Of a stretch of 64,000 nt of DNA, positions 1 to 64,000 are shown one piece after another (positions within the stretch are counted from its first letter, which is position 1; every line of letters begins with the position of its first letter). Source of the DNA: an uncultured Mailhella sp. (GTDB taxonomy: Bacteria > Desulfobacterota > Desulfovibrionia > Desulfovibrionales > Desulfovibrionaceae). The translations under genes and the position numbers were made by a program. Under the pieces are notes generated by a model. That model saw nothing but the letters and a program-made list of their open reading frames with translations. It was not told where the DNA came from and ran no database searches. The DNA lies in NCBI RefSeq assembly GCF_944324995.1, contig NZ_CALUYL010000008.1:1-64000 (forward strand), read 5' to 3'.

Positions 1-56
1 CTTCATCGCCCATGATACTGCGCATCTTTACGTGGGAAAGTAGGCCGATGCCAAGG
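1..56 (+). rRNA. rrf: 5S ribosomal RNA, 3' part (5' end outside window)
   Basis: The first ~56 bases match the 3' half of Desulfovibrio-type 5S rRNA, including GATGATACTGC and GTGGGAAAGTAGG followed by a GCC-rich 3' end. The 5' strand of the terminal helix lies before the window, so the exact end (about 54-56) is estimated. A hairpin terminator follows within 15 bases, as expected for the last gene of an rRNA operon. Confidence 0.88.
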
Positions 57-66
57 TTATCTTTAG

Positions 67-90
67 AAAGGCTCCTGAAGAGGAGCCTTT
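67..90 (+). terminator. rRNA operon terminator 1
   Basis: A perfect 10-bp stem (AAAGGCTCCT / AGGAGCCTTT) with a GAAG loop lies directly after the 5S rRNA. The T-tract is short, but position and stem strength fit an rRNA operon terminator. Confidence 0.8.
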
Positions 91-128
91 CGTCGTTTAA
101 AGACCTGCGCTTGCAGAATGCGTTTTGA

Positions 129-167
129 GGGAAGGAAGATCCGCTCCGGTTTTTCCTTCCCTTTTTT
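129..167 (+). terminator. Terminator 2 downstream of the rRNA operon
   Basis: A 9-bp stem (GGGAAGGAA at 129-137, TTCCTTCCC at 153-161) is followed by six T residues. It is a textbook intrinsic terminator, in tandem with the one at 67-90. Confidence 0.8.
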
Positions 168-1355
168 GTTTTAATTCCTTCGGATGGCTGAGGCGGAGGA
201 AGAGAGCAGCAAAGAAAATTTCCTCAGCGGCGGGCCTGACGGGAAGAAGTTTTTGGGGACTGATCGAGGAGCCCCGCGACACGGGAAGCGACTGAAAAGG
301 AAAATACCGCGGCGACAAAGCCGCGGGAGGAAGTTTGTAGAGAAAAATCGAGGATCCTCCCGCGACATCCGCAACATCGGACTTTCCTGTCTGGAAACAT
401 GCCTGTTGCCGCTCGCGCCTTGCTCGGCCTGGCCGGGCTGTATTTTTTCAGGCGGAAGGGCCTTCAAAAGAAAACATCGCAGCGGCGGAGTCGGCCGGAC
501 GAAGATTTCAGAGTTCGGCTGAGGCCTTTGACGGTCAGAACAGCATTGCCGTGCAGGCGCAGTCCTGACGCTTTGCAGTTTGTTGTTTCTTCGGCGAAAA
601 ATATTTTTTCTCTTTTCCCCGTTGCAGTGGAGCGTCGGCGATGAAGTGCCGCCGCCTGACGTTGAGGATCGGCAGGCGAGGAAGGGCTCGCTGTTTAGGG
701 GGATGCTCTCTTTGATTTTTTTGAGGCTGGGGAGAGTTTTTCTCCCAAACCTGTGCGGAATCCTTGAGAGCGGGTGGAAGTGAACGAAAAAAAAATTGCC
801 TTCAGCGGCGGCTCTGGCTGGATGAAGCAACCTTAATCGGAGATGTCGCACATCTTGTGCAGGCGAGGCATGGCGGGAACATGTCTTCTGGAAATATTGT
901 ACTCGTGAAAGCGACAGGAGCCTTCGGCAGCGCAGATTCAATCCTCCGTGACATACGGTGATGCGCCATAAAAAATCCGCGGTGTTTTCTGCCGGAAACT
1001 CCATAAAAGAGCATCAGGCTTTGAGCTCTCCGAAAAAGAGAGCAATAAAATACGAGGTGCGGTCTTTTGTCATGCCAATTTTTTTTGGGGGGGAATGTTG
1101 TGGACGCAGAGGGTATCCTGGCGGCAACAAAAGTCGATCTGGTTGCCATTATTTGTTTTTTTGACTAACGTCACCTTCCATACCGTTTTCATGACGAGGC
1201 CTTGCCTCGTGCAGACGGAAAGAGTTTGCGGCATTTCGGGCCTGAAGTCCGGCGTTTCATGTGTTTTGAAGAGGTTCATGCATAGCGTCGTCTTCGCCTG
1301 TTCACAGCAGTCGGCGTGGAGTCGGCTTCAATACAAAAGCATATCGGGAGCGGTT
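168..1355. other. Gene-free region upstream of panC, with a degenerate direct repeat
   Basis: No convincing gene is seen. The open frames here translate to Arg/Pro/Ser-rich, low-complexity protein with no family resemblance and no good ribosome binding site. Two ~42-bp segments (241-281 and 325-367) are degenerate direct repeats sharing ATCGAGGA and CCCGCGACA blocks. A CCGCGG hairpin lies between them at about 308-328. A structured RNA or decayed sequence is possible. Confidence 0.5.
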
Positions 1356-2201
1356 ATGAACATCGTTTCTTCTGTCGTCGAAGTCAGAGCGCAGGTCAAA
1401 GAATGGCGTCGTCTGGGCCTGAGCGTCGGCCTTGTTCCCACCATGGGGTATCTTCATGAGGGGCATAAGAGTCTTATTGTGCGGGCGGTCGCGGAAAATG
1501 ATCGCGTCGTGGTCAGCGATTTCGTCAATCCCACGCAGTTCGGTCCTCATGAGGATCTGGCGAGCTATCCCCGCGATATTGATGCGGACAGCCGCCTTTG
1601 CGAGGCTGCCGGAGCGCATCTGATTTTTCATCCCCGCCCCGAGGATATGTACGCGTCCGATTTCTGCACCTGGGTCGATATGACCGGCCTGACGGAGGGG
1701 CTGTGCGGCAAGAGTCGTCCCGGCCATTTTCGCGGCGTGTGTACGGTGGTGAGCAAGCTTTTTAATATTGTTGCTCCCGACAGGGCGTATTTCGGGCAGA
1801 AGGACGCCCAGCAGCTTGCCGTCATTCGTCGCATGGTCCGCGATCTCAACTTTGATGTGGAGATCATAGGCTGCCCCATTGTGCGCGAGGCGGACGGGCT
1901 GGCCAGAAGCTCCCGCAATACCTACCTCAATGCGGAGGAGCGGCAGGCGGCCGTCGTGCTGAGCCGCGCCGTGACCCTCGGCAGGACCATGATGGAGCAG
2001 GGAGAACGCCGTGCCGAGACGGTGCTTTCCGCCATGCGGAAGATGTTGGAGGGCGAGCCCCTGGCCCGCATCGACTATGTGGAAATGGTGGACGCCTCTT
2101 CCATGCAGCCCGTGGCTGAAATCCGGGGGCCGGTGCTTTGCGCCATTGCCGTGTACATCGGCAAAACCCGCCTCATCGACAACGTTGTTTTTGAAGGCTA
2201 G
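1356..2201 (+). CDS. panC: Pantothenate synthetase (pantoate--beta-alanine ligase)
   Basis: It joins pantoate and beta-alanine with ATP to form pantothenate, the last step of vitamin B5 synthesis, in the cytoplasm. The 281-residue protein has the usual PanC length and motifs: the nucleotide-binding PTMGYLHEGH segment near the N-terminus, SRPGHFRGV in the middle, and a late RSSRNTYL segment. The frame is open further upstream, but the start at 1356 is chosen because it has a GGGAG ribosome binding site 5 bases upstream and matches the family N-terminus. panD follows after 3 bases, so the two are co-transcribed. No panB or panE is in the window, so pantoate must come from genes elsewhere or from uptake. 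Confidence 0.96.
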   Translation: MNIVSSVVEVRAQVKEWRRLGLSVGLVPTMGYLHEGHKSLIVRAVAENDRVVVSDFVNPTQFGPHEDLASYPRDIDADSRLCEAAGAHLIFHPRPEDMYASDFCTWVDMTGLTEGLCGKSRPGHFRGVCTVVSKLFNIVAPDRAYFGQKDAQQLAVIRRMVRDLNFDVEIIGCPIVREADGLARSSRNTYLNAEERQAAVVLSRAVTLGRTMMEQGERRAETVLSAMRKMLEGEPLARIDYVEMVDASSMQPVAEIRGPVLCAIAVYIGKTRLIDNVVFEG

Positions 2202-2204
2202 AAC

Positions 2205-2594
2205 ATGCTGCTGACGATGCTGAAAGGCAAAATTCATCGGGCGGTGGTGACGCAGGCTGAGCTTGATTACGTGGGCAGCATCACCATCGACGAGCAGCTT
2301 ATGGAGGCGGCAGGCATTCAGGAATACGAAAGGGTGCAGGTCGTCGACGTGAACAACGGACAGCGCCTTGAAACCTATGCCATTGCCGGTGAGCGGAACA
2401 GCGGGGTGGTATGTCTGAACGGTGCGGCTGCGCGTCTTGTGCAGCCGGGAGATATGGTCATCATCATGGCCTATGCGCTCATGCAGCCGGAAGAGGTTCG
2501 TGCCTTCAGGCCGAAGGTCGCTTTCGTGGATTCGCTCAACAGGGTGGTCCGTGTCGCCGACTATGAAAAGCACGGCAGTCTTGCGGACGTGTAG
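2205..2594 (+). CDS. panD: Aspartate 1-decarboxylase precursor
   Basis: It makes beta-alanine from L-aspartate for PanC. The 129-residue precursor has the family N-terminus ([13 protein letters not shown]) and the self-processing site YVGSIT. Cleavage between Gly24 and Ser25 is known to give the pyruvoyl cofactor in this family. The next ATG (2217) would remove conserved residues, so 2205 is chosen. It lies 3 bases after panC and is followed by a strong hairpin. Confidence 0.95.
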
Positions 2595-2605
2595 CTTATC
2601 TGCCC

Positions 2606-2653
2606 TAAGGACAAGGCCGGACATTCTGCCGAACATGTCCGGCCTTGTCCTTA
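2606..2653 (+). terminator. Hairpin between panD and the carrier gene
   Basis: A perfect 19-bp stem (2606-2624 with 2635-2653) and 10-base loop is followed by TCCTTTT. It ends 20 bases before the next start codon. It probably terminates or attenuates panCD transcription, lowering read-through into the transport genes. Confidence 0.75.
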
Positions 2654-2673
2654 TCCTTTTATGGAGATGACAC

Positions 2674-3642
2674 ATGTTGTTTTTCAGGCGGCTCAGCATG
2701 CTGCTGGCCCGACATATAGGCGTTCTCATACTGTTCTGTTCCGCTCTGGCCTGGATGTATCCCCCGCTGTTTGCCTGGACGGTGCCGCACACGTCGCTTT
2801 TTCTTGCCGTCATCATGTTCGGCATGGGGCTTTCCATAAGTCCGGAGAATTTTCGGGCCGTGTGGCAGCGCCCCGGAGCTTTGGCGGCGGGCTGTGCGGC
2901 GCAGTTTTGCGTGATGCCCCTGCTGGCCTTGGGGCTGACGGAACTTTTTTCGTTGGAGCCGGAACTGGCCCTCGGGGTCATTCTTGTGGGGTGCGCGCCG
3001 GGAGGAACGGCCAGCAACGTCATCACGTATCTTGCGCGCGGCGACGTGGCGCTTTCGGTGAGCATGACGGTGGTATCCACGCTTCTTGCGCCCGTGCTGA
3101 CGCCGCTTCTGGTCTATCTGCTTGCAGGGAGCCGGGTGGACGTGTCCTTTCCGGCCATGATGGCCTCGGTTATGAACATTGTTCTGGCTCCCGTGCTGAC
3201 GGGGCTGTTTTTGCGGAGGGCGGCGTGGGGCCTGGTGCGCCGATGCGTGGATTTTTGTCCACTCGTCTCCGTGAGCGGCATTGTGCTCATTGTGGGCGGC
3301 ATTGTGGCCGTCAACGCGGACAAGATTGCCGAGAGCGGCCTGCTGGTGCTTTTGCTGGTCTTCCTGCATAATGGAGCAGGGCTTTTGCTCGGACTCGGCA
3401 TAGCCGCGCTTTTCGGCATGAACTACGCCGGAAGAACGGCCGTGGCCGTGGAAGTGGGCATGCAGAACAGCGGACTGGCCGTGGCGCTGGCGGCGGCGAA
3501 TTTTGCCGGCTTTCCTCTGGCCACGCTGCCGGGGGCGCTGTTCAGCGCATGGCAGAATATTTCCGGCGCTCTTTTTGCGACCTGGAGGCGAAGAGCGCGG
3601 AATGACGACGAACTTCTTTCCGACGCGGCAGACGCGTCATGA
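2674..3642 (+). CDS. panS: BASS-family sodium symporter, probable (keto)pantoate carrier (PanS-like)
   Basis: A 322-residue inner-membrane protein with about ten hydrophobic segments. It has the bile acid:sodium symporter family hallmarks, including MFGMGLSISPENF near residue 50 and GCAPGGTASNVITYL near residue 110, the conserved sodium-site region. The family moves organic anions with sodium. Salmonella PanS, a family member, takes up ketopantoate and pantoate. The position between panCD and yhdT-panF supports that role, but the substrate is inferred from neighbours only. Confidence 0.8.
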   Translation: MLFFRRLSMLLARHIGVLILFCSALAWMYPPLFAWTVPHTSLFLAVIMFGMGLSISPENFRAVWQRPGALAAGCAAQFCVMPLLALGLTELFSLEPELALGVILVGCAPGGTASNVITYLARGDVALSVSMTVVSTLLAPVLTPLLVYLLAGSRVDVSFPAMMASVMNIVLAPVLTGLFLRRAAWGLVRRCVDFCPLVSVSGIVLIVGGIVAVNADKIAESGLLVLLLVFLHNGAGLLLGLGIAALFGMNYAGRTAVAVEVGMQNSGLAVALAAANFAGFPLATLPGALFSAWQNISGALFATWRRRARNDDELLSDAADAS

Positions 3643-3673
3643 TTCAGGGAACACTGCGACAGAGGATTGACAT

Positions 3674-3958
3674 ATGCGCGGAGCGTTCAGACAGGCCGAC
3701 CGGGAAGCCTTGATTACGTTTGGTCTTTACATCTTTTTTTTCGTGTGGTGGACGGCGTTTGCCTTCGGCCTCGGCTCGGGCGATCCAGAGGAATACAGCT
3801 ATGTGTTCGGTCTGCCGGCATGGTTTTTTTACAGCTGCGTGCTTGGGTATCCCGTCATGACGCTGATTTTGTGGATCGTGGTCCGGCGCTTTTTTGCCGA
3901 CATTCCTCTTGACGAGAACAGGAACGACGAAAACATCGACGAGGAGAAGCGTTCATGA
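3674..3958 (+). CDS. yhdT: YhdT family small membrane protein (DUF997)
   Basis: A 94-residue protein with two hydrophobic segments and an acidic, Asn-rich tail. Proteins of this family are typically encoded immediately before panF, as here, where the stop overlaps the panF start by 4 bases (ATGA). It is probably an accessory subunit of the symporter; its function is not established. An AGAGGA ribosome binding site precedes the ATG. Confidence 0.88.
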   Translation: MRGAFRQADREALITFGLYIFFFVWWTAFAFGLGSGDPEEYSYVFGLPAWFFYSCVLGYPVMTLILWIVVRRFFADIPLDENRNDENIDEEKRS

Positions 3959-5424
3959 ATATGGCTCTTGTTCCTCTTGTCGGCTATCTGATTCTGACGA
4001 TTCTTCTGGCCGTGTGGGCGCAGCGGCAGTCCAGAAAGGGCAACGGCAGCGGTTTTATTGAAGAATACTTCATAGGCGGCCGAACCATGGGCGGCTTTGT
4101 GCTGGCCATGACCATCATTGCCAGCTACACCAGCGCGAGCAGCTTCGTGGGCGGCCCCGGCGTGGCCTACAAGCTGGGCCTCGGATGGGTGCTGCTGGCC
4201 ATGATTCAGGTGCCCACCACGTTTCTTACGCTCGGCGTTCTCGGCAAGCGCTTTGCCATGGTCGGTCGTCGCATTCATGCCGTGACCATTACGGATTTTC
4301 TTTACGCCAGGTATCGGAGCGACGCGGTGGTCATTCTGTGTTCCGTGGCGGTGCTGATCTTTTTTGCGGCGTCCATGATTGCGCAGTTCATCGGCGGGGC
4401 CCGCGTGTTTCAGGCGGTGACGGGATATCCGTATGAGGTGGGGCTGGCGCTGTTCGGCATCACGGTCGTGCTGTACACCACCGTGGGCGGATTCCGGGCC
4501 GTGGCCGTGACGGACGCCTTGCAGGGCGTGGTCATGCTGATTGCCTCCGTGGTCATTTTTTTTGCCGTGGTTCGGGCCGGCGGCGGCATGGAACAGTGCA
4601 TTCAGACGCTGAAAGGCATTGATCCCGGTCTGATTTCTCCTTCCGGCGCTGGGGACAGCATTCCGGCTCCCATGCTCTTTTCCTTCTGGATTCTGGTGGG
4701 ACTCGGCATTCTCGGTCTGCCGCAGACCACGCAGCGCTGCTTCGGATACAAGGATTCGCGCTCCATGCACGACGCCATGATCATGGGCACGCTCATCATC
4801 GGTTTTCTGCTGCTGTTCATGCATCTGTCGGGCGTTCTGGGACGCGCCGTCATGCCCGGACTTACGTCCGGCGATCTCATCATTCCGTCGCTCATTCTCG
4901 AACTTCTGCCGCCGTTCTGGGCCGGCGTGTTTGTGGCCGGTCCGCTTGCGGCCATCATGTCCACGGTGGACACCATGCTGCTTCTGGTTTCGGCGTCCAT
5001 CATCAAGGATCTCTACATCCGCTATCGGCTCAGGAACGACGCGTCGAAGATATCGGCCTCGAAAATAGGACGCATGAGCTTCTGCTGCACGCTGGCCGTG
5101 GGCGTGCTGGTGTTTCTCGCCTCGTTTGATCCGCCGGATCTTCTGGTCTGGATCAATCTGTTCGCCTTCGGCGGCCTGGAAGCCGTGTTTCTCTGGCCCA
5201 TAGTGCTCGGCATGTACTGGAAGAAGGCCAACGCGTCGGGCGCGCTCTGGTCCATGGTGATCGGGGTGACGACGTTCGTGCTGCTTTCCGTGTTCAAGGT
5301 TCCGCTGGGCGGGGTGCACGCCATCGTGCCGACCTGCGTTGTTTCTCTGCTGGCGTTCTGGCTGGGGAACCTTCGGGGCCGTGCCGTGCCCGACGAGGTG
5401 ACGCGGCTGTTCTGGGAAGACTGA
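3955..5424 (+). CDS. panF: Sodium/pantothenate symporter
   Basis: It imports pantothenate with sodium across the inner membrane. The 489-residue protein belongs to the sodium:solute symporter (SSS) family, with about 13 membrane segments. Family features include EEYFIGGRTMGGF near residue 40, TSASSFVGGPG near residue 60, and a GLGILGLPQTTQRCF block near residue 250. It overlaps yhdT by 4 bases, so translation is coupled. With panCD and the BASS carrier, the cluster covers both synthesis and salvage of pantothenate. Confidence 0.93.
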   Translation: MNMALVPLVGYLILTILLAVWAQRQSRKGNGSGFIEEYFIGGRTMGGFVLAMTIIASYTSASSFVGGPGVAYKLGLGWVLLAMIQVPTTFLTLGVLGKRFAMVGRRIHAVTITDFLYARYRSDAVVILCSVAVLIFFAASMIAQFIGGARVFQAVTGYPYEVGLALFGITVVLYTTVGGFRAVAVTDALQGVVMLIASVVIFFAVVRAGGGMEQCIQTLKGIDPGLISPSGAGDSIPAPMLFSFWILVGLGILGLPQTTQRCFGYKDSRSMHDAMIMGTLIIGFLLLFMHLSGVLGRAVMPGLTSGDLIIPSLILELLPPFWAGVFVAGPLAAIMSTVDTMLLLVSASIIKDLYIRYRLRNDASKISASKIGRMSFCCTLAVGVLVFLASFDPPDLLVWINLFAFGGLEAVFLWPIVLGMYWKKANASGALWSMVIGVTTFVLLSVFKVPLGGVHAIVPTCVVSLLAFWLGNLRGRAVPDEVTRLFWED

Positions 5425-5453
5425 TTCTCGAAAATTTTTTCGGATGTCAGGAC

Positions 5454-5489
5454 GGGGGCGTTTTGCAGAGAGTGCTGTAAAACGCCCCC
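5454..5489 (+). terminator. Terminator after panF
   Basis: A 15-bp stem with one G-U pair (GGGGGCGTTTTGCAG against CTGTAAAACGCCCCC) and a 6-base loop lies 29 bases after the panF stop. The following T-tract is weak. Confidence 0.7.
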
Positions 5490-5618
5490 TTGCGCGTTAA
5501 AGCGTTGCGGATGGCTCTTGCGATGCCGTCTCCGGTTTATGCGACAACAAATAATTTTTGTAGCTTGCCTCATCATTGGTAAAAATATTTGTTGGACTTT
5601 ATTTCTCCGTATGGGCAT

Positions 5619-5631
5619 TGCTGAAATAGCA
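5619..5631. promoter_or_regulatory. Candidate LysR-type binding box (T-N11-A)
   Basis: TGCTGAAATAGCA is an inverted repeat (TGCT / AGCA, 5-base spacer) that fits the T-N11-A pattern bound by LysR proteins. It lies 22 bases before the first gene of the amidohydrolase/LysR/DASS cluster. Assignment to the LysR at 6530-7471 is inference. Confidence 0.4.
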
Positions 5632-5653
5632 TAATGGTCAATGCGGAGGAATC

Positions 5654-6484
5654 ATGAGTATAGATTTCAGGGTGAGGCCGCCTATTCCAAGTTATAAGAC
5701 GGCGGAGTTCTACAACAATATTGAGGACGTCACGCAGCGTGCGGCGCGTTTCGGCATGCATATTTCTCCCTGCGCGCGCACCTTTTCCATGGAAGATCTC
5801 ATAGCGGAAATGGACGGCTGCAACGTGACGCAGGCCGTGGTTCCCATCCGCAAGGGATGCGGGGGGAACAACGAAGATTTGCTGGACCTGTTTGCACGCT
5901 GGCCCGGCCGCTTCATCGGCCTTGCAGGCATTGCTCCGCTCATGGGCATGGACGAGGCCATGGCAGAGCTCGACCGGTATGTGATTCACGGCCCCTGCGC
6001 GGGCATCGCTCTGGAGCCCGCCTTTGATCCCGAACACTGGAAGGTGGACGATCCGAGGGTGTTTCCTCTGTATGAGCGCTGCCAGGAAGCAGGCGTGCCC
6101 GTGGTGTTCACCTACGGCGGCATTTTTACCCCCGGTCTTGAGTACTATACGCCTCTGGCCCTGGACAAGGTGGCCGGAACCTTTCCCCGCATGCGCATGG
6201 CGCTCAGCCACGGCGGTTGGCCGTTTGTGACGGAAGTATGCGAAATTGCATTCAATCGCGGCAATGTCTATATTGCTCCGGATATGTACATGCTCAATGC
6301 CCCCGGCAGCAGCGACTACATTACGGCGGCCAACGGACTGCTTTACGACAGAATGATCTTTGCTTCCGCCGCGCCCATCATTTCCATGGCGGACGCGGAG
6401 CGGCACTGTCGTTCCTGCGGCGTGAGGGCGGAGCGGCTTCCGTACCTCATGGAGGAAAACGCCCGTCGTTTTCTCGGGTTGTAG
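5654..6484 (+). CDS. Amidohydrolase-2 family protein lacking the HxH metal motif
   Basis: A 276-residue TIM-barrel protein of the amidohydrolase 2 family (relatives of ACMSD-type decarboxylases and lactone hydrolases). The fold is suggested by the periodic beta-alpha pattern and the late SHGGWPF segment (His186). Where typical members have HxH after beta strand 1, this one has D4-F-R-V-R8-P-P. The beta-5 histidine is replaced in FTYGG (about 153-156), and the beta-8 aspartate region reads ASAAPIIS. Only one classical metal ligand therefore remains, so metal-free catalysis or a different site is likely. A paralogue at 9016-9858 has the same RxRPP start. It is co-oriented with a LysR gene and a DASS carrier, which suggests catabolism of an imported organic acid. 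The reaction is unknown. Confidence 0.75.
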   Translation: MSIDFRVRPPIPSYKTAEFYNNIEDVTQRAARFGMHISPCARTFSMEDLIAEMDGCNVTQAVVPIRKGCGGNNEDLLDLFARWPGRFIGLAGIAPLMGMDEAMAELDRYVIHGPCAGIALEPAFDPEHWKVDDPRVFPLYERCQEAGVPVVFTYGGIFTPGLEYYTPLALDKVAGTFPRMRMALSHGGWPFVTEVCEIAFNRGNVYIAPDMYMLNAPGSSDYITAANGLLYDRMIFASAAPIISMADAERHCRSCGVRAERLPYLMEENARRFLGL

Positions 6485-6529
6485 TTCCTTTTCCCGAAGC
6501 GCTGGTGTCCGGCGGGAAAAGGAGAATCC

Positions 6530-7471
6530 ATGAGACTGGAACAGCTTTCTTCGTTTCTTGAGGTTGCCAAGCACAGTTCTCTGGCCAGCGCCAGCAGAAA
6601 TCTGCACATGACGCAGCAGGCGCTGAGCGCCTCCATCAAAAACATGGAGGCGGAACTCGGCGTGACGCTGCTTCGCCGCTCGTCGCGGGGCGTGGCCCTC
6701 ACGTCGGAGGGGCGGCAGCTTCTGGCCTTTGCGGCGGACGTCATTCCCCGATACCGGGAACTGACCGCCGGCTTCACGTCCGCAAGCGGCGACGGCCTTC
6801 GCGGCACGCTGCGCGTGTACGTGAACACGGCGTTTTATCTGGCAAGGCTGTTCAGCATTGTGGAGCGCTACTGCGCGCGCTATCCGCGCGTGCGGGTGGT
6901 GACCTCGACGCTCAACGCCGACGGCATCCGCGAACGGATGCTGAGTCCCGCGGAACCGGATACGTACAGCATCGGCATTCTCAATGTGCCCGTCACCTCG
7001 GAGGGGCGTCCGGATCCGTCGTTTTTTGCCGACGAGCGTCTGACGTTTCATCCTCTGGCCGGGGGCGGGTATCACGCCTGCGTGGGGCAGACGCATCCGC
7101 TGGCGCGGCGTCGCTCCGTTTCTCTGCGCAGGCTCATCCGGGAACCGATCATAGGCGGGGCGGCCGACGAAATGTGCAACACGCCCCTCTATTCTCTGCT
7201 TTCCCGCTACGGCAGGCCCAACATCGTGCTTGCCACGACATCGCTGAATCTTTGGAGTCACTCCATAGCCAACAACGTGGGCATAGGCTTTCTGCACGAC
7301 ATCTTCCTTGACGGCGCCGAACCCTTTCGGACCTACCTTCAAGGCATAACGACCATCGACATCAGAGAAAGCATGACCGCCGTGACGGGCTATCTTCTGA
7401 ACGGAGAGCCTGGAGAGATTCTCAAATCGTTTATTTCGTTCCTCCCGAGAGGAAACGAAGAGGAGACATGA
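6530..7471 (+). CDS. LysR-family transcriptional regulator
   Basis: A 313-residue protein with an N-terminal winged HTH (residues 1-60: LEQLSSFLEVAKHSSLASAS, then MTQQALSASIKNME) and a C-terminal ligand-binding domain. It has a GGAGA ribosome binding site. The stop overlaps the next start by 4 bases (ATGA), so it is translationally coupled to the DASS transporter. It probably senses the transported acid and controls this cluster; the T-N11-A box at 5619-5631 is a candidate target. Confidence 0.9.
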   Translation: MRLEQLSSFLEVAKHSSLASASRNLHMTQQALSASIKNMEAELGVTLLRRSSRGVALTSEGRQLLAFAADVIPRYRELTAGFTSASGDGLRGTLRVYVNTAFYLARLFSIVERYCARYPRVRVVTSTLNADGIRERMLSPAEPDTYSIGILNVPVTSEGRPDPSFFADERLTFHPLAGGGYHACVGQTHPLARRRSVSLRRLIREPIIGGAADEMCNTPLYSLLSRYGRPNIVLATTSLNLWSHSIANNVGIGFLHDIFLDGAEPFRTYLQGITTIDIRESMTAVTGYLLNGEPGEILKSFISFLPRGNEEET

Positions 7472-8949
7472 TTGTGCATGCATCTGCAGTGAAATCCAGA
7501 GACAGTTACTGGATTCATACCGTCATATATTTTCTGCTGACCTTCGGCTTTCATTATATTCCCTTCGACGGCATTTCGCCGTTCGGCATGTCCATTCTCG
7601 GGGTGTTCATCGGCCTGCTGTACGGCTGGACGTTCATAGGCTTCATCTGGCCCAGCATGCTGAGCATTTTTTCTCTGGGCCTGTGCGGATTCTTCAAAAC
7701 CCCTCAGGACGCCTTTGCCAGCGCCTTCAGCAATCATCTGGTCATCTTCATGCTGCTCGTGCTGGTGTTCACGTCGTTCTGCGAAAAAAGCGGCATCAAC
7801 AGAAAGATGTCGAGCTGGTTTCTGAGCCGCAAATGTCTGGTGGGACGGCCGTGGACGTTCACGTTCATGGTGCTCGTCGGTTCTTTCGTGGTGAGCTTTC
7901 TTGTGGACGGCAACGCCGTGGTCTTTCTCGTGTGGAACCTGCTCTACAGCATTTTTGAGGAAACGGGCTACAGGAAGGGCGAACGCTATCCCGCGTTCCT
8001 TTGCGCGGGCGTGGCCATCACCGCCGTGCTTTCCTTCGGCTGCAAGCCCTGGTGCAACGTGTGCATTCTGGCCATCGGCGCGCTGGAATCCTCGTCCAAG
8101 GGCGCGCTGACTCTGGATTACCTCACCTTCATGGCCGTGACCATTCCGCTGTGCCTGCTCTTTGTGGTGGCGTATTTCCTGGTGATGAAGTATATTTTCC
8201 GCCCGGACGTGAGCAAGCTCATGAACCTTTCCGAAGAATATCTGGAAAGCATGCGCCGCGAACTCAAGCTGAACACGCGGGAAAAGGTGGCCGCAGTCGC
8301 GCTGGTGGTGTTCATGGCGCTCATGCTCATTCCCAACCTCATGCTGGGCAACGCCGGCGCGCTGGGCATGCTCGGCAAGTTCAACTTCCTTTCGGCCGTG
8401 GCGGTGGTGCTCATTGCGCTGTGCGTCATGCGTCTGGAAGGTCGGCCCATTCTGGACTTCGACGTCTGCGCCCGCGACGGCATACACTGGAACGTGTTCT
8501 GGATTACGGCGGCGGCCATTCCCGTGTCTGCGGCGGTGAGCAGCGACGCGGCGGGTATTACCGCGTGGCTTGCCTCCGTCATGAGCTCGAGCCTTGAAGG
8601 CACGAGCGTGGTGGCCTTCCTGATTCTGTTCTCTCTCATCATCAACGTGGCCACGCAGTTCACGCACAACGTGAGCCTTGTGCTCATCGCCGTGCCCATC
8701 GGCTATCAGGTGAGCCAGATGCTCGGTCTGAATCCCGTGGCGCTCACGGTGCTGGTCATCATTGCCGCGGCCTGCGCCTACGCCACGCCCGCGGCGTCCA
8801 CCTGCGCGGCCATCATGTTCTCGAACGTGGAATGGATAGGCGTGCGGACGGCCTTCAAGGCCGGATCGTTTGCCGTGCTGGCCGGACTTCTGTTCTTGTT
8901 CGTGTTCGGCTTCCCCGTCATCGGCATGGTGTACGGTTTCAGCATGTAG
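7468..8949 (+). CDS. DASS/SLC13-family organic anion symporter
   Basis: A 493-residue inner-membrane protein with about 12-13 hydrophobic segments, similar in layout to DASS (divalent anion:sodium) carriers. It is a paralogue of the carrier at 59814-61286: both share a region around IFRPDVSKL and a late THNVSLVLIAVPI / PAASTCAA segment matching the second substrate/sodium-site loop. A GAGGAG ribosome binding site precedes the start. Flanked by two amidohydrolases, it presumably imports their dicarboxylate-like substrate; the identity is not visible. Confidence 0.83.
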   Translation: MIVHASAVKSRDSYWIHTVIYFLLTFGFHYIPFDGISPFGMSILGVFIGLLYGWTFIGFIWPSMLSIFSLGLCGFFKTPQDAFASAFSNHLVIFMLLVLVFTSFCEKSGINRKMSSWFLSRKCLVGRPWTFTFMVLVGSFVVSFLVDGNAVVFLVWNLLYSIFEETGYRKGERYPAFLCAGVAITAVLSFGCKPWCNVCILAIGALESSSKGALTLDYLTFMAVTIPLCLLFVVAYFLVMKYIFRPDVSKLMNLSEEYLESMRRELKLNTREKVAAVALVVFMALMLIPNLMLGNAGALGMLGKFNFLSAVAVVLIALCVMRLEGRPILDFDVCARDGIHWNVFWITAAAIPVSAAVSSDAAGITAWLASVMSSSLEGTSVVAFLILFSLIINVATQFTHNVSLVLIAVPIGYQVSQMLGLNPVALTVLVIIAAACAYATPAASTCAAIMFSNVEWIGVRTAFKAGSFAVLAGLLFLFVFGFPVIGMVYGFSM

Positions 8950-9015
8950 CGTGAACGCCGGAAGCGGCCGGTTTTGACGGCTTCCGGCAACGACAAACGA
9001 CGCAGAGGTGCGACC

Positions 9016-9858
9016 ATGAAAATATTCGACATGCGCATTCGTCCGCCCTTCCGCAGCATCTGCGAAGGGATGTTCAACAATCCCGGCCGGGAGCTTTTCG
9101 AGCCGGAATCCTTTGCCCGGCGCTTCGGCATGACCATAGGCGAATCGGCGAGGCAGAAGTCCATGGATCTTTTCATCCGGGAAATGGACGAGGCCGGCAT
9201 CGTTTCGGGCGCGGTGCTGATACGCAAATCCACGGGCATGGACAATGCCGATCTTGAAGAGCTGAACCGTCTCTGGCCGGGGCGCTTTGTCGGCGTGGCG
9301 GGCATTGATCCGCACGACGCCGGAGCCCTCGACGAAATCGACCGCTTTGTGCTGCGCGGCTCGGCCCGGGCCGTGCTGGTGGAGCCGGGCTTCTGCCGTC
9401 CGGCGCTCCGGGCGGACGACAGAGCCGTGTATCCCATCTACGAAAAGTGCCAGGCGGCGAACATTCCCGTGTTCATTTCGTTCGGCGGATTCGTGGCCCC
9501 GGATCTCAGCTACACCGATCCCATGATCATCGAACGGGTGGCGCTGGACTTTCCCAAGCTGAAGCTGGTCATTGCCCACGGCGGATGGCCCAACGTCGGC
9601 GGCATCTGCCATGTGGCCTTTGAGCGCGAAGGCGTGTACTTGGCCCCGGATCTCTACACCATGAACGTGCCGGGCAACCGGGAGTATCTGGATGCGGCCA
9701 ACTACCTTATTCCGGAAAAGTTTCTGTACGGTTCGGCGTATCCGTGCGTGGATGTGCGGCAGGCCGTGGAATACTATAAGCACTGGGGACTGCGCCCGGA
9801 AGTGATGGAAGGCGTCATGTACGGCAATGCCGCGCGTCTTCTTGGTCTGGACGATTAG
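9016..9858 (+). CDS. Amidohydrolase-2 family protein lacking the HxH motif (second copy)
   Basis: A 280-residue paralogue of the protein at 5654-6484. The start at 9016 is chosen over an upstream in-frame ATG because AGAGGTG sits 6-7 bases before it and the N-terminus (MKIFDMRIRPP) aligns with the paralogue. The beta-1 motif is R7-I-R9 instead of HxH, the beta-5 region is FISFGGF without His, and the beta-6 His188 of AHGGWP is kept. A GSAYPCVDV segment may keep the beta-8 acidic residue, unlike the first copy. It is probably an enzyme acting on a carbonyl or lactone substrate from the adjacent carrier; no reaction can be assigned. Confidence 0.75.
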   Translation: MKIFDMRIRPPFRSICEGMFNNPGRELFEPESFARRFGMTIGESARQKSMDLFIREMDEAGIVSGAVLIRKSTGMDNADLEELNRLWPGRFVGVAGIDPHDAGALDEIDRFVLRGSARAVLVEPGFCRPALRADDRAVYPIYEKCQAANIPVFISFGGFVAPDLSYTDPMIIERVALDFPKLKLVIAHGGWPNVGGICHVAFEREGVYLAPDLYTMNVPGNREYLDAANYLIPEKFLYGSAYPCVDVRQAVEYYKHWGLRPEVMEGVMYGNAARLLGLDD

Positions 9859-9877
9859 CGTTTTTGTTTCGGAGCAC

Positions 9878-9917
9878 AAAAGGGCCGGATGTTCTATGAG
9901 GAACATCCGGCCCTTTT
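9878..9917. terminator. Bidirectional terminator between convergent genes
   Basis: A 17-bp perfect stem (AAAAGGGCCGGATGTTC / GAACATCCGGCCCTTTT) with a TATGAG loop. The A-tract and T-tract at the ends allow termination in both directions between the amidohydrolase and the aldolase. Confidence 0.88.
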
Positions 9918-9935
9918 GCGTGCGATGCGGGAGGC

Positions 9936-10970
9936 TCAGAGCGCGCGGATGTCGCTGATGAGCGCCTCGACGGCCTCTTCGGTCGTGGCCCAGCTCGTGC
10001 AGAAGCGCACGGCGCTGTGCGCTTCGTCCATGTGCTGCCAGAAGCCGAAGGAATATTTGCTGGCGAGGCGTTCGAGTTCGGCTTTGGGCGCTATGGGAAA
10101 CTGCTGATTGGTGAAGGAATCGTAGAGCAGCGGCCAGCCCTTTTCCGTGAAGGCCTGCCGCAGACGCATGGCCAGCTTGTCGGCGCGTTCGGCAATGCGG
10201 AAATACAGATCGTCCCGGAACAGGGCGGCGAACTGGATGCCGAGCAGTCTTCCCTTGGCAAGCATGGCTCCGCGCTGTTTCATGAGGTAGCGGAAATCCT
10301 TTTTCAGGGCGGGGGAGGCGATGACCACGGCTTCGCCGAAGAGCGCGCCCACCTTGGTGCCGCCTATGCTGAAGACGTCGCACAGGCGGGCGTAGTCGGC
10401 AAGCGTCAGGTCGTTTGCCTGGGACATGAGGCCGTAGCCCATGCGCGCGCCGTCCACGAACAGGGGCAGGCCGAGTTCGCGGCAGGCGCGGCTGATTTCT
10501 TCCAGTTCGGCTTTGGCGTACAGCGTGCCGAATTCCGTGGGAGAGGAGAGGTACACCATGCCCGGCTGCACCATGTGTTCATGGGAGTCGTCGGCAAAGT
10601 GCCGGGCGCAGGCTTCGCGAATCTGCCGGGCGCTTATTTTGCCGTCCTTTGCGGGCAGCGCAAGCACCTTGTGACCGGTGGCCTCCACGGCGCCGGTTTC
10701 ATGCACGTTGATGTGGCCGTTGTCGGCGCAGAGCACGCCCTGCCAGGGCCGGAGCGCGGATTCGATGACGATGAAGTTCGTCTGCGTGCCGCCGACCAAA
10801 AACTGCACGTCGGCTCCGGGCGCGGCGCAGGCGGCGCGAATGAGGTTACGGGCCTCGTCGCAGTAATGATCTTCGCCGTAGCCGGGCGTCTGTTCGAGAT
10901 TGCTTTGGGCGAGAAGTTCCAGAATGCGCGGATGCGCGCCTTCTTCGTAGTCCGATTCAAAACGAAGCAT
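9936..10970 (-). CDS. ltaE: Low-specificity L-threonine aldolase-like PLP enzyme
   Basis: A 344-residue fold-type I PLP enzyme of the threonine aldolase/beta-eliminating lyase family. These cleave L-threonine or L-allo-threonine to glycine and acetaldehyde. Visible features are GGTQTNF (PLP phosphate region, near 60), HINVHETGAVE (near 86-96), FVDGARMGYG with the cofactor-binding Asp (near 173), and the Schiff-base lysine K206 in SIGGTKVGAL. It is the last gene of a minus-strand operon and starts 6 bases after the ABC permease stop. Why an aldolase travels with this transporter is unclear; the real substrate may be another beta-hydroxy amino acid. Confidence 0.85.
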   Translation of the reverse strand: MLRFESDYEEGAHPRILELLAQSNLEQTPGYGEDHYCDEARNLIRAACAAPGADVQFLVGGTQTNFIVIESALRPWQGVLCADNGHINVHETGAVEATGHKVLALPAKDGKISARQIREACARHFADDSHEHMVQPGMVYLSSPTEFGTLYAKAELEEISRACRELGLPLFVDGARMGYGLMSQANDLTLADYARLCDVFSIGGTKVGALFGEAVVIASPALKKDFRYLMKQRGAMLAKGRLLGIQFAALFRDDLYFRIAERADKLAMRLRQAFTEKGWPLLYDSFTNQQFPIAPKAELERLASKYSFGFWQHMDEAHSAVRFCTSWATTEEAVEALISDIRAL

Positions 10971-10976
10971 GGGGTG

Positions 10977-11738
10977 TCATCTCCTGTTTTCCAGTCGCTT
11001 CCAGCGGCAGAGCACCCTTTCGGCGACGTGGCAGATTTCATAGACGGCAAGGCCGAGCAGGCTCATGGACAGAATGCCGCAGAACATTTCGAGCTGATCG
11101 CCGCGGCCCCAGGCGTCCATGATGAGAAAGCCGAGACCGCGTTGCGTGGCGAAGGATTCGGCCATGAAGAGCACGGCCACGGCGGTGCCGCTGCTGACCT
11201 TGAGGGCCGTCATGGCGCTGGGCAGGGCGGCGGGCACGAGCACGTGGCGCACCAGCTGGGCCGCGGTGCCGCCGAGGGTTCGGAAGGCGTCGAGATAGCG
11301 GGCGTCGAGCTGGCGGATGCCGTCGCGCGTGACCACGAGAATCTGATAGCCGGTGGTCAGCGCGATGATGAGAATTTTGGAAAGGTCTCCCAGGCCGAAC
11401 AGCGTGAGGAATACGGGCAGCAGCACGATTTTGGGCAGGGGATAGGTGAGGAAGACCATGGGAGAAACATAGCGGTCGATGCGTCTGCGGTAGCCGAGCA
11501 GAATGCCCAGCGGAAAGGCGATAAGAAAGGCCAGCGCCATGGCAGCGGCCACGCGGAAGGCGCTGCTTCGGATGTGCTCCTGCATGACGGAATCGCCGAG
11601 GGACTGCATCCAGGCGTCAAGCACGTCGAGCGGCGCGGGCAGAAGATACGGGCCGAGCGCCCACGCGCCCGCCTGCCAGAGCAGAAGCAGGGCAAAAAAG
11701 GCCACGACGTAGCGGAAGAGAATGTCGAGAATCTTCAT
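10977..11738 (-). CDS. ABC transporter permease, NitT/TauT type
   Basis: A 253-residue inner-membrane permease with about six hydrophobic segments and an EAA-like loop (DAFRTLGGTAAQLVRHVLVP). The start is placed at 11738, where it overlaps the ATPase stop by 4 bases (ATGA). The frame stays open further upstream but would run through the ATPase gene. The family carries nitrate, taurine, alkanesulfonates or vitamin precursors; the substrate here is not known. Confidence 0.88.
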   Translation of the reverse strand: MKILDILFRYVVAFFALLLLWQAGAWALGPYLLPAPLDVLDAWMQSLGDSVMQEHIRSSAFRVAAAMALAFLIAFPLGILLGYRRRIDRYVSPMVFLTYPLPKIVLLPVFLTLFGLGDLSKILIIALTTGYQILVVTRDGIRQLDARYLDAFRTLGGTAAQLVRHVLVPAALPSAMTALKVSSGTAVAVLFMAESFATQRGLGFLIMDAWGRGDQLEMFCGILSMSLLGLAVYEICHVAERVLCRWKRLENRR

Positions 11739-12490
11739 GACTGCGCCGCCTCCGCGCTGCGGGATTCCGGATCTTCCAGCACCTCGTGAACGCTTCGTAT
11801 GAGGGAGAAGTAGGCGTCGCTGTTCCGGCAGGAGGCGTCGCCGAAACAGGGATTTTCCAGCCACAGCTTTTTTGTGGCCGGGCGGCCGCCGAGCACCATG
11901 ATGTAGCGGCCGAGAAAGACGGCTTCCGCCACGTTGTGGGTGACCAGCATGAAGCTCATGCGTCGGCGCTGCCAGACGTGCAGCAGCAGATTCTGCAGGT
12001 GCTCGCGGGTGATGGCGTCGAGCGCGGCGAAGGGTTCGTCCATGAGCAGAAGGTCGGGGCGGGAGACGAGGGCGCGGCCGATGGCCACGCGCTGACGCTG
12101 GCCGCCGGAAAGCTGCACCGGAAAGCGCTGCTCCAGCCCCTCCAGACCGAGTTCCTTCAGCATGTCGGCCACGGCGGCGGCGCGTTCCTTTCTTCCTGCG
12201 CCGCGAAGCTGCAGGGGGAGCGCCAGATTGTCGCGCACGGTTTTCCAGGGAAAGAGGCCGTAGTCCTGAAGAATGAAGGCCGTTTTCCACGGCAAAGGCA
12301 GCGAGGCGCTGCCGCAGCTTGCCGGAGCAAGTCCGGCAATGACGGAAAGCAGCGTGCTCTTGCCGCAGCCGGAAGGCCCGATGATGGCCAGAGACGCCCC
12401 GGCGGGCAGGGCAAAGGAAACGTCGTCGAGCACGACGTTGTTTCCGAAGCTCTTGCCCAGCGAGGCGACGCGCAGCATCTCTTCGCTCAT
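11735..12490 (-). CDS. ABC transporter ATP-binding protein, NitT/TauT type
   Basis: A 251-residue ATPase that powers the adjacent permease. It has Walker A GPSGCGKST (residues 38-46), signature LSGGQRQRVAIGRAL, Walker B LLLMDEP and a downstream H-loop (LVTHNVAEA). The start at 12490 (MSEEML) is chosen because it overlaps the binding-protein stop by 4 bases, as in the other genes of this operon. Confidence 0.92.
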   Translation of the reverse strand: MSEEMLRVASLGKSFGNNVVLDDVSFALPAGASLAIIGPSGCGKSTLLSVIAGLAPASCGSASLPLPWKTAFILQDYGLFPWKTVRDNLALPLQLRGAGRKERAAAVADMLKELGLEGLEQRFPVQLSGGQRQRVAIGRALVSRPDLLLMDEPFAALDAITREHLQNLLLHVWQRRRMSFMLVTHNVAEAVFLGRYIMVLGGRPATKKLWLENPCFGDASCRNSDAYFSLIRSVHEVLEDPESRSAEAAQS

Positions 12491-13440
12491 TTCTTTTCCT
12501 GAAACACGATGTCGCTCAGGGCGGGAAGGCCCTTTTTGAGCAGTCTGTTCTGCTGCATCCACTCGGCGTAGCGTCGCAGAGCCTCTTCCGAGGGCAGGCC
12601 CAGCGGCGTGAAGGGGTCTTCAAAACGGAGCATGGCGTAGTGCTCCGCGGCCTTGGGCGCGAGCAGGCCGAGCTGCTGCATCATGGCCTTGTAGGCGTCG
12701 GGCGCGGCGTTGATGCGTTCGGCCTCTTCCTTGAGCGCTGCGCGGAAGCGCTGAATGCGGTCGGCAAAGGCCGGATCGTCGGCATTGCCCGGCTTTCGCA
12801 GCGCGATGACGGCAAGCGGCAGATCGAGCTTTCTGTCGTCGAGGAGCACGCGCGCACCCTGACCTTCCACCAGAGAGAGCAGAGGTTCGGGCAGCAGCGC
12901 GGATTCTATCTGCCCGGAGAGCAGCATCTGAAGCCGCACCGGAATCTGCCGGATGTCGCGCTTTTCCAGCGAACCGGCCGCGCCTTCCTGCGCAAGCAGC
13001 GAGTCGAGCACGAAATCCACGATGGTGGCCCGGCCGATGGAACAGGTCTTGCCCTTGAGATCGGCCAGCGACTCGGCGGAAGATTTCGGACTGACGGCCA
13101 GGCCGAAGAAGCGCGCCTTCGGCGAGGAGTGGGAGGTGGTGGCCACGATGATCTGCGGCGCGCCGTTTTCGTTCTGCATGAGCACGTTGATGATGTCGCC
13201 GAAATGGCCGTCGAGCGAGCCTGCGCGCATGGCGGCGCCGAGTTCCAGAGCGCTCTGGAAGGGCACGACTTCCACGTCGAGGCCGTGGGCGGCGAACACG
13301 CCGTCTTTTTGCGCGGCGTGCAGAATGAGCGAGTCCGCGGCGGGCAGGGAGCCTATTTTCAGGGCGTCGGCTGCCTGGGCGGCATGGACGCAGAACAGGG
13401 CGAGCGTCAGGGCGAGGGCGGCTTTTTTCAGTATGGACAT
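12487..13440 (-). CDS. ABC transporter substrate-binding protein, NitT/TauT (SsuA/ThiY-like)
   Basis: A 317-residue exported binding protein. A Sec signal peptide ends in AAQA around residue 23, followed by LKIGSLPAADSLILHAAQKDGVF, typical of the NMT1/SsuA-like fold. It captures the substrate for the adjacent permease/ATPase pair. The start at 13440 begins the signal peptide. The substrate is not predictable; sulfonates, pyrimidine precursors and metal chelates are all known for the fold. Confidence 0.88.
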   Translation of the reverse strand: MSILKKAALALTLALFCVHAAQAADALKIGSLPAADSLILHAAQKDGVFAAHGLDVEVVPFQSALELGAAMRAGSLDGHFGDIINVLMQNENGAPQIIVATTSHSSPKARFFGLAVSPKSSAESLADLKGKTCSIGRATIVDFVLDSLLAQEGAAGSLEKRDIRQIPVRLQMLLSGQIESALLPEPLLSLVEGQGARVLLDDRKLDLPLAVIALRKPGNADDPAFADRIQRFRAALKEEAERINAAPDAYKAMMQQLGLLAPKAAEHYAMLRFEDPFTPLGLPSEEALRRYAEWMQQNRLLKKGLPALSDIVFQEKK

Positions 13441-13544
13441 GGGCGTTCCCTTGAGTGTTGAAGGTTGGCGGAACAGGGCGGCGTCGGCAAAAGGGGACGT
13501 GCGCGGCAGGCGGCAGGGCCGGGCGAATGGCGGAATGCGGAACG

Positions 13545-13973
13545 TCAGTCCTGCTGCGGGCGGAATCCGGCGTCGGCAAGAAAGCGTTTGGCAAAGTCCA
13601 CGGCTTCCACGGTGACGCCTTCGCAGGCGTGGGGCGGATCGGAAGGCTGAAAGCCTCCGGGCCGCAGATCGCGGCAGAGCAGGGATCCGAAACGCGCCGT
13701 GAAGGCTTCGGCAAAGTTGCGGCAGAGCATTTCTATGTCCTTTTCCGTCTTGCCGCGCTCCGTGCCGAGAATGCCGATGAACATGAGCGCGCCTTCCACG
13801 AGACCGCACTGGGCGCGGAATCTGCCTGCGCCGTGCATGCCGACGGCGGCATGGAAGGTCTGCGGGGCCACGGTCACGCCGAAGGCCTCGCCGAGACAGG
13901 CGAGCATGGCGCGTGCGCAGTTGAGGTTGCTGTTCCAGTAGAGGTCGTGAACGCGCTGCACGGTCGTGGTCAT
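13545..13973 (-). CDS. C_GCAxxG_C_C family putative redox protein
   Basis: A 142-residue protein with the spaced cysteine pattern of the C_GCAxxG_C_C family, common in anaerobes: Cys near 19 (NLNCARAM), AQCGLVEGALMF near 55, LLCRD near 99 and HACEGVTVEA near 115. The family is thought to be redox-active or metal-binding; no reaction is established. It lies 12 bases after the LacI gene and about 100 bases before the binding protein, with a GGAAGG ribosome binding site. Its inclusion suggests the imported compound needs redox handling. Confidence 0.85.
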   Translation of the reverse strand: MTTTVQRVHDLYWNSNLNCARAMLACLGEAFGVTVAPQTFHAAVGMHGAGRFRAQCGLVEGALMFIGILGTERGKTEKDIEMLCRNFAEAFTARFGSLLCRDLRPGGFQPSDPPHACEGVTVEAVDFAKRFLADAGFRPQQD

Positions 13974-13985
13974 GGAGCCTTCCTT

Positions 13986-15074
13986 TTAAAGGACGGAATC
14001 AGTTTTTTCCCGGGAGGGATGGAAGGGCGCGGTGGAGCGGTTTTCCAGCAGATGATGGGAGAATTCCACGCGCGTGATGTTGTTGGGCGTGCTGTTGCCG
14101 GTCATGCGCTCGTAGAGAATGGTGAAGGCGTTTCTGCCCTTTTCCTCGATGTGATGTTCCACGGAGGTGAGGCCGACGTTCCAGAAGCGGGAAGCGGAGA
14201 GATTGTCGAAGCCGCACACGCTGTAGTCGTCCGGCACTTTCAGCCCCTTGTCCTCCAGCGCGTCGAGCACGCCGTAGGCCACGAAGTCGTTGACGGCCAC
14301 AATGCCGGAAATGCCCGGACAGCGTTTCAGGCAGTCCATGGTGAGTTCGTAGCCCGTGCGGTGTTCTATGCCGATGTCGTTCAGTTCCTCAAGGGGCGTG
14401 ATGTCGCGGGCGAACACCTGCACGGAGGTGTCCGGCTCCTGGGCATAGACGGCCCGCACGCCGTCGAGCCGGCGTATGCGTATGGCGTTGGCGTTGTTGA
14501 GCGTGGTGGAAATGAAGGCGATGTGCCTGTGCCCGAGCCCGAGCATGTGACGCCCCACCAGCATGCCTGCGCTGTAGTTGTCGAGCTCCACGGTATCCAC
14601 GTTGAGGCTGGTGTTCCTGTCGCCGATGACCACGATGGGCAGGCTGCGGTTGACCTTTTCCAGCTGCTCCACGCTCTGCGGCATCATGGTGAACACCATG
14701 CCCGAAGCCCCCATTTCCAGCGCCATGTCGAGGATTTCCTTTTCCTTTTCGGCGTCGCGGTAGGTGGTGAAGATGAGCGTGGAAACGCCGTGCTGCTCCG
14801 CAGACTGCTGAATGGCCTGCACCATGTTGGCATAGTAGGCGTTGCCGACGTTGGGGCTGACGATGAGCACGAGCTTTCTGGAAGACAGCGGACGGCTTCT
14901 GCGCCGCACGGGCGCGCGATAGCCCAGAACGTCGGCCGTGCGGCGCACGTTCTGCACTGTTTCGGGGGAGAAGGACACGTCCGGCCTTCCGCTGAGTATC
15001 ATGGAAGCGGTGGTCAGCGAAACGCCGGCCGTCCGGCTCACGTCTTCCAGGGTGATTCTTTTTTTCGTCGTCAT
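13986..15074 (-). CDS. LacI-family transcriptional regulator (copy 1)
   Basis: A 362-residue regulator with an N-terminal LacI HTH (ITLEDVSRTAGVSLTTASMIL) and a periplasmic-binding-like sensor domain from about residue 60. The recognition helix region reads ASMILSGR where most LacI members have VSRVLN. The start at 15074 is chosen by its GGAGAG ribosome binding site. It heads the C_GCAxxG / ABC / aldolase operon and is divergent from the MFS gene at 15401. It is a clear paralogue of the protein at 18538-19617, and even the promoter region is conserved between them. Confidence 0.92.
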   Translation of the reverse strand: MTTKKRITLEDVSRTAGVSLTTASMILSGRPDVSFSPETVQNVRRTADVLGYRAPVRRRSRPLSSRKLVLIVSPNVGNAYYANMVQAIQQSAEQHGVSTLIFTTYRDAEKEKEILDMALEMGASGMVFTMMPQSVEQLEKVNRSLPIVVIGDRNTSLNVDTVELDNYSAGMLVGRHMLGLGHRHIAFISTTLNNANAIRIRRLDGVRAVYAQEPDTSVQVFARDITPLEELNDIGIEHRTGYELTMDCLKRCPGISGIVAVNDFVAYGVLDALEDKGLKVPDDYSVCGFDNLSASRFWNVGLTSVEHHIEEKGRNAFTILYERMTGNSTPNNITRVEFSHHLLENRSTAPFHPSREKTDSVL

Positions 15075-15094
15075 GGGAGCTCTCTCCAGGCAGC

Positions 15095-15123
15095 AGGCTA
15101 ACGGCAAGGCGGAATTTCGTCAA
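15095..15123 (-). promoter_or_regulatory. Probable sigma-70 promoter of lacI copy 1
   Basis: On the minus strand, TTGACG (15118-15123) and TAGCCT (15095-15100) are separated by 17 bases. The same two boxes and much of the spacer (CTTGCCGT) recur upstream of lacI copy 2 at 19637-19665. The conservation supports a real promoter and possibly an overlapping operator. Confidence 0.6.
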
Positions 15124-15287
15124 ACGAAGGAAGAGAGTTTTACTAAAATTTTAAAAATAAATTTTGAAAAAAGAAAAGACTCGATTTAAAATATTAAATT
15201 TTTAGCTTTTAGAAAAAATGATAATTTCCCTTGATTAATTGCTGGAATAGCCGTACAAGGAAAAAACATGAACCGCAGCTGTGTGGA

Positions 15288-15348
15288 AATTTTATTAAAA
15301 TTTTAATTAAAATATCAGAAAACTTTTAATTAAAATTTTAATAAAATT
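15288..15348. repeat. 25-bp perfect inverted repeat in AT-rich divergent region
   Basis: The arms 15288-15312 and 15324-15348 are exact reverse complements, with an 11-base spacer. Each arm contains the palindrome TTAAAATTTTAA. A further TAAAATTTTA lies at 15144-15153. The whole region between the divergent lacI gene and MFS gene (15124-15400) is strongly AT-rich and otherwise gene-free. It is a candidate multi-site operator for the adjacent LacI regulator, or a structured 5' leader for the MFS mRNA. Confidence 0.75.
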
Positions 15349-15400
15349 CTCTGCAAGGCCCGGGGAAAAATTTTCCTCAATCTTCATCAGGAGCTTTATT

Positions 15401-16732
15401 ATGAGCGCGCCCAGCAAAAAAGAAATCCGCAAGGTGGTACTGGCCAGCCTTCTCGGAGCCACCATTGAATGGTACGACTTCTTCCTGTACGGCGTTGTCG
15501 CGGGCATCGTCTTCAACAAGCTGTACTTCCCCACGGAAGATCCCTTCATCGGCACGCTTCTCGCCTACAGCACCTTTGCCATCGGCTATCTGGCCCGTCC
15601 CTTCGGCGGATTCGTCTTCGGCCACTTCGGCGACAGGCTGGGCCGCAAGAGCATGCTCGTGCTCACCATGCTCATCATGGGTCTTGCCACCATCGGCATC
15701 GGTCTTGTGCCCACCTACGCGCAGATAGGCATTGCCGCGCCCATCATTCTGCAGACGTTCCGTCTCTGCCAGGGCCTCGGCCTCGGCGGCGAATGGGGCG
15801 GCGCCGTGCTCATGACCTATGAATACGCCAGCAAGAAGGAACGCGCCTTCTACGCCAGCATCCCGCAGATGGGTCTGGCCACGGGCCTGTGCCTGTCTTC
15901 CGGCGTGGTGGCCCTGCTCTCCTGGGGCCTCACCGACGAACAGTTCCTCGCCTGGGGCTGGAGACTGGCCTTCCTCGTGAGCGTGCTGCTGGTCTGCGTG
16001 GCTCTCTACGTCCGCATGCACATCCTTGAAACCCCCGACTTCCAGAAGGCTCAGGAAAAGGCCCATCAGGACAAGGAAAAGAAGACCCTGCCCATCGTCA
16101 AGGTGTGCAGGGAACATCCCGGCAACATCGCTCTCGGCATCGGCGCCCGCTGGATCGACGGCGTGTTCTTCAACGTGCTGGCCGTGTTCGTCATCACCTA
16201 TCTCGTGCAGTACGTGAACGTGCCGCGCACCGAAGCCCTCTCCATGGTCATGATCTCCGCTCTGGTCATGTGCCCCTTCATCCTCATTGCCGGACGTCTT
16301 GCCGACCGCTACGGCCGCGGCCTGGTGTACGGCGTGGCCAGCATTCTCTGCGGCCTGTCCATCTTCCCCTCCTTCTGGCTCATGGGCGCGAGCGAAGGCA
16401 ATCTGTTCATGATCGGCATCGCCATCATCGTTCCCATCAGCGTGTTCTACGCCGGCGTGTTCGGTCCTGAAGCCGCCCTGTTCTCCGACCTCTTCCCCGC
16501 CGACGTGCGCTACACCGGCATTTCCATCGTGTATCAGTTCCCCGGCTTCCTCGTGGCCGGCATCGTGCCCGGTCTGTGCACCTACTTCATCAAGGTTGCC
16601 GACGGCGATCCCATCTACGTGTGCCTCTACACCATGCTGGCTGCGGCCACGAGCGGCATTTCGGCCTTCATCGTGCAGCGCAAGCACAACGCTGCGGTCC
16701 GCCGCCTCGGCGACGACGTGGAGCACGTCTAG
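15401..16732 (+). CDS. MFS transporter, metabolite:H+ symporter (MHS) type
   Basis: A 443-residue inner-membrane carrier with 12 predicted segments. MHS-type features are the N-terminal GATIEWYDFFLYG segment, GHFGDRLGRKSMLV in the first cytoplasmic loop (about 75-88), RLCQGLGLGGEWGGAVLM around 122, and a second DRYGRG loop. Members carry citrate, shikimate, alpha-ketoglutarate or betaines with protons. The start has a CAGGAG ribosome binding site. It is divergent from a LacI regulator and followed by a phosphodiesterase. Confidence 0.9.
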   Translation: MSAPSKKEIRKVVLASLLGATIEWYDFFLYGVVAGIVFNKLYFPTEDPFIGTLLAYSTFAIGYLARPFGGFVFGHFGDRLGRKSMLVLTMLIMGLATIGIGLVPTYAQIGIAAPIILQTFRLCQGLGLGGEWGGAVLMTYEYASKKERAFYASIPQMGLATGLCLSSGVVALLSWGLTDEQFLAWGWRLAFLVSVLLVCVALYVRMHILETPDFQKAQEKAHQDKEKKTLPIVKVCREHPGNIALGIGARWIDGVFFNVLAVFVITYLVQYVNVPRTEALSMVMISALVMCPFILIAGRLADRYGRGLVYGVASILCGLSIFPSFWLMGASEGNLFMIGIAIIVPISVFYAGVFGPEAALFSDLFPADVRYTGISIVYQFPGFLVAGIVPGLCTYFIKVADGDPIYVCLYTMLAAATSGISAFIVQRKHNAAVRRLGDDVEHV

Positions 16733-16739
16733 CGACTGT

Positions 16740-16761
16740 CGGGAGGGGATTTCCCCTCCCG
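16740..16761 (+). terminator. Possible terminator after the MFS gene
   Basis: A 9-bp stem (CGGGAGGGG / CCCCTCCCG) with a 4-base loop lies just after the MFS stop codon. There is no strong T-tract, so partial read-through into the phosphodiesterase gene is likely. Confidence 0.5.
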
Positions 16762-16966
16762 GTTCGTTTCCGGCGCATCATTTTTTCGTCCGGCGCGTCG
16801 GCCCGTATTTCGGGCCGTGCGGAATGCAAAACGACGTCCGTCGTCCGCGCCTGCCGCATCGGCGAGAACCGGCTCGCAGGCGCGACGCAGTTCGCCCCCG
16901 GGTGGCGACATGGAAAACATCTGACCCGGACGCGGAAGGGATTCCCCCTGACGCAAGGAACTTATC

Positions 16967-17791
16967 ATGCGAGTACTTCAGATTTCAGATTTTCATCTCC
17001 GCGGAGACGGCCGTCTTTCCTTTCGCGTGGTGGACACCCCGAAATGTCTTGAGACGGCGGCGAAGCATCTTTTCGGCCTGGCCCAGAAGCCGGACATGAT
17101 GGTCATTACCGGCGACCTGGCCGACAGCGGCGACGAGCACGCCTATCACATGCTCTACGACGCGCTCTCTCCCCTGAACATTCCCATCTACGCGGTTCCC
17201 GGCAACCACGACCGGCGCGACAGAATGCGTTCCATCCTCAAGGGCTGGTGCCCCGAAAACGCCGAAACCGAGCCCTGGCTCTGCTACGCCGTGGAAGAGG
17301 ACGAAGTGCGCTTTCTCATGATGGACAGCATGAGCCCCGGCTCTCATTCCGGACACATGCCGGAACCGTGCGCCGCGTGGCTGGAAAAGGAACTGGCGCG
17401 TCGCCCCGGCGTGCCCACCCTGGTGTTCATGCATCATCCGCCCTTCGTCACGGGCATGGGCGCCATGGACGAGCCCTATGAAAACGTGGATCGTCTGCGC
17501 GGCATTCTGGAAAAGGCTCCCTGGGTGCGTCTGTGCTGCGGTCACATGCACCGTCCCATCTTCACGCAGTGGGGCGGAGTGATGGCCCTGACGGCTCCCG
17601 CTGCCTCCATGCAGATCGACCTCGACTTCTCTCCCGAAGGCGGCGACACCTTCGTGATGGAAGCCCCCGGCTATCTGCTGCACGACTGGCGCGACGGCGC
17701 ATGGAACACCCATGTCTGCCAGATCTACGGCACGCCCACCTACGCCGGTCCGTACCGCTTCCTCGATTCCGTGAATCCCACGGAAGAATAA
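16967..17791 (+). CDS. Metallophosphoesterase, CpdA/GpdQ-like class III phosphodiesterase
   Basis: A 274-residue cytoplasmic calcineurin-like phosphoesterase that hydrolyses cyclic nucleotides or glycerophosphodiesters in related enzymes. The dinuclear metal motifs are present in order: ISDFHLRG (residues 6-13), ITGDLAD (about 46), PGNHDRR (about 82), MHHPP (about 154) and CGHMHRP (about 191). No signal peptide is seen. An AAGGA ribosome binding site precedes the start. The gene lies 234 bases after the MFS gene and may share its regulation; the physiological substrate is unknown. Confidence 0.87.
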   Translation: MRVLQISDFHLRGDGRLSFRVVDTPKCLETAAKHLFGLAQKPDMMVITGDLADSGDEHAYHMLYDALSPLNIPIYAVPGNHDRRDRMRSILKGWCPENAETEPWLCYAVEEDEVRFLMMDSMSPGSHSGHMPEPCAAWLEKELARRPGVPTLVFMHHPPFVTGMGAMDEPYENVDRLRGILEKAPWVRLCCGHMHRPIFTQWGGVMALTAPAASMQIDLDFSPEGGDTFVMEAPGYLLHDWRDGAWNTHVCQIYGTPTYAGPYRFLDSVNPTEE

Positions 17792-17866
17792 ACGTTTCCG
17801 CGCCCGGAGGTTCCCCCGAAGGGCGCGCAATTGCCAGGGGTCCCCTGTCCCTGTCATTCCTCCTCG

Positions 17867-17902
17867 AAAAGGCCGCCGCTTCTCACGAAGCGACGGCCTT
17901 TT
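17867..17902. terminator. Terminator between convergent genes
   Basis: AAAAGGCCG (17867-17875) pairs with CGGCCTTTT (17894-17902). The stem continues after one mismatch with CGCTT/AAGCG. It serves the phosphodiesterase on the plus strand and probably the lipoprotein gene on the minus strand. Confidence 0.75.
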
Positions 17903-17929
17903 TGCGTAACCATGTGTTCTTTTTTTCCG

Positions 17930-18541
17930 TCAGCGGCAGAGCTTGTTTTCCGTGGCGGTGTTCCAGGGGCGGCAGTGACCGAGATCGCAGGCTTTTTTCA
18001 AATCGGCGCAGGCGTCGCCGTTGCGCCCGTCGAGAAAGGCTCCCGCAGAGCGGTACACGTAGATGAGCGGCTCGTTGGGATTGATTTTTTCCGCGTAGGC
18101 GAAGTCGCGCTGCGCGCCTTCGGGCTGATGCTGCTTCAGGCACACCAGACCGCGCGTGGCGTAGGCTTCCGCCGTGGGAGAAAGACGGATGGCCCGCGTG
18201 GCGTCGTCGAAGGCTTCGTTGAAGTAGCCGAGATCGCTCAGGGCCAGGCTGCGCATGAGGTAGGGCGCGGGATCCAGCGGATCGGCGTCCACGGCTTTGT
18301 CGAGCAGAGCGGCGGCGCGTTCCGGATTCGTGCATTCGCCGGAAGGAGTCCAGTATTCCATGGCCTGCGAAAGATAGGTCTGCGCTTCCGGCGACACGCC
18401 GAAGGTCGGCTTGCGGTCGGGAGATTTTTTGGCTGTTGCGGGGGGCGGCGTGCCGTCGTCGTCGCCGAGGAAGGGCAGAGACGACATGCTGCAGCCGGAG
18501 AGCAGCGCGAGGCAAAGAACGCACAGAGCGAGATTCTTCAT
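17930..18541 (-). CDS. TPR-containing lipoprotein
   Basis: A 203-residue protein with a lipoprotein signal peptide and a lipobox ending at Cys17 (LLSGC). A Pro/Lys-rich linker is followed by about three tetratricopeptide-like helical pairs (roughly residues 65-170), for example DPLDPAPYLMRSLALSDLG. Two late cysteines (ACDLGHC) could form a disulfide. It starts in a 4-base overlap with the upstream LacI gene, so the two are co-translated. The role is unknown; such lipoproteins usually scaffold envelope complexes. Confidence 0.8.
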   Translation of the reverse strand: MKNLALCVLCLALLSGCSMSSLPFLGDDDGTPPPATAKKSPDRKPTFGVSPEAQTYLSQAMEYWTPSGECTNPERAAALLDKAVDADPLDPAPYLMRSLALSDLGYFNEAFDDATRAIRLSPTAEAYATRGLVCLKQHQPEGAQRDFAYAEKINPNEPLIYVYRSAGAFLDGRNGDACADLKKACDLGHCRPWNTATENKLCR

Positions 18542-19617
18542 GATTTCTCCTGCAGAGACTGCCGGGCCGGAGCCGTGGAACGGCGCTCCAGCAGATGATG
18601 GGTGTATTCCATGCGGGTGAGGTCGCTGACGGCGTCGCCGCCGCAGATGCGCTCGTAGAGTATGTCGAAGGCGCTGCGGGCTCTGGCCTGCGTCTGCTGT
18701 TCCACGGTGGTGAGTCCCACGCGCGAAATGCGGGAGGAGGACAGATTGTTGAATCCGCACACGCTGTAGTCTTCGGGCACGCGGAAGCCCTTGTCCGCAA
18801 TGGCGTCGAGCACGCCGTAGGCGATGAAGTCGTTCACGGCCACGAAGCCGGAAATGCGGCTTTTCTTTTTCAGGCATTCCGCGGCGAGCTCGTAGCCTAT
18901 GCGCTGTTCCAGATCGATGCTGTTGAGTTCCTCGTGCGGAGTGTAGTCTCTGGTGAACACCTGAACGGAACAGCCGGGGTTTTCGGCATAGACGTCCTTC
19001 ACGCCCTGCAGCCTGCGCAGACGTATGGCGTTGGTGGCGTTCATCATGGCGGAAATGAAGGCGATGTGCCTGTGGCCGAGGCTCAGCATGTGGCGCGCGA
19101 TGAGCACGCCGGCGCTGTAGTTGTCGAGCTCCACGGTGTCGATTTTGGGGCTGGAGTTCTTGTCGCCCATGACCACGACGGGAATCTTGCCGTTGAGTTT
19201 TTCCACCTTGCGCAGGCTCTGGGGGGTGAGCGTGAAGATCATGCCCGCGGCGCCCAGCGCCAGGGCCATGTTCATGACTTCCTCTTCCTTTTTGGCCTCG
19301 CGGTAGGTGGTGAAGATGAGCGTGGAAAAGCTGCGTTCCTCGGCGGCCTGCTGAATGGCCTGCACCAGCCCGGAATAATAGGCGTTGGCGATGTTCGGCG
19401 TGACGATGAACACCACGTTTCTTCCCGGCAGGCGGCCTTTGGCGCGCCGCGAGGGCGCGCGGTAGCCGAGTTCCTTGGCGGCCTGACGCACCTTCTGCAC
19501 CGTTTCCGGGGAAAAGGACACGTCGGCCCGGGCGTTGAGGATCATGGAAACGGAGCTCAGCGACACGCCCGCGTTGCGGCTCACGTCTTCCAGCGTCACT
19601 TTTTTCTTGGCATTCAC
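18538..19617 (-). CDS. LacI-family transcriptional regulator (copy 2)
   Basis: A 359-residue paralogue of the LacI protein at 13986-15074, alignable over its full length. The start is taken as GTG at 19617: it follows GGAGAACCG, and VNAKKKVTLEDV then aligns with the MTTKKRITLEDV start of copy 1. HTH residues are 6-26 (GVSLSSVSMIL), followed by the sensor domain. It is co-translated with the TPR lipoprotein. Its targets are unknown; the shared promoter sequence suggests that the two paralogues may cross-regulate each other. Confidence 0.9.
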   Translation of the reverse strand: MNAKKKVTLEDVSRNAGVSLSSVSMILNARADVSFSPETVQKVRQAAKELGYRAPSRRAKGRLPGRNVVFIVTPNIANAYYSGLVQAIQQAAEERSFSTLIFTTYREAKKEEEVMNMALALGAAGMIFTLTPQSLRKVEKLNGKIPVVVMGDKNSSPKIDTVELDNYSAGVLIARHMLSLGHRHIAFISAMMNATNAIRLRRLQGVKDVYAENPGCSVQVFTRDYTPHEELNSIDLEQRIGYELAAECLKKKSRISGFVAVNDFIAYGVLDAIADKGFRVPEDYSVCGFNNLSSSRISRVGLTTVEQQTQARARSAFDILYERICGGDAVSDLTRMEYTHHLLERRSTAPARQSLQEKS

Positions 19618-19636
19618 GGCGGTTCTCCAGAAAAGG

Positions 19637-19665
19637 AAGCTAACGGCAAGCCCGGTTTTCGTCAA
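19637..19665 (-). promoter_or_regulatory. Probable promoter of lacI copy 2
   Basis: TTGACG (19660-19665) and TAGCTT (19637-19642) lie on the minus strand with a 17-base spacer. Compared with the copy 1 promoter, both boxes, the spacing and the CTTGCCGT part of the spacer are kept. Confidence 0.6.
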
Positions 19666-19695
19666 ATGGCCGAGAGCGTCTTTTGGAGAAAAAAG

Positions 19696-19726
19696 AAGGG
19701 CCGGGATGACGGAATTCCCGGCCCTT
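19696..19726 (-). terminator. Terminator of the TRAP/flavoprotein operon
   Basis: An 11-bp GC-rich stem (AAGGGCCGGGA with TCCCGGCCCTT) is followed on the minus strand by CTTTTTT. It sits 38 bases after the last flavoprotein gene and ends the sigma-54 operon. Confidence 0.88.
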
Positions 19727-19764
19727 TCGGGGATGAACGCGGGGGAGCAGGCTCCCCCGTGCCA

Positions 19765-21450
19765 TCAATGTTTCATGTTGCGCCACGAGGTGACGACGGA
19801 GCCGTCGTCCTGCTTCGTGACGTCGAGCATCTTGTCGGCAAGAAGCGGATTGGTGAAGGTGTAGTCCGCACGCTTGTGATTGCCGCGGGTTTCCTTGCGC
19901 TCCAGCGCGGAGCGCATGATGCATTCGGCGCAGTCGAACAGGTCGAGCACTTCCGCCGCGCGCATGAGGGTGTGGGAGCAGGAGGCCTTCATGCTGGCGT
20001 TCGTTTCCTCGCGCAGCTGGGCCAGGTAGCCGAGACCGGCCTTGAGCAGCGTTTCGGAACGCACGTTGTAGGGGCCCACGTTGGCGTAGTCGCTCATGAT
20101 CTGGGTGAGGGCGATGTTGGCTTCCTGCCATTCCGCGCCGATTTCTCTGTCCATGAAGGAGGAGAGCAGTTCCATCTTGGCCTTGATGGCGGGATTCGCG
20201 GCGAGATCCGCACTGCCCCTGGCCGAAGCGGCGTCGGCCGCGGCGGCGTGACCGGCTCTCCAGCCCATCCAGGCGGCGAGGCCGAGGCCGCAGCCCGCGT
20301 TGCCCACCATGTCGCCCGCGGCGTAGAGGCCGGGCACGGTGGTCTGTCCGTTCTTGTCCACGTCGAGGCCGCGTCCGTGCAGGATGGGCTCGAAGCGGGT
20401 GAATTCCACGGCGTGCTTCGCCGGATCAATGCCCTTGGCGTCCATGTAGGCGATGAGGGCGGAGAGGCCTTCGTCGAACATGGCCTTGCGCATGTAGGCC
20501 AGAGTTTCGGGCGTGTTTTCCGAGCAGTCGAGGTAGGCGGGGCCGCGGCCGTTGTGCATGACGTCGAGGAAGGCGGAATTCCAGATGTCGGAGGTGACGT
20601 CGCCGTATTCAGGATCGGGCTTGGTCACGAAGGGGCCGAGCGGCTTGCCGTCGGGGTAGCGGTACACGCCTATCCACGTGGCCTTGCCTGCGCGCTGCAG
20701 GTACTTGGTGCCGGCGTGGGTGTAGGGGATTTCCATGTTCACCATGCTCGCGCCGATGCGCCAGCCGAGGGCCTGACCGCCGGCGTTGTTGGGGCAGTGG
20801 GCGGTGTTGAACAGATAGTTGGGCGTGGAGCCGTTGACGTAGAGCCGATGAGTGAGGCCCGTGGACAGAATGACGCAGGGAGCGCTCACCAGCACGAACG
20901 AGGGTTCGGGCTTGCCGGCGTCGATGGCGAGCGCGCCGCAGACGCGGCCGTTTTCCTTGGCGAGCTCCACCACGGGATGGTGATTGAGCACGGTGACGCC
21001 GTGTTTCTTCATCTGTTCGGCGAGCACGGCCTTCTGCTTGCGGCCGTCGAATTTCAGGAAGGCGCGGGGCTTGCCGGGCAGGGCGTGTCCCTGGAAGTTC
21101 CAGCGGCCGAGGGGACGCATGTTGATGCCCCATTCTTCCCACTTCTTCACGATGTCGAAGCTCTCCAGAAGGTGCAGGCGCATGAGTTCCACGTCCTTGG
21201 CCTGTCCCACGAGGCTGTTCATGAGGGCGGTGAGCACGGGTTCCACGTCGTCGCCGTGGACTTCGGGAATGTAGCAGCTGAAATGATCGTTGCCCGTGGC
21301 CCCGGAGCCGGAACGCTTCACATGGCACTTTTCCAGCACGACCACGCGCTTGGCTCCGCCTTCGGATGCCGCAATGGCGGCCATGGCCCCGCCGATACCG
21401 CCGCCAACGATGACGACATCGGCTTCAATAGTCTTGGAAACAGGAATCAT
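19765..21450 (-). CDS. FAD-dependent oxidoreductase, APS reductase alpha/fumarate reductase-like (module A, second)
   Basis: A 561-residue flavoprotein with an N-terminal Rossmann dinucleotide site (VVIVGGGIGGAMAA, residues 12-25). KRSGSGATGNDHF, near residue 45, resembles the AprA flavin region rather than the His-linked FAD motif of succinate dehydrogenase. Conserved blocks shared with its paralogues at 21759 and 55820 are WGINMRPLG, HAGTKYLQRAGKATWIGVYRYP, GRGPAYLDCS and a late GLYAAGDMVGN FAD motif. There is no signal peptide or heme motif, so it is cytoplasmic. It overlaps its ferredoxin gene by 4 bases, implying a fixed complex like AprBA. The substrate is unknown. Confidence 0.85.
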   Translation of the reverse strand: MIPVSKTIEADVVIVGGGIGGAMAAIAASEGGAKRVVVLEKCHVKRSGSGATGNDHFSCYIPEVHGDDVEPVLTALMNSLVGQAKDVELMRLHLLESFDIVKKWEEWGINMRPLGRWNFQGHALPGKPRAFLKFDGRKQKAVLAEQMKKHGVTVLNHHPVVELAKENGRVCGALAIDAGKPEPSFVLVSAPCVILSTGLTHRLYVNGSTPNYLFNTAHCPNNAGGQALGWRIGASMVNMEIPYTHAGTKYLQRAGKATWIGVYRYPDGKPLGPFVTKPDPEYGDVTSDIWNSAFLDVMHNGRGPAYLDCSENTPETLAYMRKAMFDEGLSALIAYMDAKGIDPAKHAVEFTRFEPILHGRGLDVDKNGQTTVPGLYAAGDMVGNAGCGLGLAAWMGWRAGHAAAADAASARGSADLAANPAIKAKMELLSSFMDREIGAEWQEANIALTQIMSDYANVGPYNVRSETLLKAGLGYLAQLREETNASMKASCSHTLMRAAEVLDLFDCAECIMRSALERKETRGNHKRADYTFTNPLLADKMLDVTKQDDGSVVTSWRNMKH

Positions 21451-21698
21451 GACTTCGCCTCCTGGGGTTTAAGGGAGTCGGCATCGACGTGCAGCAGCGT
21501 GAACGCCAGAGGAATACGGAGCGTGATGGCGCCCTTGGGACAGTCGAGCACGCAGGAGTCGCAGTGCCAGCATTCGTCCGGGAATTTGACCTGAGGCATT
21601 TTGTCCTTGGAGCGGTCGAACACGAAGATATTGGAGTTGCAGATATCGGCGCAGGTTCCGCAACCTACGCATTTACTGGGATCAATAACGGGAGGCAT
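21447..21698 (-). CDS. 2x[4Fe-4S] ferredoxin, AprB-like partner (module A, second)
   Basis: An 83-residue electron carrier with two CxxCxxCxxxC cluster motifs: Cys10/13/16/20 and Cys43/46/49/53. The second lies in DECWHCDSCVLDC, the pattern seen in the beta subunit of APS reductase. The C-terminal tail (LLHVDADSL) is shared with the other two ferredoxins of this type. It is encoded directly upstream of, and overlapping, its flavoprotein, so it most likely passes electrons to or from the FAD. It has a GGAGAAA ribosome binding site. Confidence 0.92.
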   Translation of the reverse strand: MPPVIDPSKCVGCGTCADICNSNIFVFDRSKDKMPQVKFPDECWHCDSCVLDCPKGAITLRIPLAFTLLHVDADSLKPQEAKS

Positions 21699-21758
21699 GA
21701 CGTTTCTCCTTTGATGTGCGGGGAGCGCCGCCCCTCGGGGCGGCGCTGCAACAGGGGG

Positions 21759-23441
21759 CTAATTCCAGCACTGACGCCATTCGGTGCGGACGGTGCCGTT
21801 TTCCTGCCAGACGTCGAGGAACTTGTCGGAGAGCAGGGGGTTGGTGAAGGTGTAGTCGGAGCGCATGTGCATGCCGCGGGTTTCCTTGCGTTCGAGGGCG
21901 GCGTGCATGATGATTTCGCCGTTGTCCATGAGGTCGAGGGTTTCGATGGCTCTCATGAGGCTGTGCGCGTCCGGCACGGAGATTTCGTTGATCGCGTTCT
22001 TGCGCAGATCGGCCATGTACTTCAGACCGGCGGTGAGCAGCGTGGCCGAACGCAGACGATGCGGACCCGCAGCGGCGTAGGAATCCATGATCTGCTGCAC
22101 GGCGAGGTTGGCTTCCTTCCAGGCCGCGCCGCTTTCACGTTCCATGAAGCTGCTGTAGAGCTGAGCGCGTTCCGCAACCCAGGGCGAAGTTTCGGCATTC
22201 TTGAGCTCGCAGGAGGCGGCGGAAGCGCCGGCGTGACCGCCCGCAATCCAGCCGTACACGGCCGCGCCAGCGATGTCGGCGCGGAAGTTGCCCACCATGT
22301 CGCCCGCGGCGTAGAGGCCGGGAACGGAGGTCTGGCCGTCGATGTCGATTTCCAGGCCGCGGCCGATGATGTGCGGCTCATACTGCATGAATTCCACGGC
22401 GTGCTTGGAAACGTCGAGGCCGGTGCGGTCCATGTAGTCCACCAGCGTGGTAAGTCCTTCGCTGATCATGCCCTCGCGCATGAAGGCGAGGTCTTCGGGC
22501 TTGGTCTGGGTGCAGTCGATGTAGGCGGGGCCGCTGCCGTTCAGAAGCACGTCGGTGTAGGCGGAGTTCCACACGTCGCAGGTGATGTCGCCCACATAGC
22601 GGGTGGCTCTGTCCACGAAGGGGCCGAGCAGCTTGCCGTTGGGATAGCGGTACACGCCTATCCAGGTGGACTTGCCCGCGCGGGCGAAGAACTTGGGACC
22701 GGCGTGACGGTTGGGCATTTCCATGTTCACCATCTTCGCGCCGATGCGCCAGGCCTGCGCCTGAGCGGCGCCCGTGCAGGCGGGGCAGAAGGCCGTGTTG
22801 AAGGGCCAGCCCGGCGAGCCCGCGGCCGGATACAGACGGTTGGCCGTACCGGTGGAGAGCACCACCTTCTTGGCGCGGATGACGGTGAAGCTGGGCGTAT
22901 CCTTGGAAACGTCCAGAGCAAGCGCGCCAGCAATTTCGCCGTCGATCTTGATGAGGTCGATGACGGGCATGTGGTTGACGATTTCCACGCCTTCCTTTTT
23001 GGCCTGTCTGGTGAGCACCTGCTTCTGATTGTGACCGTCGTACTTGAGCCAGATGCGCGGACGGCCGGGATAGGCGTGCCCCATGAATTCGTAGTCGTCG
23101 CCGAAGGGCTTCATGTTGATGCCCCATTCCAGCCAGCGGTCCACCATGTGGATGCTCTCTTCCAGGAAGCGCAGGGAGAGCTTTTCATCGTGGTAGGCGC
23201 CCACGAGGCTCTGACGCAGTTCCTTGAGAATGACGCGGATGTCGCTGCCGTGGGCCTTGGGGTAATAGCAGGCAAAGTGGTCGTTGCCCGTGGCGCCGGA
23301 ACCGGAGCGGCGGGTGTCGGCCTTTTCGGCCACCATGGTCTTGGCTCCTGCGCGGGCGGCGGAAATGGCCGCGCACAGACCGCCTATACCGCCGCCGACA
23401 ACCAGGACATCAGTGGAAAGGGGAGGATTGAATGCAAGCAT
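21759..23441 (-). CDS. FAD-dependent oxidoreductase, APS reductase alpha/fumarate reductase-like (module A, first)
   Basis: A 560-residue paralogue of the flavoprotein at 19765. It has Rossmann site VLVVGGGIGGLCAA, RRSGSGATGNDHFACYYP, EWGINMKPFGD, RIWLKYDGHNQKQVL, a GPKFFARAGKSTWIGVYRYP block and GLYAAGDMVGNF. It is encoded 9 bases after its own ferredoxin. Two differing flavoprotein/ferredoxin pairs in one operon suggest either a heteromeric enzyme or two successive redox steps on one substrate. The residue pairs H/R in the shared blocks are candidate substrate ligands. Confidence 0.85.
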   Translation of the reverse strand: MLAFNPPLSTDVLVVGGGIGGLCAAISAARAGAKTMVAEKADTRRSGSGATGNDHFACYYPKAHGSDIRVILKELRQSLVGAYHDEKLSLRFLEESIHMVDRWLEWGINMKPFGDDYEFMGHAYPGRPRIWLKYDGHNQKQVLTRQAKKEGVEIVNHMPVIDLIKIDGEIAGALALDVSKDTPSFTVIRAKKVVLSTGTANRLYPAAGSPGWPFNTAFCPACTGAAQAQAWRIGAKMVNMEMPNRHAGPKFFARAGKSTWIGVYRYPNGKLLGPFVDRATRYVGDITCDVWNSAYTDVLLNGSGPAYIDCTQTKPEDLAFMREGMISEGLTTLVDYMDRTGLDVSKHAVEFMQYEPHIIGRGLEIDIDGQTSVPGLYAAGDMVGNFRADIAGAAVYGWIAGGHAGASAASCELKNAETSPWVAERAQLYSSFMERESGAAWKEANLAVQQIMDSYAAAGPHRLRSATLLTAGLKYMADLRKNAINEISVPDAHSLMRAIETLDLMDNGEIIMHAALERKETRGMHMRSDYTFTNPLLSDKFLDVWQENGTVRTEWRQCWN

Positions 23442-23450
23442 GGCTGACTC

Positions 23451-23681
23451 CTAGGCGTGCAGGGTGTCCGCATCGACGTGCAGCACCATGTAATTGAGGG
23501 GAAGGCGCAGTTCCACGGCATGAGCCGGGCAGTCGAGAACGCAGGCGTTGCAGTGCCAGCATTCTTCCGGGTAGGCCACCCGGGGCGTCTGCCCTTTTTC
23601 ATGCTTGAAGATGTTCATGGGGCAGATGGTTGCGCACATGCCGCAGTGAGTGCAGCGGTCGGCATGGATGATGGGAGGCAT
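23451..23681 (-). CDS. 2x[4Fe-4S] ferredoxin, AprB-like partner (module A, first)
   Basis: A 76-residue ferredoxin with clusters at Cys10/13/16/20 and Cys41/44/47/51 (EECWHCNACVLDC). It has the same MPPIIHADRC-type start and VDADTL end as its paralogues. It lies 24 bases after the TRAP permease stop and 9 bases before its flavoprotein, with an AAGGAG ribosome binding site. The predicted role is electron transfer to the adjacent FAD enzyme. Confidence 0.92.
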   Translation of the reverse strand: MPPIIHADRCTHCGMCATICPMNIFKHEKGQTPRVAYPEECWHCNACVLDCPAHAVELRLPLNYMVLHVDADTLHA

Positions 23682-23705
23682 GGAAATCTCCTTGATGCGG
23701 TTGAC

Positions 23706-25613
23706 CTACATGAGGCTGGGAATGAGGAGGGAAATCGAAGGGAAGGCGATGATGAGCGCAAGGCAGAGGAACAGGGCCAGCACAAAGGGCGTGGCCGCCC
23801 GGAAGATGAGTCCGAGGGGCACGTCCGCCACGCCTTTCATGACGAACAGGTTGATGCCGAACGGCGGCGTTATGGACGCCATGTTGTTCAGGATGGCGAA
23901 GATCACGCCGAACCAGACCAGATCCCAGTGGAAGCTCTTGGCGATGGGCAGGAAGATGGGCACCGTGATGAGGATGAGGGGAATGGCGGGCAGAAAGCAG
24001 CCGAGCACGCACATGACGATGACGATGACGCACATGACCACGATGGGAGCCACGTCGAGGGAGGCGATGGAGTTGGCGAGCATGGTGGGCATGCGGGACA
24101 TGGTCATGAAGTAGCCGAGGATGGTGGCGCCGCCGAGCAGAGTGAAGCACATGGCGGTGAAGCGGCTGGATTCTTCCATGGACTTGCGGAAGTTGGACCA
24201 CTTCAGCCTGCCCATGACGAGGCCGAGAATAAGGGTGCCCGCCGCGCCGATGGCGCCGCCTTCGGTGGCGGTGAACAGGCCGCCGTAGATGCCGCCGATG
24301 ACGAGAATGAACAGCAGCACGATGGGCAGACCGCCCTTGAGGGAGGAGACGCGTTCGGCCAGAGGAGCCTTTTCGCGGCGGGGAGCCAGATCGGGATTCT
24401 TGAGCACCATGAGCCATACGATGCCCATGAAGCAGACCATGCAGAGCAGACCGGGCAGGATGCCGGCCATGAACAGGTCGCCGATGGACTGTTCGGCCAG
24501 CACGCCGTAGAGAATGAAGGTGGTGGAAGGCGGGATGAGCGAACCGATGGTGCCCGAGCAGGAAAGGGTGCCGAGGGCGAGCTTGTCGTCGTAGCGGGCC
24601 TTGCGCATTTCGGGCAGGGCGATGGCCGACATGGCGATGGTGCCGGAGAGCGTGTCGCCCACCACGGCGCCGAAGAGGGTGCAGGCGGCCACGGTGCCGA
24701 TGGCGAGGCCGCCGCGCATGTGGCCTATCCAGGCCGTGCCGAGTCGGTAGAGATCTTCGCCGAAGCGGCTGTAGTAGCAGGCGTAGCCCATGAGCATGAA
24801 GGACATGAGGGGCGCCCAGGTGTAGTTGGAAACGGTGTTGAACCAGGAGTTGCCGAACATGTTGACGCCGGCCAGCTGTCCGCGCAGCACGCAGACGAAG
24901 AGCAGGCCCGTGGCCATGAGGGCGAAGCCGATGGGCATGCCGAGGAAGAAGAGGGTGAACAGCACGACGATGCCCACGATGCCCACGTGCAGGCCGCTCA
25001 GGCCCATGATGCGGTGGGTGCCGAAGTACCAGGCCACGAGCAGGGGAATGACGGCGAGGGCCACGCCGATGAGGATTTTCGTACTTCCGGCCTGACGCAG
25101 CATTTCCAGCAGAGAAACGAGGGTGTCGCGCACGAGGGCGAGGAAGAGCAGGCACACGCCGGCCACGCCGAGGAAGATGAAGGGCGCGTAGGGAATGCCG
25201 AGAATGGGGGTCGCCTTCTGGTTGGTCATGCCGTAGCGGGTCATGGCGTAGATGCACATGGCTATGGTGAACATGGACCATACCGTGGTGGCGAATTCCA
25301 GCGCGGCCTTGGTGTCGGGCTGGAGCTTGTGGGTGATGATGTCCATGTTGATGTGCGTTTTCGTGTACTGGGCGTAGCCGGTGTACGAGAACACGATCAT
25401 GGCCATCATGAGGCCGGTGATTTCCACGGTGCCGTCGAGCGGCCTGCCGAAGAAGTAGCGGAGAAAGACGTCCGCAAAGGTGATGACCACCATGAGGAAG
25501 AAAAAGAAGATACCGACGTTGCCGCACCAGCGCAGCGGCTTTTCAATGAATGCGCTGGAGGCGCATATCTTTTCGAGCAGGGGGTATTCGCGGGGCATCG
25601 TTGACGTTGACAT
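23706..25613 (-). CDS. TRAP transporter fused permease (DctQ-DctM)
   Basis: A 635-residue inner-membrane protein. Residues ~1-180 form the small DctQ-type four-helix subunit (ITFADVFLRYFFGRPLDGTVEI), fused to a large DctM-type permease from about residue 195. The DctM part has family motifs such as LFFLGMPIGFAL, FGAVVGDTLSGTIAMSAIALPEM and SGTIGSLIPPSTTFILYG. It uses the sodium gradient to import an organic acid delivered by DctP. A 198-base gap separates it from dctP; GC-rich dyads there could reduce permease expression relative to the binding protein. Confidence 0.93.
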   Translation of the reverse strand: MSTSTMPREYPLLEKICASSAFIEKPLRWCGNVGIFFFFLMVVITFADVFLRYFFGRPLDGTVEITGLMMAMIVFSYTGYAQYTKTHINMDIITHKLQPDTKAALEFATTVWSMFTIAMCIYAMTRYGMTNQKATPILGIPYAPFIFLGVAGVCLLFLALVRDTLVSLLEMLRQAGSTKILIGVALAVIPLLVAWYFGTHRIMGLSGLHVGIVGIVVLFTLFFLGMPIGFALMATGLLFVCVLRGQLAGVNMFGNSWFNTVSNYTWAPLMSFMLMGYACYYSRFGEDLYRLGTAWIGHMRGGLAIGTVAACTLFGAVVGDTLSGTIAMSAIALPEMRKARYDDKLALGTLSCSGTIGSLIPPSTTFILYGVLAEQSIGDLFMAGILPGLLCMVCFMGIVWLMVLKNPDLAPRREKAPLAERVSSLKGGLPIVLLFILVIGGIYGGLFTATEGGAIGAAGTLILGLVMGRLKWSNFRKSMEESSRFTAMCFTLLGGATILGYFMTMSRMPTMLANSIASLDVAPIVVMCVIVIVMCVLGCFLPAIPLILITVPIFLPIAKSFHWDLVWFGVIFAILNNMASITPPFGINLFVMKGVADVPLGLIFRAATPFVLALFLCLALIIAFPSISLLIPSLM

Positions 25614-25811
25614 GGGCTCTCCCGAAAAAGGCGAAGACGCAGACTGAGCGCGCTCTCGGCGCGGAGGGTCGGAGAAGAAAAGGCGGAGCGGGCCTCGGAA
25701 AGTCGCAGCTGCCGGGAGTTCGTCGGCAGGGCGGAGAGTCCGGGCCGCGCTGTCCGGGGCAAGCCTCTCCCGGGCATGATCCGGCAGCGCCGGCCCGCTC
25801 CTTGGGGATCA

Positions 25812-26897
25812 TTACTTTACGGTTTCCAGATATCCCTTGTAGATGGGGGAATCCGCCCACTTGATGCCGAGCTTGCCTTCCAGTTCGTAGAAGGTCTTCT
25901 TGACGTCGGCGCCGGGGAGGCCTTCCTTGTTGAGGGACTCGAACCATTCATCGACCGGAGGCTGCATGAGTTCGCGGGCCTTGGCGTAGTCGGCGTCGGA
26001 GAACAGGATGAATTCCTTGCCGCCCATGTCGGCTCTCCACTTCTTGGTGGCTTCCACGTCCACGCTTTCCCAGTAGTTGGCGAAGGCCTTGTCGGCAAAG
26101 TCGCCGGAAACCTCGTCGAGCACCTTGCGCAGATCTTCGGGCAGGGAGTCGTACACGTCCTGATTGATGACGCAGTAGAACAGCGTGTTCTGCACGGCGA
26201 GCTCGGTGACGTACTTCAGGCAGTCGCCGTAGCGGCGGGAGACCAGAAGTTCGGGAGACATGGTGGTGCCTTCAATGACGCCCTGCTCCATGGCGGAGTA
26301 GATGTCGGAAAGAGGCAGGGACACCACGGTGACGCCGAGCTTCTTCAGGCGTTCGGCGATCATGGCGCTGTTGGCGTTGATCTTGAGGCCCTTGAGGTCT
26401 TCGAGCGTGCGGATGGGCTTGGTGGTGGTGCCGATGACGAGCGAGCCGCTCGCGTGGGTGAAGAGCAGCTTCACGCCGTCGAGTTCCTTGAGGGCCTGGG
26501 GATACTTGGCGTACAGGCCCTTGACCAGGGCGGTGCCGTCTTCGAGATAGAGTTCGGGGGAGGAGATGGAAAGGATGCCTTCGTGGAAGGGGAACTGGCC
26601 GGAATTGGCTTCGTAGGCGCATTCGGTGATGTCCGCAATGCCGGACTTGACGGATTCAAAGGCTTCGGCGCGGGGGCTGAGGGCTTCGGCGAAGTAGGGT
26701 TCGATCTTCAGTCTGCCCTGACTGCGCTTTTCCACTTCCTGCACCCAGGCCTGCAGGGGGCCCTGCCAGCGGGTGTGGATGGGCGGAATGGGAAGGTTGA
26801 GGCTCAGCACGTATTCGGGAGCCGCCTGCGCGGATGCGGGAATCATCATGCCCAGAGCCAGCAGGGCGGAACAGAGAAACTTGCCAGCGTTGTTCAT
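25812..26897 (-). CDS. TRAP transporter substrate-binding protein (DctP)
   Basis: A 361-residue periplasmic binding protein with a Sec signal peptide cleaved around AQA (residues 23-25). Family features are the ALSPRAEAFESVKSGIADI segment, KGLKINANSA near residue 170 and SDIYSAMEQGVIEGT near 195. The Arg that binds the substrate carboxylate is expected in the central region. It is the first gene of the operon, with a GGAGG ribosome binding site, and lies downstream of a sigma-54 promoter. The ligand is unknown. Confidence 0.93.
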   Translation of the reverse strand: MNNAGKFLCSALLALGMMIPASAQAAPEYVLSLNLPIPPIHTRWQGPLQAWVQEVEKRSQGRLKIEPYFAEALSPRAEAFESVKSGIADITECAYEANSGQFPFHEGILSISSPELYLEDGTALVKGLYAKYPQALKELDGVKLLFTHASGSLVIGTTTKPIRTLEDLKGLKINANSAMIAERLKKLGVTVVSLPLSDIYSAMEQGVIEGTTMSPELLVSRRYGDCLKYVTELAVQNTLFYCVINQDVYDSLPEDLRKVLDEVSGDFADKAFANYWESVDVEATKKWRADMGGKEFILFSDADYAKARELMQPPVDEWFESLNKEGLPGADVKKTFYELEGKLGIKWADSPIYKGYLETVK

Positions 26898-26989
26898 CGA
26901 GACCTCCGGGGCGGTCGCGGAAAATCACGGCTTGAAGTGTTTTCCGGACGCGTTGGAATGAGTAGGGAAAGCTTGCTTGTTATTTAATT

Positions 26990-27005
26990 AGCAATAATTG
27001 TGCCA
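26990..27005 (-). promoter_or_regulatory. Sigma-54 promoter of the TRAP/flavoprotein operon
   Basis: On the minus strand this reads TGGCAC-N5-TTGCT, an exact match to the RpoN consensus TGGCACnnnnnTTGCw, with -24 and -12 elements correctly spaced. It is about 90 bases upstream of dctP, and a sigma-54 activator gene is divergent. The expected transcription start is near 26979. Confidence 0.9.
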
Positions 27006-27016
27006 TATTATAATAT

Positions 27017-27084
27017 TTTGTAATTACAAATGGTTATGTAAATACTTTGTTTTTAATTTATTGTAAAAACAGCATGATTATGCT
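27017..27084. promoter_or_regulatory. Candidate enhancer sites for the sigma-54 activator
   Basis: TTTGTAATTACAAA (27017-27030) is a perfect 14-bp palindrome. AGCAT-N4-ATGCT (27071-27084) is a second dyad. Both lie 12-95 bases upstream of the sigma-54 promoter, in an AT-rich region between it and the activator gene. Either could be the activator's binding site. Confidence 0.45.
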
Positions 27085-27131
27085 ATAAACGCTAAGTGAA
27101 ATTGACATATCCCCCGGAGGGGAGGAACAAT

Positions 27132-28700
27132 ATGGGCGATTCGGGATTTTATTCGGAAACGGCGGCAAAATCCTGTCTGGTCATGTACCGCATGGGCGGC
27201 CTCAGACACGTGCTTCTCTACCTGCACGACTTTCTGCGGGGCAGGCTGCCCGTGGTGCGCATCAACACGATCTATTGCGACAAGGACGCCCGGTACATCG
27301 TCAACATGGCCGACACCAGCACGGTGAGCGTTTCCAACAAGGCCGCCGGCTCCGCGAGGACAAGGCCGCTGGTCATGAGCGAGATGATCGCTTCGCCCAT
27401 CATTGTGGGCGATCTTTCTCCCTATCAGCACGATCCCGAAGTGCTCAGCAATCCGCAGTGGACCGACATGCCCTATCTGCATCACGTTTCCATGCTGCGG
27501 CTGCCGCTCTTTGCCAACAGCACGAGCGTGTTTCTCATCAACTTCTGGTCGGACGAAAAGGGAGCCTTCACGCAGAGCGATCTGCGGGCCTTGTCGCGTC
27601 TTCTGAAGCCGCTTGCCGAAGAGCTGCGCATCAATCTGTCGGACATGAAGATGCACGGCGCGCGGCCGCCGGTGAAGAGCGAGGTCACGGGCATGGACAA
27701 GCTCAGTCTCAGCCCCGGACTGGTGCGCGTGCGGCAGATTGTGGAAAAGGTGGCCCGCAGCGACGCCACCGTGCTGATTCTGGGCGAAACCGGCTCCGGC
27801 AAGGAAGCGGTGGCCGACGCCATTCAGCAGACCTCGGCGCGGCGGAGCGAGCCGTTCATCAAGGTGAACTGCGGCGCCATTCCGGAAGAGCTGGTGGACA
27901 GCGAGCTGTTCGGGCATGAAAAAGGATCGTTCACCGGCGCGTCGGGAACCAAGGCGGGCTACTTTGAAATGGCGGACGGCGGCACGCTGTTTCTGGATGA
28001 AATAGGCGACATGTCGCTGTCGTCGCAGGTGCGTCTTCTGCGCGTGCTCGACACGGGGCAGGTCCGGCGCGTGGGCGCGGCCCGGGAAATTCCGGTGAAC
28101 GTGCGCATCATTGCCGCCACGCACGACGATCTGCCGCGCAAGGTGGTGGAGGGGCGGTTCCGCCGGGATCTGTGGTATCGGCTGTCGGTGCTGCCCATTG
28201 CCGTGCCGCCGCTGCGGGAGCGGCGCGACGACATTCCCATTCTTGTGGAACACTTCATGCAGATGAAGGCGCACAGGCTTGGTCTGCCCTACCTGCCGCA
28301 TGTGCCGGAAGAGGAAATGCGCGCGCTGCTGCGCTACGGCTGGCCGGGCAACGTGCGCGAGCTGGAACACACCGTGGAGCGGGCGCTGATTAAATTCAGC
28401 CTGGAATCCGCGGCGAAGAGCGTGCATTTTGAGATCATTTCCCTGCCCGATCCCCTGTCGGAGCAGCAGGGCGGCTCAGGACGGACGCTGCGCCGCCGGG
28501 ACGAGTGGCCCACGCTCCGCGAAATGGAGGAACGCTACATCCGCGAGGTGCTGGAACATTGCGGCGGCAAGCTGACGGGCACGGATTCGGCCACGAGCCT
28601 GCTGGACATCCACTACACCACGCTGCGTTCGCGCATGCGTCACATGGGGCTTCTCGATGACGACGAAGGCTCCGTTTTCACGGGGAAAACGGAGCCCTGA
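27132..28700 (+). CDS. Sigma-54-dependent transcriptional activator (enhancer-binding protein)
   Basis: A 522-residue bacterial enhancer-binding protein. Residues ~1-190 form a GAF-like sensor region. The AAA+ domain has Walker A GETGSGKE (218-225), the sigma-54 contact loop GSFTGA (265-270; serine replaces the usual alanine) and Walker B with D289-E290. A Fis-type HTH lies at the C-terminus (LLDIHYTTLRSRMRHMG). The start at 27132 is chosen by a GGAGG at 27121-27125. It is divergent from, and surely controls, the dctP-led operon, presumably in response to a small ligand bound by the sensor domain. Confidence 0.93.
   Translation: MGDSGFYSETAAKSCLVMYRMGGLRHVLLYLHDFLRGRLPVVRINTIYCDKDARYIVNMADTSTVSVSNKAAGSARTRPLVMSEMIASPIIVGDLSPYQHDPEVLSNPQWTDMPYLHHVSMLRLPLFANSTSVFLINFWSDEKGAFTQSDLRALSRLLKPLAEELRINLSDMKMHGARPPVKSEVTGMDKLSLSPGLVRVRQIVEKVARSDATVLILGETGSGKEAVADAIQQTSARRSEPFIKVNCGAIPEELVDSELFGHEKGSFTGASGTKAGYFEMADGGTLFLDEIGDMSLSSQVRLLRVLDTGQVRRVGAAREIPVNVRIIAATHDDLPRKVVEGRFRRDLWYRLSVLPIAVPPLRERRDDIPILVEHFMQMKAHRLGLPYLPHVPEEEMRALLRYGWPGNVRELEHTVERALIKFSLESAAKSVHFEIISLPDPLSEQQGGSGRTLRRRDEWPTLREMEERYIREVLEHCGGKLTGTDSATSLLDIHYTTLRSRMRHMGLLDDDEGSVFTGKTEP
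28668..28696. terminator. Hairpin at the end of the activator gene
   Basis: An 11-bp stem (GGCTCCGTTTT / AAAACGGAGCC) overlaps the last codons of the activator gene. It stands between convergent genes but has no clear T-tract, so terminator function is only probable. Confidence 0.5.
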
Positions 28701-28753
28701 AGTCTGCGGCGGGGAGAGCGGGGGAGGCGGAAGCGCGAAGCTTCCGCAGAGAA

Positions 28754-29743
28754 TCAGAGGGTTCTTTCCAGACGGTAGCTGGGCTGACGACCGCGGCCTT
28801 CAAAATTGAGCTTGTAGGTCTTGCCCTTTCTGGTGACTTCCAGAATGCAGAACTGATTGTCCTTGCGGACGTCGAGGCCCTTTTCCGCGCTGGTGACGTC
28901 CCAGGTGCGGTAGTCGTTCACGCCCACGTTGCCGTTGAGCACCACGTAGTGAATGCCCTTGATATTGGAATAGCCGCCCTGATGATCGTGACCGGAAATC
29001 ACGGCCAGCACCTTGCCGCTTTCTTCCAGCACGGCGCGCACGGCCGAGGCGTTCTTGATGTTGTGATCCTGCGTGTCCACGCGGTCGAGCGTCTGATGGC
29101 TGAACACGAGCACCGGCTTGTCGGTCTTGCCGAGATCGGCCTTGAGCCATTCCATTTCCTGCGGGGGAATGATGGTGTCCACCCAGGTCCAGAAGGTGTC
29201 TTCCGGGGTGTTCATGTCGTAGGGACGGAACTTGCCGGGCGTGTAGTCGGCGTCAAGCACGATGCAGTGAACGCCGTCCGCGTCGTAGGAGTAGTAGGTC
29301 CTGCCCTGCTCGATGCCGGTGTTGGTCACGCCGGACAGGAAGGCTTCTCTTTTGAGATTGTCGAAGTCATGGTTGCCGAGCACGTGATAGGCGGGGCCGC
29401 CGAACGAGGTGAACAGGGACTCTATTTCGCGGAGGTTGGCGGCGGGATCGGTGCCCGGGGCGAGGGTGTCCACGAAGTCGCCGAGCTCGATGATGAAGGC
29501 GGGCTTTTCCTTCTTCATGGCGTCGATGAAGACTTTCATCTTGTTCATGGAGGCGGAGTACACGCGGGTGGTGCTGTCGGCCTTGGTGGTTCTGTGCATG
29601 TCGGTGATGATGCCGGCCTTGAGCAGACGCTTTTCGTCTTTGGCTTCGGCGGCGGAGGCTCCGGTCAGAATGCCGGCGGCGGCGCAGGCCGTGGCGGCCA
29701 TGCCCATCTTCAGAATGTCGCGGCGGGCAATGTTGTTTGCCAT
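28754..29743 (-). CDS. Tat-exported metallophosphoesterase
   Basis: A 329-residue calcineurin-like phosphoesterase. The N-terminus carries a twin-arginine signal (ARRDILKMG, then a hydrophobic Ala-rich stretch to about residue 34), so it folds in the cytoplasm and is exported to the periplasm. Metal motifs are ITDMH near 47, LGDFVD near 87, LGNHDFD near 122, FSHQTLD near 214 and SGHDHQGG near 250. It probably acts on a phosphate ester or pyrophosphate. It appears monocistronic. Confidence 0.87.
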   Translation of the reverse strand: MANNIARRDILKMGMAATACAAAGILTGASAAEAKDEKRLLKAGIITDMHRTTKADSTTRVYSASMNKMKVFIDAMKKEKPAFIIELGDFVDTLAPGTDPAANLREIESLFTSFGGPAYHVLGNHDFDNLKREAFLSGVTNTGIEQGRTYYSYDADGVHCIVLDADYTPGKFRPYDMNTPEDTFWTWVDTIIPPQEMEWLKADLGKTDKPVLVFSHQTLDRVDTQDHNIKNASAVRAVLEESGKVLAVISGHDHQGGYSNIKGIHYVVLNGNVGVNDYRTWDVTSAEKGLDVRKDNQFCILEVTRKGKTYKLNFEGRGRQPSYRLERTL

Positions 29744-30096
29744 GCTTTGTCTCCCGTGATTGACGTTGTTGTCCTGTATGACGAAATTTTTTGTTTTAAT
29801 TTTAAGAGAAGGCGACCTTCAGGCGGGCCCGGCCGTCGTGTTCTGCAATCGGACCTTCTTTCCGGAGTACGCAGAGCGTCGGCATCGCAGGACTTGTAGA
29901 CTACATGAAACGTCCCGTCCTGAAGGAACTTGCCCTCGATGCGTATTGAGCATCAGAATCATGAAGCCATGATGTCGGCAGTATGGAGATATGGTAACGC
30001 CGGAAACAGTTCGGGGCAGGCGCTGCGGGAGAAGCGCCTGCGTCGCGCTTTCAAACACGCGCGGGGATGCGGCGGCTTCGGCGTTTGCGAAGATGA
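29744..30096. other. Gene-free region upstream of the metallophosphoesterase gene
   Basis: No supported gene. It contains an A/T-rich patch near 29785-29805 that could hold the promoter of the minus-strand metallophosphoesterase. CAGGCGCT (30017-30024) and AGCGCCTG (30033-30040) form a hairpin with an 8-base loop. Nothing else is recognised. Confidence 0.5.
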
Positions 30097-30134
30097 GAAA
30101 ACGGCGCGTTACGAAGATCGGGAGCGCCGTTTTC
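30097..30134 (-). terminator. Probable terminator of the GntR-to-TonB operon
   Basis: GAAAACGGCGC and GCGCCGTTTTC form an 11-bp perfect stem, T-rich on the minus-strand 3' side (TTTTCTCATCTTC). It lies about 160 bases downstream of the tonB-like gene. A second dyad, CACGCTCCCC (30210-30219) with GGGGAGCGTG (30237-30246), lies closer to that gene and may contribute. Confidence 0.6.
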
Positions 30135-30293
30135 AGGGGAGCGATGATCGGCCGCATTGAGAACAAGGCGGCGTCGGAGCGGGAAATGGCGTGAGGATGC
30201 GTTGCAGAACACGCTCCCCGGTCGGCAGGGAACGACGGGGAGCGTGCGGAAGGGAACCGTTCCGTCCGGAACGGTCGCCGGAGGAAGACGCGG

Positions 30294-30809
30294 TCATTGC
30301 AGACCGTACTGATATTTGACGGACAGGGAAACGTGGATGGGGTCCGTTCCCAGAATGTCCGGTCGGCGGACGACGCCGCTTGCGGCGGCGACGGCGCGAA
30401 GGGCGGAGGCGTCGAGTTCCGGCCTGCCCGAGGAAACCACGATGCGCGCGTCGTGAAAGGTTCCGTCGGCCGCGATGGTGAAGGCGCACAGCGCCACGCC
30501 TATGAGCGAGGTGTTGCCGGCGTCGAGCCTCCGGGCGTGAACGGCGTTGTCCACGTCGTCGAGATAGCGCAGGTAGATGCGCCGCTTGCGGTCGAGCTTT
30601 TCCGCCTCTTCCCTGTCGCTTTCCGCGGAAGATTGAAGGCCGGTGCCGGGCAGCGAGCCGCCGCGGGCGAGGGTGGATTCGCTTTCCATTTCCAGCACCG
30701 CGCGGAAGACCGGGGCCTCTTCCTGCGGCGAGGCATGGATGAGCGTGAGGGAAAAGTGCAGAAAAAGCGACAGCGCAATGCCCGTCCAGAGTCGTTCGCC
30801 GTCCGTCAT
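30294..30809 (-). CDS. Small TonB-like energy-transducing protein
   Basis: A 171-residue protein with one N-terminal membrane anchor (LWTGIALSLFLHFSLTLIHA). There is a short Glu/Lys-rich spacer, then a TonB_C-like domain near residues 95-171 (GVALCAFTIAADGTFHDARIV, LDASALRAVAAASG). The spacer is much shorter than in classical TonB and lacks a long Pro-rich stretch. It is encoded right after exbD and exbB, so it should be the periplasm-spanning part of their complex. Its start at 30809 lies 4 bases past the exbD stop. Confidence 0.75.
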   Translation of the reverse strand: MTDGERLWTGIALSLFLHFSLTLIHASPQEEAPVFRAVLEMESESTLARGGSLPGTGLQSSAESDREEAEKLDRKRRIYLRYLDDVDNAVHARRLDAGNTSLIGVALCAFTIAADGTFHDARIVVSSGRPELDASALRAVAAASGVVRRPDILGTDPIHVSLSVKYQYGLQ

Positions 30810-30813
30810 GCCG

Positions 30814-31227
30814 TTACCTTTCTTCCGGTCGCGAGGTGGCCACCATGAGTTTTTCTCCGCCGAGCATGCGCACTTCGTCCACCACGAAAACGAGCGCTTC
30901 CACCGGAGCCTTCGGGCTGGCCTTGAGCACGAGCTGTCCCGGTTCCTTGCGGAAGCCGCGCACGATGTCCTGCAGCTTGTAGCGCAGAAATTCCCGCTCC
31001 ACGGGCACGCCGTCGCAGAAGAAGCTGCCGTCCTCCTCAAGGCGCACTTCCACCACCTTGCCCGAGAGCGCCCGGCTCGACTGCGCGGGGGGCAGGTCGA
31101 TGTCGAGCCCCCGCACGGCAAAGGCCGAAGCCACAATGAAAAAAATGAGCAGAATGAAGATCACGTCCATCACGGGCGTGAGGTCGATGTCGGTGTCGGG
31201 GCTTTTGCGCGGACGCAGATTGATCAT
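30814..31227 (-). CDS. exbD: ExbD/TolR family biopolymer transport protein
   Basis: A 137-residue inner-membrane protein with one transmembrane segment. LTPVMDVIFILLIFFIVAS carries the conserved membrane Asp (D21) that takes part in proton translocation in ExbD. A periplasmic domain follows. The start codon overlaps the exbB stop by one base (TGATG). With ExbB it converts proton flow into movement of the TonB-like protein. Confidence 0.9.
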   Translation of the reverse strand: MINLRPRKSPDTDIDLTPVMDVIFILLIFFIVASAFAVRGLDIDLPPAQSSRALSGKVVEVRLEEDGSFFCDGVPVEREFLRYKLQDIVRGFRKEPGQLVLKASPKAPVEALVFVVDEVRMLGGEKLMVATSRPEER

Positions 31228-31811
31228 CAGCCGTCACCCTCCGAGGCGAGCACGGCGTTGGCCGTTTCCGACAGGGCCTCGGCCGCCTGCTGCACGCGCG
31301 TTTGAAAATAGTGCAGGAAAAACAGCGACGGAATGGCGATGATAAGGCCCGCCGCCGTGGTGATGAGCGCCTGCCAGATGCCTCCGGCAAGCTGATTCAT
31401 GTTGACGCCCGCCTGCGCGTTCGCGATCTCGGAAAAGGTTTCGATCATGCCGAGCACCGTGCCGAGCAGGCCCATGAGCGGAGCGAGCCGCGCCAGAATG
31501 GAAAGCAGCGGAAGACGCGCTTCCAGCGCCTTCACCACGGCCTCGCCCTCGATGCGCAGCGCGGCCTCCTTTCCCGGGCCGTCTGCCGAAAGCAGGGAGG
31601 CGAAGCGGCGCAGACGCTCCACCTTTTCCAGTTCCGCGATCAGGGGCGCGCGGTTGCCTAGCACCGCCTCTTCAAGCAGCGCGGACGCGCTTCGCGGAGG
31701 AAAGCGGAATGAGGAGAAGAGCAGCAGGCGCTCCACGATGATGGCCGTTGCCGTGATGGAAATCAGGGTCAGCGGCCACATCATCCAGCCGCCCATCAGC
31801 AGTATGTCCAT
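31227..31811 (-). CDS. exbB: ExbB/TolQ/MotA family proton channel
   Basis: A 194-residue protein with three membrane segments. The conserved region LSILARLAPLMGLLGTVLGMIETF (about residues 103-126) is the family signature. It forms the proton channel with ExbD. The gene sits 75 bases after the CobW-type GTPase gene in the same direction, which hints at energy-dependent uptake of a metal or metal complex. Confidence 0.9.
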   Translation of the reverse strand: MDILLMGGWMMWPLTLISITATAIIVERLLLFSSFRFPPRSASALLEEAVLGNRAPLIAELEKVERLRRFASLLSADGPGKEAALRIEGEAVVKALEARLPLLSILARLAPLMGLLGTVLGMIETFSEIANAQAGVNMNQLAGGIWQALITTAAGLIIAIPSLFFLHYFQTRVQQAAEALSETANAVLASEGDG

Positions 31812-31886
31812 GGGCCTCTCCTCGCGTATGTCCGCCTGCGTCGGCGGAGGGCGGCGCGAAGCGTCGCGCCGGAAATGTCGGATCCG

Positions 31887-33620
31887 TCAGATCCTGAGCC
31901 CGGAGCCTATGATCGCAAGATCGCTGATTTCTTCTCCGGGAGCCGGCGTTATTTCAAGCTGTCCTGCGGCGTATTGTACGACGCACGCGCCCTGTCCGGC
32001 AATGGAAATGATGCCCTTGGCCCGGCAAAGCCCCGGCCCGGCGTCGCGCAGCACGGCTGCCAGATCTTCGGCGGAAACCGGCCCTTCGAAGGTCAGGGCT
32101 CTGGCCTCGAAGCCTTCGTCGGCGTGCGTGACGGCGCGCTCGCCCATGTGCGCAAGTCTCGGCGCGTGGGAGGGCAGACGCGTTTTTCCGTGGGCGTCTA
32201 TCCACGCGTCCAGCTCGGCGAAGGGAATGCTGCCGTAGTGCGCGGGCAGAATGAGCGCCTTGCCGTTGAGCGCCCGAAGCCGCCCGGCAAGCGCCTCAAG
32301 CGCCTCGGAGGAAATCATTTCGCTTTTGTTGAGAATGATGACGTCGGCCCGGCGCAGCTGCGCCTGCCGGATGCCCGAATCTTCGGGATGTTCGTTTTCG
32401 CGGCCTTTTCCGGCCAGATCAAGGGCGTCGGCCACGGTGATGACGAGCCCGGGCTCGACGAGATCGCGCAGGCCGCCGAGCGCCTCCATGATGTTGTCGG
32501 GATTGGCGAGCCCCGTGGTTTCCAGCACGAACTGTTCGGCGGGCATGGCCGCAATGATGCGTTCAAGTCCGGGGCGCAGACTGTCGGCCAGAGAACAGCA
32601 CACGCACCCTTCGTCCAGGGCCTCCACGAGCGTGTCGCCCTTCATGAGCGCGGCGTCGAGCTCCACCTTGCCGAATTCGTTCTGAATGACTCCGGTGTAG
32701 CGCTCCCGGCCGTGCAGAAAGTCCAGCCAGCGGCGCAGAAACGTGGTCTTGCCCGCGCCGAGAAAGCCCGTGAGCACGTGCAGCACGGGGCGGTCGAGCT
32801 TTTCGAGCTCCTCCGGCCGGTGCTTTGCGGGAATGTCGTGCAGAAGATGCAGGCGCTCGCCGTCCAGAGCCAGGGACGGCCCGAAGGCGGCGGCGATGTT
32901 GAGAAGATATTCCTTCTCGTCGGCATCCTCCATGCTCCCGTCGGCGTGGAAGAGACGGCGCGCCACGGCGGCGGCTCCGCGGGAGACCGCGGCCTTTTCG
33001 CCGAGCTGTTGCTGCGCCGTGCAGGCGAGAACGGCGAAGAGTCGGAGAAAGAGGCTGAAGGCGGGAACGTCGCATTCCGGTTCGCCCGGACGCACCAGCC
33101 AGCCGTCTTCCGCGGCGATGCCGTCGGCGGCGATGACGCGGTGTCTGGCCGGAGCTTCGAGGGTCAGGGCCAGAGCGTCGCCCGCGAGGGAGACGTCGAG
33201 GCGGAGCTGACCGAGCAGGAAGGGAAGAAGTTCCCTTTCGTTGCCGGAAAATTCCCGGACGGCGTGTTCGTAGTCCGGGGAGAGGGCGAAGCGCAGGGCA
33301 TCGAGCGGAAAAACGTCCAGCAGTGGAGACTGCGCCGGAGGAAAGACGTAGAGGCTGAAGTAGCCGCGAAGACACGGAACGCGGCCGGGAGTCTCGTCCC
33401 TGGTTTCGCCGTCGAAGCGCAGCCCGAACACGTTTTCCGAACCGGCGACGCGGCACGTCCATGCCGGATGGCTGGAGGCGCAGGGCCGCACGCCGCGCCA
33501 GCCGAGAGCCCGCGCCCTTGTGCGTTCAAAGTGGGCGGCCATGACCAGCGACGTGAAGATGCTGGCGCAGTCGGAATCGCTGTCGCCGAGAGCCCGGGGA
33601 AGAATGCTTTCCAGTTTCAT
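31887..33620 (-). CDS. CobW/COG0523-family GTPase with a long N-terminal extension
   Basis: A 577-residue protein. The C-terminal half (from about residue 278) is a G3E GTPase of the CobW group, whose members deliver or allocate Zn, Co or other metals. It has P-loop GFLGAGKTT (285-293), the metal-binding CxCC motif C339-V-C341-C342, and a later NKSE base-recognition motif. The first ~277 residues do not resemble the usual CobW family and make the protein much longer than typical members. They have a mixed alpha/beta composition with no membrane segment. It may be a fused substrate-recognition domain. It lies between the MBL-fold gene and exbBD. Confidence 0.85.
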   Translation of the reverse strand: MKLESILPRALGDSDSDCASIFTSLVMAAHFERTRARALGWRGVRPCASSHPAWTCRVAGSENVFGLRFDGETRDETPGRVPCLRGYFSLYVFPPAQSPLLDVFPLDALRFALSPDYEHAVREFSGNERELLPFLLGQLRLDVSLAGDALALTLEAPARHRVIAADGIAAEDGWLVRPGEPECDVPAFSLFLRLFAVLACTAQQQLGEKAAVSRGAAAVARRLFHADGSMEDADEKEYLLNIAAAFGPSLALDGERLHLLHDIPAKHRPEELEKLDRPVLHVLTGFLGAGKTTFLRRWLDFLHGRERYTGVIQNEFGKVELDAALMKGDTLVEALDEGCVCCSLADSLRPGLERIIAAMPAEQFVLETTGLANPDNIMEALGGLRDLVEPGLVITVADALDLAGKGRENEHPEDSGIRQAQLRRADVIILNKSEMISSEALEALAGRLRALNGKALILPAHYGSIPFAELDAWIDAHGKTRLPSHAPRLAHMGERAVTHADEGFEARALTFEGPVSAEDLAAVLRDAGPGLCRAKGIISIAGQGACVVQYAAGQLEITPAPGEEISDLAIIGSGLRI

Positions 33621-33633
33621 GGCCGATCCTGCG

Positions 33634-33659
33634 CCGGAGCGCGCCTTCGCGCGCTCCGG
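33634..33659 (-). other. Strong intercistronic hairpin
   Basis: An 11-bp GC-rich stem (33634-33644 with 33649-33659) and 4-base loop lies in the 48-base gap between the MBL-fold gene and the GTPase gene. It lacks a T-tract. It may be an mRNA-stabilising or attenuating element that uncouples expression of the two halves of the operon. Confidence 0.65.
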
Positions 33660-33668
33660 TCGAAGGTT

Positions 33669-34820
33669 TTAACCGGGGAAGGTGATGATGTCGCCGTTGC
33701 CCAGGTAGTTTGTCGTCTTGGAGCGGAAGCGTGCCGTGCCCTTCACCACCGGGTATCCGGCGTCGACGAACTTCTGTGCCGTGATGAGACCCGTGCAGTG
33801 ATTGCAGCCCACGCGCTGAAGATTCCACTTCTTCAGGCCGATGACGAGGTCGTCGTACTTGGGATCCCAGTCGTCGAACGGGGAGATGTGCAGACCGCCG
33901 TAGAGGCCGTAGAACTTGTCGTTTTCGTACTTGAGTTCCTTGTAGGCCGTGTCGGCGAACAGAATGATGCCCTGATGGCAGCAGCCCGTGATGCTCACAA
34001 GGCCCACGTCCTTCACGTTGCAGTACAGCGACATTTCGCCGTACACCTTGAAGATGATGGGGCATTCAAACTGATACAGCGCCACGCCCGGCTGCAGCGG
34101 ATACAGCCCCTTCTTGACTTCGGTCCATTCGCCCACGTGGCCGGAATCCTTGAGGTACTGCTTGCCCTGCGGATAGAAGGTGTTCGGCGTGTACACGTGG
34201 ATGTTGGGGGCGTACTTGGCCACCACGGGGAAGGCCCAGTAGTGATCCATGTGTTCGTGCGTCTGAATGAATCCGGCAATTTCGCCGTTGGCGAGCATGT
34301 TGTCTATGCCTTCGCGCTTGAAGCTTTCCTCCATCCAGTCGTAGTTCCAGCCGCAGTCGAACAGATACTTGGTCTTGGTGCCGTCCATGGCCTCGATTTC
34401 CACGAGGCAGGAGAATCCGCCCGCGTTGTCGGCGTCCACGGAGTTTTCCTTGGCGACGGCCCAGGCTTCGTGGAGCTGCCCCTTCTGAAGGTAGGGCTTG
34501 ATCTTGGCCATGCCTTCGTCGTAGGTGCCCTTGCCTATGCCCTTGCCGTTGCCGAAGGGCGCCCAGTTGTAGGTGTACTGATCCACGAGCAGGCCGCCCG
34601 CGCCGGTGACGTTCTTCATGAAGATGCCGTTGTCGAACCAGCTGGTTTCCGAAATGTTGGTCACCTTCACCGACTTGCACACGCCGAAATCGGCCATGTT
34701 GCGTTCAACCTTGGGCAGGAAGGCCTTGCGCATGGGTGTGTAGGAATAAAGCCCCATGGCTCCAAGCGCGCCGGCTCCGATGCCGAGAGATGCGCCTTTG
34801 AGAAATTCGCGTCTGTTCAT
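33669..34820 (-). CDS. Tat-exported metallo-beta-lactamase-fold protein (COG1237-like)
   Basis: A 383-residue protein with a twin-arginine leader (NRREFLKG plus a hydrophobic Gly/Ala stretch). The MBL metal motif THEHMDH spans residues 187-193. Later GCCHQGI, YGGLHISPF and CNHCTG blocks resemble the COG1237 group (7,8-dihydropterin-6-methyl-aminobenzene phosphate synthase relatives). Export by Tat implies a folded, metal-loaded periplasmic enzyme. It lies 8 bases after the gene for a polytopic membrane protein, and the two are probably co-translated. The substrate is unknown. Confidence 0.82.
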   Translation of the reverse strand: MNRREFLKGASLGIGAGALGAMGLYSYTPMRKAFLPKVERNMADFGVCKSVKVTNISETSWFDNGIFMKNVTGAGGLLVDQYTYNWAPFGNGKGIGKGTYDEGMAKIKPYLQKGQLHEAWAVAKENSVDADNAGGFSCLVEIEAMDGTKTKYLFDCGWNYDWMEESFKREGIDNMLANGEIAGFIQTHEHMDHYWAFPVVAKYAPNIHVYTPNTFYPQGKQYLKDSGHVGEWTEVKKGLYPLQPGVALYQFECPIIFKVYGEMSLYCNVKDVGLVSITGCCHQGIILFADTAYKELKYENDKFYGLYGGLHISPFDDWDPKYDDLVIGLKKWNLQRVGCNHCTGLITAQKFVDAGYPVVKGTARFRSKTTNYLGNGDIITFPG

Positions 34821-34828
34821 AAGGACTC

Positions 34829-36229
34829 CTACTTCACCAGTGTGAAGGTTGCACTGCAGATGGGCAGCAGCCAGACGATGAGGAAGTACAGGGCCACGCC
34901 GACGAGAATGCCGAACAGCAGGCCGGGCTTCATGGCGGGGTTCCAGGCGTGATCCACTTCGATGTGGCGCTTTTCTGCGGCGAGCTCTTCAGCAGTCTTG
35001 AATTCGCGCCGCCATCCGGGCCAGCCGTCCATGAACCACCAGTTGATGAGCCAGATGTCGATGAGCCAGATGGTGGGAATCATGGGGAACTGCTGCGGAT
35101 GAGAGAAGCCCTTCTGCGTGCCGAGAATGAAGTGGGCGTACTGATAGTACAGGCAGTAGAGCACGATGCCGCCCACGATGACGAGGCCGGTGCGGATGAG
35201 AATGTTGACGGGAGTGCTGAACTTGGTGGGCCAGTTTTCGCAGTAGAACTGCACGAAGAGTGCGGGCACGAGGAAGAAGATGGCGGTTTCGCCCACGTGC
35301 AGCCAGCGCCAGTCGGGAGCGGCGTCGCGACGATGACCGCGGATGGCGTCGCCCCACACGAGTTCCTGCATGTACCAGAAGAACAGGCACAGCGCCCAGG
35401 CGATGACGATGATGCCCACGAACAGCGCGATGCGGCGGGGCCAGTCGCGCTTTATCATGGTGAAGGGATACCGTTCCCAGATGCCTTCCACGAACCACAC
35501 CACCACGGTGCAGCACATGATCCAGGCCACGTGGAAGTTGGCGGACACGGTCTGCGCGAAGTCTTCCCAGTAGGGCGGGCAGATGGCCGTGAAGTACTGC
35601 CAGGGATAATACAGGATGCCCATGTGATTGTGCATGGTCATGAAGTAGATGACGAGACTGAGACAGAAGGTGCCGAGCCAGATGCTGAAGCCGCGCACGG
35701 GCTGGGAGGCGTTGGCCCAGGGCTGACCTTCGAGGGCGACCACCCAGGCGGGGCTGATCCAGGAGGCGATGACGGCGAACATCATGCAGGCCTGGGCCGC
35801 GTATTCGGTGGAATAGAATTCGGTGAGTCCGAGCTTCTGGAGCTGTTCGGGATTGAAGTAGGCGAAGGCGAAGTTGCCGAGCACGGCTTCAAAGAATCCG
35901 TGGATGAAGAAGATCATGGTGCCGACGGAAATGAGCGCCAGCACGAGACCCTTCTGCAGAGGATGGGCGTTGCGGATCCAGTCTCTCTTGAAGGGCCAGA
36001 AGTCGAAGGTGTAGGCCATCCAGATGAGGATGATCAGCCACCAGCGGCAGTAGTTGTAGCCCACGTAGGGGGTGTAGAAGCGCATGATGCCGCGCGGATC
36101 CTGAAAGATCCACCATGTCACCGCGAAAATCAGCAGCGTGAACGCCAGGTTCATGAGCGCGGGGATGGGGCCTCTCCATCTTTTGACGAGCTTGCGCTCT
36201 TCAAGATAAGGAAGCTGTTCCTGAGACAT
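34829..36229 (-). CDS. Unassigned polytopic membrane protein, Trp/His-rich
   Basis: I do not recognise this 466-residue protein. It has about ten to twelve hydrophobic segments, is very rich in Trp and Tyr, and carries several membrane-proximal histidines (MHNHMGI, NFHVAW, LHVGET, YAHFILG). These could bind heme or metal. The C-terminus has an acidic/basic soluble stretch before a last hairpin (NPAMKPGLLFGILVGVALYFL). It is encoded between a 109-aa protein and a Tat-exported MBL protein with short gaps (15 and 8 bases). It may be a transporter or a membrane-bound metalloenzyme; no function is claimed. Confidence 0.75.
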   Translation of the reverse strand: MSQEQLPYLEERKLVKRWRGPIPALMNLAFTLLIFAVTWWIFQDPRGIMRFYTPYVGYNYCRWWLIILIWMAYTFDFWPFKRDWIRNAHPLQKGLVLALISVGTMIFFIHGFFEAVLGNFAFAYFNPEQLQKLGLTEFYSTEYAAQACMMFAVIASWISPAWVVALEGQPWANASQPVRGFSIWLGTFCLSLVIYFMTMHNHMGILYYPWQYFTAICPPYWEDFAQTVSANFHVAWIMCCTVVVWFVEGIWERYPFTMIKRDWPRRIALFVGIIVIAWALCLFFWYMQELVWGDAIRGHRRDAAPDWRWLHVGETAIFFLVPALFVQFYCENWPTKFSTPVNILIRTGLVIVGGIVLYCLYYQYAHFILGTQKGFSHPQQFPMIPTIWLIDIWLINWWFMDGWPGWRREFKTAEELAAEKRHIEVDHAWNPAMKPGLLFGILVGVALYFLIVWLLPICSATFTLVK

Positions 36230-36244
36230 AGGTTCCTCCTTGTT

Positions 36245-36574
36245 TCAGTCGGGGGGCTTCCGCTGTTCCTCCTGAGCGGAGCCCGGGGTCCTACGCCCTT
36301 GAGCGTTCAGGGCGTCTTCGCCGTACATGGCCTTGACGACCAGCGCGGCCATTTCATTGCGCGACATGCCTGAGGTGTCACCTCCGAGTCTGGCAGCCTC
36401 CATGTTCAGCATGACGCCCGAAAATTCGGGGGGCAGCATGGACAGGTAGTCTGGTTCCGGCGAGGTCTCTTCCCCGTTTCCCTGCCGCGGGGAGGATGGA
36501 TCGCCCTGTGCTGCCACGGAACGGAATATTCCGTGCAGAAAATCCTTCCGGCTTATGACGTTGCGCGTGCTCAT
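36245..36574 (-). CDS. Hypothetical 109-aa protein
   Basis: Not recognised. A soluble, acidic and Pro/Gly/Ser-rich protein beginning with [10 protein letters not shown], which resembles a degenerate Tat-type N-region but has no following hydrophobic core. A helical middle part ([19 protein letters not shown]) and [10 protein letters not shown] follow. It starts in a 4-base overlap with the GntR stop and precedes the membrane protein by 15 bases. It could be a chaperone or small subunit for the membrane protein. Confidence 0.65.
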
Positions 36575-37215
36575 GAGGCCTCCGTCAGCGTCCGGAGGGT
36601 GGAAAAATAGGCCTCGGCCGCAGCTTCGGCGTCGGCGGCGTCGGCGTGGCGCACGGCGCTCAGTATTCTTGCCAGATGCGCGAAGGCCTGTTCCTTCTGC
36701 TGCAGGTCGCAGGCGTTGAACAGTCGTATCAGCGACTTGCCGTCGGGCAGGCAGGCGGCCAGCGCCGAACTCACGCTGGCGTTGTTGATGAAGCGCGCCG
36801 CTTCCATGAAGAACTGTATGTTCGCCTGCGCGAAGGCCTTGATGTCGTCGTTGCGCAGCGCCGTGCCCGCCACGGGCAGAATGCGTTCGAGCCTGAGCAC
36901 CTGCGAGGGCCGGATGACGAGCGACGAGGCGCGGATGATGGACGGTATGATGAGCAGACTGGCGTCTATTCTGTCGATGAGGGGGCACTGCGCGGGATGC
37001 TCGGAAGGCAGAGCGCGCACGCGCGTGCCGCTGCCGTGCGTGGTTTCGAGAATGCCGCGTCCGGCAAGGGCGCTGATGGCGGCCCGCAGAGTGGTGCGGT
37101 TCACGTGCAGCTCTTCGGCGAGCTGCCGTTCGGCGGGCAGGCGCTCGAACAGCTTCCAGCGACCTTCCATGAGGGCCTGTTCCAGCTGCTGCTCAATCAT
37201 TTTCTGCTTGCTCAT
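36571..37215 (-). CDS. GntR-family transcriptional regulator (FadR-like)
   Basis: A 214-residue repressor-type protein with an N-terminal winged HTH ([34 protein letters not shown]) and a C-terminal all-helical FCD/FadR-like effector domain. The start at 37215 (MSKQKM) is preferred over in-frame ATGs further upstream because CGGGAG lies 7 bases before it. It heads the operon running to the TonB-like gene and is divergent from the PAS-like gene. Two TGGTTCATCCA sites in between are likely operators. Confidence 0.9.
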
Positions 37216-37350
37216 GCCCGAACTCCCGCGGTCATTTCGCCCTGTATCCATGATACTAGTTTTGCGCTGTTGTTCCAAAAGACTCAAGGCTTTTCAGAAA
37301 AAAAGAAAAAAAATGATAATACATTGAGTTAATGCAGAAAAACATGAAAT

Positions 37351-37457
37351 AATGGTTCATCCACTGTTGCTTTTTCTCGATGAAGACAATTATCGGCAGG
37401 GAATTTTTCGCAAGCTGCCGCGCTTTTTCAGGCAAATAATAAAAAATGGTTCATCCA
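37351..37457. promoter_or_regulatory. Two identical candidate GntR operators
   Basis: AATGGTTCATCCA occurs at 37351-37363 and again at 37445-37457, 94 bases apart. The core TGG-N5-CCA is a dyad similar to GntR/FadR operators. Both sites lie in the AT-rich region between the divergent GntR gene and PAS-like gene, so both directions could be controlled. Confidence 0.6.
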
Positions 37458-37523
37458 ATTTACAATGAGGTCTTTTTTCCGTAGAGTGAAGAAGCATCTT
37501 TCAGCACTTCGCGGAGGCGCGCT

Positions 37524-38705
37524 ATGGATTTCTCTCTTTGGGCGTCAGGTTTTCCCGGCTTGTTGTGGGAGATAGAACATCGCCGTTCGCGCATCCGGCT
37601 GCTGAACGACTGGAAGCTCCCTTCTCTCGGCGAGCACACGTCGAGGCTTCTCAAGGACGCGCAGTTCCGCAGGCGCGCGGTCATGAAATCGGATCACACG
37701 CTGATCGGCGAATTCTGGGAAATGGTCACGGGTCGTCAGCCCGCCATGGTGACGTTCCGGCTTGAGGGCAGCCCGCACCGCGCCTATCTCCTGCAGGGCT
37801 GGCCGGATCCGCAGGACGCGGGAAAATATTTCGGCATGCTCAAGGATTCCGTGCTGCCCGCCACCTTTGTGGCCAACGGCGCGGCGGGCACCTGTCAGCT
37901 GGCGCTGGGGGGCTCGGAATATCCCGTGCTGGTGCTCAGTCTCGATCAGAAGGAAATCGTCACCTGCAACGAGGCCGCGCAGACGCTCTTCGACGGCGCG
38001 GCCAGGGGTGGCGGGGAATTCATGCTCGAAGACATTGCGCCCGGCGAGATGGGCGAAACGCTGCTCGGCGCGTCCCGGCGCGCGCTGGAAGACGGCATCT
38101 GGGCCGGAACGCTCATGCTCCGCAGCGGCACGGGGAGCATACTCGGCTCGAAGGTGCGCGTGTCGCCGTGCTCCACGGGCGCGGACATCGTGCGCATCGC
38201 GCTGCTCAACATTCCCGACGCTCCGGCCGCCTGCGCGCTGTCGCCCAGCGTGGAGCCGGGCAGTTCGCCGCTTTCTCTTCAGGATGGGCTGGAGGAGCTT
38301 CTTGCCGCCTGTCCGGGCGTGGAGGGGCTCATGTTTTCCGACATTCAGTCTGCGCGGGGCAAGGTGGAAGTGTACGGCGTGGGCCGACTGTTTGCCTCGC
38401 TGGAGTGGGGAGCCGCGCACGCCTACGAGGGAACCATAGCCCAGGACATCGAGCGCTTCAGTCTGGAATCGCTCATTGTGGAAGACACGCTCGACAGCAT
38501 CAAGTCCATCGACTGGGCCATGTTCATTCCCTGCGGCGTGCGTTCCTATTTCGCCAAGCCGTTCTATTCGGCCGAAGGGCTGCACGCCGTGCTGATTTTT
38601 GCGTTCAGTCAGCCGTCGCCCGGCGGCGTGAGCGAAGCGCCGTTCCGTGCGCTTTACGAGCCCTTTGCCTCGCTGGTGGCGCGCTGGCGCGCCGGGCGCG
38701 CCTGA
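37524..38705 (+). CDS. PAS-like sensor protein of unknown output
   Basis: A 393-residue soluble protein. The central part (about residues 130-225) looks like a PAS domain: EYPVLVLSLDQKEIVTCNEAAQTLFDG, then a basic/acidic helix and LRSGTGSILGSKVRVSP. The C-terminal third resembles a GAF-like fold (DDTLDSIK-type helices, VRSYFAKPFYSAEGLHAVLIF). No kinase, GGDEF, EAL or HTH output is visible. A GGAGG-like site lies upstream. It is divergent from the GntR gene and shares the operator region, so it may sense the signal relevant to that operon. Confidence 0.7.
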   Translation: MDFSLWASGFPGLLWEIEHRRSRIRLLNDWKLPSLGEHTSRLLKDAQFRRRAVMKSDHTLIGEFWEMVTGRQPAMVTFRLEGSPHRAYLLQGWPDPQDAGKYFGMLKDSVLPATFVANGAAGTCQLALGGSEYPVLVLSLDQKEIVTCNEAAQTLFDGAARGGGEFMLEDIAPGEMGETLLGASRRALEDGIWAGTLMLRSGTGSILGSKVRVSPCSTGADIVRIALLNIPDAPAACALSPSVEPGSSPLSLQDGLEELLAACPGVEGLMFSDIQSARGKVEVYGVGRLFASLEWGAAHAYEGTIAQDIERFSLESLIVEDTLDSIKSIDWAMFIPCGVRSYFAKPFYSAEGLHAVLIFAFSQPSPGGVSEAPFRALYEPFASLVARWRAGRA

Positions 38706-38917
38706 CGGCTCCGGAAAGCAGCCTTCCGGAAAACGGCGCGTCGGAAGCGGTGCCCCCGCGTATGGAGGCTTCCAAACGGCAGGGCGCAGCCTGCGGGTTA
38801 TGTGCCGCGAAATCGGCGCAAGCAGGGGGTCGGCCGCCCGTGCCGCGGCCTTTCCTGAAAAATGCGCATTTTTTTCTTGACTATCGCGGCCCATTCTGGC
38901 AGAAATGACTCCGCAAC

Positions 38918-38993
<76 letters not shown>

Positions 38994-39001
38994 GAAATTT
39001 C

Positions 39002-39032
39002 AAGGGGTTATGGCAAAGAGTCATAACCCCTT
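39002..39032 (+). terminator. Terminator after tRNA-Ala
   Basis: An 11-bp stem (AAGGGGTTATG / CATAACCCCTT) is followed by ATTTTTTTT, 8 bases after the tRNA. Confidence 0.92.
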
Positions 39033-39107
39033 ATTTTTTTTATGCTTCAGGTTGTTGTGGCAGTTTTTGAGGAAAAGAAAATTGTTATCGATTTTCAGGA
39101 TATCGAA

Positions 39108-39132
39108 CTCTCCCCAACTGAGCTGCATCTCC
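39108..39132 (-). repeat. Inverted partial copy of the tRNA-Ala 5' end
   Basis: On the minus strand these 25 bases match the first 24 bases of the tRNA-Ala gene (acceptor strand plus D arm) with two substitutions and one inserted G. The rest of the tRNA is absent. It lies about 115 bases past the tRNA in inverted orientation and looks like a remnant of a rearrangement or insertion at the tRNA gene. Confidence 0.65.
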
Positions 39133-40278
39133 ATTCCTTGATGCAGTAAAGAAAGTGTCGAAGCACTCTCAAAAAATGAGAAATGATAAAACAGCTCATG
39201 CGGGTTCATCATTTCTTTTGCTGAGAGTCTCACCTGAAACCAGAGGTCTGAGCAGCTCCTTTTTCAGTCTTGCCAGAAATCGTGATGCATATTCTTCCGC
39301 TTTCAGCCTGAACTGTTCCGAGAGTCACTCCGCCGAATTGGGGCAACTTCTGATGAGACAAGGGACATTTTGAAGCGCTTCCTGAAGAGTCGTTTTATCT
39401 CTGTGGGGCTTCTACGGGCCTTATTCGCATTTTTGCCAGTTTGGGAGGAATCAGGGCTGCATTTCCGTCATCAGTTTCCGTTGCAGTGCCGAGGGGATGA
39501 GGCACAAGGAGTATCGGCGGGCGCAAGCAATGGTATTGCCCGTTTCTTGCGGGTCGTTTTGGGGCAGGGCGATGACGGCTGTGCTGAATATTTACTGACC
39601 GGACTCTGCATGGATAAGCCGCGTTTCCAGTCCAATATACCCATCTTCCAGTTCGACTGGAGCAGTCCACGGGGCGCGTGAGCCAGATACCTTAAGCGGA
39701 AAGAAGACTACGGCAGAATTCCATGATCGAGTTGAGGGAGCATAGTCGCTGCCGATAAAGGGATTTTTGGCAGTCCTTTAGACGGGTTGAATCGTTGTTG
39801 GACGACGAGCATAGCGCTGGAGAGTCCTGTAATGCTTTCTGACCGTATCATGATAACACTTTTTTCTGTAGAGTTTTATCCTTTTTGTCCAAGAAAATGG
39901 ATGTTTATGAATATTTAATAAATTATAGTGTTAATGAGAAACAATTCATCACGGTAAATACTTCCATTATGATAGGAATATCATCGACAAGAAGTTTTCA
40001 ATACTTATTGTAGAGTCAAGTGGAATATGATTTTTTTTACAGAATAAAATACTAATAATGAAAGTAATTTTTATGAATAATTTTTAGCTGATTGATAAGA
40101 ATACTGTGTCTTGAGGCGATATGTCGTACTACATAAGGGGGACAAAATGACGCTATGTAAAGATATTGTGAACCGTAATGGAAAAGAACCGGGCAGTATC
40201 AAGTAAGGAAACAGAAGTCATAATTATAAATAAAATCAATGAGATGATATTTATTATAGCTAAAGCCGGAAAAAATTC
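39133..40278. other. Gene-free region between tRNA-Ala and the adhesin promoter
   Basis: No gene is supported. Short open frames at 39155-39681 have no recognisable family, ribosome binding site or codon bias. From about 39850 the sequence becomes strongly AT-rich. It may contain decayed mobile DNA next to the tRNA, but no integrase or insertion-sequence signature is visible. Confidence 0.45.
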
Positions 40279-40306
40279 TTGACTTGAGAGAAAACGCATC
40301 TAGACT
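40279..40306 (+). promoter_or_regulatory. Candidate sigma-70 promoter of the adhesin gene
   Basis: TTGACT (40279-40284) and TAGACT (40301-40306) have a 16-base spacer. They lie about 255 bases before the adhesin start codon, leaving a long 5' leader. Confidence 0.5.
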
Positions 40307-40463
40307 AGAAGCCTAGGCCATGCTGGTAGTTGGCCGTTGTTTTGTTCCTGCTGGTAGTGGAACTTGCGTTGAAGGGTGTATGTCGTCCTTTTTACGTTTA
40401 CAAGCAACCCACTGATTTAGCAGGATTTTTTTATGTTCTCTCCTTTTATTCCTTCGTCTTAAT

Positions 40464-40498
40464 AAGCCCCGTACCGGTTTGTCGCCGTTGCAGGGCTT
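40464..40498 (+). terminator. Attenuator-like hairpin in the adhesin leader
   Basis: AAGCCC (40464-40469) pairs with GGGCTT (40493-40498), enclosing a GC-rich loop with an internal dyad, and is followed by a T-rich run. It lies 65 bases before the adhesin start, where an intrinsic terminator could attenuate expression. Confidence 0.4.
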
Positions 40499-40562
40499 TT
40501 CTTGTTAACTGTTTTTCTCCTCCTCTTTTTCTTCTTTCTTTTTTTGATTTCAGGAGATCATC

Positions 40563-43500
40563 ATGGCCGATATACGACTTGCCAAGCCTGCCGCAGGAAC
40601 TTCCAGCAACATCGTCTGCGCACCCGAGGCGCGTTTCATCTTTGATTTTCCTACCGATGAAGCCACGCTTTCCCGCGAGGGAGACAATCTTGTCATCACG
40701 TTCGAGGACGGAAGTACGCTTCAGCTCGTCAATTTCTATACGGCCTATTCCAGCCAGAACATGCCCACGTTCGAGGTGCAGGGCGCAGAAATTTCCGGCG
40801 AGGACTTCTTCACGGCCATGAACGAGCCCGACCTCATGCCTGCCGCCGGTCCCGGAAGGGCCGCAGGCGCGCAGAGCAACGGCAACCGCTTTCATGACTA
40901 TGTGACGTCCGACCTTCTGGACGGTCTCGACCGTCTGGGCGGCCTCGACATCGGCTGGCCCGGCGAGGGCGTGAATCCCGACACCGACGGCGCGGCCACG
41001 GGGGATGGCGACATCAATTATGAAGTGACCCTCACGCCCGGCGACTCCGGCGATCTCGACGACGACATTCCCGTCATCGACAATCCCGACAATCCTCACG
41101 ACGGCAATGCCGATCCTTCTGCCGGCCGCAGTGTGCTCAGCGTGAATGAAGCCGGACTTCGCGGCGCTTCTTCCGTCACGGCTTCCGGCCACATGCTGGT
41201 GGATGCTCCCGACGGTGTGGCTTCCATCGTCATTGGCGGTCTCGTGGTGTTCGATGGTTCTGCGCTTACGGGGCAGGTCGTGCCCACGGATGAAGGCTAT
41301 CTGGAAGTGACGGGCTTCAACGCGGCCTCCGGGCGTCTGGACTACACCTATCATCTTACGCAGGCCACGCAGGAGCACGGCGGCGAGGGGGCGGACAAGA
41401 TTGCCCACGACCTTGCCGTGACCGTGACGGACCGCGACGGCTCCACGGATACCGGCGTGGTGACCGTGGTCATTACCGACGACGTGCCTGAGGCTTATGA
41501 TGACAGTGTTACGCTGACGGAGGCTGCGGCACAGACGGGTGGCAGCGGTGATAGCGTGCTGGAAAACGACGTGTTCGGCGCGGATGCCCCTGCGAACAAG
41601 ACGGTGACGTCAATTGAAGGTGGAACGCTGGGCCAGCCCGTGCAGGGTAAGTTCGGCACGCTGATGCTGAACGCGGACGGCACCTATACCTACAAGCTTG
41701 GCGAAAAGGTGAATGTGCCGAATGGCGAGAGCTGGGAGGAAAACTTCACCTACACCATCACGGATGCGGACGGTGATACGTCGGAGGCGACGCTGACCAT
41801 CACCATCAAGGGGGATGAGAACGAGCCCGAGGTAACACCTGCAGAGAACGAAGCCAAGATCGTGGTGGACGAAGGCGCCCTTCCCGACGGTTCCGGTCAG
41901 CATACGGCCCATGACTTTTTCGGCACTGGTTCCTTTACCGTGAATTTGAACGGCGAAGACGGCACCGTTACGCTGAAGTACGGCACAGGGAAGAATGCAC
42001 CAACCATTACTGTGAGCCTGATCAACGGCGAAGATTTCGAAACGAATTGGCTTTCCGACAACACAACACTGACGGTGAACGGCGTCGAGGTGGAGGTGAC
42101 GGGCGCCACGCAGGATGACAAGACCGGTAAGTGGACTGTTAACTACACCTATGAACTCACCGGCAATCAGACGCATACTACGGATAAGGGGGCAACGGGT
42201 GGAGCTGGAAATACCGGAGCAGACGATAGCCTTAACGGTACCATCGGCATTACGGTAACGGATGCTACCGGCGATACGTCTACCGGCTCGTTGACGGTGA
42301 CGGTGCATGACGACGGGCCGGTGGTGGAAGCGGATACGATCAGCTTTGGTGAACGTGAAGCGCAGGGCGGAGCTTCTGACGAAAATCTGCCCAACGTGCT
42401 GGCCAATGACCAGTTCGGAGCGGACGATACGGTTTCCACGCATATGGTGGCGGGTGTGTCTGCCGGTGTGCAGACTGGAGAACTGGCTTCTGGCACCGGC
42501 ACCGCAGTTGAAGGCGAGTACGGCTATCTGACGCTGAAAGCAGATGGAACGTACACCTATACGCTGAAGACGAATCCCGAGACCGGAAAGCCGATAGACA
42601 TCACGAGCGATGTTCAGGATGTGTTCAGCTATACGATAAAGGACAGTGACGGCGACTGGTCGACGACGACCATCACGGTGAACGTGTCAGCAGATACGCA
42701 GAAACCGAGCGTCACGATTCCGACTGTCGGCAGTGACGCCACGACGGTGTATGAATCCTCTCTGGACGAGAGTGCGGATCAGCCTGCGGGCAGTGACTCC
42801 GGATCGTCCAATGACAGGACTTCCGGTGAGATCAAGCTGGCTCTGAACGGCGAGAGCGGAACGCTGACCATCGGCGGCAAGACTATCGAGCTGGATGCCA
42901 CTGGCACTGCGACCAACCTTACGGAATCCAACAACACCATTACGACCGATCACGGCACGCTGACGATCACGTCCATAGCAAACGGTACGGTGAAATACGA
43001 GTATCAGCTGGACGGAGCGCAGGAGCATGCCGCCGTGCAGGGAGCCAATGAGCTGAAGGATGAAATCGCCATCAGCGTGACGGACCAGACGGGTGACACA
43101 GCAGACGGCACTCTGACCATCACCATCGTGGACGACGTGGCGACGGCGAAAGCGGATACGATCAGCTTTGGTGAACGTGAAGCGCAGGGCGGAGCTTCTG
43201 ACGAAAATCTGCCCAACGTGCTGGCCAATGACCAGTTCGGAGCGGACGATACGGTTTCCACGCATATGGTGGCGGGTGTGTCTGCCGGTGTGCAGACTGG
43301 AGAACTGGCTTCTGGCACCGGCACCGCAGTTGAAGGCGAGTACGGCTATCTGACGCTGAAAGCAGATGGAACGTACACCTATACGCTGAAGACGAATCCC
43401 GAGACCGGAAAGCCGATAGACATCACGAGCGATGTTCAGGATGTGTTCAGCTATACGATAAAGGACAGTGACGGCGACTGGTCGACGACGACCATCACGG

Positions 43501-46500
43501 TGAACGTGTCAGCAGATACGCAGAAACCGAGCGTCACGATTCCGACTGTCGGCAGTGACGCCACGACGGTGTATGAATCCTCTCTGGACGAGAGTGCGGA
43601 TCAGCCTGCGGGCAGTGACTCCGGATCGTCCAATGACAGGACTTCCGGTGAGATCAAGCTGGCTCTGAACGGCGAGAGCGGAACGCTGACCATCGGCGGC
43701 AAGACTATCGAGCTGGATGCCACTGGCACTGCGACCAACCTTACGGAATCCAACAACACCATTACGACCGATCACGGCACGCTGACGATCACGTCCATAG
43801 CAAACGGTACGGTGAAATACGAGTATCAGCTGGACGGAGCGCAGGAGCATGCCGCCGTGCAGGGAGCCAATGAGCTGAAGGATGAAATCGCCATCAGCGT
43901 GACGGACCAGACGGGTGACACAGCAGACGGCACTCTGACCATCACCATCGTGGACGACATCCCCACCATCTCCAATTCCGACATGGTCACGTCGGTTTTC
44001 CCCGGCGATTCGGGGGATAATCTGGCCGATGGTACGAAGTTCTCGTTTACGACGGGAGACAGAGAGAAAGATCAGCTGTTGGCAGGTCAGACAATTTCGC
44101 AGGGAACCGAGCTTGACGGCTGGGACGGCGTGAAGATGTATGCCGGAAAGGTGACCTACACCACAGATGACAAAGGGAATACTGTAATCAAGGAAAATGG
44201 CCTTGATATCGATGCTCGTTATGAATTGCAGTACAGCACTTATCCAAACAGCAACGAGAAGCCCGCATCGGACTGGGGCCTCATGGTCAGCAGCCCGGAT
44301 GATGCTCAAGCATGGGAAATCAATGTTTCCAAGGATGGTAAAACCAGTGAAGCCGTGGTGTTCGATCTTGGCGGTAAGCTGGCCTACGGCGTGACCATCG
44401 ACTTCGGGGCATTCTATCTTGGCGGTGAAGACGCCCAATATGACCATGTCTCTGAAGAAGCGCTGGTCACCTTCTACCGTGACGGCCAGATCGTAGGCAG
44501 CACGTTGGTGTACGGACAGTCTTCCAATGGAAAGTATACCCTTAATTCTTCGGATGTGGTGCTGGGCGGCTTCGACAAGGTTGTCATCTCCGCTGTGGAT
44601 AACAAGACCCCCGACTATCGGGATGAATTGAGTGACTTCACCATTCAGGGCATTGATTTCATCACCAAGAGCGAAGATCCCATCATCGTCAGCGACGGCA
44701 CTGTGACGGCTGAGTCTGGAGCAGACGGCTTTGCCGACGACTATGAAAACAGCTATGTCCATTTCGACCTGGAAGGCATGGTGGGCGGCAAGTTGAATGA
44801 AGACGGTACCGGCACTATCACGGTTCTGGTAGATGGGAATCCACAGACGGTAAAGCTGGAACTTAACGAAGGCTCTTCCGGTGAATCCATTCTCATCGGC
44901 ACGATGTCAGACGGCAAACAGCTCTTCACCGCCACGCTGGACAAGGACGGCCACTGGACCATGGAACAGTATCAGCAGTTCCGGGTTCCCGGTGAAGATG
45001 GGCAGGAGTCCAATACGTTCGAGCTCATCTTCAAGACGGAAGATGCCGACGGCGACATTGCTTCGACAACCGTCGACGTGCCTCTGGAGATTGTCGAGCA
45101 ACAGGTGAACAGTGACAATGCCGTCATCGGCAACGGCAACGATACCATTGTCATTATGGACAGTGAAGGCGTGGCCGGAACCGTGGCCGCAGGCGACACC
45201 GGCGGCATGGTGGAAGGCCAGCAGGTTGAAGCCAACTACAACGTCTGCTTCATTTTGGATAAATCCAAGAGTATGAATGAGAATATAGGAAATTTCGGCA
45301 GTCCTACGAGAGCAGAGGCTGCCAGAGACAGTATTTTGAATTTTATTGGAGGTATTGCAGATACTGATTTTACCGGAAGTGTGACTATCTCGATTATTCC
45401 TTTTGCGGAGAGGGCTGGTGACTCTATTGAGATATCCATTACTAAAAATGCAGAAGGCGTTACTTATAGATATAATGGATGGTCCTATACCAGTTTTGAA
45501 GAAGGATGGAATAGCCTGCACGATCAACTGGCGAATGCCATGGATGGCGCTTCCGTCGGTAGCAACATCGTTACCGATTATGAACCTGCTTTTGAGGCAG
45601 CAGCAGACTGGTATGATTCCCTTGCTTCTAGTGTTGAAAACGCCACGAAGAATATCACCTACTTCCTGACAGATGGTCGTCCTGCGGGAGAAGGAACGGA
45701 TAATGCTTATAAGGACGATTATGAAAGAGCATGGGAGGCGTATAATAAGTTGCTGAATTCGCTTGGCGACAGCAATAATGATATCCACGCCATTGGTTTT
45801 GGCAGCGATTTGTCAGAAACGGACATGGAAAATCTTGCCATGTTTGACAATACTCCCAAAGCTGAGGGTGATGCCAGTGTTGCCAGCGGAGGCTTTGCAG
45901 CAGCCGACGGCGTGTATGCTCCTGAAAGTGGACAGACTACATACGAGAAGGTAGACGCTGCCAATATTGATACTCAGAAAAGTTATTATGTGCAGGATAA
46001 TGGCGCATGGCATTTGGTTACATATGAAAACGTCGGTCAGTGGTGGTCGCACTGGGAGTGGGGGTATACGAACAATTACGGACAGTGGCAAGAAACTCCA
46101 TTTAGCGGAAATGATAGATATGATTTTTACGAGGTAGCCATAAATAGTACTATTTCCGGCGGTACCAGCCAGCAGGTGACGGATTCCGACAGCCTGACCG
46201 CTGCCTTTGAAAACGGCTTCAAGCCCGGTGATCTGGTGGATGCCGGAAGCGATACCATTACGGCGGAAAGCTCCACCTCGTCCGGCATCATTTACGGCGA
46301 CGTGATGAATACCGACGCACTGCGGTATGAGCTGGCCAACTCCGGAATTGATACGGCTCTTATTGCCACGCTTCCCGACTACGGCTCCGGCTCCGCGGTC
46401 TTCCAGTGGCTGGAAAACAACGCCTCCAGCCTGACCGGTACCGAGTTTGCAGGCTGGACGCATGATGACACCGTGAAGTACATGCTGGAGCATCATGAGG

Positions 46501-47414
46501 AGCTCGGGTACGAAACTGTCATACAGACCACAGAAGAAGGGCAGACGAACTTCTTCCTGGTGGATCTTGACGGCAACGTGCTGAATATGAACGGTACGGC
46601 TGCGAACGTTGCGGCAGACAGTCTCACTGGACGCGGCGGCGGTGACGACACCATCATCGGTTCCGAGGCCGGAGACATCATGTTCGGTCAGGAAGGCAAT
46701 GACCTGATGTTCGGAGATGGTCATTCCGGTAGTGGTGCGGATCAGACTTCTGTGCATGACACCGTCACCAAGGCGCTTGGTCTCGATGAGGGTGCCGGTG
46801 CGGAGCTGATTGCGGATACCATTGAGGGTTTGAACACGGGTGAGCTCAGTGACTTCATCAGCAAGGTAGAAGGCACAGACTCTGACGGCAGTGATCACCT
46901 GTTCGGAGGTTCCGGAGATGACGTCATCTTCGGCATGGGCGGTGATGATTATATAGTCGGCGGGGCAGGTGAAGACATAGTCTTCGCCGGATCGGGCAAC
47001 GATATCATAGTCTATGACGGCAACGACTACCTCATCGACGGCGGCAGCGGACTGGATGTCATGCTCGGCGATTCGGGCACGCCTTCTCTGAATGACCTTC
47101 TTGGTCAGACACAAAAGGAGGACGGTAAGCCTCTTGTGAACGATGTGGAAGTGCTGATCAGGGGAGACAACCTCAGTCTGACCAGCATGGAAGATTTGAG
47201 CAAGCTCGGCATTACCATTACGCACGAGGAAAACGGCAGCGACAGGATAGAACTCGGCGAAGACTGGAAGCCTACCACTACTGGTACTGAGAACGGCATT
47301 GTCTCCTATACAAACGGCGGTCTCACAGTGGAAATTGACACCAGTGTCATGACCCAGCCGAGCGATGCCGAGGTTCAGCAGGCCGTCTTCATTCTCAACA
47401 ATACCCAGGGCTAA
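40563..47414 (+). CDS. Giant RTX adhesin, type I secreted, with retention module, T1SS-143/VCBS repeats and vWA domain
   Basis: A 2,283-residue surface protein. Residues 1-140 form a BapA/LapA-like N-terminal retention region. It contains P93-A94-A95-G96, which fits the di-alanine site cut by LapG proteases in Lap-type adhesins. From ~180 to ~1130 are Ig-like VCBS/T1SS-143 repeats ending in DxDGxxS... and ITDD/IVDD strings, including two identical 270-residue copies (589-858 and 863-1132). A von Willebrand A domain starts near 1557 with a MIDAS motif D1566-K-S1568-K-S1570. Nonapeptide RTX calcium repeats (GGSGDDVIFG, GGAGEDIVF) lie near 2023-2170, followed by a C-terminal secretion signal region. 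It is exported by an ABC/HlyD/TolC system; only a TolC-like partner (47888) is here. It probably mediates biofilm or surface attachment. Confidence 0.92.
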   Translation: MADIRLAKPAAGTSSNIVCAPEARFIFDFPTDEATLSREGDNLVITFEDGSTLQLVNFYTAYSSQNMPTFEVQGAEISGEDFFTAMNEPDLMPAAGPGRAAGAQSNGNRFHDYVTSDLLDGLDRLGGLDIGWPGEGVNPDTDGAATGDGDINYEVTLTPGDSGDLDDDIPVIDNPDNPHDGNADPSAGRSVLSVNEAGLRGASSVTASGHMLVDAPDGVASIVIGGLVVFDGSALTGQVVPTDEGYLEVTGFNAASGRLDYTYHLTQATQEHGGEGADKIAHDLAVTVTDRDGSTDTGVVTVVITDDVPEAYDDSVTLTEAAAQTGGSGDSVLENDVFGADAPANKTVTSIEGGTLGQPVQGKFGTLMLNADGTYTYKLGEKVNVPNGESWEENFTYTITDADGDTSEATLTITIKGDENEPEVTPAENEAKIVVDEGALPDGSGQHTAHDFFGTGSFTVNLNGEDGTVTLKYGTGKNAPTITVSLINGEDFETNWLSDNTTLTVNGVEVEVTGATQDDKTGKWTVNYTYELTGNQTHTTDKGATGGAGNTGADDSLNGTIGITVTDATGDTSTGSLTVTVHDDGPVVEADTISFGEREAQGGASDENLPNVLANDQFGADDTVSTHMVAGVSAGVQTGELASGTGTAVEGEYGYLTLKADGTYTYTLKTNPETGKPIDITSDVQDVFSYTIKDSDGDWSTTTITVNVSADTQKPSVTIPTVGSDATTVYESSLDESADQPAGSDSGSSNDRTSGEIKLALNGESGTLTIGGKTIELDATGTATNLTESNNTITTDHGTLTITSIANGTVKYEYQLDGAQEHAAVQGANELKDEIAISVTDQTGDTADGTLTITIVDDVATAKADTISFGEREAQGGASDENLPNVLANDQFGADDTVSTHMVAGVSAGVQTGELASGTGTAVEGEYGYLTLKADGTYTYTLKTNPETGKPIDITSDVQDVFSYTIKDSDGDWSTTTITVNVSADTQKPSVTIPTVGSDATTVYESSLDESADQPAGSDSGSSNDRTSGEIKLALNGESGTLTIGGKTIELDATGTATNLTESNNTITTDHGTLTITSIANGTVKYEYQLDGAQEHAAVQGANELKDEIAISVTDQTGDTADGTLTITIVDDIPTISNSDMVTSVFPGDSGDNLADGTKFSFTTGDREKDQLLAGQTISQGTELDGWDGVKMYAGKVTYTTDDKGNTVIKENGLDIDARYELQYSTYPNSNEKPASDWGLMVSSPDDAQAWEINVSKDGKTSEAVVFDLGGKLAYGVTIDFGAFYLGGEDAQYDHVSEEALVTFYRDGQIVGSTLVYGQSSNGKYTLNSSDVVLGGFDKVVISAVDNKTPDYRDELSDFTIQGIDFITKSEDPIIVSDGTVTAESGADGFADDYENSYVHFDLEGMVGGKLNEDGTGTITVLVDGNPQTVKLELNEGSSGESILIGTMSDGKQLFTATLDKDGHWTMEQYQQFRVPGEDGQESNTFELIFKTEDADGDIASTTVDVPLEIVEQQVNSDNAVIGNGNDTIVIMDSEGVAGTVAAGDTGGMVEGQQVEANYNVCFILDKSKSMNENIGNFGSPTRAEAARDSILNFIGGIADTDFTGSVTISIIPFAERAGDSIEISITKNAEGVTYRYNGWSYTSFEEGWNSLHDQLANAMDGASVGSNIVTDYEPAFEAAADWYDSLASSVENATKNITYFLTDGRPAGEGTDNAYKDDYERAWEAYNKLLNSLGDSNNDIHAIGFGSDLSETDMENLAMFDNTPKAEGDASVASGGFAAADGVYAPESGQTTYEKVDAANIDTQKSYYVQDNGAWHLVTYENVGQWWSHWEWGYTNNYGQWQETPFSGNDRYDFYEVAINSTISGGTSQQVTDSDSLTAAFENGFKPGDLVDAGSDTITAESSTSSGIIYGDVMNTDALRYELANSGIDTALIATLPDYGSGSAVFQWLENNASSLTGTEFAGWTHDDTVKYMLEHHEELGYETVIQTTEEGQTNFFLVDLDGNVLNMNGTAANVAADSLTGRGGGDDTIIGSEAGDIMFGQEGNDLMFGDGHSGSGADQTSVHDTVTKALGLDEGAGAELIADTIEGLNTGELSDFISKVEGTDSDGSDHLFGGSGDDVIFGMGGDDYIVGGAGEDIVFAGSGNDIIVYDGNDYLIDGGSGLDVMLGDSGTPSLNDLLGQTQKEDGKPLVNDVEVLIRGDNLSLTSMEDLSKLGITITHEENGSDRIELGEDWKPTTTGTENGIVSYTNGGLTVEIDTSVMTQPSDAEVQQAVFILNNTQG
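42328..43136 (+). repeat. 809-bp tandem repeat, copy 1 (inside adhesin)
   Basis: Appears identical base for base to 43150-43958 on reading both through, at a period of 822 bases. The copies are separated by 13 bases (43137-43149). Each copy encodes two VCBS-like subdomains. The absence of synonymous differences points to very recent duplication or gene conversion. Confidence 0.95.
43150..43958 (+). repeat. 809-bp tandem repeat, copy 2 (inside adhesin)
   Basis: The second exact copy of the unit at 42328-43136. It keeps the reading frame (822 = 3 x 274). Copy number could differ between cells or be miscounted by short-read assembly. Confidence 0.95.
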
Positions 47415-47425
47415 CCTTTGACCAG

Positions 47426-47466
47426 CAGGGCTGTCGGTAACGCTTTCGGCTGAACCGATGGCCCTG
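47426..47466 (+). terminator. Terminator after the adhesin gene
   Basis: A 13-bp stem with two G-U pairs (CAGGGCTGTCGGT / ACCGATGGCCCTG) is followed by TTTTCATCTCTTTTT, starting 12 bases after the stop codon. Confidence 0.88.
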
Positions 47467-47556
47467 TTTTCATCTCTTTTTCCCGCCACGAGCGGTTGGC
47501 CTTTAAAAAAGAAAATGCGATGCAGCGGCACAGCGCCATCCGGCCAAAATTGAGTG

Positions 47557-47640
47557 GGAAAACAGCGTTTTTCCGCAAAACGACAGGCCGTATGGTTTGA
47601 AACGCAAAGGGGTTCAACCTGAACATGCTCGTGGACGGAA
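47557..47640 (+). repeat. Dispersed intergenic repeat, copy A
   Basis: About 80 bases that align with 49405-49482. Shared words in the same order are AAACAGCGTTTTT, CGACAG-CCGTA-GGTTTGAAACG, TTCAA-CTGAA-ATGCTC and GGA. It lies between the adhesin and tolC genes. The GGTTTGAA/TTCAACC dyad can form a hairpin. The rest of 47467-47887 holds no gene. Confidence 0.65.
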
Positions 47641-47887
47641 AACAGGTGGGGCAAAAGGCGGGAGCAATTTTCGCGTAAAGGAGCTGTGCTGTTGCAATTT
47701 GTTTTATGAGGTGCTTAAAATGCATGGCTTTCACTGCAAAAAAGAACGTAATTATTGTATATAAAAGTATATTATGATAAAAATGTGACGATAAAAACGA
47801 GCTTGATGAAGATATGCAAAATGTAATACCATACCTATGTGTCCGCCTGTATTTTTGTGTCTCATGGAAAGTGTTTTTGGAGGAATT

Positions 47888-49255
47888 ATGAAGAAATTTT
47901 CTCAGGTTATCGTGTCGGGATGCATGGGAGTCATGCTGTGCGCTTCCTCCGTGTATGCGTCCGGGGGCGAGGACATTTCTCTCAAAGAATCCGTCGAATC
48001 CATGCTGAGGGTGAACAACTCTCTCAAGGCCGTACAGGAAAACCGTTCTGCCGTGGGGTATGAGGTGGATCGCGCCAAAGCCGGTTACGGGCCCAGGGTG
48101 GATCTTACGGCCAGAGGCGGATTCGGCAGACTTTCCGACAGCACTACCAGATCGTACAATTACGATGAAGCGGCTCCGTATTCCTCCGCCTCTCTGCTTG
48201 TGACGCAGCCTTTGTGGAACGGCTGGCTGACCCGCGGTCGTGTTCGTGAAGCGGAAGCCACCTACCGCTCCATGGATCACCGCGTGCTCGACAACGCGAA
48301 CTCTCTTGCTCTCGATGCCATCATCGCCCATGTGGACGTGCTGCGGCGGATGCAGATTTTTCAGCTTGCTCAGGAGAACGTGAAGCGGCATGAGGAAATA
48401 CTTGCGCAGGCCCGTGCCCGTGCCGTGGAAGGTGTGGACACCATTGCCGACGTCTCTCAGGCGCAGAGCCGTCTTGCCCGTGCACAGTCCACGCTCATAG
48501 AAGCCCGCGCATCTCTTCGCAACGGCGAAGAAACCTATACCCGTCTGACGCATCATGCGGCCATGGATCTCGCCCCCGTGACCATGCCCGACAGCATGTT
48601 CGCCTCTGCCGAAGAAGTGTTTGATGCCGCACAGAAGGGTAATCCCAAGGTGTCCGCCTACCTTGAAGACGTCAAGGCTGCCAGAGCGGTGAAGGAACAG
48701 GCGAGAGCCGCCTACAGCCCCACGCTTGATCTTGAGGCCGGACCGTCCTACTCCGACCGCGACGGCAAGAGCCAGCTGTGGACTGCTGAATTCGGCGTGG
48801 CCGCCGTCGTCCGCTGGAATATTTTTAACAGCGGTGCCGATGCTGCGGAAAACAAGGCCGCTGCCGCCCGTATTCGTCAGAGCCGCAGGGTTCTTTACGA
48901 CTACATGGACGAGCTCAAGCTCGACGTGCAGGAAAGCTGGACGGAATTTCTTTCCGCGCAGAAGCAGCTCGAATTTTACCGCGAAGCCATCGAATACAAC
49001 AAGACGACCCGTTCCGCCTATGAAGAACAGTTCATCATGGGACAGCGCAGCCTGCTCGACGTGCTCGATGCGGAAAACGAACTGTTCAACTCCTCCACGC
49101 AGGCGGCCACAGCCCTCGGCAATACGCTTATTGCGGCCTATCGCATGAAGGCGCTGGCCGGGCAGCTCCTTCCCTGCCTGGATATCAGTACGGAAATGCT
49201 GAAGACAACTCCTGCCGATCATGAGCCGATAGATCAGATTACCATGCCTGAATAA
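47888..49255 (+). CDS. TolC-family outer-membrane channel for type I secretion
   Basis: A 455-residue outer-membrane efflux protein with a Sec signal peptide (ending around VYASG, residue 23). Two internally related TolC halves are rich in long coiled helices, for example QENVKRHEEILAQARARAVEGVDTIADVSQAQSRLARAQ and the equivalent EFYREAIEYNKTTRSAYEEQF. The start at 47888 is chosen by a GGAGG 6 bases upstream. It is encoded after the adhesin and is its likely exit duct. The ABC and membrane-fusion subunits are not in the window. Confidence 0.92.
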   Translation: MKKFSQVIVSGCMGVMLCASSVYASGGEDISLKESVESMLRVNNSLKAVQENRSAVGYEVDRAKAGYGPRVDLTARGGFGRLSDSTTRSYNYDEAAPYSSASLLVTQPLWNGWLTRGRVREAEATYRSMDHRVLDNANSLALDAIIAHVDVLRRMQIFQLAQENVKRHEEILAQARARAVEGVDTIADVSQAQSRLARAQSTLIEARASLRNGEETYTRLTHHAAMDLAPVTMPDSMFASAEEVFDAAQKGNPKVSAYLEDVKAARAVKEQARAAYSPTLDLEAGPSYSDRDGKSQLWTAEFGVAAVVRWNIFNSGADAAENKAAAARIRQSRRVLYDYMDELKLDVQESWTEFLSAQKQLEFYREAIEYNKTTRSAYEEQFIMGQRSLLDVLDAENELFNSSTQAATALGNTLIAAYRMKALAGQLLPCLDISTEMLKTTPADHEPIDQITMPE

Positions 49256-49264
49256 TCACGGCAC

Positions 49265-49291
49265 GGGGCGGAAGGAAAACTCTTCCGCCCC
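49265..49291 (+). terminator. Terminator after tolC
   Basis: A 10-bp stem (GGGGCGGAAG / CTTCCGCCCC) with a 7-base loop, then TTTT. Confidence 0.88.
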
Positions 49292-49404
49292 TTTTCGTTT
49301 TTATATACGATAGGTTACTATTGAGAATGGATGCGGCATGACAGACAGGGGTACGGCGGCGCAGAGCGTTTGCCGCTGCAACAGGCGAAACGCGATGTTG
49401 CGGC

Positions 49405-49482
49405 TAAACAGCGTTTTTTCTGTGAAGCGACAGTCCGTACGGTTTGAAACGTGGGGCGTTTCAAACTGAAAATGCTCCAGGA
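49405..49482 (+). repeat. Dispersed intergenic repeat, copy B
   Basis: The counterpart of 47557-47640, ending just before the glycosyltransferase start. GTTTGAAAC (49442-49450) and GTTTCAAAC (49458-49466) form a perfect 9-bp hairpin, close to the ribosome binding site of the next gene. Two copies flanking tolC suggest a common regulatory element or a small mobile repeat. Confidence 0.65.
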
Positions 49483-49487
49483 GAGAC

Positions 49488-50648
49488 ATGAAAATTTTGT
49501 TCTGCAATGACAGCTATCCCGGAATATTCGGGACCATGCCTGCACGGCTGGCTTCCGATCCCGCAAACAGCGTGATGTTTCTTTCCTTTCATCAGCGGAG
49601 GGAGGAATCGCCTTCCGGGGTGATCCATGCCCGGCTGAATCTTGCCAGAACCCGCGAACATCTTTCCCCGAACAGGGACGCATTTGTTTTTGAGTGGGAA
49701 AAAATGTTCAGTCTGGGCAGACAGGCGTTGCAGACATTCATTCATATCCGGGATACAGGCTTCGTACCGGACATCATTTTCGTCTCGTTTTTTGACGGTC
49801 CGGCGTTGTTTCTCCGCCATGCGTTTCCTCATGCGTTTGTGGTTTCATTGTTTCGAGGCTTTCGCCGCAGCTCGGAAGCGGACGACGCGCGCTTTGAAGC
49901 CGTGATGGATATGCAGAAAATGACGGTGGTGCAAAGCGACTTGTATTTCGTGCGCTCAGAAGGGCAGAAGATGGATTTTCCGTCCTCTCTGCAGTCTCTC
50001 ATCCACATATGGCCGCCGTATGTGAATACGGAATTCTTCAGCCCTCAGCCCCGCAGGCTGTCCGCGTTCTTTTCCGACGCGTCGGATGACGGAGAGCTGG
50101 TGACGGTCCACATGAAAGTGGGGGGCGACGCCTCAAAAGCGATGATGAGGCTCGTGTTCGGATTGCTGACGCATCGTCCGCATTGTCGCGTTGCCCTGAC
50201 ATTCGGCAGCGATGCGTACAGAGACCGATGGAGGCAGGCGTATAGTGTGCTGCCGGAAGAGATAAGTCGACGCATTTTTCCTGCCGGGGGACTTGATAAT
50301 GCTGCCTATCGCACGCTTCTATGTTCCAGTACGATCCATGTTTTCCCCGAATATACCATTCCGCCGCTTCAGGAAATGCTTGAATCCATGAGTTGCGGAA
50401 CCTTGCTGATGATGCCCTCTTCTGATGCTGACGACGAGTTTTTCCATGATGGGAAAACAATGCTTGTGCTCCCGAAGGAAGGTGGACGGCAGATGGAAGC
50501 GATAAGTCGAGTGCTTGACCACAGGGAGGAGTTTGACGACATACGAAGAAATGCAAGAGAAAAGATTGTCGAACGTTGCAGTGAGCAGGTAGCCGTTACC
50601 GGGCAGATGGCTTTTGTCATGGAAGAGTACAGGAAGGTCAGAAACTGA
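49488..50648 (+). CDS. Glycosyltransferase, GT-B fold (family 4-like)
   Basis: A 386-residue cytoplasmic protein. The N-terminal half resembles a GT-B acceptor domain (MKILFCNDSYPG). The C-terminal half has a nucleotide-sugar region: FPEYTIPPLQEMLESMSCGTLLMMPSSDADDEF near residues 285-320, with the E-x7-E-like pattern. The ribosome binding site is GGAGAG. Next to the adhesin and tolC, it may glycosylate the adhesin or an envelope glycan; that is inference from position only. Confidence 0.78.
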   Translation: MKILFCNDSYPGIFGTMPARLASDPANSVMFLSFHQRREESPSGVIHARLNLARTREHLSPNRDAFVFEWEKMFSLGRQALQTFIHIRDTGFVPDIIFVSFFDGPALFLRHAFPHAFVVSLFRGFRRSSEADDARFEAVMDMQKMTVVQSDLYFVRSEGQKMDFPSSLQSLIHIWPPYVNTEFFSPQPRRLSAFFSDASDDGELVTVHMKVGGDASKAMMRLVFGLLTHRPHCRVALTFGSDAYRDRWRQAYSVLPEEISRRIFPAGGLDNAAYRTLLCSSTIHVFPEYTIPPLQEMLESMSCGTLLMMPSSDADDEFFHDGKTMLVLPKEGGRQMEAISRVLDHREEFDDIRRNAREKIVERCSEQVAVTGQMAFVMEEYRKVRN

Positions 50649-50735
50649 TGACGGTCAATCCGTCAGTCCGGAGTTGCGGCGTCGGCGTTTTGGGAGCGGC
50701 GCTTGTCCCGCCGCGGAAGGTTCGTCCGAAGAAAG

Positions 50736-50768
50736 AAGGGCGGAGCGCAACATGTGCGTTCCGCCCTT
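50736..50768. terminator. Terminator between convergent genes
   Basis: AAGGGCGGAGCGCA pairs with TGCGTTCCGCCCTT (one G-U pair), with a 5-base loop and then TT. It separates the glycosyltransferase and carboxylesterase genes. Confidence 0.82.
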
Positions 50769-50817
50769 TTCTATGGCGTTTTTAGGCGCGCAGGGAGGCC
50801 CGGCGCGAGGAATCGAA

Positions 50818-52353
50818 TTACTTCAGCGGCATGTTCTCGCGTTCCGTCTTCCACGGATCGGAGACTTCTTTGCTTTCCACGTCGAAGCGCATGGTCATGC
50901 GGCGGTCGAGATCGAAAGGCGTCCAGCCGGGGTTTCCCGTGGAGGCAAAGCTCACCCAGGCGCGATGCATGGCGTTTGCCAGCGCATCCGGAGGATTGTC
51001 GCCGAGGGTGTTTTTCACGCGCTGCGAGTCCTTGTGCAGCGTCTTGAAGACGAAGGGCAGATCCACGCTGTGGGCCGCGCCGAGTCTGCCGTTGTAGCAG
51101 GGGCTCCTCCAGGCGAAGGAATAGGCCCAGGCCTTGCCGCCTGCCTTCTTCTGGCTTTCCAGTACCTTGTTGGCGGGCATCCTGAAGATGAGGTCGGACT
51201 GGAGGGCCGTGAACAGATCGCCGGTGGTGTCGCCGCGACCGGCCTTGCGGTAGCGTTCCACGATGTCGGCGGGAAATCCCGTCGTGTACACGAAGTTCTT
51301 GAGCGCGTCTTCGCCTATCTTGTCGATGGCTCCGCTCGGCACGGTGTAGTAGCGCCATTCCTGTTCGGCGGAGCCGACCATGACGTCCAGATCCCTGGCG
51401 GCGCCGTCGGCAATGGCGTCCACGGGGCGCTTCATGAGAATGTCGCCGTCAACGTAGGGCTTGAACACGGAAACGTTGCCCTGCAGCATGCGGCCCCATT
51501 CGGGATCCTTGGCCTTGGCGGAAGCGAACGCGGAGAAGGTGAGCAGCTTTTCCGGCGAAAGAGCGGCCACGGCTTCGCGGCTGTCTTCAATGCCGTAGAA
51601 GGCCAGCAGATCGGCGGAGGCCACGGAAGCCTGTTCGCTGGTGTACTGCGCAATGGCCGAGGGGCTCTGCAGAATGGCGCGGCGGAAAAGGCCCTTCGAC
51701 TTGCCGGAAGAAATGAGGGAGGTGATGTGCGTGGCTCCCGCGGACTGACCGAACACCGTGACCTTGTCGGGATCGCCGCCGAAGGCGGCAATGTTGTCCT
51801 GCACCCAGCGCAGAGCGAACATCATGTCGCGCAGGGCGAGGTTGGAGGGCACTCCCTTGATTTTGAGAAAGCCGTCCACGTTCACGCGGTAGTTGATGGT
51901 GACGAGCACCACGCCGTCCTGCGCAAAGGCGGTGCCGTCGTAGCGCACGTCGTTGTTGTCGCAGCGGGTGCTGCCGCCGCCGGGAATATAGACCATGACG
52001 GGGCACTTCGTCTTGCCGGGAGCGGGGGTCCAGATGTTCAGGCGCAGGCAGTCGCCGCCGCCCAGAATTTTGCCCTTGCCGCCGGGCTGGAGCGGAATGT
52101 CGCCGGGATTGACGGCATCGACGACGCCGTTCCAGGCCGGAACGAATTCAGGCAGGGCCAGACGGTATTTTCCTTCATAGGGGGGCATGCCGCAGGGCAC
52201 GCCTCTGAACACATGCACGCCGTCCATGACAAGACCGCGCACGCTGCCTTTGGCCGTTTTGACCACGGGGCCTTCGGTGGCAAAGGCATGGAAGGGCACG
52301 GCGCCCGCAAGAAGTGCGGCCGCGCTTCCATATAAAAACTGACGTCTGTTCAT
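50818..52353 (-). CDS. Exported type B carboxylesterase
   Basis: A 511-residue alpha/beta hydrolase of the carboxylesterase B/lipase group. The N-terminus has an RR-containing signal peptide (NRRQFLYG plus Ala-rich core to about residue 26), suggesting Tat export. The oxyanion GGG is at 125-127 and the nucleophile is Ser204 in GQSAGA. An acidic residue follows around AEQEW, and the catalytic His is in AAHSVDLPF near 425. It probably releases acids or alcohols from esters in the periplasm. It appears monocistronic. Confidence 0.88.
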   Translation of the reverse strand: MNRRQFLYGSAAALLAGAVPFHAFATEGPVVKTAKGSVRGLVMDGVHVFRGVPCGMPPYEGKYRLALPEFVPAWNGVVDAVNPGDIPLQPGGKGKILGGGDCLRLNIWTPAPGKTKCPVMVYIPGGGSTRCDNNDVRYDGTAFAQDGVVLVTINYRVNVDGFLKIKGVPSNLALRDMMFALRWVQDNIAAFGGDPDKVTVFGQSAGATHITSLISSGKSKGLFRRAILQSPSAIAQYTSEQASVASADLLAFYGIEDSREAVAALSPEKLLTFSAFASAKAKDPEWGRMLQGNVSVFKPYVDGDILMKRPVDAIADGAARDLDVMVGSAEQEWRYYTVPSGAIDKIGEDALKNFVYTTGFPADIVERYRKAGRGDTTGDLFTALQSDLIFRMPANKVLESQKKAGGKAWAYSFAWRSPCYNGRLGAAHSVDLPFVFKTLHKDSQRVKNTLGDNPPDALANAMHRAWVSFASTGNPGWTPFDLDRRMTMRFDVESKEVSDPWKTERENMPLK

Positions 52354-52710
52354 GTGAAGCTCCTGATATATTCGGTGATGGAAAAGGCGAACATCCGTCC
52401 AGGAGAGAGGATGATTCGGCTTTCAGGAAAATAAAAAGACGGCAAAAAATAAAGCTCAAAATTTCACATTGTTGTTCTAAGAAAGGCAACAAGAGGAAAA
52501 AATATTGATGATGTGCGCGAAGCGGCAGGACGCGCGGGGGCAAAAGTCGCCACGAAGCGTCAGGCGCGCGAGCTGCCCGGGCAGGCGAAGGAGGGGAAAT
52601 TTTGCCGGAAATTCGGCTTGCGGCGCGTGTTTTGGGGCATCGCGTTCCGCGGGGCTCCGGAGGCGCGCCGCGGCGGCGTTTATTTTTTCGAGGCTGAAGG
52701 CAAGAAAAAA
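52354..52710. other. Gene-free region upstream of the carboxylesterase gene
   Basis: No gene is supported. The first half is AT-rich and probably holds the minus-strand promoter of the carboxylesterase gene. The second half (52520-52680) is GC-rich with no recognisable signal. Confidence 0.4.
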
Positions 52711-52737
52711 GCGGGAGACGGCAACGCCGTCTCCCGC
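52711..52737 (-). terminator. Terminator of serS
   Basis: A 12-bp perfect stem (GCGGGAGACGGC / GCCGTCTCCCGC) with a 3-base loop is followed on the minus strand by TTTTTTCTTG. Confidence 0.92.
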
Positions 52738-52760
52738 CGGAGAGTTTTTGAACAATCCGA

Positions 52761-54041
52761 CTACATGTCGGGAGTAATGACCTCAAGGCCGCCCATGTAG
52801 GGACGCAGCACGGTGGGAATGACGATGGAGCCGTCTTCCTGCTGGTTGTTCTCGATGATGGCCACGAGCGAACGGCCGGTGGGCAGACCGGAGCCGTTCA
52901 GGGTATGCACGAATTCGGGCTTGCCGCCGCCCTTGGGACGGAACCGGATGTTGGCGCGGCGGGCCTGGAAGTCCACGCAGTTGGAGCAGGACGAGATTTC
53001 GCGGTAGGTGTTCTGACCGGGCAGCCAGACTTCCACGTCGTAGGTCTTGGCGGAACCGAAGCCCATGTCGCCGGTGCACAGGGTGATGGTGCGATAGGGA
53101 AGTTCCAGCTTTTCGAGCAGGATTTCGGCGCAGCGGCGCATGTGTTCCAGCTCTTCCCAGGACTTGTCGGGATGGGCGAAGCGCACCATTTCCACCTTGA
53201 TGAACTGATGCTGACGGATGAGACCGCGCACGTCCTTGCCCGCGGAGCCGGCTTCGGAACGGAAGCAGGGGGTGCCGGCGGTGTAGCGCAGGGGCAGCTG
53301 ATCCTCTTCGAGGATTTCGCCGGCGTGCAGGTTGGTGACGGGCACTTCGGCGGTGGGAATGAGGTAGTAGTCCCAGGCGGGCATTTTGAAGAGGTCTTCC
53401 TCGAACTTGGGCAGCTGACCGGTGCCCTGCATGGTGGCGGCGTTGACCATGAAGGGAGGCAGAATTTCGGTGGCGCCGAATTCGGTGGTCTGGGTGTCGA
53501 GGTAGAAGTTCATGAGGGCGCGTTCCATTCTGGCGAACACGCCGTGCGACACGCAGAAGCGCGAACCGGCGAGCTTGGCGCCGCGTTCAAAGTCGAGGCC
53601 GCGGCGGGCCGCGCCCACTTCAAAGTGCTGCTTGGGCGGGAAGGTGAACTCGCGGGGCGTGCCCCAGCGGTGCAGTTCCGGATTGTCGTTTTCGTCGAGG
53701 CCGACCGGCACGGAGGCGTCGGGAATGTTCGGCACGCGGAGCATCCACTGATAGACCTTGTCCTTGATCTCGGAAGCTTCGGCGTCGAGTTCCTTGATGC
53801 GGTCGGAGAGCTTGCCGAGATCGGCCAGAAGTTCGGAAGCGTCTTCACCGGCGCGCTTTTTGCGGGCCACTTCGGCCGAGTCGGCATTGCGCTTGCTCTT
53901 GAGCGTTTCCACTTCGGTGAGCACGGCGCGGCGACGTTCGTCCAGAGCCAGGAAGTCGTCGACGGAAATGTTGGAATGGCGGTCGGCCAGAGCCTTGGCC
54001 ACCACTTCGGGATGTTTCTGAAGAAGTTTGAGATCAAGCAT
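52761..54041 (-). CDS. serS: Seryl-tRNA synthetase
   Basis: A 426-residue class II aminoacyl-tRNA synthetase that charges tRNA-Ser. It has an N-terminal antiparallel coiled coil (about residues 25-100) for tRNA binding. Motif 2 is [20 protein letters not shown], and motif 3 is [16 protein letters not shown] near the C-terminus. Length and order are typical. It has its own terminator. Confidence 0.98.
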
Positions 54042-54157
54042 GGCTGATTTCCTCGAATCTGCGTGATATGCGGTAGGGCGTGATGCCCGGGCATTTGAAA
54101 GGAACGAACAGTCTAGCCCGACAGCGGCGGAGCGTCAATCGTGACCGGAAGAGGCGG

Positions 54158-54189
54158 CAGGGCCCGGCGGACGCGTCCGCCGGGCCCTG
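54158..54189 (-). terminator. Terminator-like palindrome after the module B transporter
   Basis: A 15-bp perfect GC-rich stem (54158-54172 with 54175-54189) with almost no loop lies 23 bases downstream of the transporter stop. The T-tract is poor. Confidence 0.65.
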
Positions 54190-54211
54190 TGTTCTGCATG
54201 GATTCGAGAAT

Positions 54212-55594
54212 TTACATGATGCCTACGAAGTTCCACCACGGAATGGCCACCAGAGCGAGCAGCACGCCGCAGATCAGGGTTCGCGCGGCGAGAGCGGGAA
54301 TGACGTGGGAGAGCGTGACGCGTCCGGTGATGAAGATATAGAGGAAGTACACGGCTTCATAGGGCAGGATGTACTGATCGACGCCGTACTGGAAGGCGTA
54401 GAAGAGCGGCAGCGGATTCATGTTGAGGGCCTGACCGAGTTCGCCGATGGCGGGGGTGAAGGCGGCGGTGGCGGCAAGGGGCGTCAGCAGGAAGTTGACG
54501 ACCACGCCGGAGAGGTAGGCGATGATGACCGACATGCTCTCTCCCCAGCCCTGAAGCACGGGCAGAATCTGCTGCACGGCCCAGGCGTTGAAGCCCACGG
54601 CTCCGCCCACGAAACCGATGGACATGCAGCCGGTGATGAAGATGAGGAACATGATTTCCAGCTTGCCGATGCCTTCATTGGGCAGAATGTTGATGCCGGG
54701 CATGTAGCAGATCATGGCCAGCACGGCGAAGACGAACACGGGGTCCACGCCGGTCCAGGGCTGAATCATGAAGGCGAGCACCATGCCGAGCACCAGCACG
54801 AGGAGAATTTTTTCCTTGGTGCTGATGGGGCCGAGTTCTCTGCTGCAGTTTTCAATGAAGGCGCGGGCGTTTTCCATGGAGGTGAGCTGTTCCTTGCCCT
54901 TCACCAGCCAGACGACGCCCATGGACGCCATGGTGTAGATGACGGAGAACAGGGAGCCGTGCCAGGCGTACTGCCAGAAGTCCACGGTGGTGCCGTCCTT
55001 GAAGAGCATGGTGAAGGCCCAGATGAAGCTTTCGGAGGTGTGCAGGAACAGAAACTGCGGCGCGGCCGCGGCCATGAAGGCCATGAGAATGATGGCCGAG
55101 GACATGCGCGATTTGTGATCGAGCTTCAGGGTGTCCACGATGCCGGAGGCAATGGCGCAGAGCACGACCATGCGGGCCAGAATGGAAGGCAGCACCAGGG
55201 CCAGCGCCAGGCCGCCGATGAAGAAGCCCCACACAAGGCCCATGAAGCTGCCGCCCGCAAGGGAGAGGCAGCTCAGCGCCAGGCGTCTGGCGAGCCCAGT
55301 TTTGTCCATGGCTTCGCCGATGACCACGGCGGCAAAGGAAATCCAGGGCAGCACCGTGGCCCACGGGCCGAAAATGACTTCCATGGGAGCCACGTTGCCG
55401 AGCACGTAGCCGAAGGTGAGCAGCGCGGCCACGCCGATGGCCGGAAACACGTTGAAGGCCCAGGCCAGCACGGCCATGCTGGTCATGGCCATGAAGAGCG
55501 GCGCTTTCGGCGAAATGTCGGCGGGCGCGGCGAAATAGACGATGAAGGGCAGAATGAGGGTCAGAGGCCAGCGGAGCATGGGCAGAACTTTCAT
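54212..55594 (-). CDS. SLC13/DASS-type anion transporter (module B)
   Basis: A 460-residue inner-membrane protein with about 12 segments and DASS-like layout: two related halves, with FNVFPAIGVAALL early and NFLLTPLAATAAFTPAIGELGQ late, the latter probably a substrate/sodium loop. It is more distant from the carriers at 7468 and 59814 than those are from each other. The start at 55594 (MKVLPML) has a GGAGG 6 bases upstream. It is the last gene of a ferredoxin/flavoprotein/transporter operon and presumably imports the flavoprotein's substrate. Confidence 0.8.
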   Translation of the reverse strand: MKVLPMLRWPLTLILPFIVYFAAPADISPKAPLFMAMTSMAVLAWAFNVFPAIGVAALLTFGYVLGNVAPMEVIFGPWATVLPWISFAAVVIGEAMDKTGLARRLALSCLSLAGGSFMGLVWGFFIGGLALALVLPSILARMVVLCAIASGIVDTLKLDHKSRMSSAIILMAFMAAAAPQFLFLHTSESFIWAFTMLFKDGTTVDFWQYAWHGSLFSVIYTMASMGVVWLVKGKEQLTSMENARAFIENCSRELGPISTKEKILLVLVLGMVLAFMIQPWTGVDPVFVFAVLAMICYMPGINILPNEGIGKLEIMFLIFITGCMSIGFVGGAVGFNAWAVQQILPVLQGWGESMSVIIAYLSGVVVNFLLTPLAATAAFTPAIGELGQALNMNPLPLFYAFQYGVDQYILPYEAVYFLYIFITGRVTLSHVIPALAARTLICGVLLALVAIPWWNFVGIM

Positions 55595-55819
55595 GGTTCC
55601 TCCGGGGGTGGCGGATGTTCCGGGCTGAGCCGGAAAAAAGTTCACGAAGGGAGAGCGCGTCGACCGGGGGCGGAAACAGGGCGACGTGTCGATGCACGTC
55701 GGAGAAGCGGAAAAGGAGTGCCGCGGAATGAGAGCGGAAACGGCGGACGGCGCGGGCGTTAAACAACGCCATGCCCCGGTTTCCGCAGAGGGAAACCGGG
55801 GAGAGGGGGGAGAGAAAAC

Positions 55820-57490
55820 TCAGATGAGGCGGTCGCGCCAGGCGGTTTTCACTTCATCGCCTTCCTTCCATACGCGCAGGAACTTGTCGCGCAGGAGCGG
55901 GTTGGTGAAGGTGTAGTCGGAGCGGATGTGACGGCCGCGGCTTTCCTTGCGTTCCCTGGCGGAGATCATGAGGGCCTGACCGAGATCGAGCAGGTTCACC
56001 ACTTCGGCGGCGCGCATGAGTTCGTGGGCGTCGGTGGCGTACATCTGCGTTTCTATCTTCTTGCGCAGGTCGCCGAGATACTTGATGCCCGCGGTGAGCA
56101 TGGTGTCGGAGCGCACGCGGTGCGGACCGCAGTCGGCGTACTCGGTCATGATCTGCTGCAGGGCGAAGTTGGCTTCCTGCCACGAAGCGCCCACCTTGCG
56201 TTCGTAAATGGCGCTGTAGAACGCCATGCGTTCCTCGGCGTTGTCCGGCGTGCCTTCGGCAAGGGCGAGGGTCTGGTAGTCCGCGGCGTGATGGCCGGCA
56301 ATCCAGCCGTACACGGCCGCAGCGCCGATGTCGCCGCTGATGTTGCCCATCATGTCGCCGGCGGCGAAGAGTCCGCGCACGTTGCTCTCGCCGTTGATGT
56401 CGATTTCTATGCCGTTGGTGACGAGGTTGGCTTCATACTGGCCGAATTCCACGGCGTGCTTTCCGGGATCGATGCCTTCCTTGTCCATGTAGTCCAGAAG
56501 CGCGGTGAGGCCTTCGCACTTCATGGCCCAGCGCATGTGTTCGAGATCTTCCTTGCTCGCGCCGGAGCAGTCCATGTAGGCGGGGCCGCGGCCGCTCAGC
56601 TTGAGATCGGTGAAGGCCGAGGACCACACGTCGCTCGTCATGTCGCCCGTTTCCACGTTGGGCTTCGTGATGAACGGGCCGACGGGACGCCCGTCGGGGT
56701 AGCGGTACACGCCTATCCAGGTGGCCTTGCCGCAGCGGGCGAGGAAGCGGGGCCCGGCGTGGCGGTAGGTCTTTTCCATGTTCACGAGATAGGTGCCGAT
56801 GCGCCAGGCCTGCGCAATGGAGTCGCCGGTGCCGGAGGGGCACATGTTGGTGTTGAACATCTGGCTCGGCGTGGGATCGGTGGTGAACAGGCGGCTCACG
56901 TAGCCGGTGGCGGCCACCACGGCCTTGGATTTCACCATGATGAAGGAAGGTTCGTCGCCGGACACGTCGAGAGCCAGCACGCCGGTCACGCCGTCGGCGT
57001 TGCGGAACATTTCCAGCACGGGCGCGTGATTGAGAATCTTCACGCCGCGCTTTTTCGCCTGTTCGGTGAGCACCTTTTTCTGATTGTGGCCGTCGTACTT
57101 GAGGAAGATGCGCGGACGGCCGGGATAGGCGTGTCCTTCAAAGTGATAGTCGCCCGTGGGCTTCATGTTGATGCCCCAGTCGTTCCACATGTTCACGATT
57201 TTGGGGCTGGTTTCCAGAAAGCGCATGACGAGCGGGGTGTCGTTGCTGGTGGCGTTCTGGCTGTCCATGAATTCGTTGTACACCACGCTGATGTCGCCGT
57301 GCTTTTCGGGAATCCAGCACAGGAAGTGATCGTTGCCCGTGGCGCCTGCGCCGCTGCGCTTCGTGTTGGCCTTGTCCAGAAGAACCACGCTTGCGCCCTT
57401 GTCCGCCGCCGCGATGGCGGCCATAAGACCCGCTATGCCGCCGCCGATGACGGCCACATCGGCTTCATGCTGTTCTTTAAGAGGAATCAT
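55820..57490 (-). CDS. FAD-dependent oxidoreductase, APS reductase alpha/fumarate reductase-like (module B)
   Basis: A 556-residue paralogue of the two flavoproteins at 19765 and 21759. It has Rossmann site VAVIGGGIAGLMAA, KRSGAGATGNDHFLCWIPEKHGD, DWGINMKPTGDYHFEGHAYPGRPRIF, a GPRFLARCGKATWIGVYRYP block, GRGPAYMDCS and GLFAAGDMMGN. The start at 57490 (MIPLKEQ) follows GGAGG and matches the paralogues. There is no export signal. It lies 77 bases after its ferredoxin and 225 bases before the transporter gene. It is likely a cytoplasmic ferredoxin-linked reductase or dehydrogenase. Confidence 0.86.
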   Translation of the reverse strand: MIPLKEQHEADVAVIGGGIAGLMAAIAAADKGASVVLLDKANTKRSGAGATGNDHFLCWIPEKHGDISVVYNEFMDSQNATSNDTPLVMRFLETSPKIVNMWNDWGINMKPTGDYHFEGHAYPGRPRIFLKYDGHNQKKVLTEQAKKRGVKILNHAPVLEMFRNADGVTGVLALDVSGDEPSFIMVKSKAVVAATGYVSRLFTTDPTPSQMFNTNMCPSGTGDSIAQAWRIGTYLVNMEKTYRHAGPRFLARCGKATWIGVYRYPDGRPVGPFITKPNVETGDMTSDVWSSAFTDLKLSGRGPAYMDCSGASKEDLEHMRWAMKCEGLTALLDYMDKEGIDPGKHAVEFGQYEANLVTNGIEIDINGESNVRGLFAAGDMMGNISGDIGAAAVYGWIAGHHAADYQTLALAEGTPDNAEERMAFYSAIYERKVGASWQEANFALQQIMTEYADCGPHRVRSDTMLTAGIKYLGDLRKKIETQMYATDAHELMRAAEVVNLLDLGQALMISARERKESRGRHIRSDYTFTNPLLRDKFLRVWKEGDEVKTAWRDRLI

Positions 57491-57567
57491 GGAGTACCTC
57501 CAGAGAAAATGTTTTGAGTGGGAGAGAGAAGATCCCGAAGGGAACACGGCTGCCGAAAGGCGCGTTT

Positions 57568-57822
57568 TCAGCGCACGGGCAGATCTTTGGGCTTCAGGGT
57601 GTCGGCATCCACGTACAGGAGCATGTGCGTGAGCGGCAGACGCAGTTCAATGGCGTGGGCCCGGCAGTCCAGCACGCAGGCGTTGCAGTGCCAGCACTCG
57701 TAGGGGCGCTTGACTTCGGGCATCTTGTCCTTGCCTCTGTTGAAACTGAACACCTGCAGGGGGCACACGTCGGCGCATACGCCGCAGCCAAGGCATTTTT
57801 CTCTGTCGATTACCGGAGGCAT
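57568..57822 (-). CDS. 2x[4Fe-4S] ferredoxin, AprB-like partner (module B)
   Basis: An 84-residue ferredoxin with clusters at Cys10/13/16/20 and Cys43/46/49/53 (YECWHCNACVLDC). The start at 57822 (MPPVID) is chosen because it follows AGGAGA and aligns with the other two ferredoxins of this type. It shares the LLYVDADTLKP tail. It is the first gene of the module B operon. Confidence 0.92.
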   Translation of the reverse strand: MPPVIDREKCLGCGVCADVCPLQVFSFNRGKDKMPEVKRPYECWHCNACVLDCRAHAIELRLPLTHMLLYVDADTLKPKDLPVR

Positions 57823-58899
57823 ATTCCTTCTCCTTCGCAAAAATAAGATTCGCGCGGTGGGCGTTGTTGACCATCGATGCGTACATGTTTTCACAAGCCG
57901 GGAAGGGAAAATATCGCGCATGCGACATTTTGAATATTTTTCAGAAAGAAAGAAAAAAAATAAAAGAATAACAGAGAGATGGCGAAGAAAAAATTAATGT
58001 TTCTTCTGCGGAAAAGAAGGGAGAGCGCAGATCGCGGAGCGTCGCGCGGGAAGGCAGGGCGCTGCTCAGGAGGGCGCGCGTCCGAAAAGAGTTGCGGGGA
58101 TGGGCCGAGCGCAGATGCGGGCCGACAGAGGCCGGCGACGAGCGGCAGTTCGGAGTCTTGATAAAAGAATTATTTCACAAATAAAATTAAAAACAGAGAA
58201 AAGGTACGAGTCGGTTCAGTTTTCGCAGGCGCTGTCGTGCGCTCTCGAGATGCGTCGGGCGTTTTCGAGCGCTCCTTGGCGGATAACCGGGGCGAGAGGG
58301 AGGGGAGGCCGGTGGGCGAGGCATCGGGCCTTGAGTCGGACGTGTCAGGGGGGAGCTGATCCAGACATTGCGTCGGGCGGGGGCTTGGCGGCTCTGAGCC
58401 GGACGTGAAACCGGTGCTTTTCGGGAGTGGCACGGAGGGCTTCCCGGTCGTTGCCCGGAGCCGGTTGTCTCCGTTCGCCGGGCCGAAGAGGCGATAGTTT
58501 CCGGCGCTGCGCCGGAGGGGCGGCTTTGCGGGGATAGCTGCGGGAGGCATGTGCCGCCGGGCGTCGGCGGGAGCATGGCGCTGAACCGGGAATTGCGGAA
58601 AAATTTTCGTCGGGCTGCGGGCCGGAGGGCGGGGCGTTGCGCCGGGGCTGCATGGAAGATTTGCCGTTGAGCGGCGTGCGGATCGAATGCCTGCAAAAGC
58701 GTCCCGGAGCGAGCAAGGCGGGCGCGCCGTGCTCGGAGTTTCGCAGTGCGGACGAGGGCGTTCGCCCCTGTGCTTCCTGCGGATGTTGCGACCTCCTCCC
58801 GGATCCTGCTCTTTCGGCGCGGCGGGCGCAGCACGCGGTTTCTCGCGCGAGGAAAACGGATGCGCGACGTCTGAGTTCTGTGGAGGGAGTCCTGCGCGG
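57823..58899. other. Gene-free kilobase between the CRP-type regulator and module B
   Basis: No gene is supported. The first ~370 bases are AT-rich in places and should hold the module B promoter. A TCGC-N4-GCGA dyad lies near 57913-57924. The GC-rich remainder (58200-58899) has open frames that translate to Arg/Pro/Ala-rich sequence without family resemblance. It could be decayed coding DNA or an untranslated RNA. Confidence 0.45.
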
Positions 58900-59625
58900 C
58901 TACATGCCCGCAAGAGCGCGCAGTCCGGCCGGATCGAGAATGTGAACCCGTCCCCGGCGGAAGCATTCGATGACGCCGTTCTTTTTCAGGTACTGGATGG
59001 CCCGGCACAGCGTGGCGCGATGCACGCCCAGCATGGCGGCGCAGCGTTCCTGCGTGATGCCGAGGGGAAATTCCACGTCGTCGTGCCTTGTGGCGAGCGA
59101 GAGCAGATAGCGGCAGAAGCGGATGACGAAGTCGTCCATGAGCATGTCGGAAAGAAAGGTGCTGTGGATGAGCGCCACGGTTCCCATCTGGCGCAGGGCG
59201 TAGGCGGCGAGGGCCGGGCAGGCGGTCACGCCGTTTTCGTCCTTGAGCACGGTGCCGGGCACGCGCCAGATCACGCTGTTGCGCACGCACTGGTACTGCC
59301 CGGAAGCGTCTTTTTGCGTGAGCGCGCAGGCCAGGTTGAAGATGCCGCCGGGCTCGAAGGTCATGAGGGCCCGCTGTCTGCCTTCGAGGGTGTCGAACAC
59401 GATGCGCACGCTGCCCTTTTCCAGACAGTACATGTCGAGCAGATGTTCGCCGGAAAGATCGATGAACGTGCCGGCGCGAAACACGAGACGCGTGCCTTCG
59501 CGGCGGATTTCCTTCCACACGGGGGATTCGACGTCGGTTTCTCCCTGCACCACGGGCACGGCGAAGGGCATGAAGCCGGGCAGGGGCCTGGACGGACGCC
59601 GTTCGGAGAGGGTTGTGACGGGCAT
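58900..59625 (-). CDS. CRP/FNR-family transcriptional regulator
   Basis: A 241-residue protein with an N-terminal cyclic-nucleotide-binding-like beta-roll (LVFRAGTFIDLSGEHLLDMYCLEKGSVRI) and a C-terminal Crp HTH (LGITQERCAAMLGVHRATLCRAIQYLKKNGVI). It lacks an obvious N-terminal FNR cysteine cluster; Cys residues are scattered. The start at 59625 (MPVTTL) follows GGGAGC; the frame is open upstream but would enter the transporter terminator. It lies between modules C and B in the same orientation and is a good candidate to regulate one or both. Confidence 0.88.
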   Translation of the reverse strand: MPVTTLSERRPSRPLPGFMPFAVPVVQGETDVESPVWKEIRREGTRLVFRAGTFIDLSGEHLLDMYCLEKGSVRIVFDTLEGRQRALMTFEPGGIFNLACALTQKDASGQYQCVRNSVIWRVPGTVLKDENGVTACPALAAYALRQMGTVALIHSTFLSDMLMDDFVIRFCRYLLSLATRHDDVEFPLGITQERCAAMLGVHRATLCRAIQYLKKNGVIECFRRGRVHILDPAGLRALAGM

Positions 59626-59732
59626 GAATGCGCTCCCGGCGGAAAAAGGGACGGATGCAGGCCGGCGGGAAGTGTCGGCGTTCTGAGAACAAGCTCTAGC
59701 AGGGATGCGGGGAAGAAGGCAAGAGGCGGAAA

Positions 59733-59764
59733 AAGCCCCTTTTCGCGGGGGCGAAAAGGGGCTT
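59733..59764 (-). terminator. Terminator of module C operon
   Basis: A 14-bp perfect stem (AAGCCCCTTTTCGC / GCGAAAAGGGGCTT) with a 4-base loop is followed on the minus strand by TTT. A second GC-rich dyad lies just beside it at 59768-59787. Confidence 0.88.
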
Positions 59765-59813
59765 CGGGGCCGGGCTTGCGCCCGGCCCTGGTCAGACCTG
59801 CGGAGGCTGACCG

Positions 59814-61286
59814 TTAGAAGAGCATCGAGCCCATGATGGTGATGACGGCACTCATCAGTATCCAGGAGAGCAGGATGACGATGGGAGAGGACTTCCAGAT
59901 GCTCTTGGTGCTGGCCCATTCGTTGCCGTGCAGCAGTGCGGCGCTGGAGCTCGCGGCAGGAGTGAGGAAGGCCAGATGCACGCCCATGACCACCATGATG
60001 ACCGGCAGTTCGGGGCCGACGCCGAGGTTGGTGCAGTAGCTGAAGATGATGGGCATGAGGGCCACGCCCACGGCGCCGTTGTTGATGAACTGGGTGAGGA
60101 TGGTAGCCAGGAGGCCCATGCAGAGGGAGAAGAACAGCGGGGAACCGGATCCGAACAGAGGTTCGAGCACGGCCATCAGGAAGGGAGTGATGCCGCTGGC
60201 GGGGTTGGCCATGGCGCCGGAGAGGGGCTGGACCATGGCGAGGATGAAGATGATGCCCCAGGCCACGCCGTCATCGACCATGGCCTTGAAGCGGAGCAGC
60301 GGCTTGCCGTTGACCTTGATGAAGCACATGAGGCCGACGAGGAACATGCATATGCCGGTGTTGCCGATGCTCTTGAGGAACTTGACCACGGCGAGATCCT
60401 TGGGCAGGAAGGCCGGGATGAGCAGCAGGGCCACGAGGGCGAAGAGGAAGCCGAGCACGGCCTTCTGCACGCCGGAGAGGGAGAGGCTCTGATCCTTGTC
60501 GAGCTTGCTGGCGTCGAGGTCGGCGAGCTTGCTCACGTCGGGACGGAAGATGTACTTGCCGATGAGCAGGAAGAGCAGGGAGCAGAGCGCGCAGGCGACG
60601 ATGGCTATGAACATGTACTTGGCGTAGTCGATGTGCGTGCCGGACATGGTTTCATAGGCGCTCATGACGGTGAGGGCGGCCTGCTTGAAGGGAATGATGG
60701 CCATGCCCACCTGAGCGGCGTACACGATGCCGAAGACCATCATGGTAGGATAGCCGTCGCCCTTCTTGTATCCGCACACTTCGCACACGCCGTACAGGAT
60801 GCTCCAGCCGATGACCGCGGCGGGAGAGGCGCTGGTGAGGCCGCCGAGCAGCATGATGGAGGCGAGGAAGGTGTAGGTGAACAGCCAGGGTTTGCCGGCC
60901 ACGGCCTTGCGGGTGATGAACCACAGCGAGATGAACTTGGAGAGGCCGTAGTAGTTGATGGTGGCGCAGAACACGAAGATGAAGAACATCATGACGACGA
61001 TGGGGTCGCCGAAGCTCTTGTTGAGCAGCATGCCGGGCTTCATGCCGCCGACGAGCATGAGCGCGAGCAGACCGGCGATGCTGGGCCAGATGATGTCGAT
61101 GAAGATCCAGCCGTAGAGCACGCCGAGGAAGATGCCGATGAGGTTCATGCCCAGCGGAGTGAGCGGTTCAACGGGGGCAAGCTGCCCGACGCCGAACATG
61201 ATGACGAGGCAGATGATGGTATGTACGAAGTACATGACGTTCAGTTTTTTGGGAGCAGCGGGAGCAGTGCTGGTGGTAGCAGCCAT
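59814..61286 (-). CDS. DASS/SLC13-family organic anion symporter (module C)
   Basis: A 490-residue inner-membrane carrier, paralogous to the one at 7468-8949. Both have a GxFLGVLYGW(I/T)FI segment near residue 50, IFRPDVSKL near 250, and a late LTPAASSSAALLHGNEW / TPAASTCAAIMFSNVEW segment. It probably couples sodium to dicarboxylate-type substrates. The start has an AGGAGAA ribosome binding site. It lies 29 bases after the flavoprotein stop, as the third gene of the operon. Confidence 0.86.
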   Translation of the reverse strand: MAATTSTAPAAPKKLNVMYFVHTIICLVIMFGVGQLAPVEPLTPLGMNLIGIFLGVLYGWIFIDIIWPSIAGLLALMLVGGMKPGMLLNKSFGDPIVVMMFFIFVFCATINYYGLSKFISLWFITRKAVAGKPWLFTYTFLASIMLLGGLTSASPAAVIGWSILYGVCEVCGYKKGDGYPTMMVFGIVYAAQVGMAIIPFKQAALTVMSAYETMSGTHIDYAKYMFIAIVACALCSLLFLLIGKYIFRPDVSKLADLDASKLDKDQSLSLSGVQKAVLGFLFALVALLLIPAFLPKDLAVVKFLKSIGNTGICMFLVGLMCFIKVNGKPLLRFKAMVDDGVAWGIIFILAMVQPLSGAMANPASGITPFLMAVLEPLFGSGSPLFFSLCMGLLATILTQFINNGAVGVALMPIIFSYCTNLGVGPELPVIMVVMGVHLAFLTPAASSSAALLHGNEWASTKSIWKSSPIVILLSWILMSAVITIMGSMLF

Positions 61287-61315
61287 GGTAAGGTTCTCCT
61301 GGTGGAAACGGAGTA

Positions 61316-63040
61316 TTAGTGTTCTTCCGACACGAAGCGGAAATTGTCCTGATAGTACCGGGTGATGGGATGGCGATAGCGTTCGAGGGGAACGCGCTTT
61401 CTGCTGAAGGCCATCTTTCCGTCGTCACCGCGCTGAATGAGAATCCAGGCGAGGCCGTCTTCGGCGCGATGGGGGTAGTCCTCGCGGAAATGTCCGGCGC
61501 GGGATTCGCGGCGTTCCAGCGAGGCGCGCAGGTACAGTTCGCTCACGAGGGCCATGCCGCGCACTTCGCGCAGCTTGAGCAGGTAGTGCGGATCGGCGGC
61601 GGCCATGTTCGGCACTTCCTCTTCGCGGATGCGCGTAATTTCGTCGAGCGCGCGCGTGAGGGAGGCTTCGGTCTTCAGGATGGAGACGTCGTAGGGGAAC
61701 ATGGCAGTCTGAATCTTTCTCAGCACGTCGTGGGGGGCGAGGCCTTCGCGTCCGAGCGGCGCATAGACGGCTTCGGCGAGGGCGTCGATGTCTTCATCCA
61801 CGGCGTCGTCTTCCACGGGGGCGGCGGAGGCGAGGAATTCGGCCGCGCCTTCACCGGCGAGATGACCGGTGACGGACGTGCTCATGAGCGCGAATCCGCC
61901 GGCGTACACGCCGGGTTCGGTGCTTCTGGCCGTGCCGGCGGCGAACAGACCTTCAAGGTTGGTGGTGCCCTTGATGCCGGCTTCCATGCCGCCGTAGGAA
62001 ATGGTCATCTGCGGCAGCCATTCGGTGTTGTCGCGGAACAGATCCATGCCGAGCTTGCAGAGCTTCTCATAGTTCATGAGCTGCCAGCCGTTCTGGGGCT
62101 TGAGCAGGATCAGATCGTCGGGATTGATGCGGCTGATGTCGAAATAGATGGGGCCGCGTCCGGCGCGTATCTCCATGGCCATGGCTATGGTGATGAAATG
62201 CGGGTCGGTATTCACGCCGAGCACGGGGGAATACTTTTCCATGAAGGGCTCGCCCTTGGCGTTGACGAAGCGCGCGCCCAGGGGAATGAGCTTGGTCTGT
62301 CCTTCCCAGCCGAAGTAACGGGGCATGTTCCACACGCGGCTGAACTCGAAGTCCTTGAGCCTTGCGCCGGCGTTCCACACCATTTCCACGCCTTCGCCGG
62401 TGGGGGTGTTCTTGCCGTAGGAGGTTTTCCAGCCGCCCACGCCCGTGGCCGCAATGACGACCTGCGCGCGGAAACGGTAGAAGTCGCCGTTTATGGAATC
62501 GAAGCCCACGGCGCCGACCACGCGGCCGTTCTTCTTCAGAAGATCGGTCACCACGATGCGGCCGAGGCTGGTCAGATTGGTCTTGCGGAGCTGGCGAACA
62601 AGGCTGCGCACCATGTCTTCGCCGCCGCGGCCCACAAGCTTGGCAGGATACAGCTTGACGTGCGGCAGGCCGCGCTGCGGAATGCTCTTGAGCGTGCCGT
62701 CTTCCTTGCGGAAGAATTCACAGCCGTAGCGCTGATAGTCTTCGAGGCGTTCATGGGAGCGGCGGAGAATTTCTTCTATCTGCTCCTGATCGCAGAGGCC
62801 GTCGAAGTAGTAGATGAAGTCTTCGAGCCAGGCGTCGAGGTCGTCGCCGGGCATGACGGCGTCGAAGTCGCCGCCGGCCATGGACATGAGTCCGCCCCAT
62901 TCCCTGGGGCCCTTGTCCACGATGACGACCTTCTTTTCAGGCATGAGTTCGGTGAAGCGCTTGGCGGCCCACAGGCCCGCGGAGCCTCCGCCGATGATGA
63001 GCAGGTCGCTTTCCACGACATGAGTAGTTCTGCTAGGCAT
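61316..63040 (-). CDS. FAD-dependent oxidoreductase, fumarate reductase/AprA-related (module C, divergent type)
   Basis: A 574-residue flavoprotein with Rossmann site LLIIGGGSAGLWAA (about 13-26) and FAD motifs GLFAAGTARSTEPGVYAGG (about 400). It differs from the A/B paralogues: GGLMSMAGGDFDAVMPGDDLDAW replaces the RSGSGATGNDHF block, so substrate and active site probably differ. The start at 63040 (MPSRTTH) follows AGGAGG and overlaps the ferredoxin gene by 8 bases. No export signal or heme motif. The last part resembles the helical C-terminal domain of the family (ELYLRASLERRESRAGHFREDYPHR). Confidence 0.86.
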   Translation of the reverse strand: MPSRTTHVVESDLLIIGGGSAGLWAAKRFTELMPEKKVVIVDKGPREWGGLMSMAGGDFDAVMPGDDLDAWLEDFIYYFDGLCDQEQIEEILRRSHERLEDYQRYGCEFFRKEDGTLKSIPQRGLPHVKLYPAKLVGRGGEDMVRSLVRQLRKTNLTSLGRIVVTDLLKKNGRVVGAVGFDSINGDFYRFRAQVVIAATGVGGWKTSYGKNTPTGEGVEMVWNAGARLKDFEFSRVWNMPRYFGWEGQTKLIPLGARFVNAKGEPFMEKYSPVLGVNTDPHFITIAMAMEIRAGRGPIYFDISRINPDDLILLKPQNGWQLMNYEKLCKLGMDLFRDNTEWLPQMTISYGGMEAGIKGTTNLEGLFAAGTARSTEPGVYAGGFALMSTSVTGHLAGEGAAEFLASAAPVEDDAVDEDIDALAEAVYAPLGREGLAPHDVLRKIQTAMFPYDVSILKTEASLTRALDEITRIREEEVPNMAAADPHYLLKLREVRGMALVSELYLRASLERRESRAGHFREDYPHRAEDGLAWILIQRGDDGKMAFSRKRVPLERYRHPITRYYQDNFRFVSEEH

Positions 63041-63305
63041 GATAGACCTCCTTGTCTCTGAGGTCGTTGCCTTCCACGGCTTCGTACCGGGGGCCCGGAA
63101 AGACCGGGGGCAGCTTCTCCTTGAACGGATGAACAAAGATGGCTCCGGCGGGGCAAAGTCTTTCACAGACGAAACAGGTCATGCAGTCGTCGGGATACGC
63201 GATGAACGCCTTTCCCTGCTCGTTGAGACGAATGGTGTCCAGAGGGCACTTCTGCACGCATACGCCGCAGCCGACACACTTAGCGTCGTCGATATGCTGT
63301 ATCAT
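63033..63305 (-). CDS. 2x[4Fe-4S] ferredoxin (module C)
   Basis: A 90-residue ferredoxin with clusters at Cys10/13/16/20 and Cys41/44/47/51 (DDCMTCFVCERLC). The start at 63305 (MIQHID) is preferred to the ATG two codons earlier because GAGG is then 9 bases away and the cysteine numbering equals that of the other ferredoxins. The second cluster lacks the CWHC pattern of the A/B types, in line with its different flavoprotein partner. Confidence 0.9.
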   Translation of the reverse strand: MIQHIDDAKCVGCGVCVQKCPLDTIRLNEQGKAFIAYPDDCMTCFVCERLCPAGAIFVHPFKEKLPPVFPGPRYEAVEGNDLRDKEVYHA

Positions 63306-63837
63306 TGCCATCGTCCTCGCCAGACGTCCGCCCCCCGGCGGCGCGCCTGGAAAGTTCACGGTGAAAAAGAGAACATCCGGAAATTCCGTCATATTCCGGA
63401 TGAAAAACCTTTGGCCTTGCGTCTCCGGGGTCTTCCGTCCCCATGGAAAAGGCTTTGCGCCGCCCCGGATGCGCAGAATACGCACTTAAGTTGATAGAAA
63501 AATCACATTTTAACCATCGGAAGTCAAATCGATAATTTTTTATTTTCGTTTGATAAAATCACACACCTTTGCACGGCGTTGCACGAGCGGCAGAAACAGA
63601 TGTCGACAATCTCGGAAAACGATCGCATTTCAAAAATTTTTTATAATAAAATAAATAAGATACTGAATAATGCCAAAGAAGGCGCTTTAGGATCCGCACC
63701 AGCGCCGCATCGGCTTGAACCAGGCGTTCAGTGCAGAGAAAAAACGCGCAAGCAAAAGGGAAAACGTATGAAAAAACGAAGGGTTTCCAAGAAATACGCT
63801 CTATTTGTTCTTTTTATAACAAGAAAATGACAAAGAA
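63306..63837. other. AT-rich gene-free region upstream of module C, with candidate regulator sites
   Basis: No gene is supported. TTGATAGAAAAATCACA (63491-63507) and TTGATAAAATCACA (63550-63563) are near-identical elements. They resemble CRP/FNR-type half-sites (TTGAT and TCACA) with odd spacing. Both lie 190-260 bases upstream of the ferredoxin gene and could be sites for the regulator at 58900. Confidence 0.4.
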
Positions 63838-63868
63838 GCGCCCTGTCCTGGGGAGTAGGACAGGGCGC
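63838..63868 (-). terminator. Terminator of the partial ferredoxin gene at the window edge
   Basis: An 11-bp perfect stem (GCGCCCTGTCC / GGACAGGGCGC) with a 9-base loop is followed on the minus strand by TTCTTTGTCATTTT. It lies 28 bases beyond the stop of the ferredoxin. Confidence 0.88.
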
Positions 63869-63896
63869 CGTTTGCTTGTTCAGCTTGCCGAGGCTC

Positions 63897-64000
63897 TTAC
63901 ACCTGCATGCGCAGCGGGAAGCGGAAGCCTATGGCGCCGGTGGGGCAGCTCGTGCGGCAGTTGGCGCAGTGCCAGCATTCGTCGCCGTGAGCCACTTCGG
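63897..64000 (-). CDS. Ferredoxin, AprB-like, C-terminal part (5' end outside window)
   Basis: The last 33 codons and TAA stop (63897-63899) of an open frame that continues past the window edge. It shows DECWHCANCRTSC followed by PTGAIGFRFPLRMQV, the second-cluster pattern of the module A/B ferredoxins. Unlike the others, it is followed by a terminator rather than a flavoprotein gene. Any flavoprotein partner must therefore be upstream, outside the window. Confidence 0.85.
   Translation of the reverse strand, partial: EVAHGDECWHCANCRTSCPTGAIGFRFPLRMQV

Follow-up and report, generated by a model that had tools for sequence, protein, structure and literature searches.

Organisation of the operon

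The question raised by this locus is what reaction is carried out by two consecutive gene pairs, each for a small two-cluster ferredoxin and an FAD flavoprotein, that lie behind a TRAP transporter in an uncultured Mailhella sp. and resemble the two subunits of APS reductase. The whole stretch of DNA analysed, 64,000 nucleotides, is referred to below as the window. A reading made from the sequence alone had described two paralogous ferredoxin-flavoprotein pairs following the TRAP genes and ending at one terminator, and this description is confirmed by the open reading frames, Pfam, the identities and the terminator hairpin. The minus-strand gene order is dctP (25812..26897; Pfam DctP, 122 bits), a gene for a fused TRAP permease DctQM (23706..25613; Pfam DctQ and DctM, TIGR00786 above its cut-off), Fd1, Fp1, Fd2, Fp2 and then the terminator; the four ORFs of the two pairs were recovered with exactly the ends first assigned to them. 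The ferredoxin subunits Fd1 (23451..23681, minus strand; 76 residues, with an ECWHC motif) and Fd2 (21447..21698, minus strand; 83 residues) are of the 2x[4Fe-4S] type, and each precedes its flavoprotein, Fp1 (21759..23441, minus strand; 560 residues) and Fp2 (19765..21450, minus strand; 561 residues), with Fp2 overlapping Fd2 by 4 bases. Pfam assigns FAD_binding_2 and Succ_DH_flav_C to both flavoproteins and a 4Fe-4S dicluster to both ferredoxins. Fp1 and Fp2 are 54% identical, as are Fd1 and Fd2. The best solved relative of the TRAP substrate-binding protein DctP is 4n6d (E 1.1e-34).

The operon ends at a rho-independent terminator (19688..19764, minus strand) made of two hairpins with a U-run after the second (-40.8 kcal/mol, z -3.95, with none of 200 shuffles as good). 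A GC-rich hairpin that is not followed by a U-run lies between Fp1 and Fd2 (21699..21758, minus strand; -27 kcal/mol, z -2.27, a value reached by 4 of 200 shuffles) and could make the amounts of the two pairs differ. A gene for a LacI-type regulator lies directly 3' of the terminator (18538..19617, minus strand) and may or may not be linked to the operon. Relatives from metagenome-assembled genomes whose titles give Mailhella or Desulfovibrionaceae share 87-92% identity, at dN/dS of 0.06-0.13 (six comparisons), and on the single contig of a conspecific genome, G193, two copies are adjacent at similar spacing. Conservation at low dN/dS and the adjacency in G193 indicate that the arrangement is not due to chance. 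The hairpin between Fp1 and Fd2, the divergent sigma-54 activator and promoter described next, and the additional copies that the genome carries, including one within the window, go beyond the sequence-only reading.

Predicted sigma-54 control

Divergent to the operon, on the plus strand, is a gene for a sigma-54-dependent AAA+ activator (27096..28700; Pfam Sigma54_activat, 229 bits), whose start may be 27183 instead of 27096 and whose translation contains GSFTGA. Upstream of dctP lies a predicted sigma-54 promoter of the -24/-12 type, TGGCACAATTATTGCT (26990..27005, minus strand), one substitution away from the sequence that we took to be the -24/-12 consensus for scoring; when both strands of the 64-kb window are scanned for sequences that keep GG/GC and differ by no more than two substitutions, it is the only one found. 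Judged by sequence, both features by which a sigma-54-controlled operon would be recognised, the AAA+ activator and the -24/-12 sequence, are present.

The same combination recurs within the genome and beyond it. At four of the five loci of this family in the host genome a sigma-54 activator gene runs divergently, with a Pfam match to confirm it each time, and each of these loci has a promoter match that is no more than two substitutions off; the locus that lacks an activator gave no promoter match even at up to three substitutions. Among related loci, 11 of the 15 gaps that separate an operon from a divergent activator contain a sigma-54 site, compared with 1 of the 53 activator-less operons, the searched gaps differing in length between the two groups. 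The 15 gaps derive from 19 activator genes, four of which were excluded because they have no divergent neighbour, and the 53 controls are those of 60 activator-less loci with enough upstream sequence. The activator gaps in which no promoter match was found are those of L026, L027, L037 and L050, and the single control match is at L057.

Phylogeny, fold and active-site residues

Phylogenetic comparison with AprA, FrdA and SdhA, the check that the sequence-only reading had proposed, places Fp1 and Fp2 in a 94-row clade of their own (SH-aLRT 100, branch 1.44), separate from AprA, from PRK08275-type enzymes and from the fumarate, succinate and aspartate enzymes; the tree, made in a quick run of IQ-TREE, carries SH-aLRT supports only, and the run warns of meeting long branches. 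The AprA model TIGR02061 scores 76.3 and 72.5 bits with the two flavoproteins against a cut-off of 641.75, and the AprB model TIGR02060 gives the two ferredoxins 33.2 and 52.4 bits against 135.65. The top-scoring NCBIfam model for both flavoproteins, NF006131 (PRK08275), reaches 187.3 and 198.4 bits, yet its cut-off is 587 and its proteins form a separate branch.

Residues of the characterised enzymes are largely missing from the clade. The ENRF and ARFKD arginines and the GSHSG histidine, which we take to be catalytic in AprA, are found in 1, 0 and 0 of the 94 rows respectively, and are absent from both Fp1 and Fp2. Six residues of FrdA, which we take to be its substrate residues in E. coli numbering, were also followed, in an alignment that is uncertain within gapped stretches: H232 is kept in 73/94 rows, and T244, E245, R287, H355 and R390 are each kept in 0/94. 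The clade has hallmarks of its own, H56 and H122 (94/94 each), D55 (93/94), R253 (92/94), W259 (90/94) and K256 (89/94); D55 and H56 sit in the motif used to find most loci, and the conservation of GNDHF and WGINM is partly by construction because the locus search patterns included these motifs. These residue counts refer to the 94-row tree clade, from which the motif-defined sets (91, 94 or 85 proteins, depending on the analysis) differ: four GNDH carriers fall outside the clade (L047_624 and three distant paralogues from the host genome) and four clade members have no GNDH. A placement inside a characterised clade with identical active-site residues, which the sequence-only reading had named as the result that would count against it, was not obtained, since the residues of the known enzymes are absent across a separate clade.

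The AprBA-like two-subunit architecture seen in the sequence holds up at the level of fold. The AF2 model of Fp2 (pLDDT 93.9) finds as its best Foldseek match, among the matches listed, PDB 8a8o, the PAPS reductase MtPAPSR of Methanothermococcus thermolithotrophicus, which is 24% identical and is the closest solved relative. As in AprBA, an FAD protein is joined with a two-cluster (2x[4Fe-4S]) ferredoxin subunit. Unlike AprBA, the pairs belong to a separate clade, score far below the family cut-offs and lack the His loop and the arginines, and no Sat or CysD is found in the genome. MtPAPSR, in the available part of its description, retains the catalytic residues of APS reductases (PMC10322725), whereas the clade of Fp1 and Fp2 is without them.

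Pairing of ferredoxin and flavoprotein, and the tandem

Because the codon-usage gene caller applied to 77 loci of the family misses some small ORFs, the adjacency of ferredoxins was re-counted by motif. A ferredoxin ORF adjoins 75 of 85 motif-defined flavoproteins (62 upstream, 13 downstream only), and of the 10 without an adjacent ferredoxin, four have less than 450 bases upstream. Ferredoxin and flavoprotein distances are correlated across 68 pairs (0.829; 0/2000 shuffles as high), a correlation to which shared ancestry, left in place by the shuffles, also contributes, and the nearest partner is concordant in 51 of the 68. CWxC is present in 67 of the 68 ferredoxins; for MtPAPSR, Trp42 has been proposed to participate in electron transfer, in the part of the report available (PMC10322725). 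The earlier suggestion of a ferredoxin-linked enzyme is borne out by this co-variation, and each ferredoxin with its flavoprotein is likely to be one enzyme.

The same suggestion had called the enzyme possibly heteromeric. This stands for the ferredoxin-flavoprotein pair; a heteromer of Fp1 with Fp2 is not required, because operons with a single flavoprotein exist for both kinds (Fp2-type at L022, L024 and L025; Fp1-clade members at L018, L038 and L051). The complete Fd1-Fp1-Fd2-Fp2 tandem recurs at L021 and L023 with TRAP genes and at L028, in Desulfovibrio, with a DASS gene; there the first flavoprotein is placed within the Fp1 clade (SH-aLRT 99), and the second branches next to the Fp2 clade (SH-aLRT 90). 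Between 11 Fp1-clade and 10 Fp2-clade proteins, 21 alignment columns are fixed in both but different. Eleven of the 21 lie within five residues of columns aligned with FrdA substrate residues, against 37 of 191 fixed columns (p 3e-4), a value that is only indicative because the site windows were chosen after the list of differences had been seen; these windows came from a separate alignment with an FrdA row, not from that of the 94-row residue counts. Clustering of the differences near the substrate site suggests that Fp1 and Fp2 probably act on different substrates or bonds.

Copies in the genome and relatives elsewhere

A search of the host genome (2.9 Mb, 98% complete) with Fp2 found 15 places. 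Apart from Fp2 itself, five of them are 51-55% identical to the query and nine 25-30% identical. The six close flavoproteins lie at five loci, each of which has a two-cluster ferredoxin (judged by eye for the last L018 locus) and a TRAP, TTT or DASS transporter. A third pair lies within the window (55820..57822, minus strand), with its flavoprotein at 55820-57490 and its ferredoxin at 57568-57822, and adjoins a DASS-type (Na_sulph_symp) transporter gene (54212..55594, minus strand). Of the host's other loci, L017 has a family pair with a fused TRAP permease, and L018 has one locus (7645-9567) with TctC, TctA and two OYE-type enzymes and another (13089-15106) with a DASS transporter.

The closest named Fp2 records, among the matches listed, are those of L021 to L024, at 88-90% identity, one from a metagenome-assembled genome titled Desulfovibrionaceae and three from records titled Mailhella. 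The family is present in 16 of 19 Mailhella genomes, with a maximum of 13 matches in one, and in 22 of 199 genomes sampled across the Desulfovibrionaceae, 15 of the 22 being Mailhella (best 6-7 candidates per genome scored). Copy numbers were taken from the genus-wide search because the family-wide scoring covered at most 6-7 candidates per genome. Members were also found in Lachnospiraceae and other groups, and strain-named carriers are Hungatella hathewayi DSM 13479, Catenibacillus scindens DSM 106146 and Moorella sulfitireducens SLA38. In all, 1056 relatives at E <= 1e-60 were found among 7997 candidates scored; names are generic or lacking among the 120 relatives listed. In the literature, titles and abstract openings yielded none that ascribes a function to this arrangement.

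Transporters and neighbouring genes

A DASS, TRAP or TTT transporter lies in the same operon, by a gap rule, at 53 of the 77 loci: DASS at 33, TRAP at 12, TTT at 5 and two kinds at 3. The 24 loci with none include some at contig ends. Exchange of the transporter is seen even among near-identical enzymes. Fp2 orthologues at 88-90% identity (dN/dS 0.06-0.13) accompany TRAP genes in the window, at L021 and at L023, a DASS gene at L024, and TctC and TctA (TTT) with two OYE-type enzymes at L022, while the 76% identical Fp2 relative at L025 again has TRAP. Behind the L022 operon lies a LacI gene that shares 90.2% identity with the LacI gene downstream of Fp2 in the window, so that what is apparently the same site holds different importers. 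The idea of a TRAP-imported acid survives as a link to an imported organic anion; TRAP itself is not the defining partner, since close Fp2 orthologues also accompany DASS or TTT. The substrate of Fp2, if kept among the orthologues, would be an organic anion carried by all three importers.

OYE-type enzymes are found near 8 of the 77 loci, and in the host's own locus L018, where the best model for one of them is BaiCD (433 bits, cut-off 825). Dehydratase- or isomerase-like neighbours at other loci are SDH_alpha (5/77), octopine-DH/ApbA (7/77), MmgE/PrpD (3/77) and Amdase (3/77), the sequence clusters having been given their names by eye and examples of them searched with Pfam. The window operon itself has no OYE-type or dehydratase-like gene.

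Sulfur metabolism of the host

The sequence-only reading had found no sulfate-activation gene nearby, and this extends to the whole host genome, in which neither TIGR00339 (Sat) nor TIGR02039 (CysD) has a match; both models found their targets in control genomes. None of 27 matches in the host passes the AprA cut-off, nor does any in the 19 Mailhella genomes, one of which has a match below it. By comparison, AprA is present in 52 of 61 genomes of an order sample and in 138 of 199 of the family sample (best 6-7 candidates per genome scored). Of the 22 genomes that carry the flavoprotein family, AprA over the cut-off occurs only in G208, with matches below it in G065 and G248; because the genomes are related, this pattern represents few lineages and not independent events. 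In other genera, most genomes that lack AprA are also without the flavoprotein family. DsrA is present in the host.

Proposed function and alternatives

The operon is a genuine module that has been conserved and bears sigma-54 signals of its own, and its flavoproteins form a separate clade of AprBA type. We propose, tentatively and with a confidence that falls a little short of even, that the pairs work in the cytoplasm as ferredoxin-fed reductases and act on an organic acid that has been imported. In such a scheme the sigma-54 activator would sense the substrate and switch on the operon, and the TRAP importer would carry the acid into the cell. Low-potential electrons would enter the ferredoxin subunit and reach FAD by way of its two clusters, and the reduced FAD would deliver a hydride to the substrate, most likely at a C=C bond, leaving a saturated acid and disposing of reducing equivalents. 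Reduction of a C=C bond is suggested by the OYE-type and dehydratase/isomerase-like neighbours together with the ferredoxin partner. Perhaps Fp1 and Fp2 would each take one of two successive double bonds in a single molecule, or one of two isomers. The 24 loci with no transporter in the operon, the 10 flavoproteins with no adjacent ferredoxin and the four activator gaps with no promoter match weigh against this reading, as does the lack of OYE-type and dehydratase-like genes in the window operon. Also counting against a reductase is the absence of the arginine of the R287 column, kept in 0/94 rows, which we take to be the acid of known C=C reductases in the superfamily; another residue would have to act as acid.

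The operon by itself does not fix the direction of the electrons, and the pairs could be catabolic dehydrogenases, in which the imported acid donates electrons to FAD and the ferredoxin subunit passes them on. The FAD_binding_2 superfamily includes dehydrogenases, and SdhA and TcuA models match weakly; the low-potential 2x[4Fe-4S] partner would suit the input of electrons better than their output from a C-C oxidation, AprB clusters covering a wide range of potentials, and OYE-type reductases near 8 of the 77 loci point the same way, so that we regard oxidation as rather unlikely. Still less probable is the view that ordinary C4-C6 acids are the substrates and that the flavoproteins diverged from fumarate/succinate-type or tricarballylate-type enzymes, given scores far under the 587-bit cut-off, the separate clade and the retention of only H232 (73/94) among the six FrdA residues. 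Membership of the fumarate reductases or succinate dehydrogenases themselves is rejected, five of the six residues being gone, and, unlike FrdA and SdhA, these flavoproteins have no FrdB-type subunit or membrane anchor among the operon genes examined. True APS or PAPS reductases, with which the subunit architecture and the fold agree, are hardly conceivable and are also rejected, on the AprA and AprB scores, the missing catalytic residues, the separate clade and the absence of a Sat or CysD match in the genome.

Sulfonates require separate consideration, since a host with DsrA in which AprA above the cut-off, Sat and CysD were not found would need another source of sulfite. The pairs might act on imported organosulfonates, for example by an APS-reductase-like flavin-sulfite chemistry that delivers sulfite to the Dsr pathway; the fold, closest to PAPS reductase among the matches listed, would suit this. 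In Taurinivorans, a related gut genus, a fused-DctQM TRAP and a TTT transporter are described, in the available part of the report, as putative sulfolactate importers (PMC10507020), and the occurrence of the same transporter types here keeps the idea alive. Against it, the AprA His loop and the ARFKD arginine are absent from 94/94 and the ENRF arginine from 93/94, no sulfonate-degrading gene was recognised near the loci in gene maps judged by eye, DctP scores 123 bits with 4n6d and 60 bits with the isethionate-binding protein 8t9t, and the family occurs also in Lachnospiraceae and others. We therefore consider organosulfonates an improbable substrate.

Returning to the ferredoxin-fed reductase, a wider and more doubtful proposal is that the Mailhella family amounts to a modular cytoplasmic respiration of organic anions in genomes that lack sulfate respiration, with up to 13 copies per genome, interchangeable TRAP, DASS and TTT importers and, for many copies, a sigma-54 sensor of their own. 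Here the Fp1-Fp2 tandem would carry out two successive reductions of one polyunsaturated acid or, in a bolder form, the splitting of C-S bonds in sulfonates. If the reductase reading is true, a function would be gained for a whole branch of the APS/fumarate-type flavoenzymes, gut Desulfovibrionaceae without sulfate respiration would acquire a testable set of electron acceptors, and reduction of imported organic acids would offer the host an alternative means of electron disposal. Since one enzyme occurs with three types of transporter, there is a direct route to narrowing the substrate, and the strain-named carriers make the question testable now.

A possible parallel is the cardiac glycoside reductase Cgr2, a fumarate-reductase-like flavoprotein with a [4Fe-4S] cluster that reduces a C=C bond despite having diverged at most of the usual residues, according to the available part of its published description (PMC5953540). 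By analogy with that description, Fp1 and Fp2 may work like Cgr2. They differ from it in setting: export of Cgr2 by the Tat route is predicted, its authors model it as fed by the cytochrome Cgr1, and, unlike the pairs of the window, it has no ferredoxin partner subunit in the portion of the description available (PMC5953540). The BaiCD-like OYE reductases that share operons with the pairs at some loci belong to a different family (Oxidored_FMN and Pyr_redox) and are a separate enzyme.

Related loci and distant family members

A cassette in which the ferredoxin-flavoprotein (Fd-Fp) pair is followed by SDH_alpha and octopine-DH genes is conserved at five loci (L095, L080, L083, L089 and L062), in Lachnospiraceae, including Hungatella hathewayi, and in one Mailhella. 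The transporter accompanying it is of either the DASS or the TRAP type, and the cassette could encode a route from keto acid to hydroxy acid, enoate and finally saturated acid.

A more distant flavoprotein (61316-63016) lies towards the end of the window, within a locus (59814-63305) that also encodes a CitMHS-type transporter; the flavoprotein has a 4Fe-4S ferredoxin of its own (63033-63305). The neighbouring locus, L020, carries a Fer4_20/Pyr_redox protein (2-1546) and a second flavoprotein within the stretch 2-3340, and together the two loci are perhaps an NAD(P)H-linked variant of the Fd-Fp-plus-importer scheme. Five distant family members found in the genome searches are each reported with one in-match stop: TAA at G195:C5:21521, G180:C1:261074 and G189:C147:3359, TGA at G190:C11:37379 and TAG at G065:C1:486040 (genome:contig:position). 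Perhaps the match simply extends beyond the gene end in these five.

Other features of the window

The stretch 5789-9858 is a further organic-acid module, comprising two Amidohydro_2 proteins (5789-6484 and 9016-9858), a CitMHS-type transporter (7489-8949) and a LysR-like gene recognised by eye. Amidohydrolases are found near five of the 77 related loci. Two LacI-type regulators (18538-19617 and 13986-15074) share 61% identity, the latter being flanked on one side by a metabolite/H+ symporter-type MFS carrier (15401-16732) and on the other by a set of ABC importer genes.

At 40761-49255 the gene for a TolC-like outer membrane protein comes after a 2217-residue ORF; judged by eye, the two look like a secreted repeat protein and its exporter. 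Within the TRAP operon, a GC hairpin lacking a U-run (21699-21758) separates Fp1 from Fd2; the ratio of the two Fd-Fp pairs is possibly set by this hairpin.
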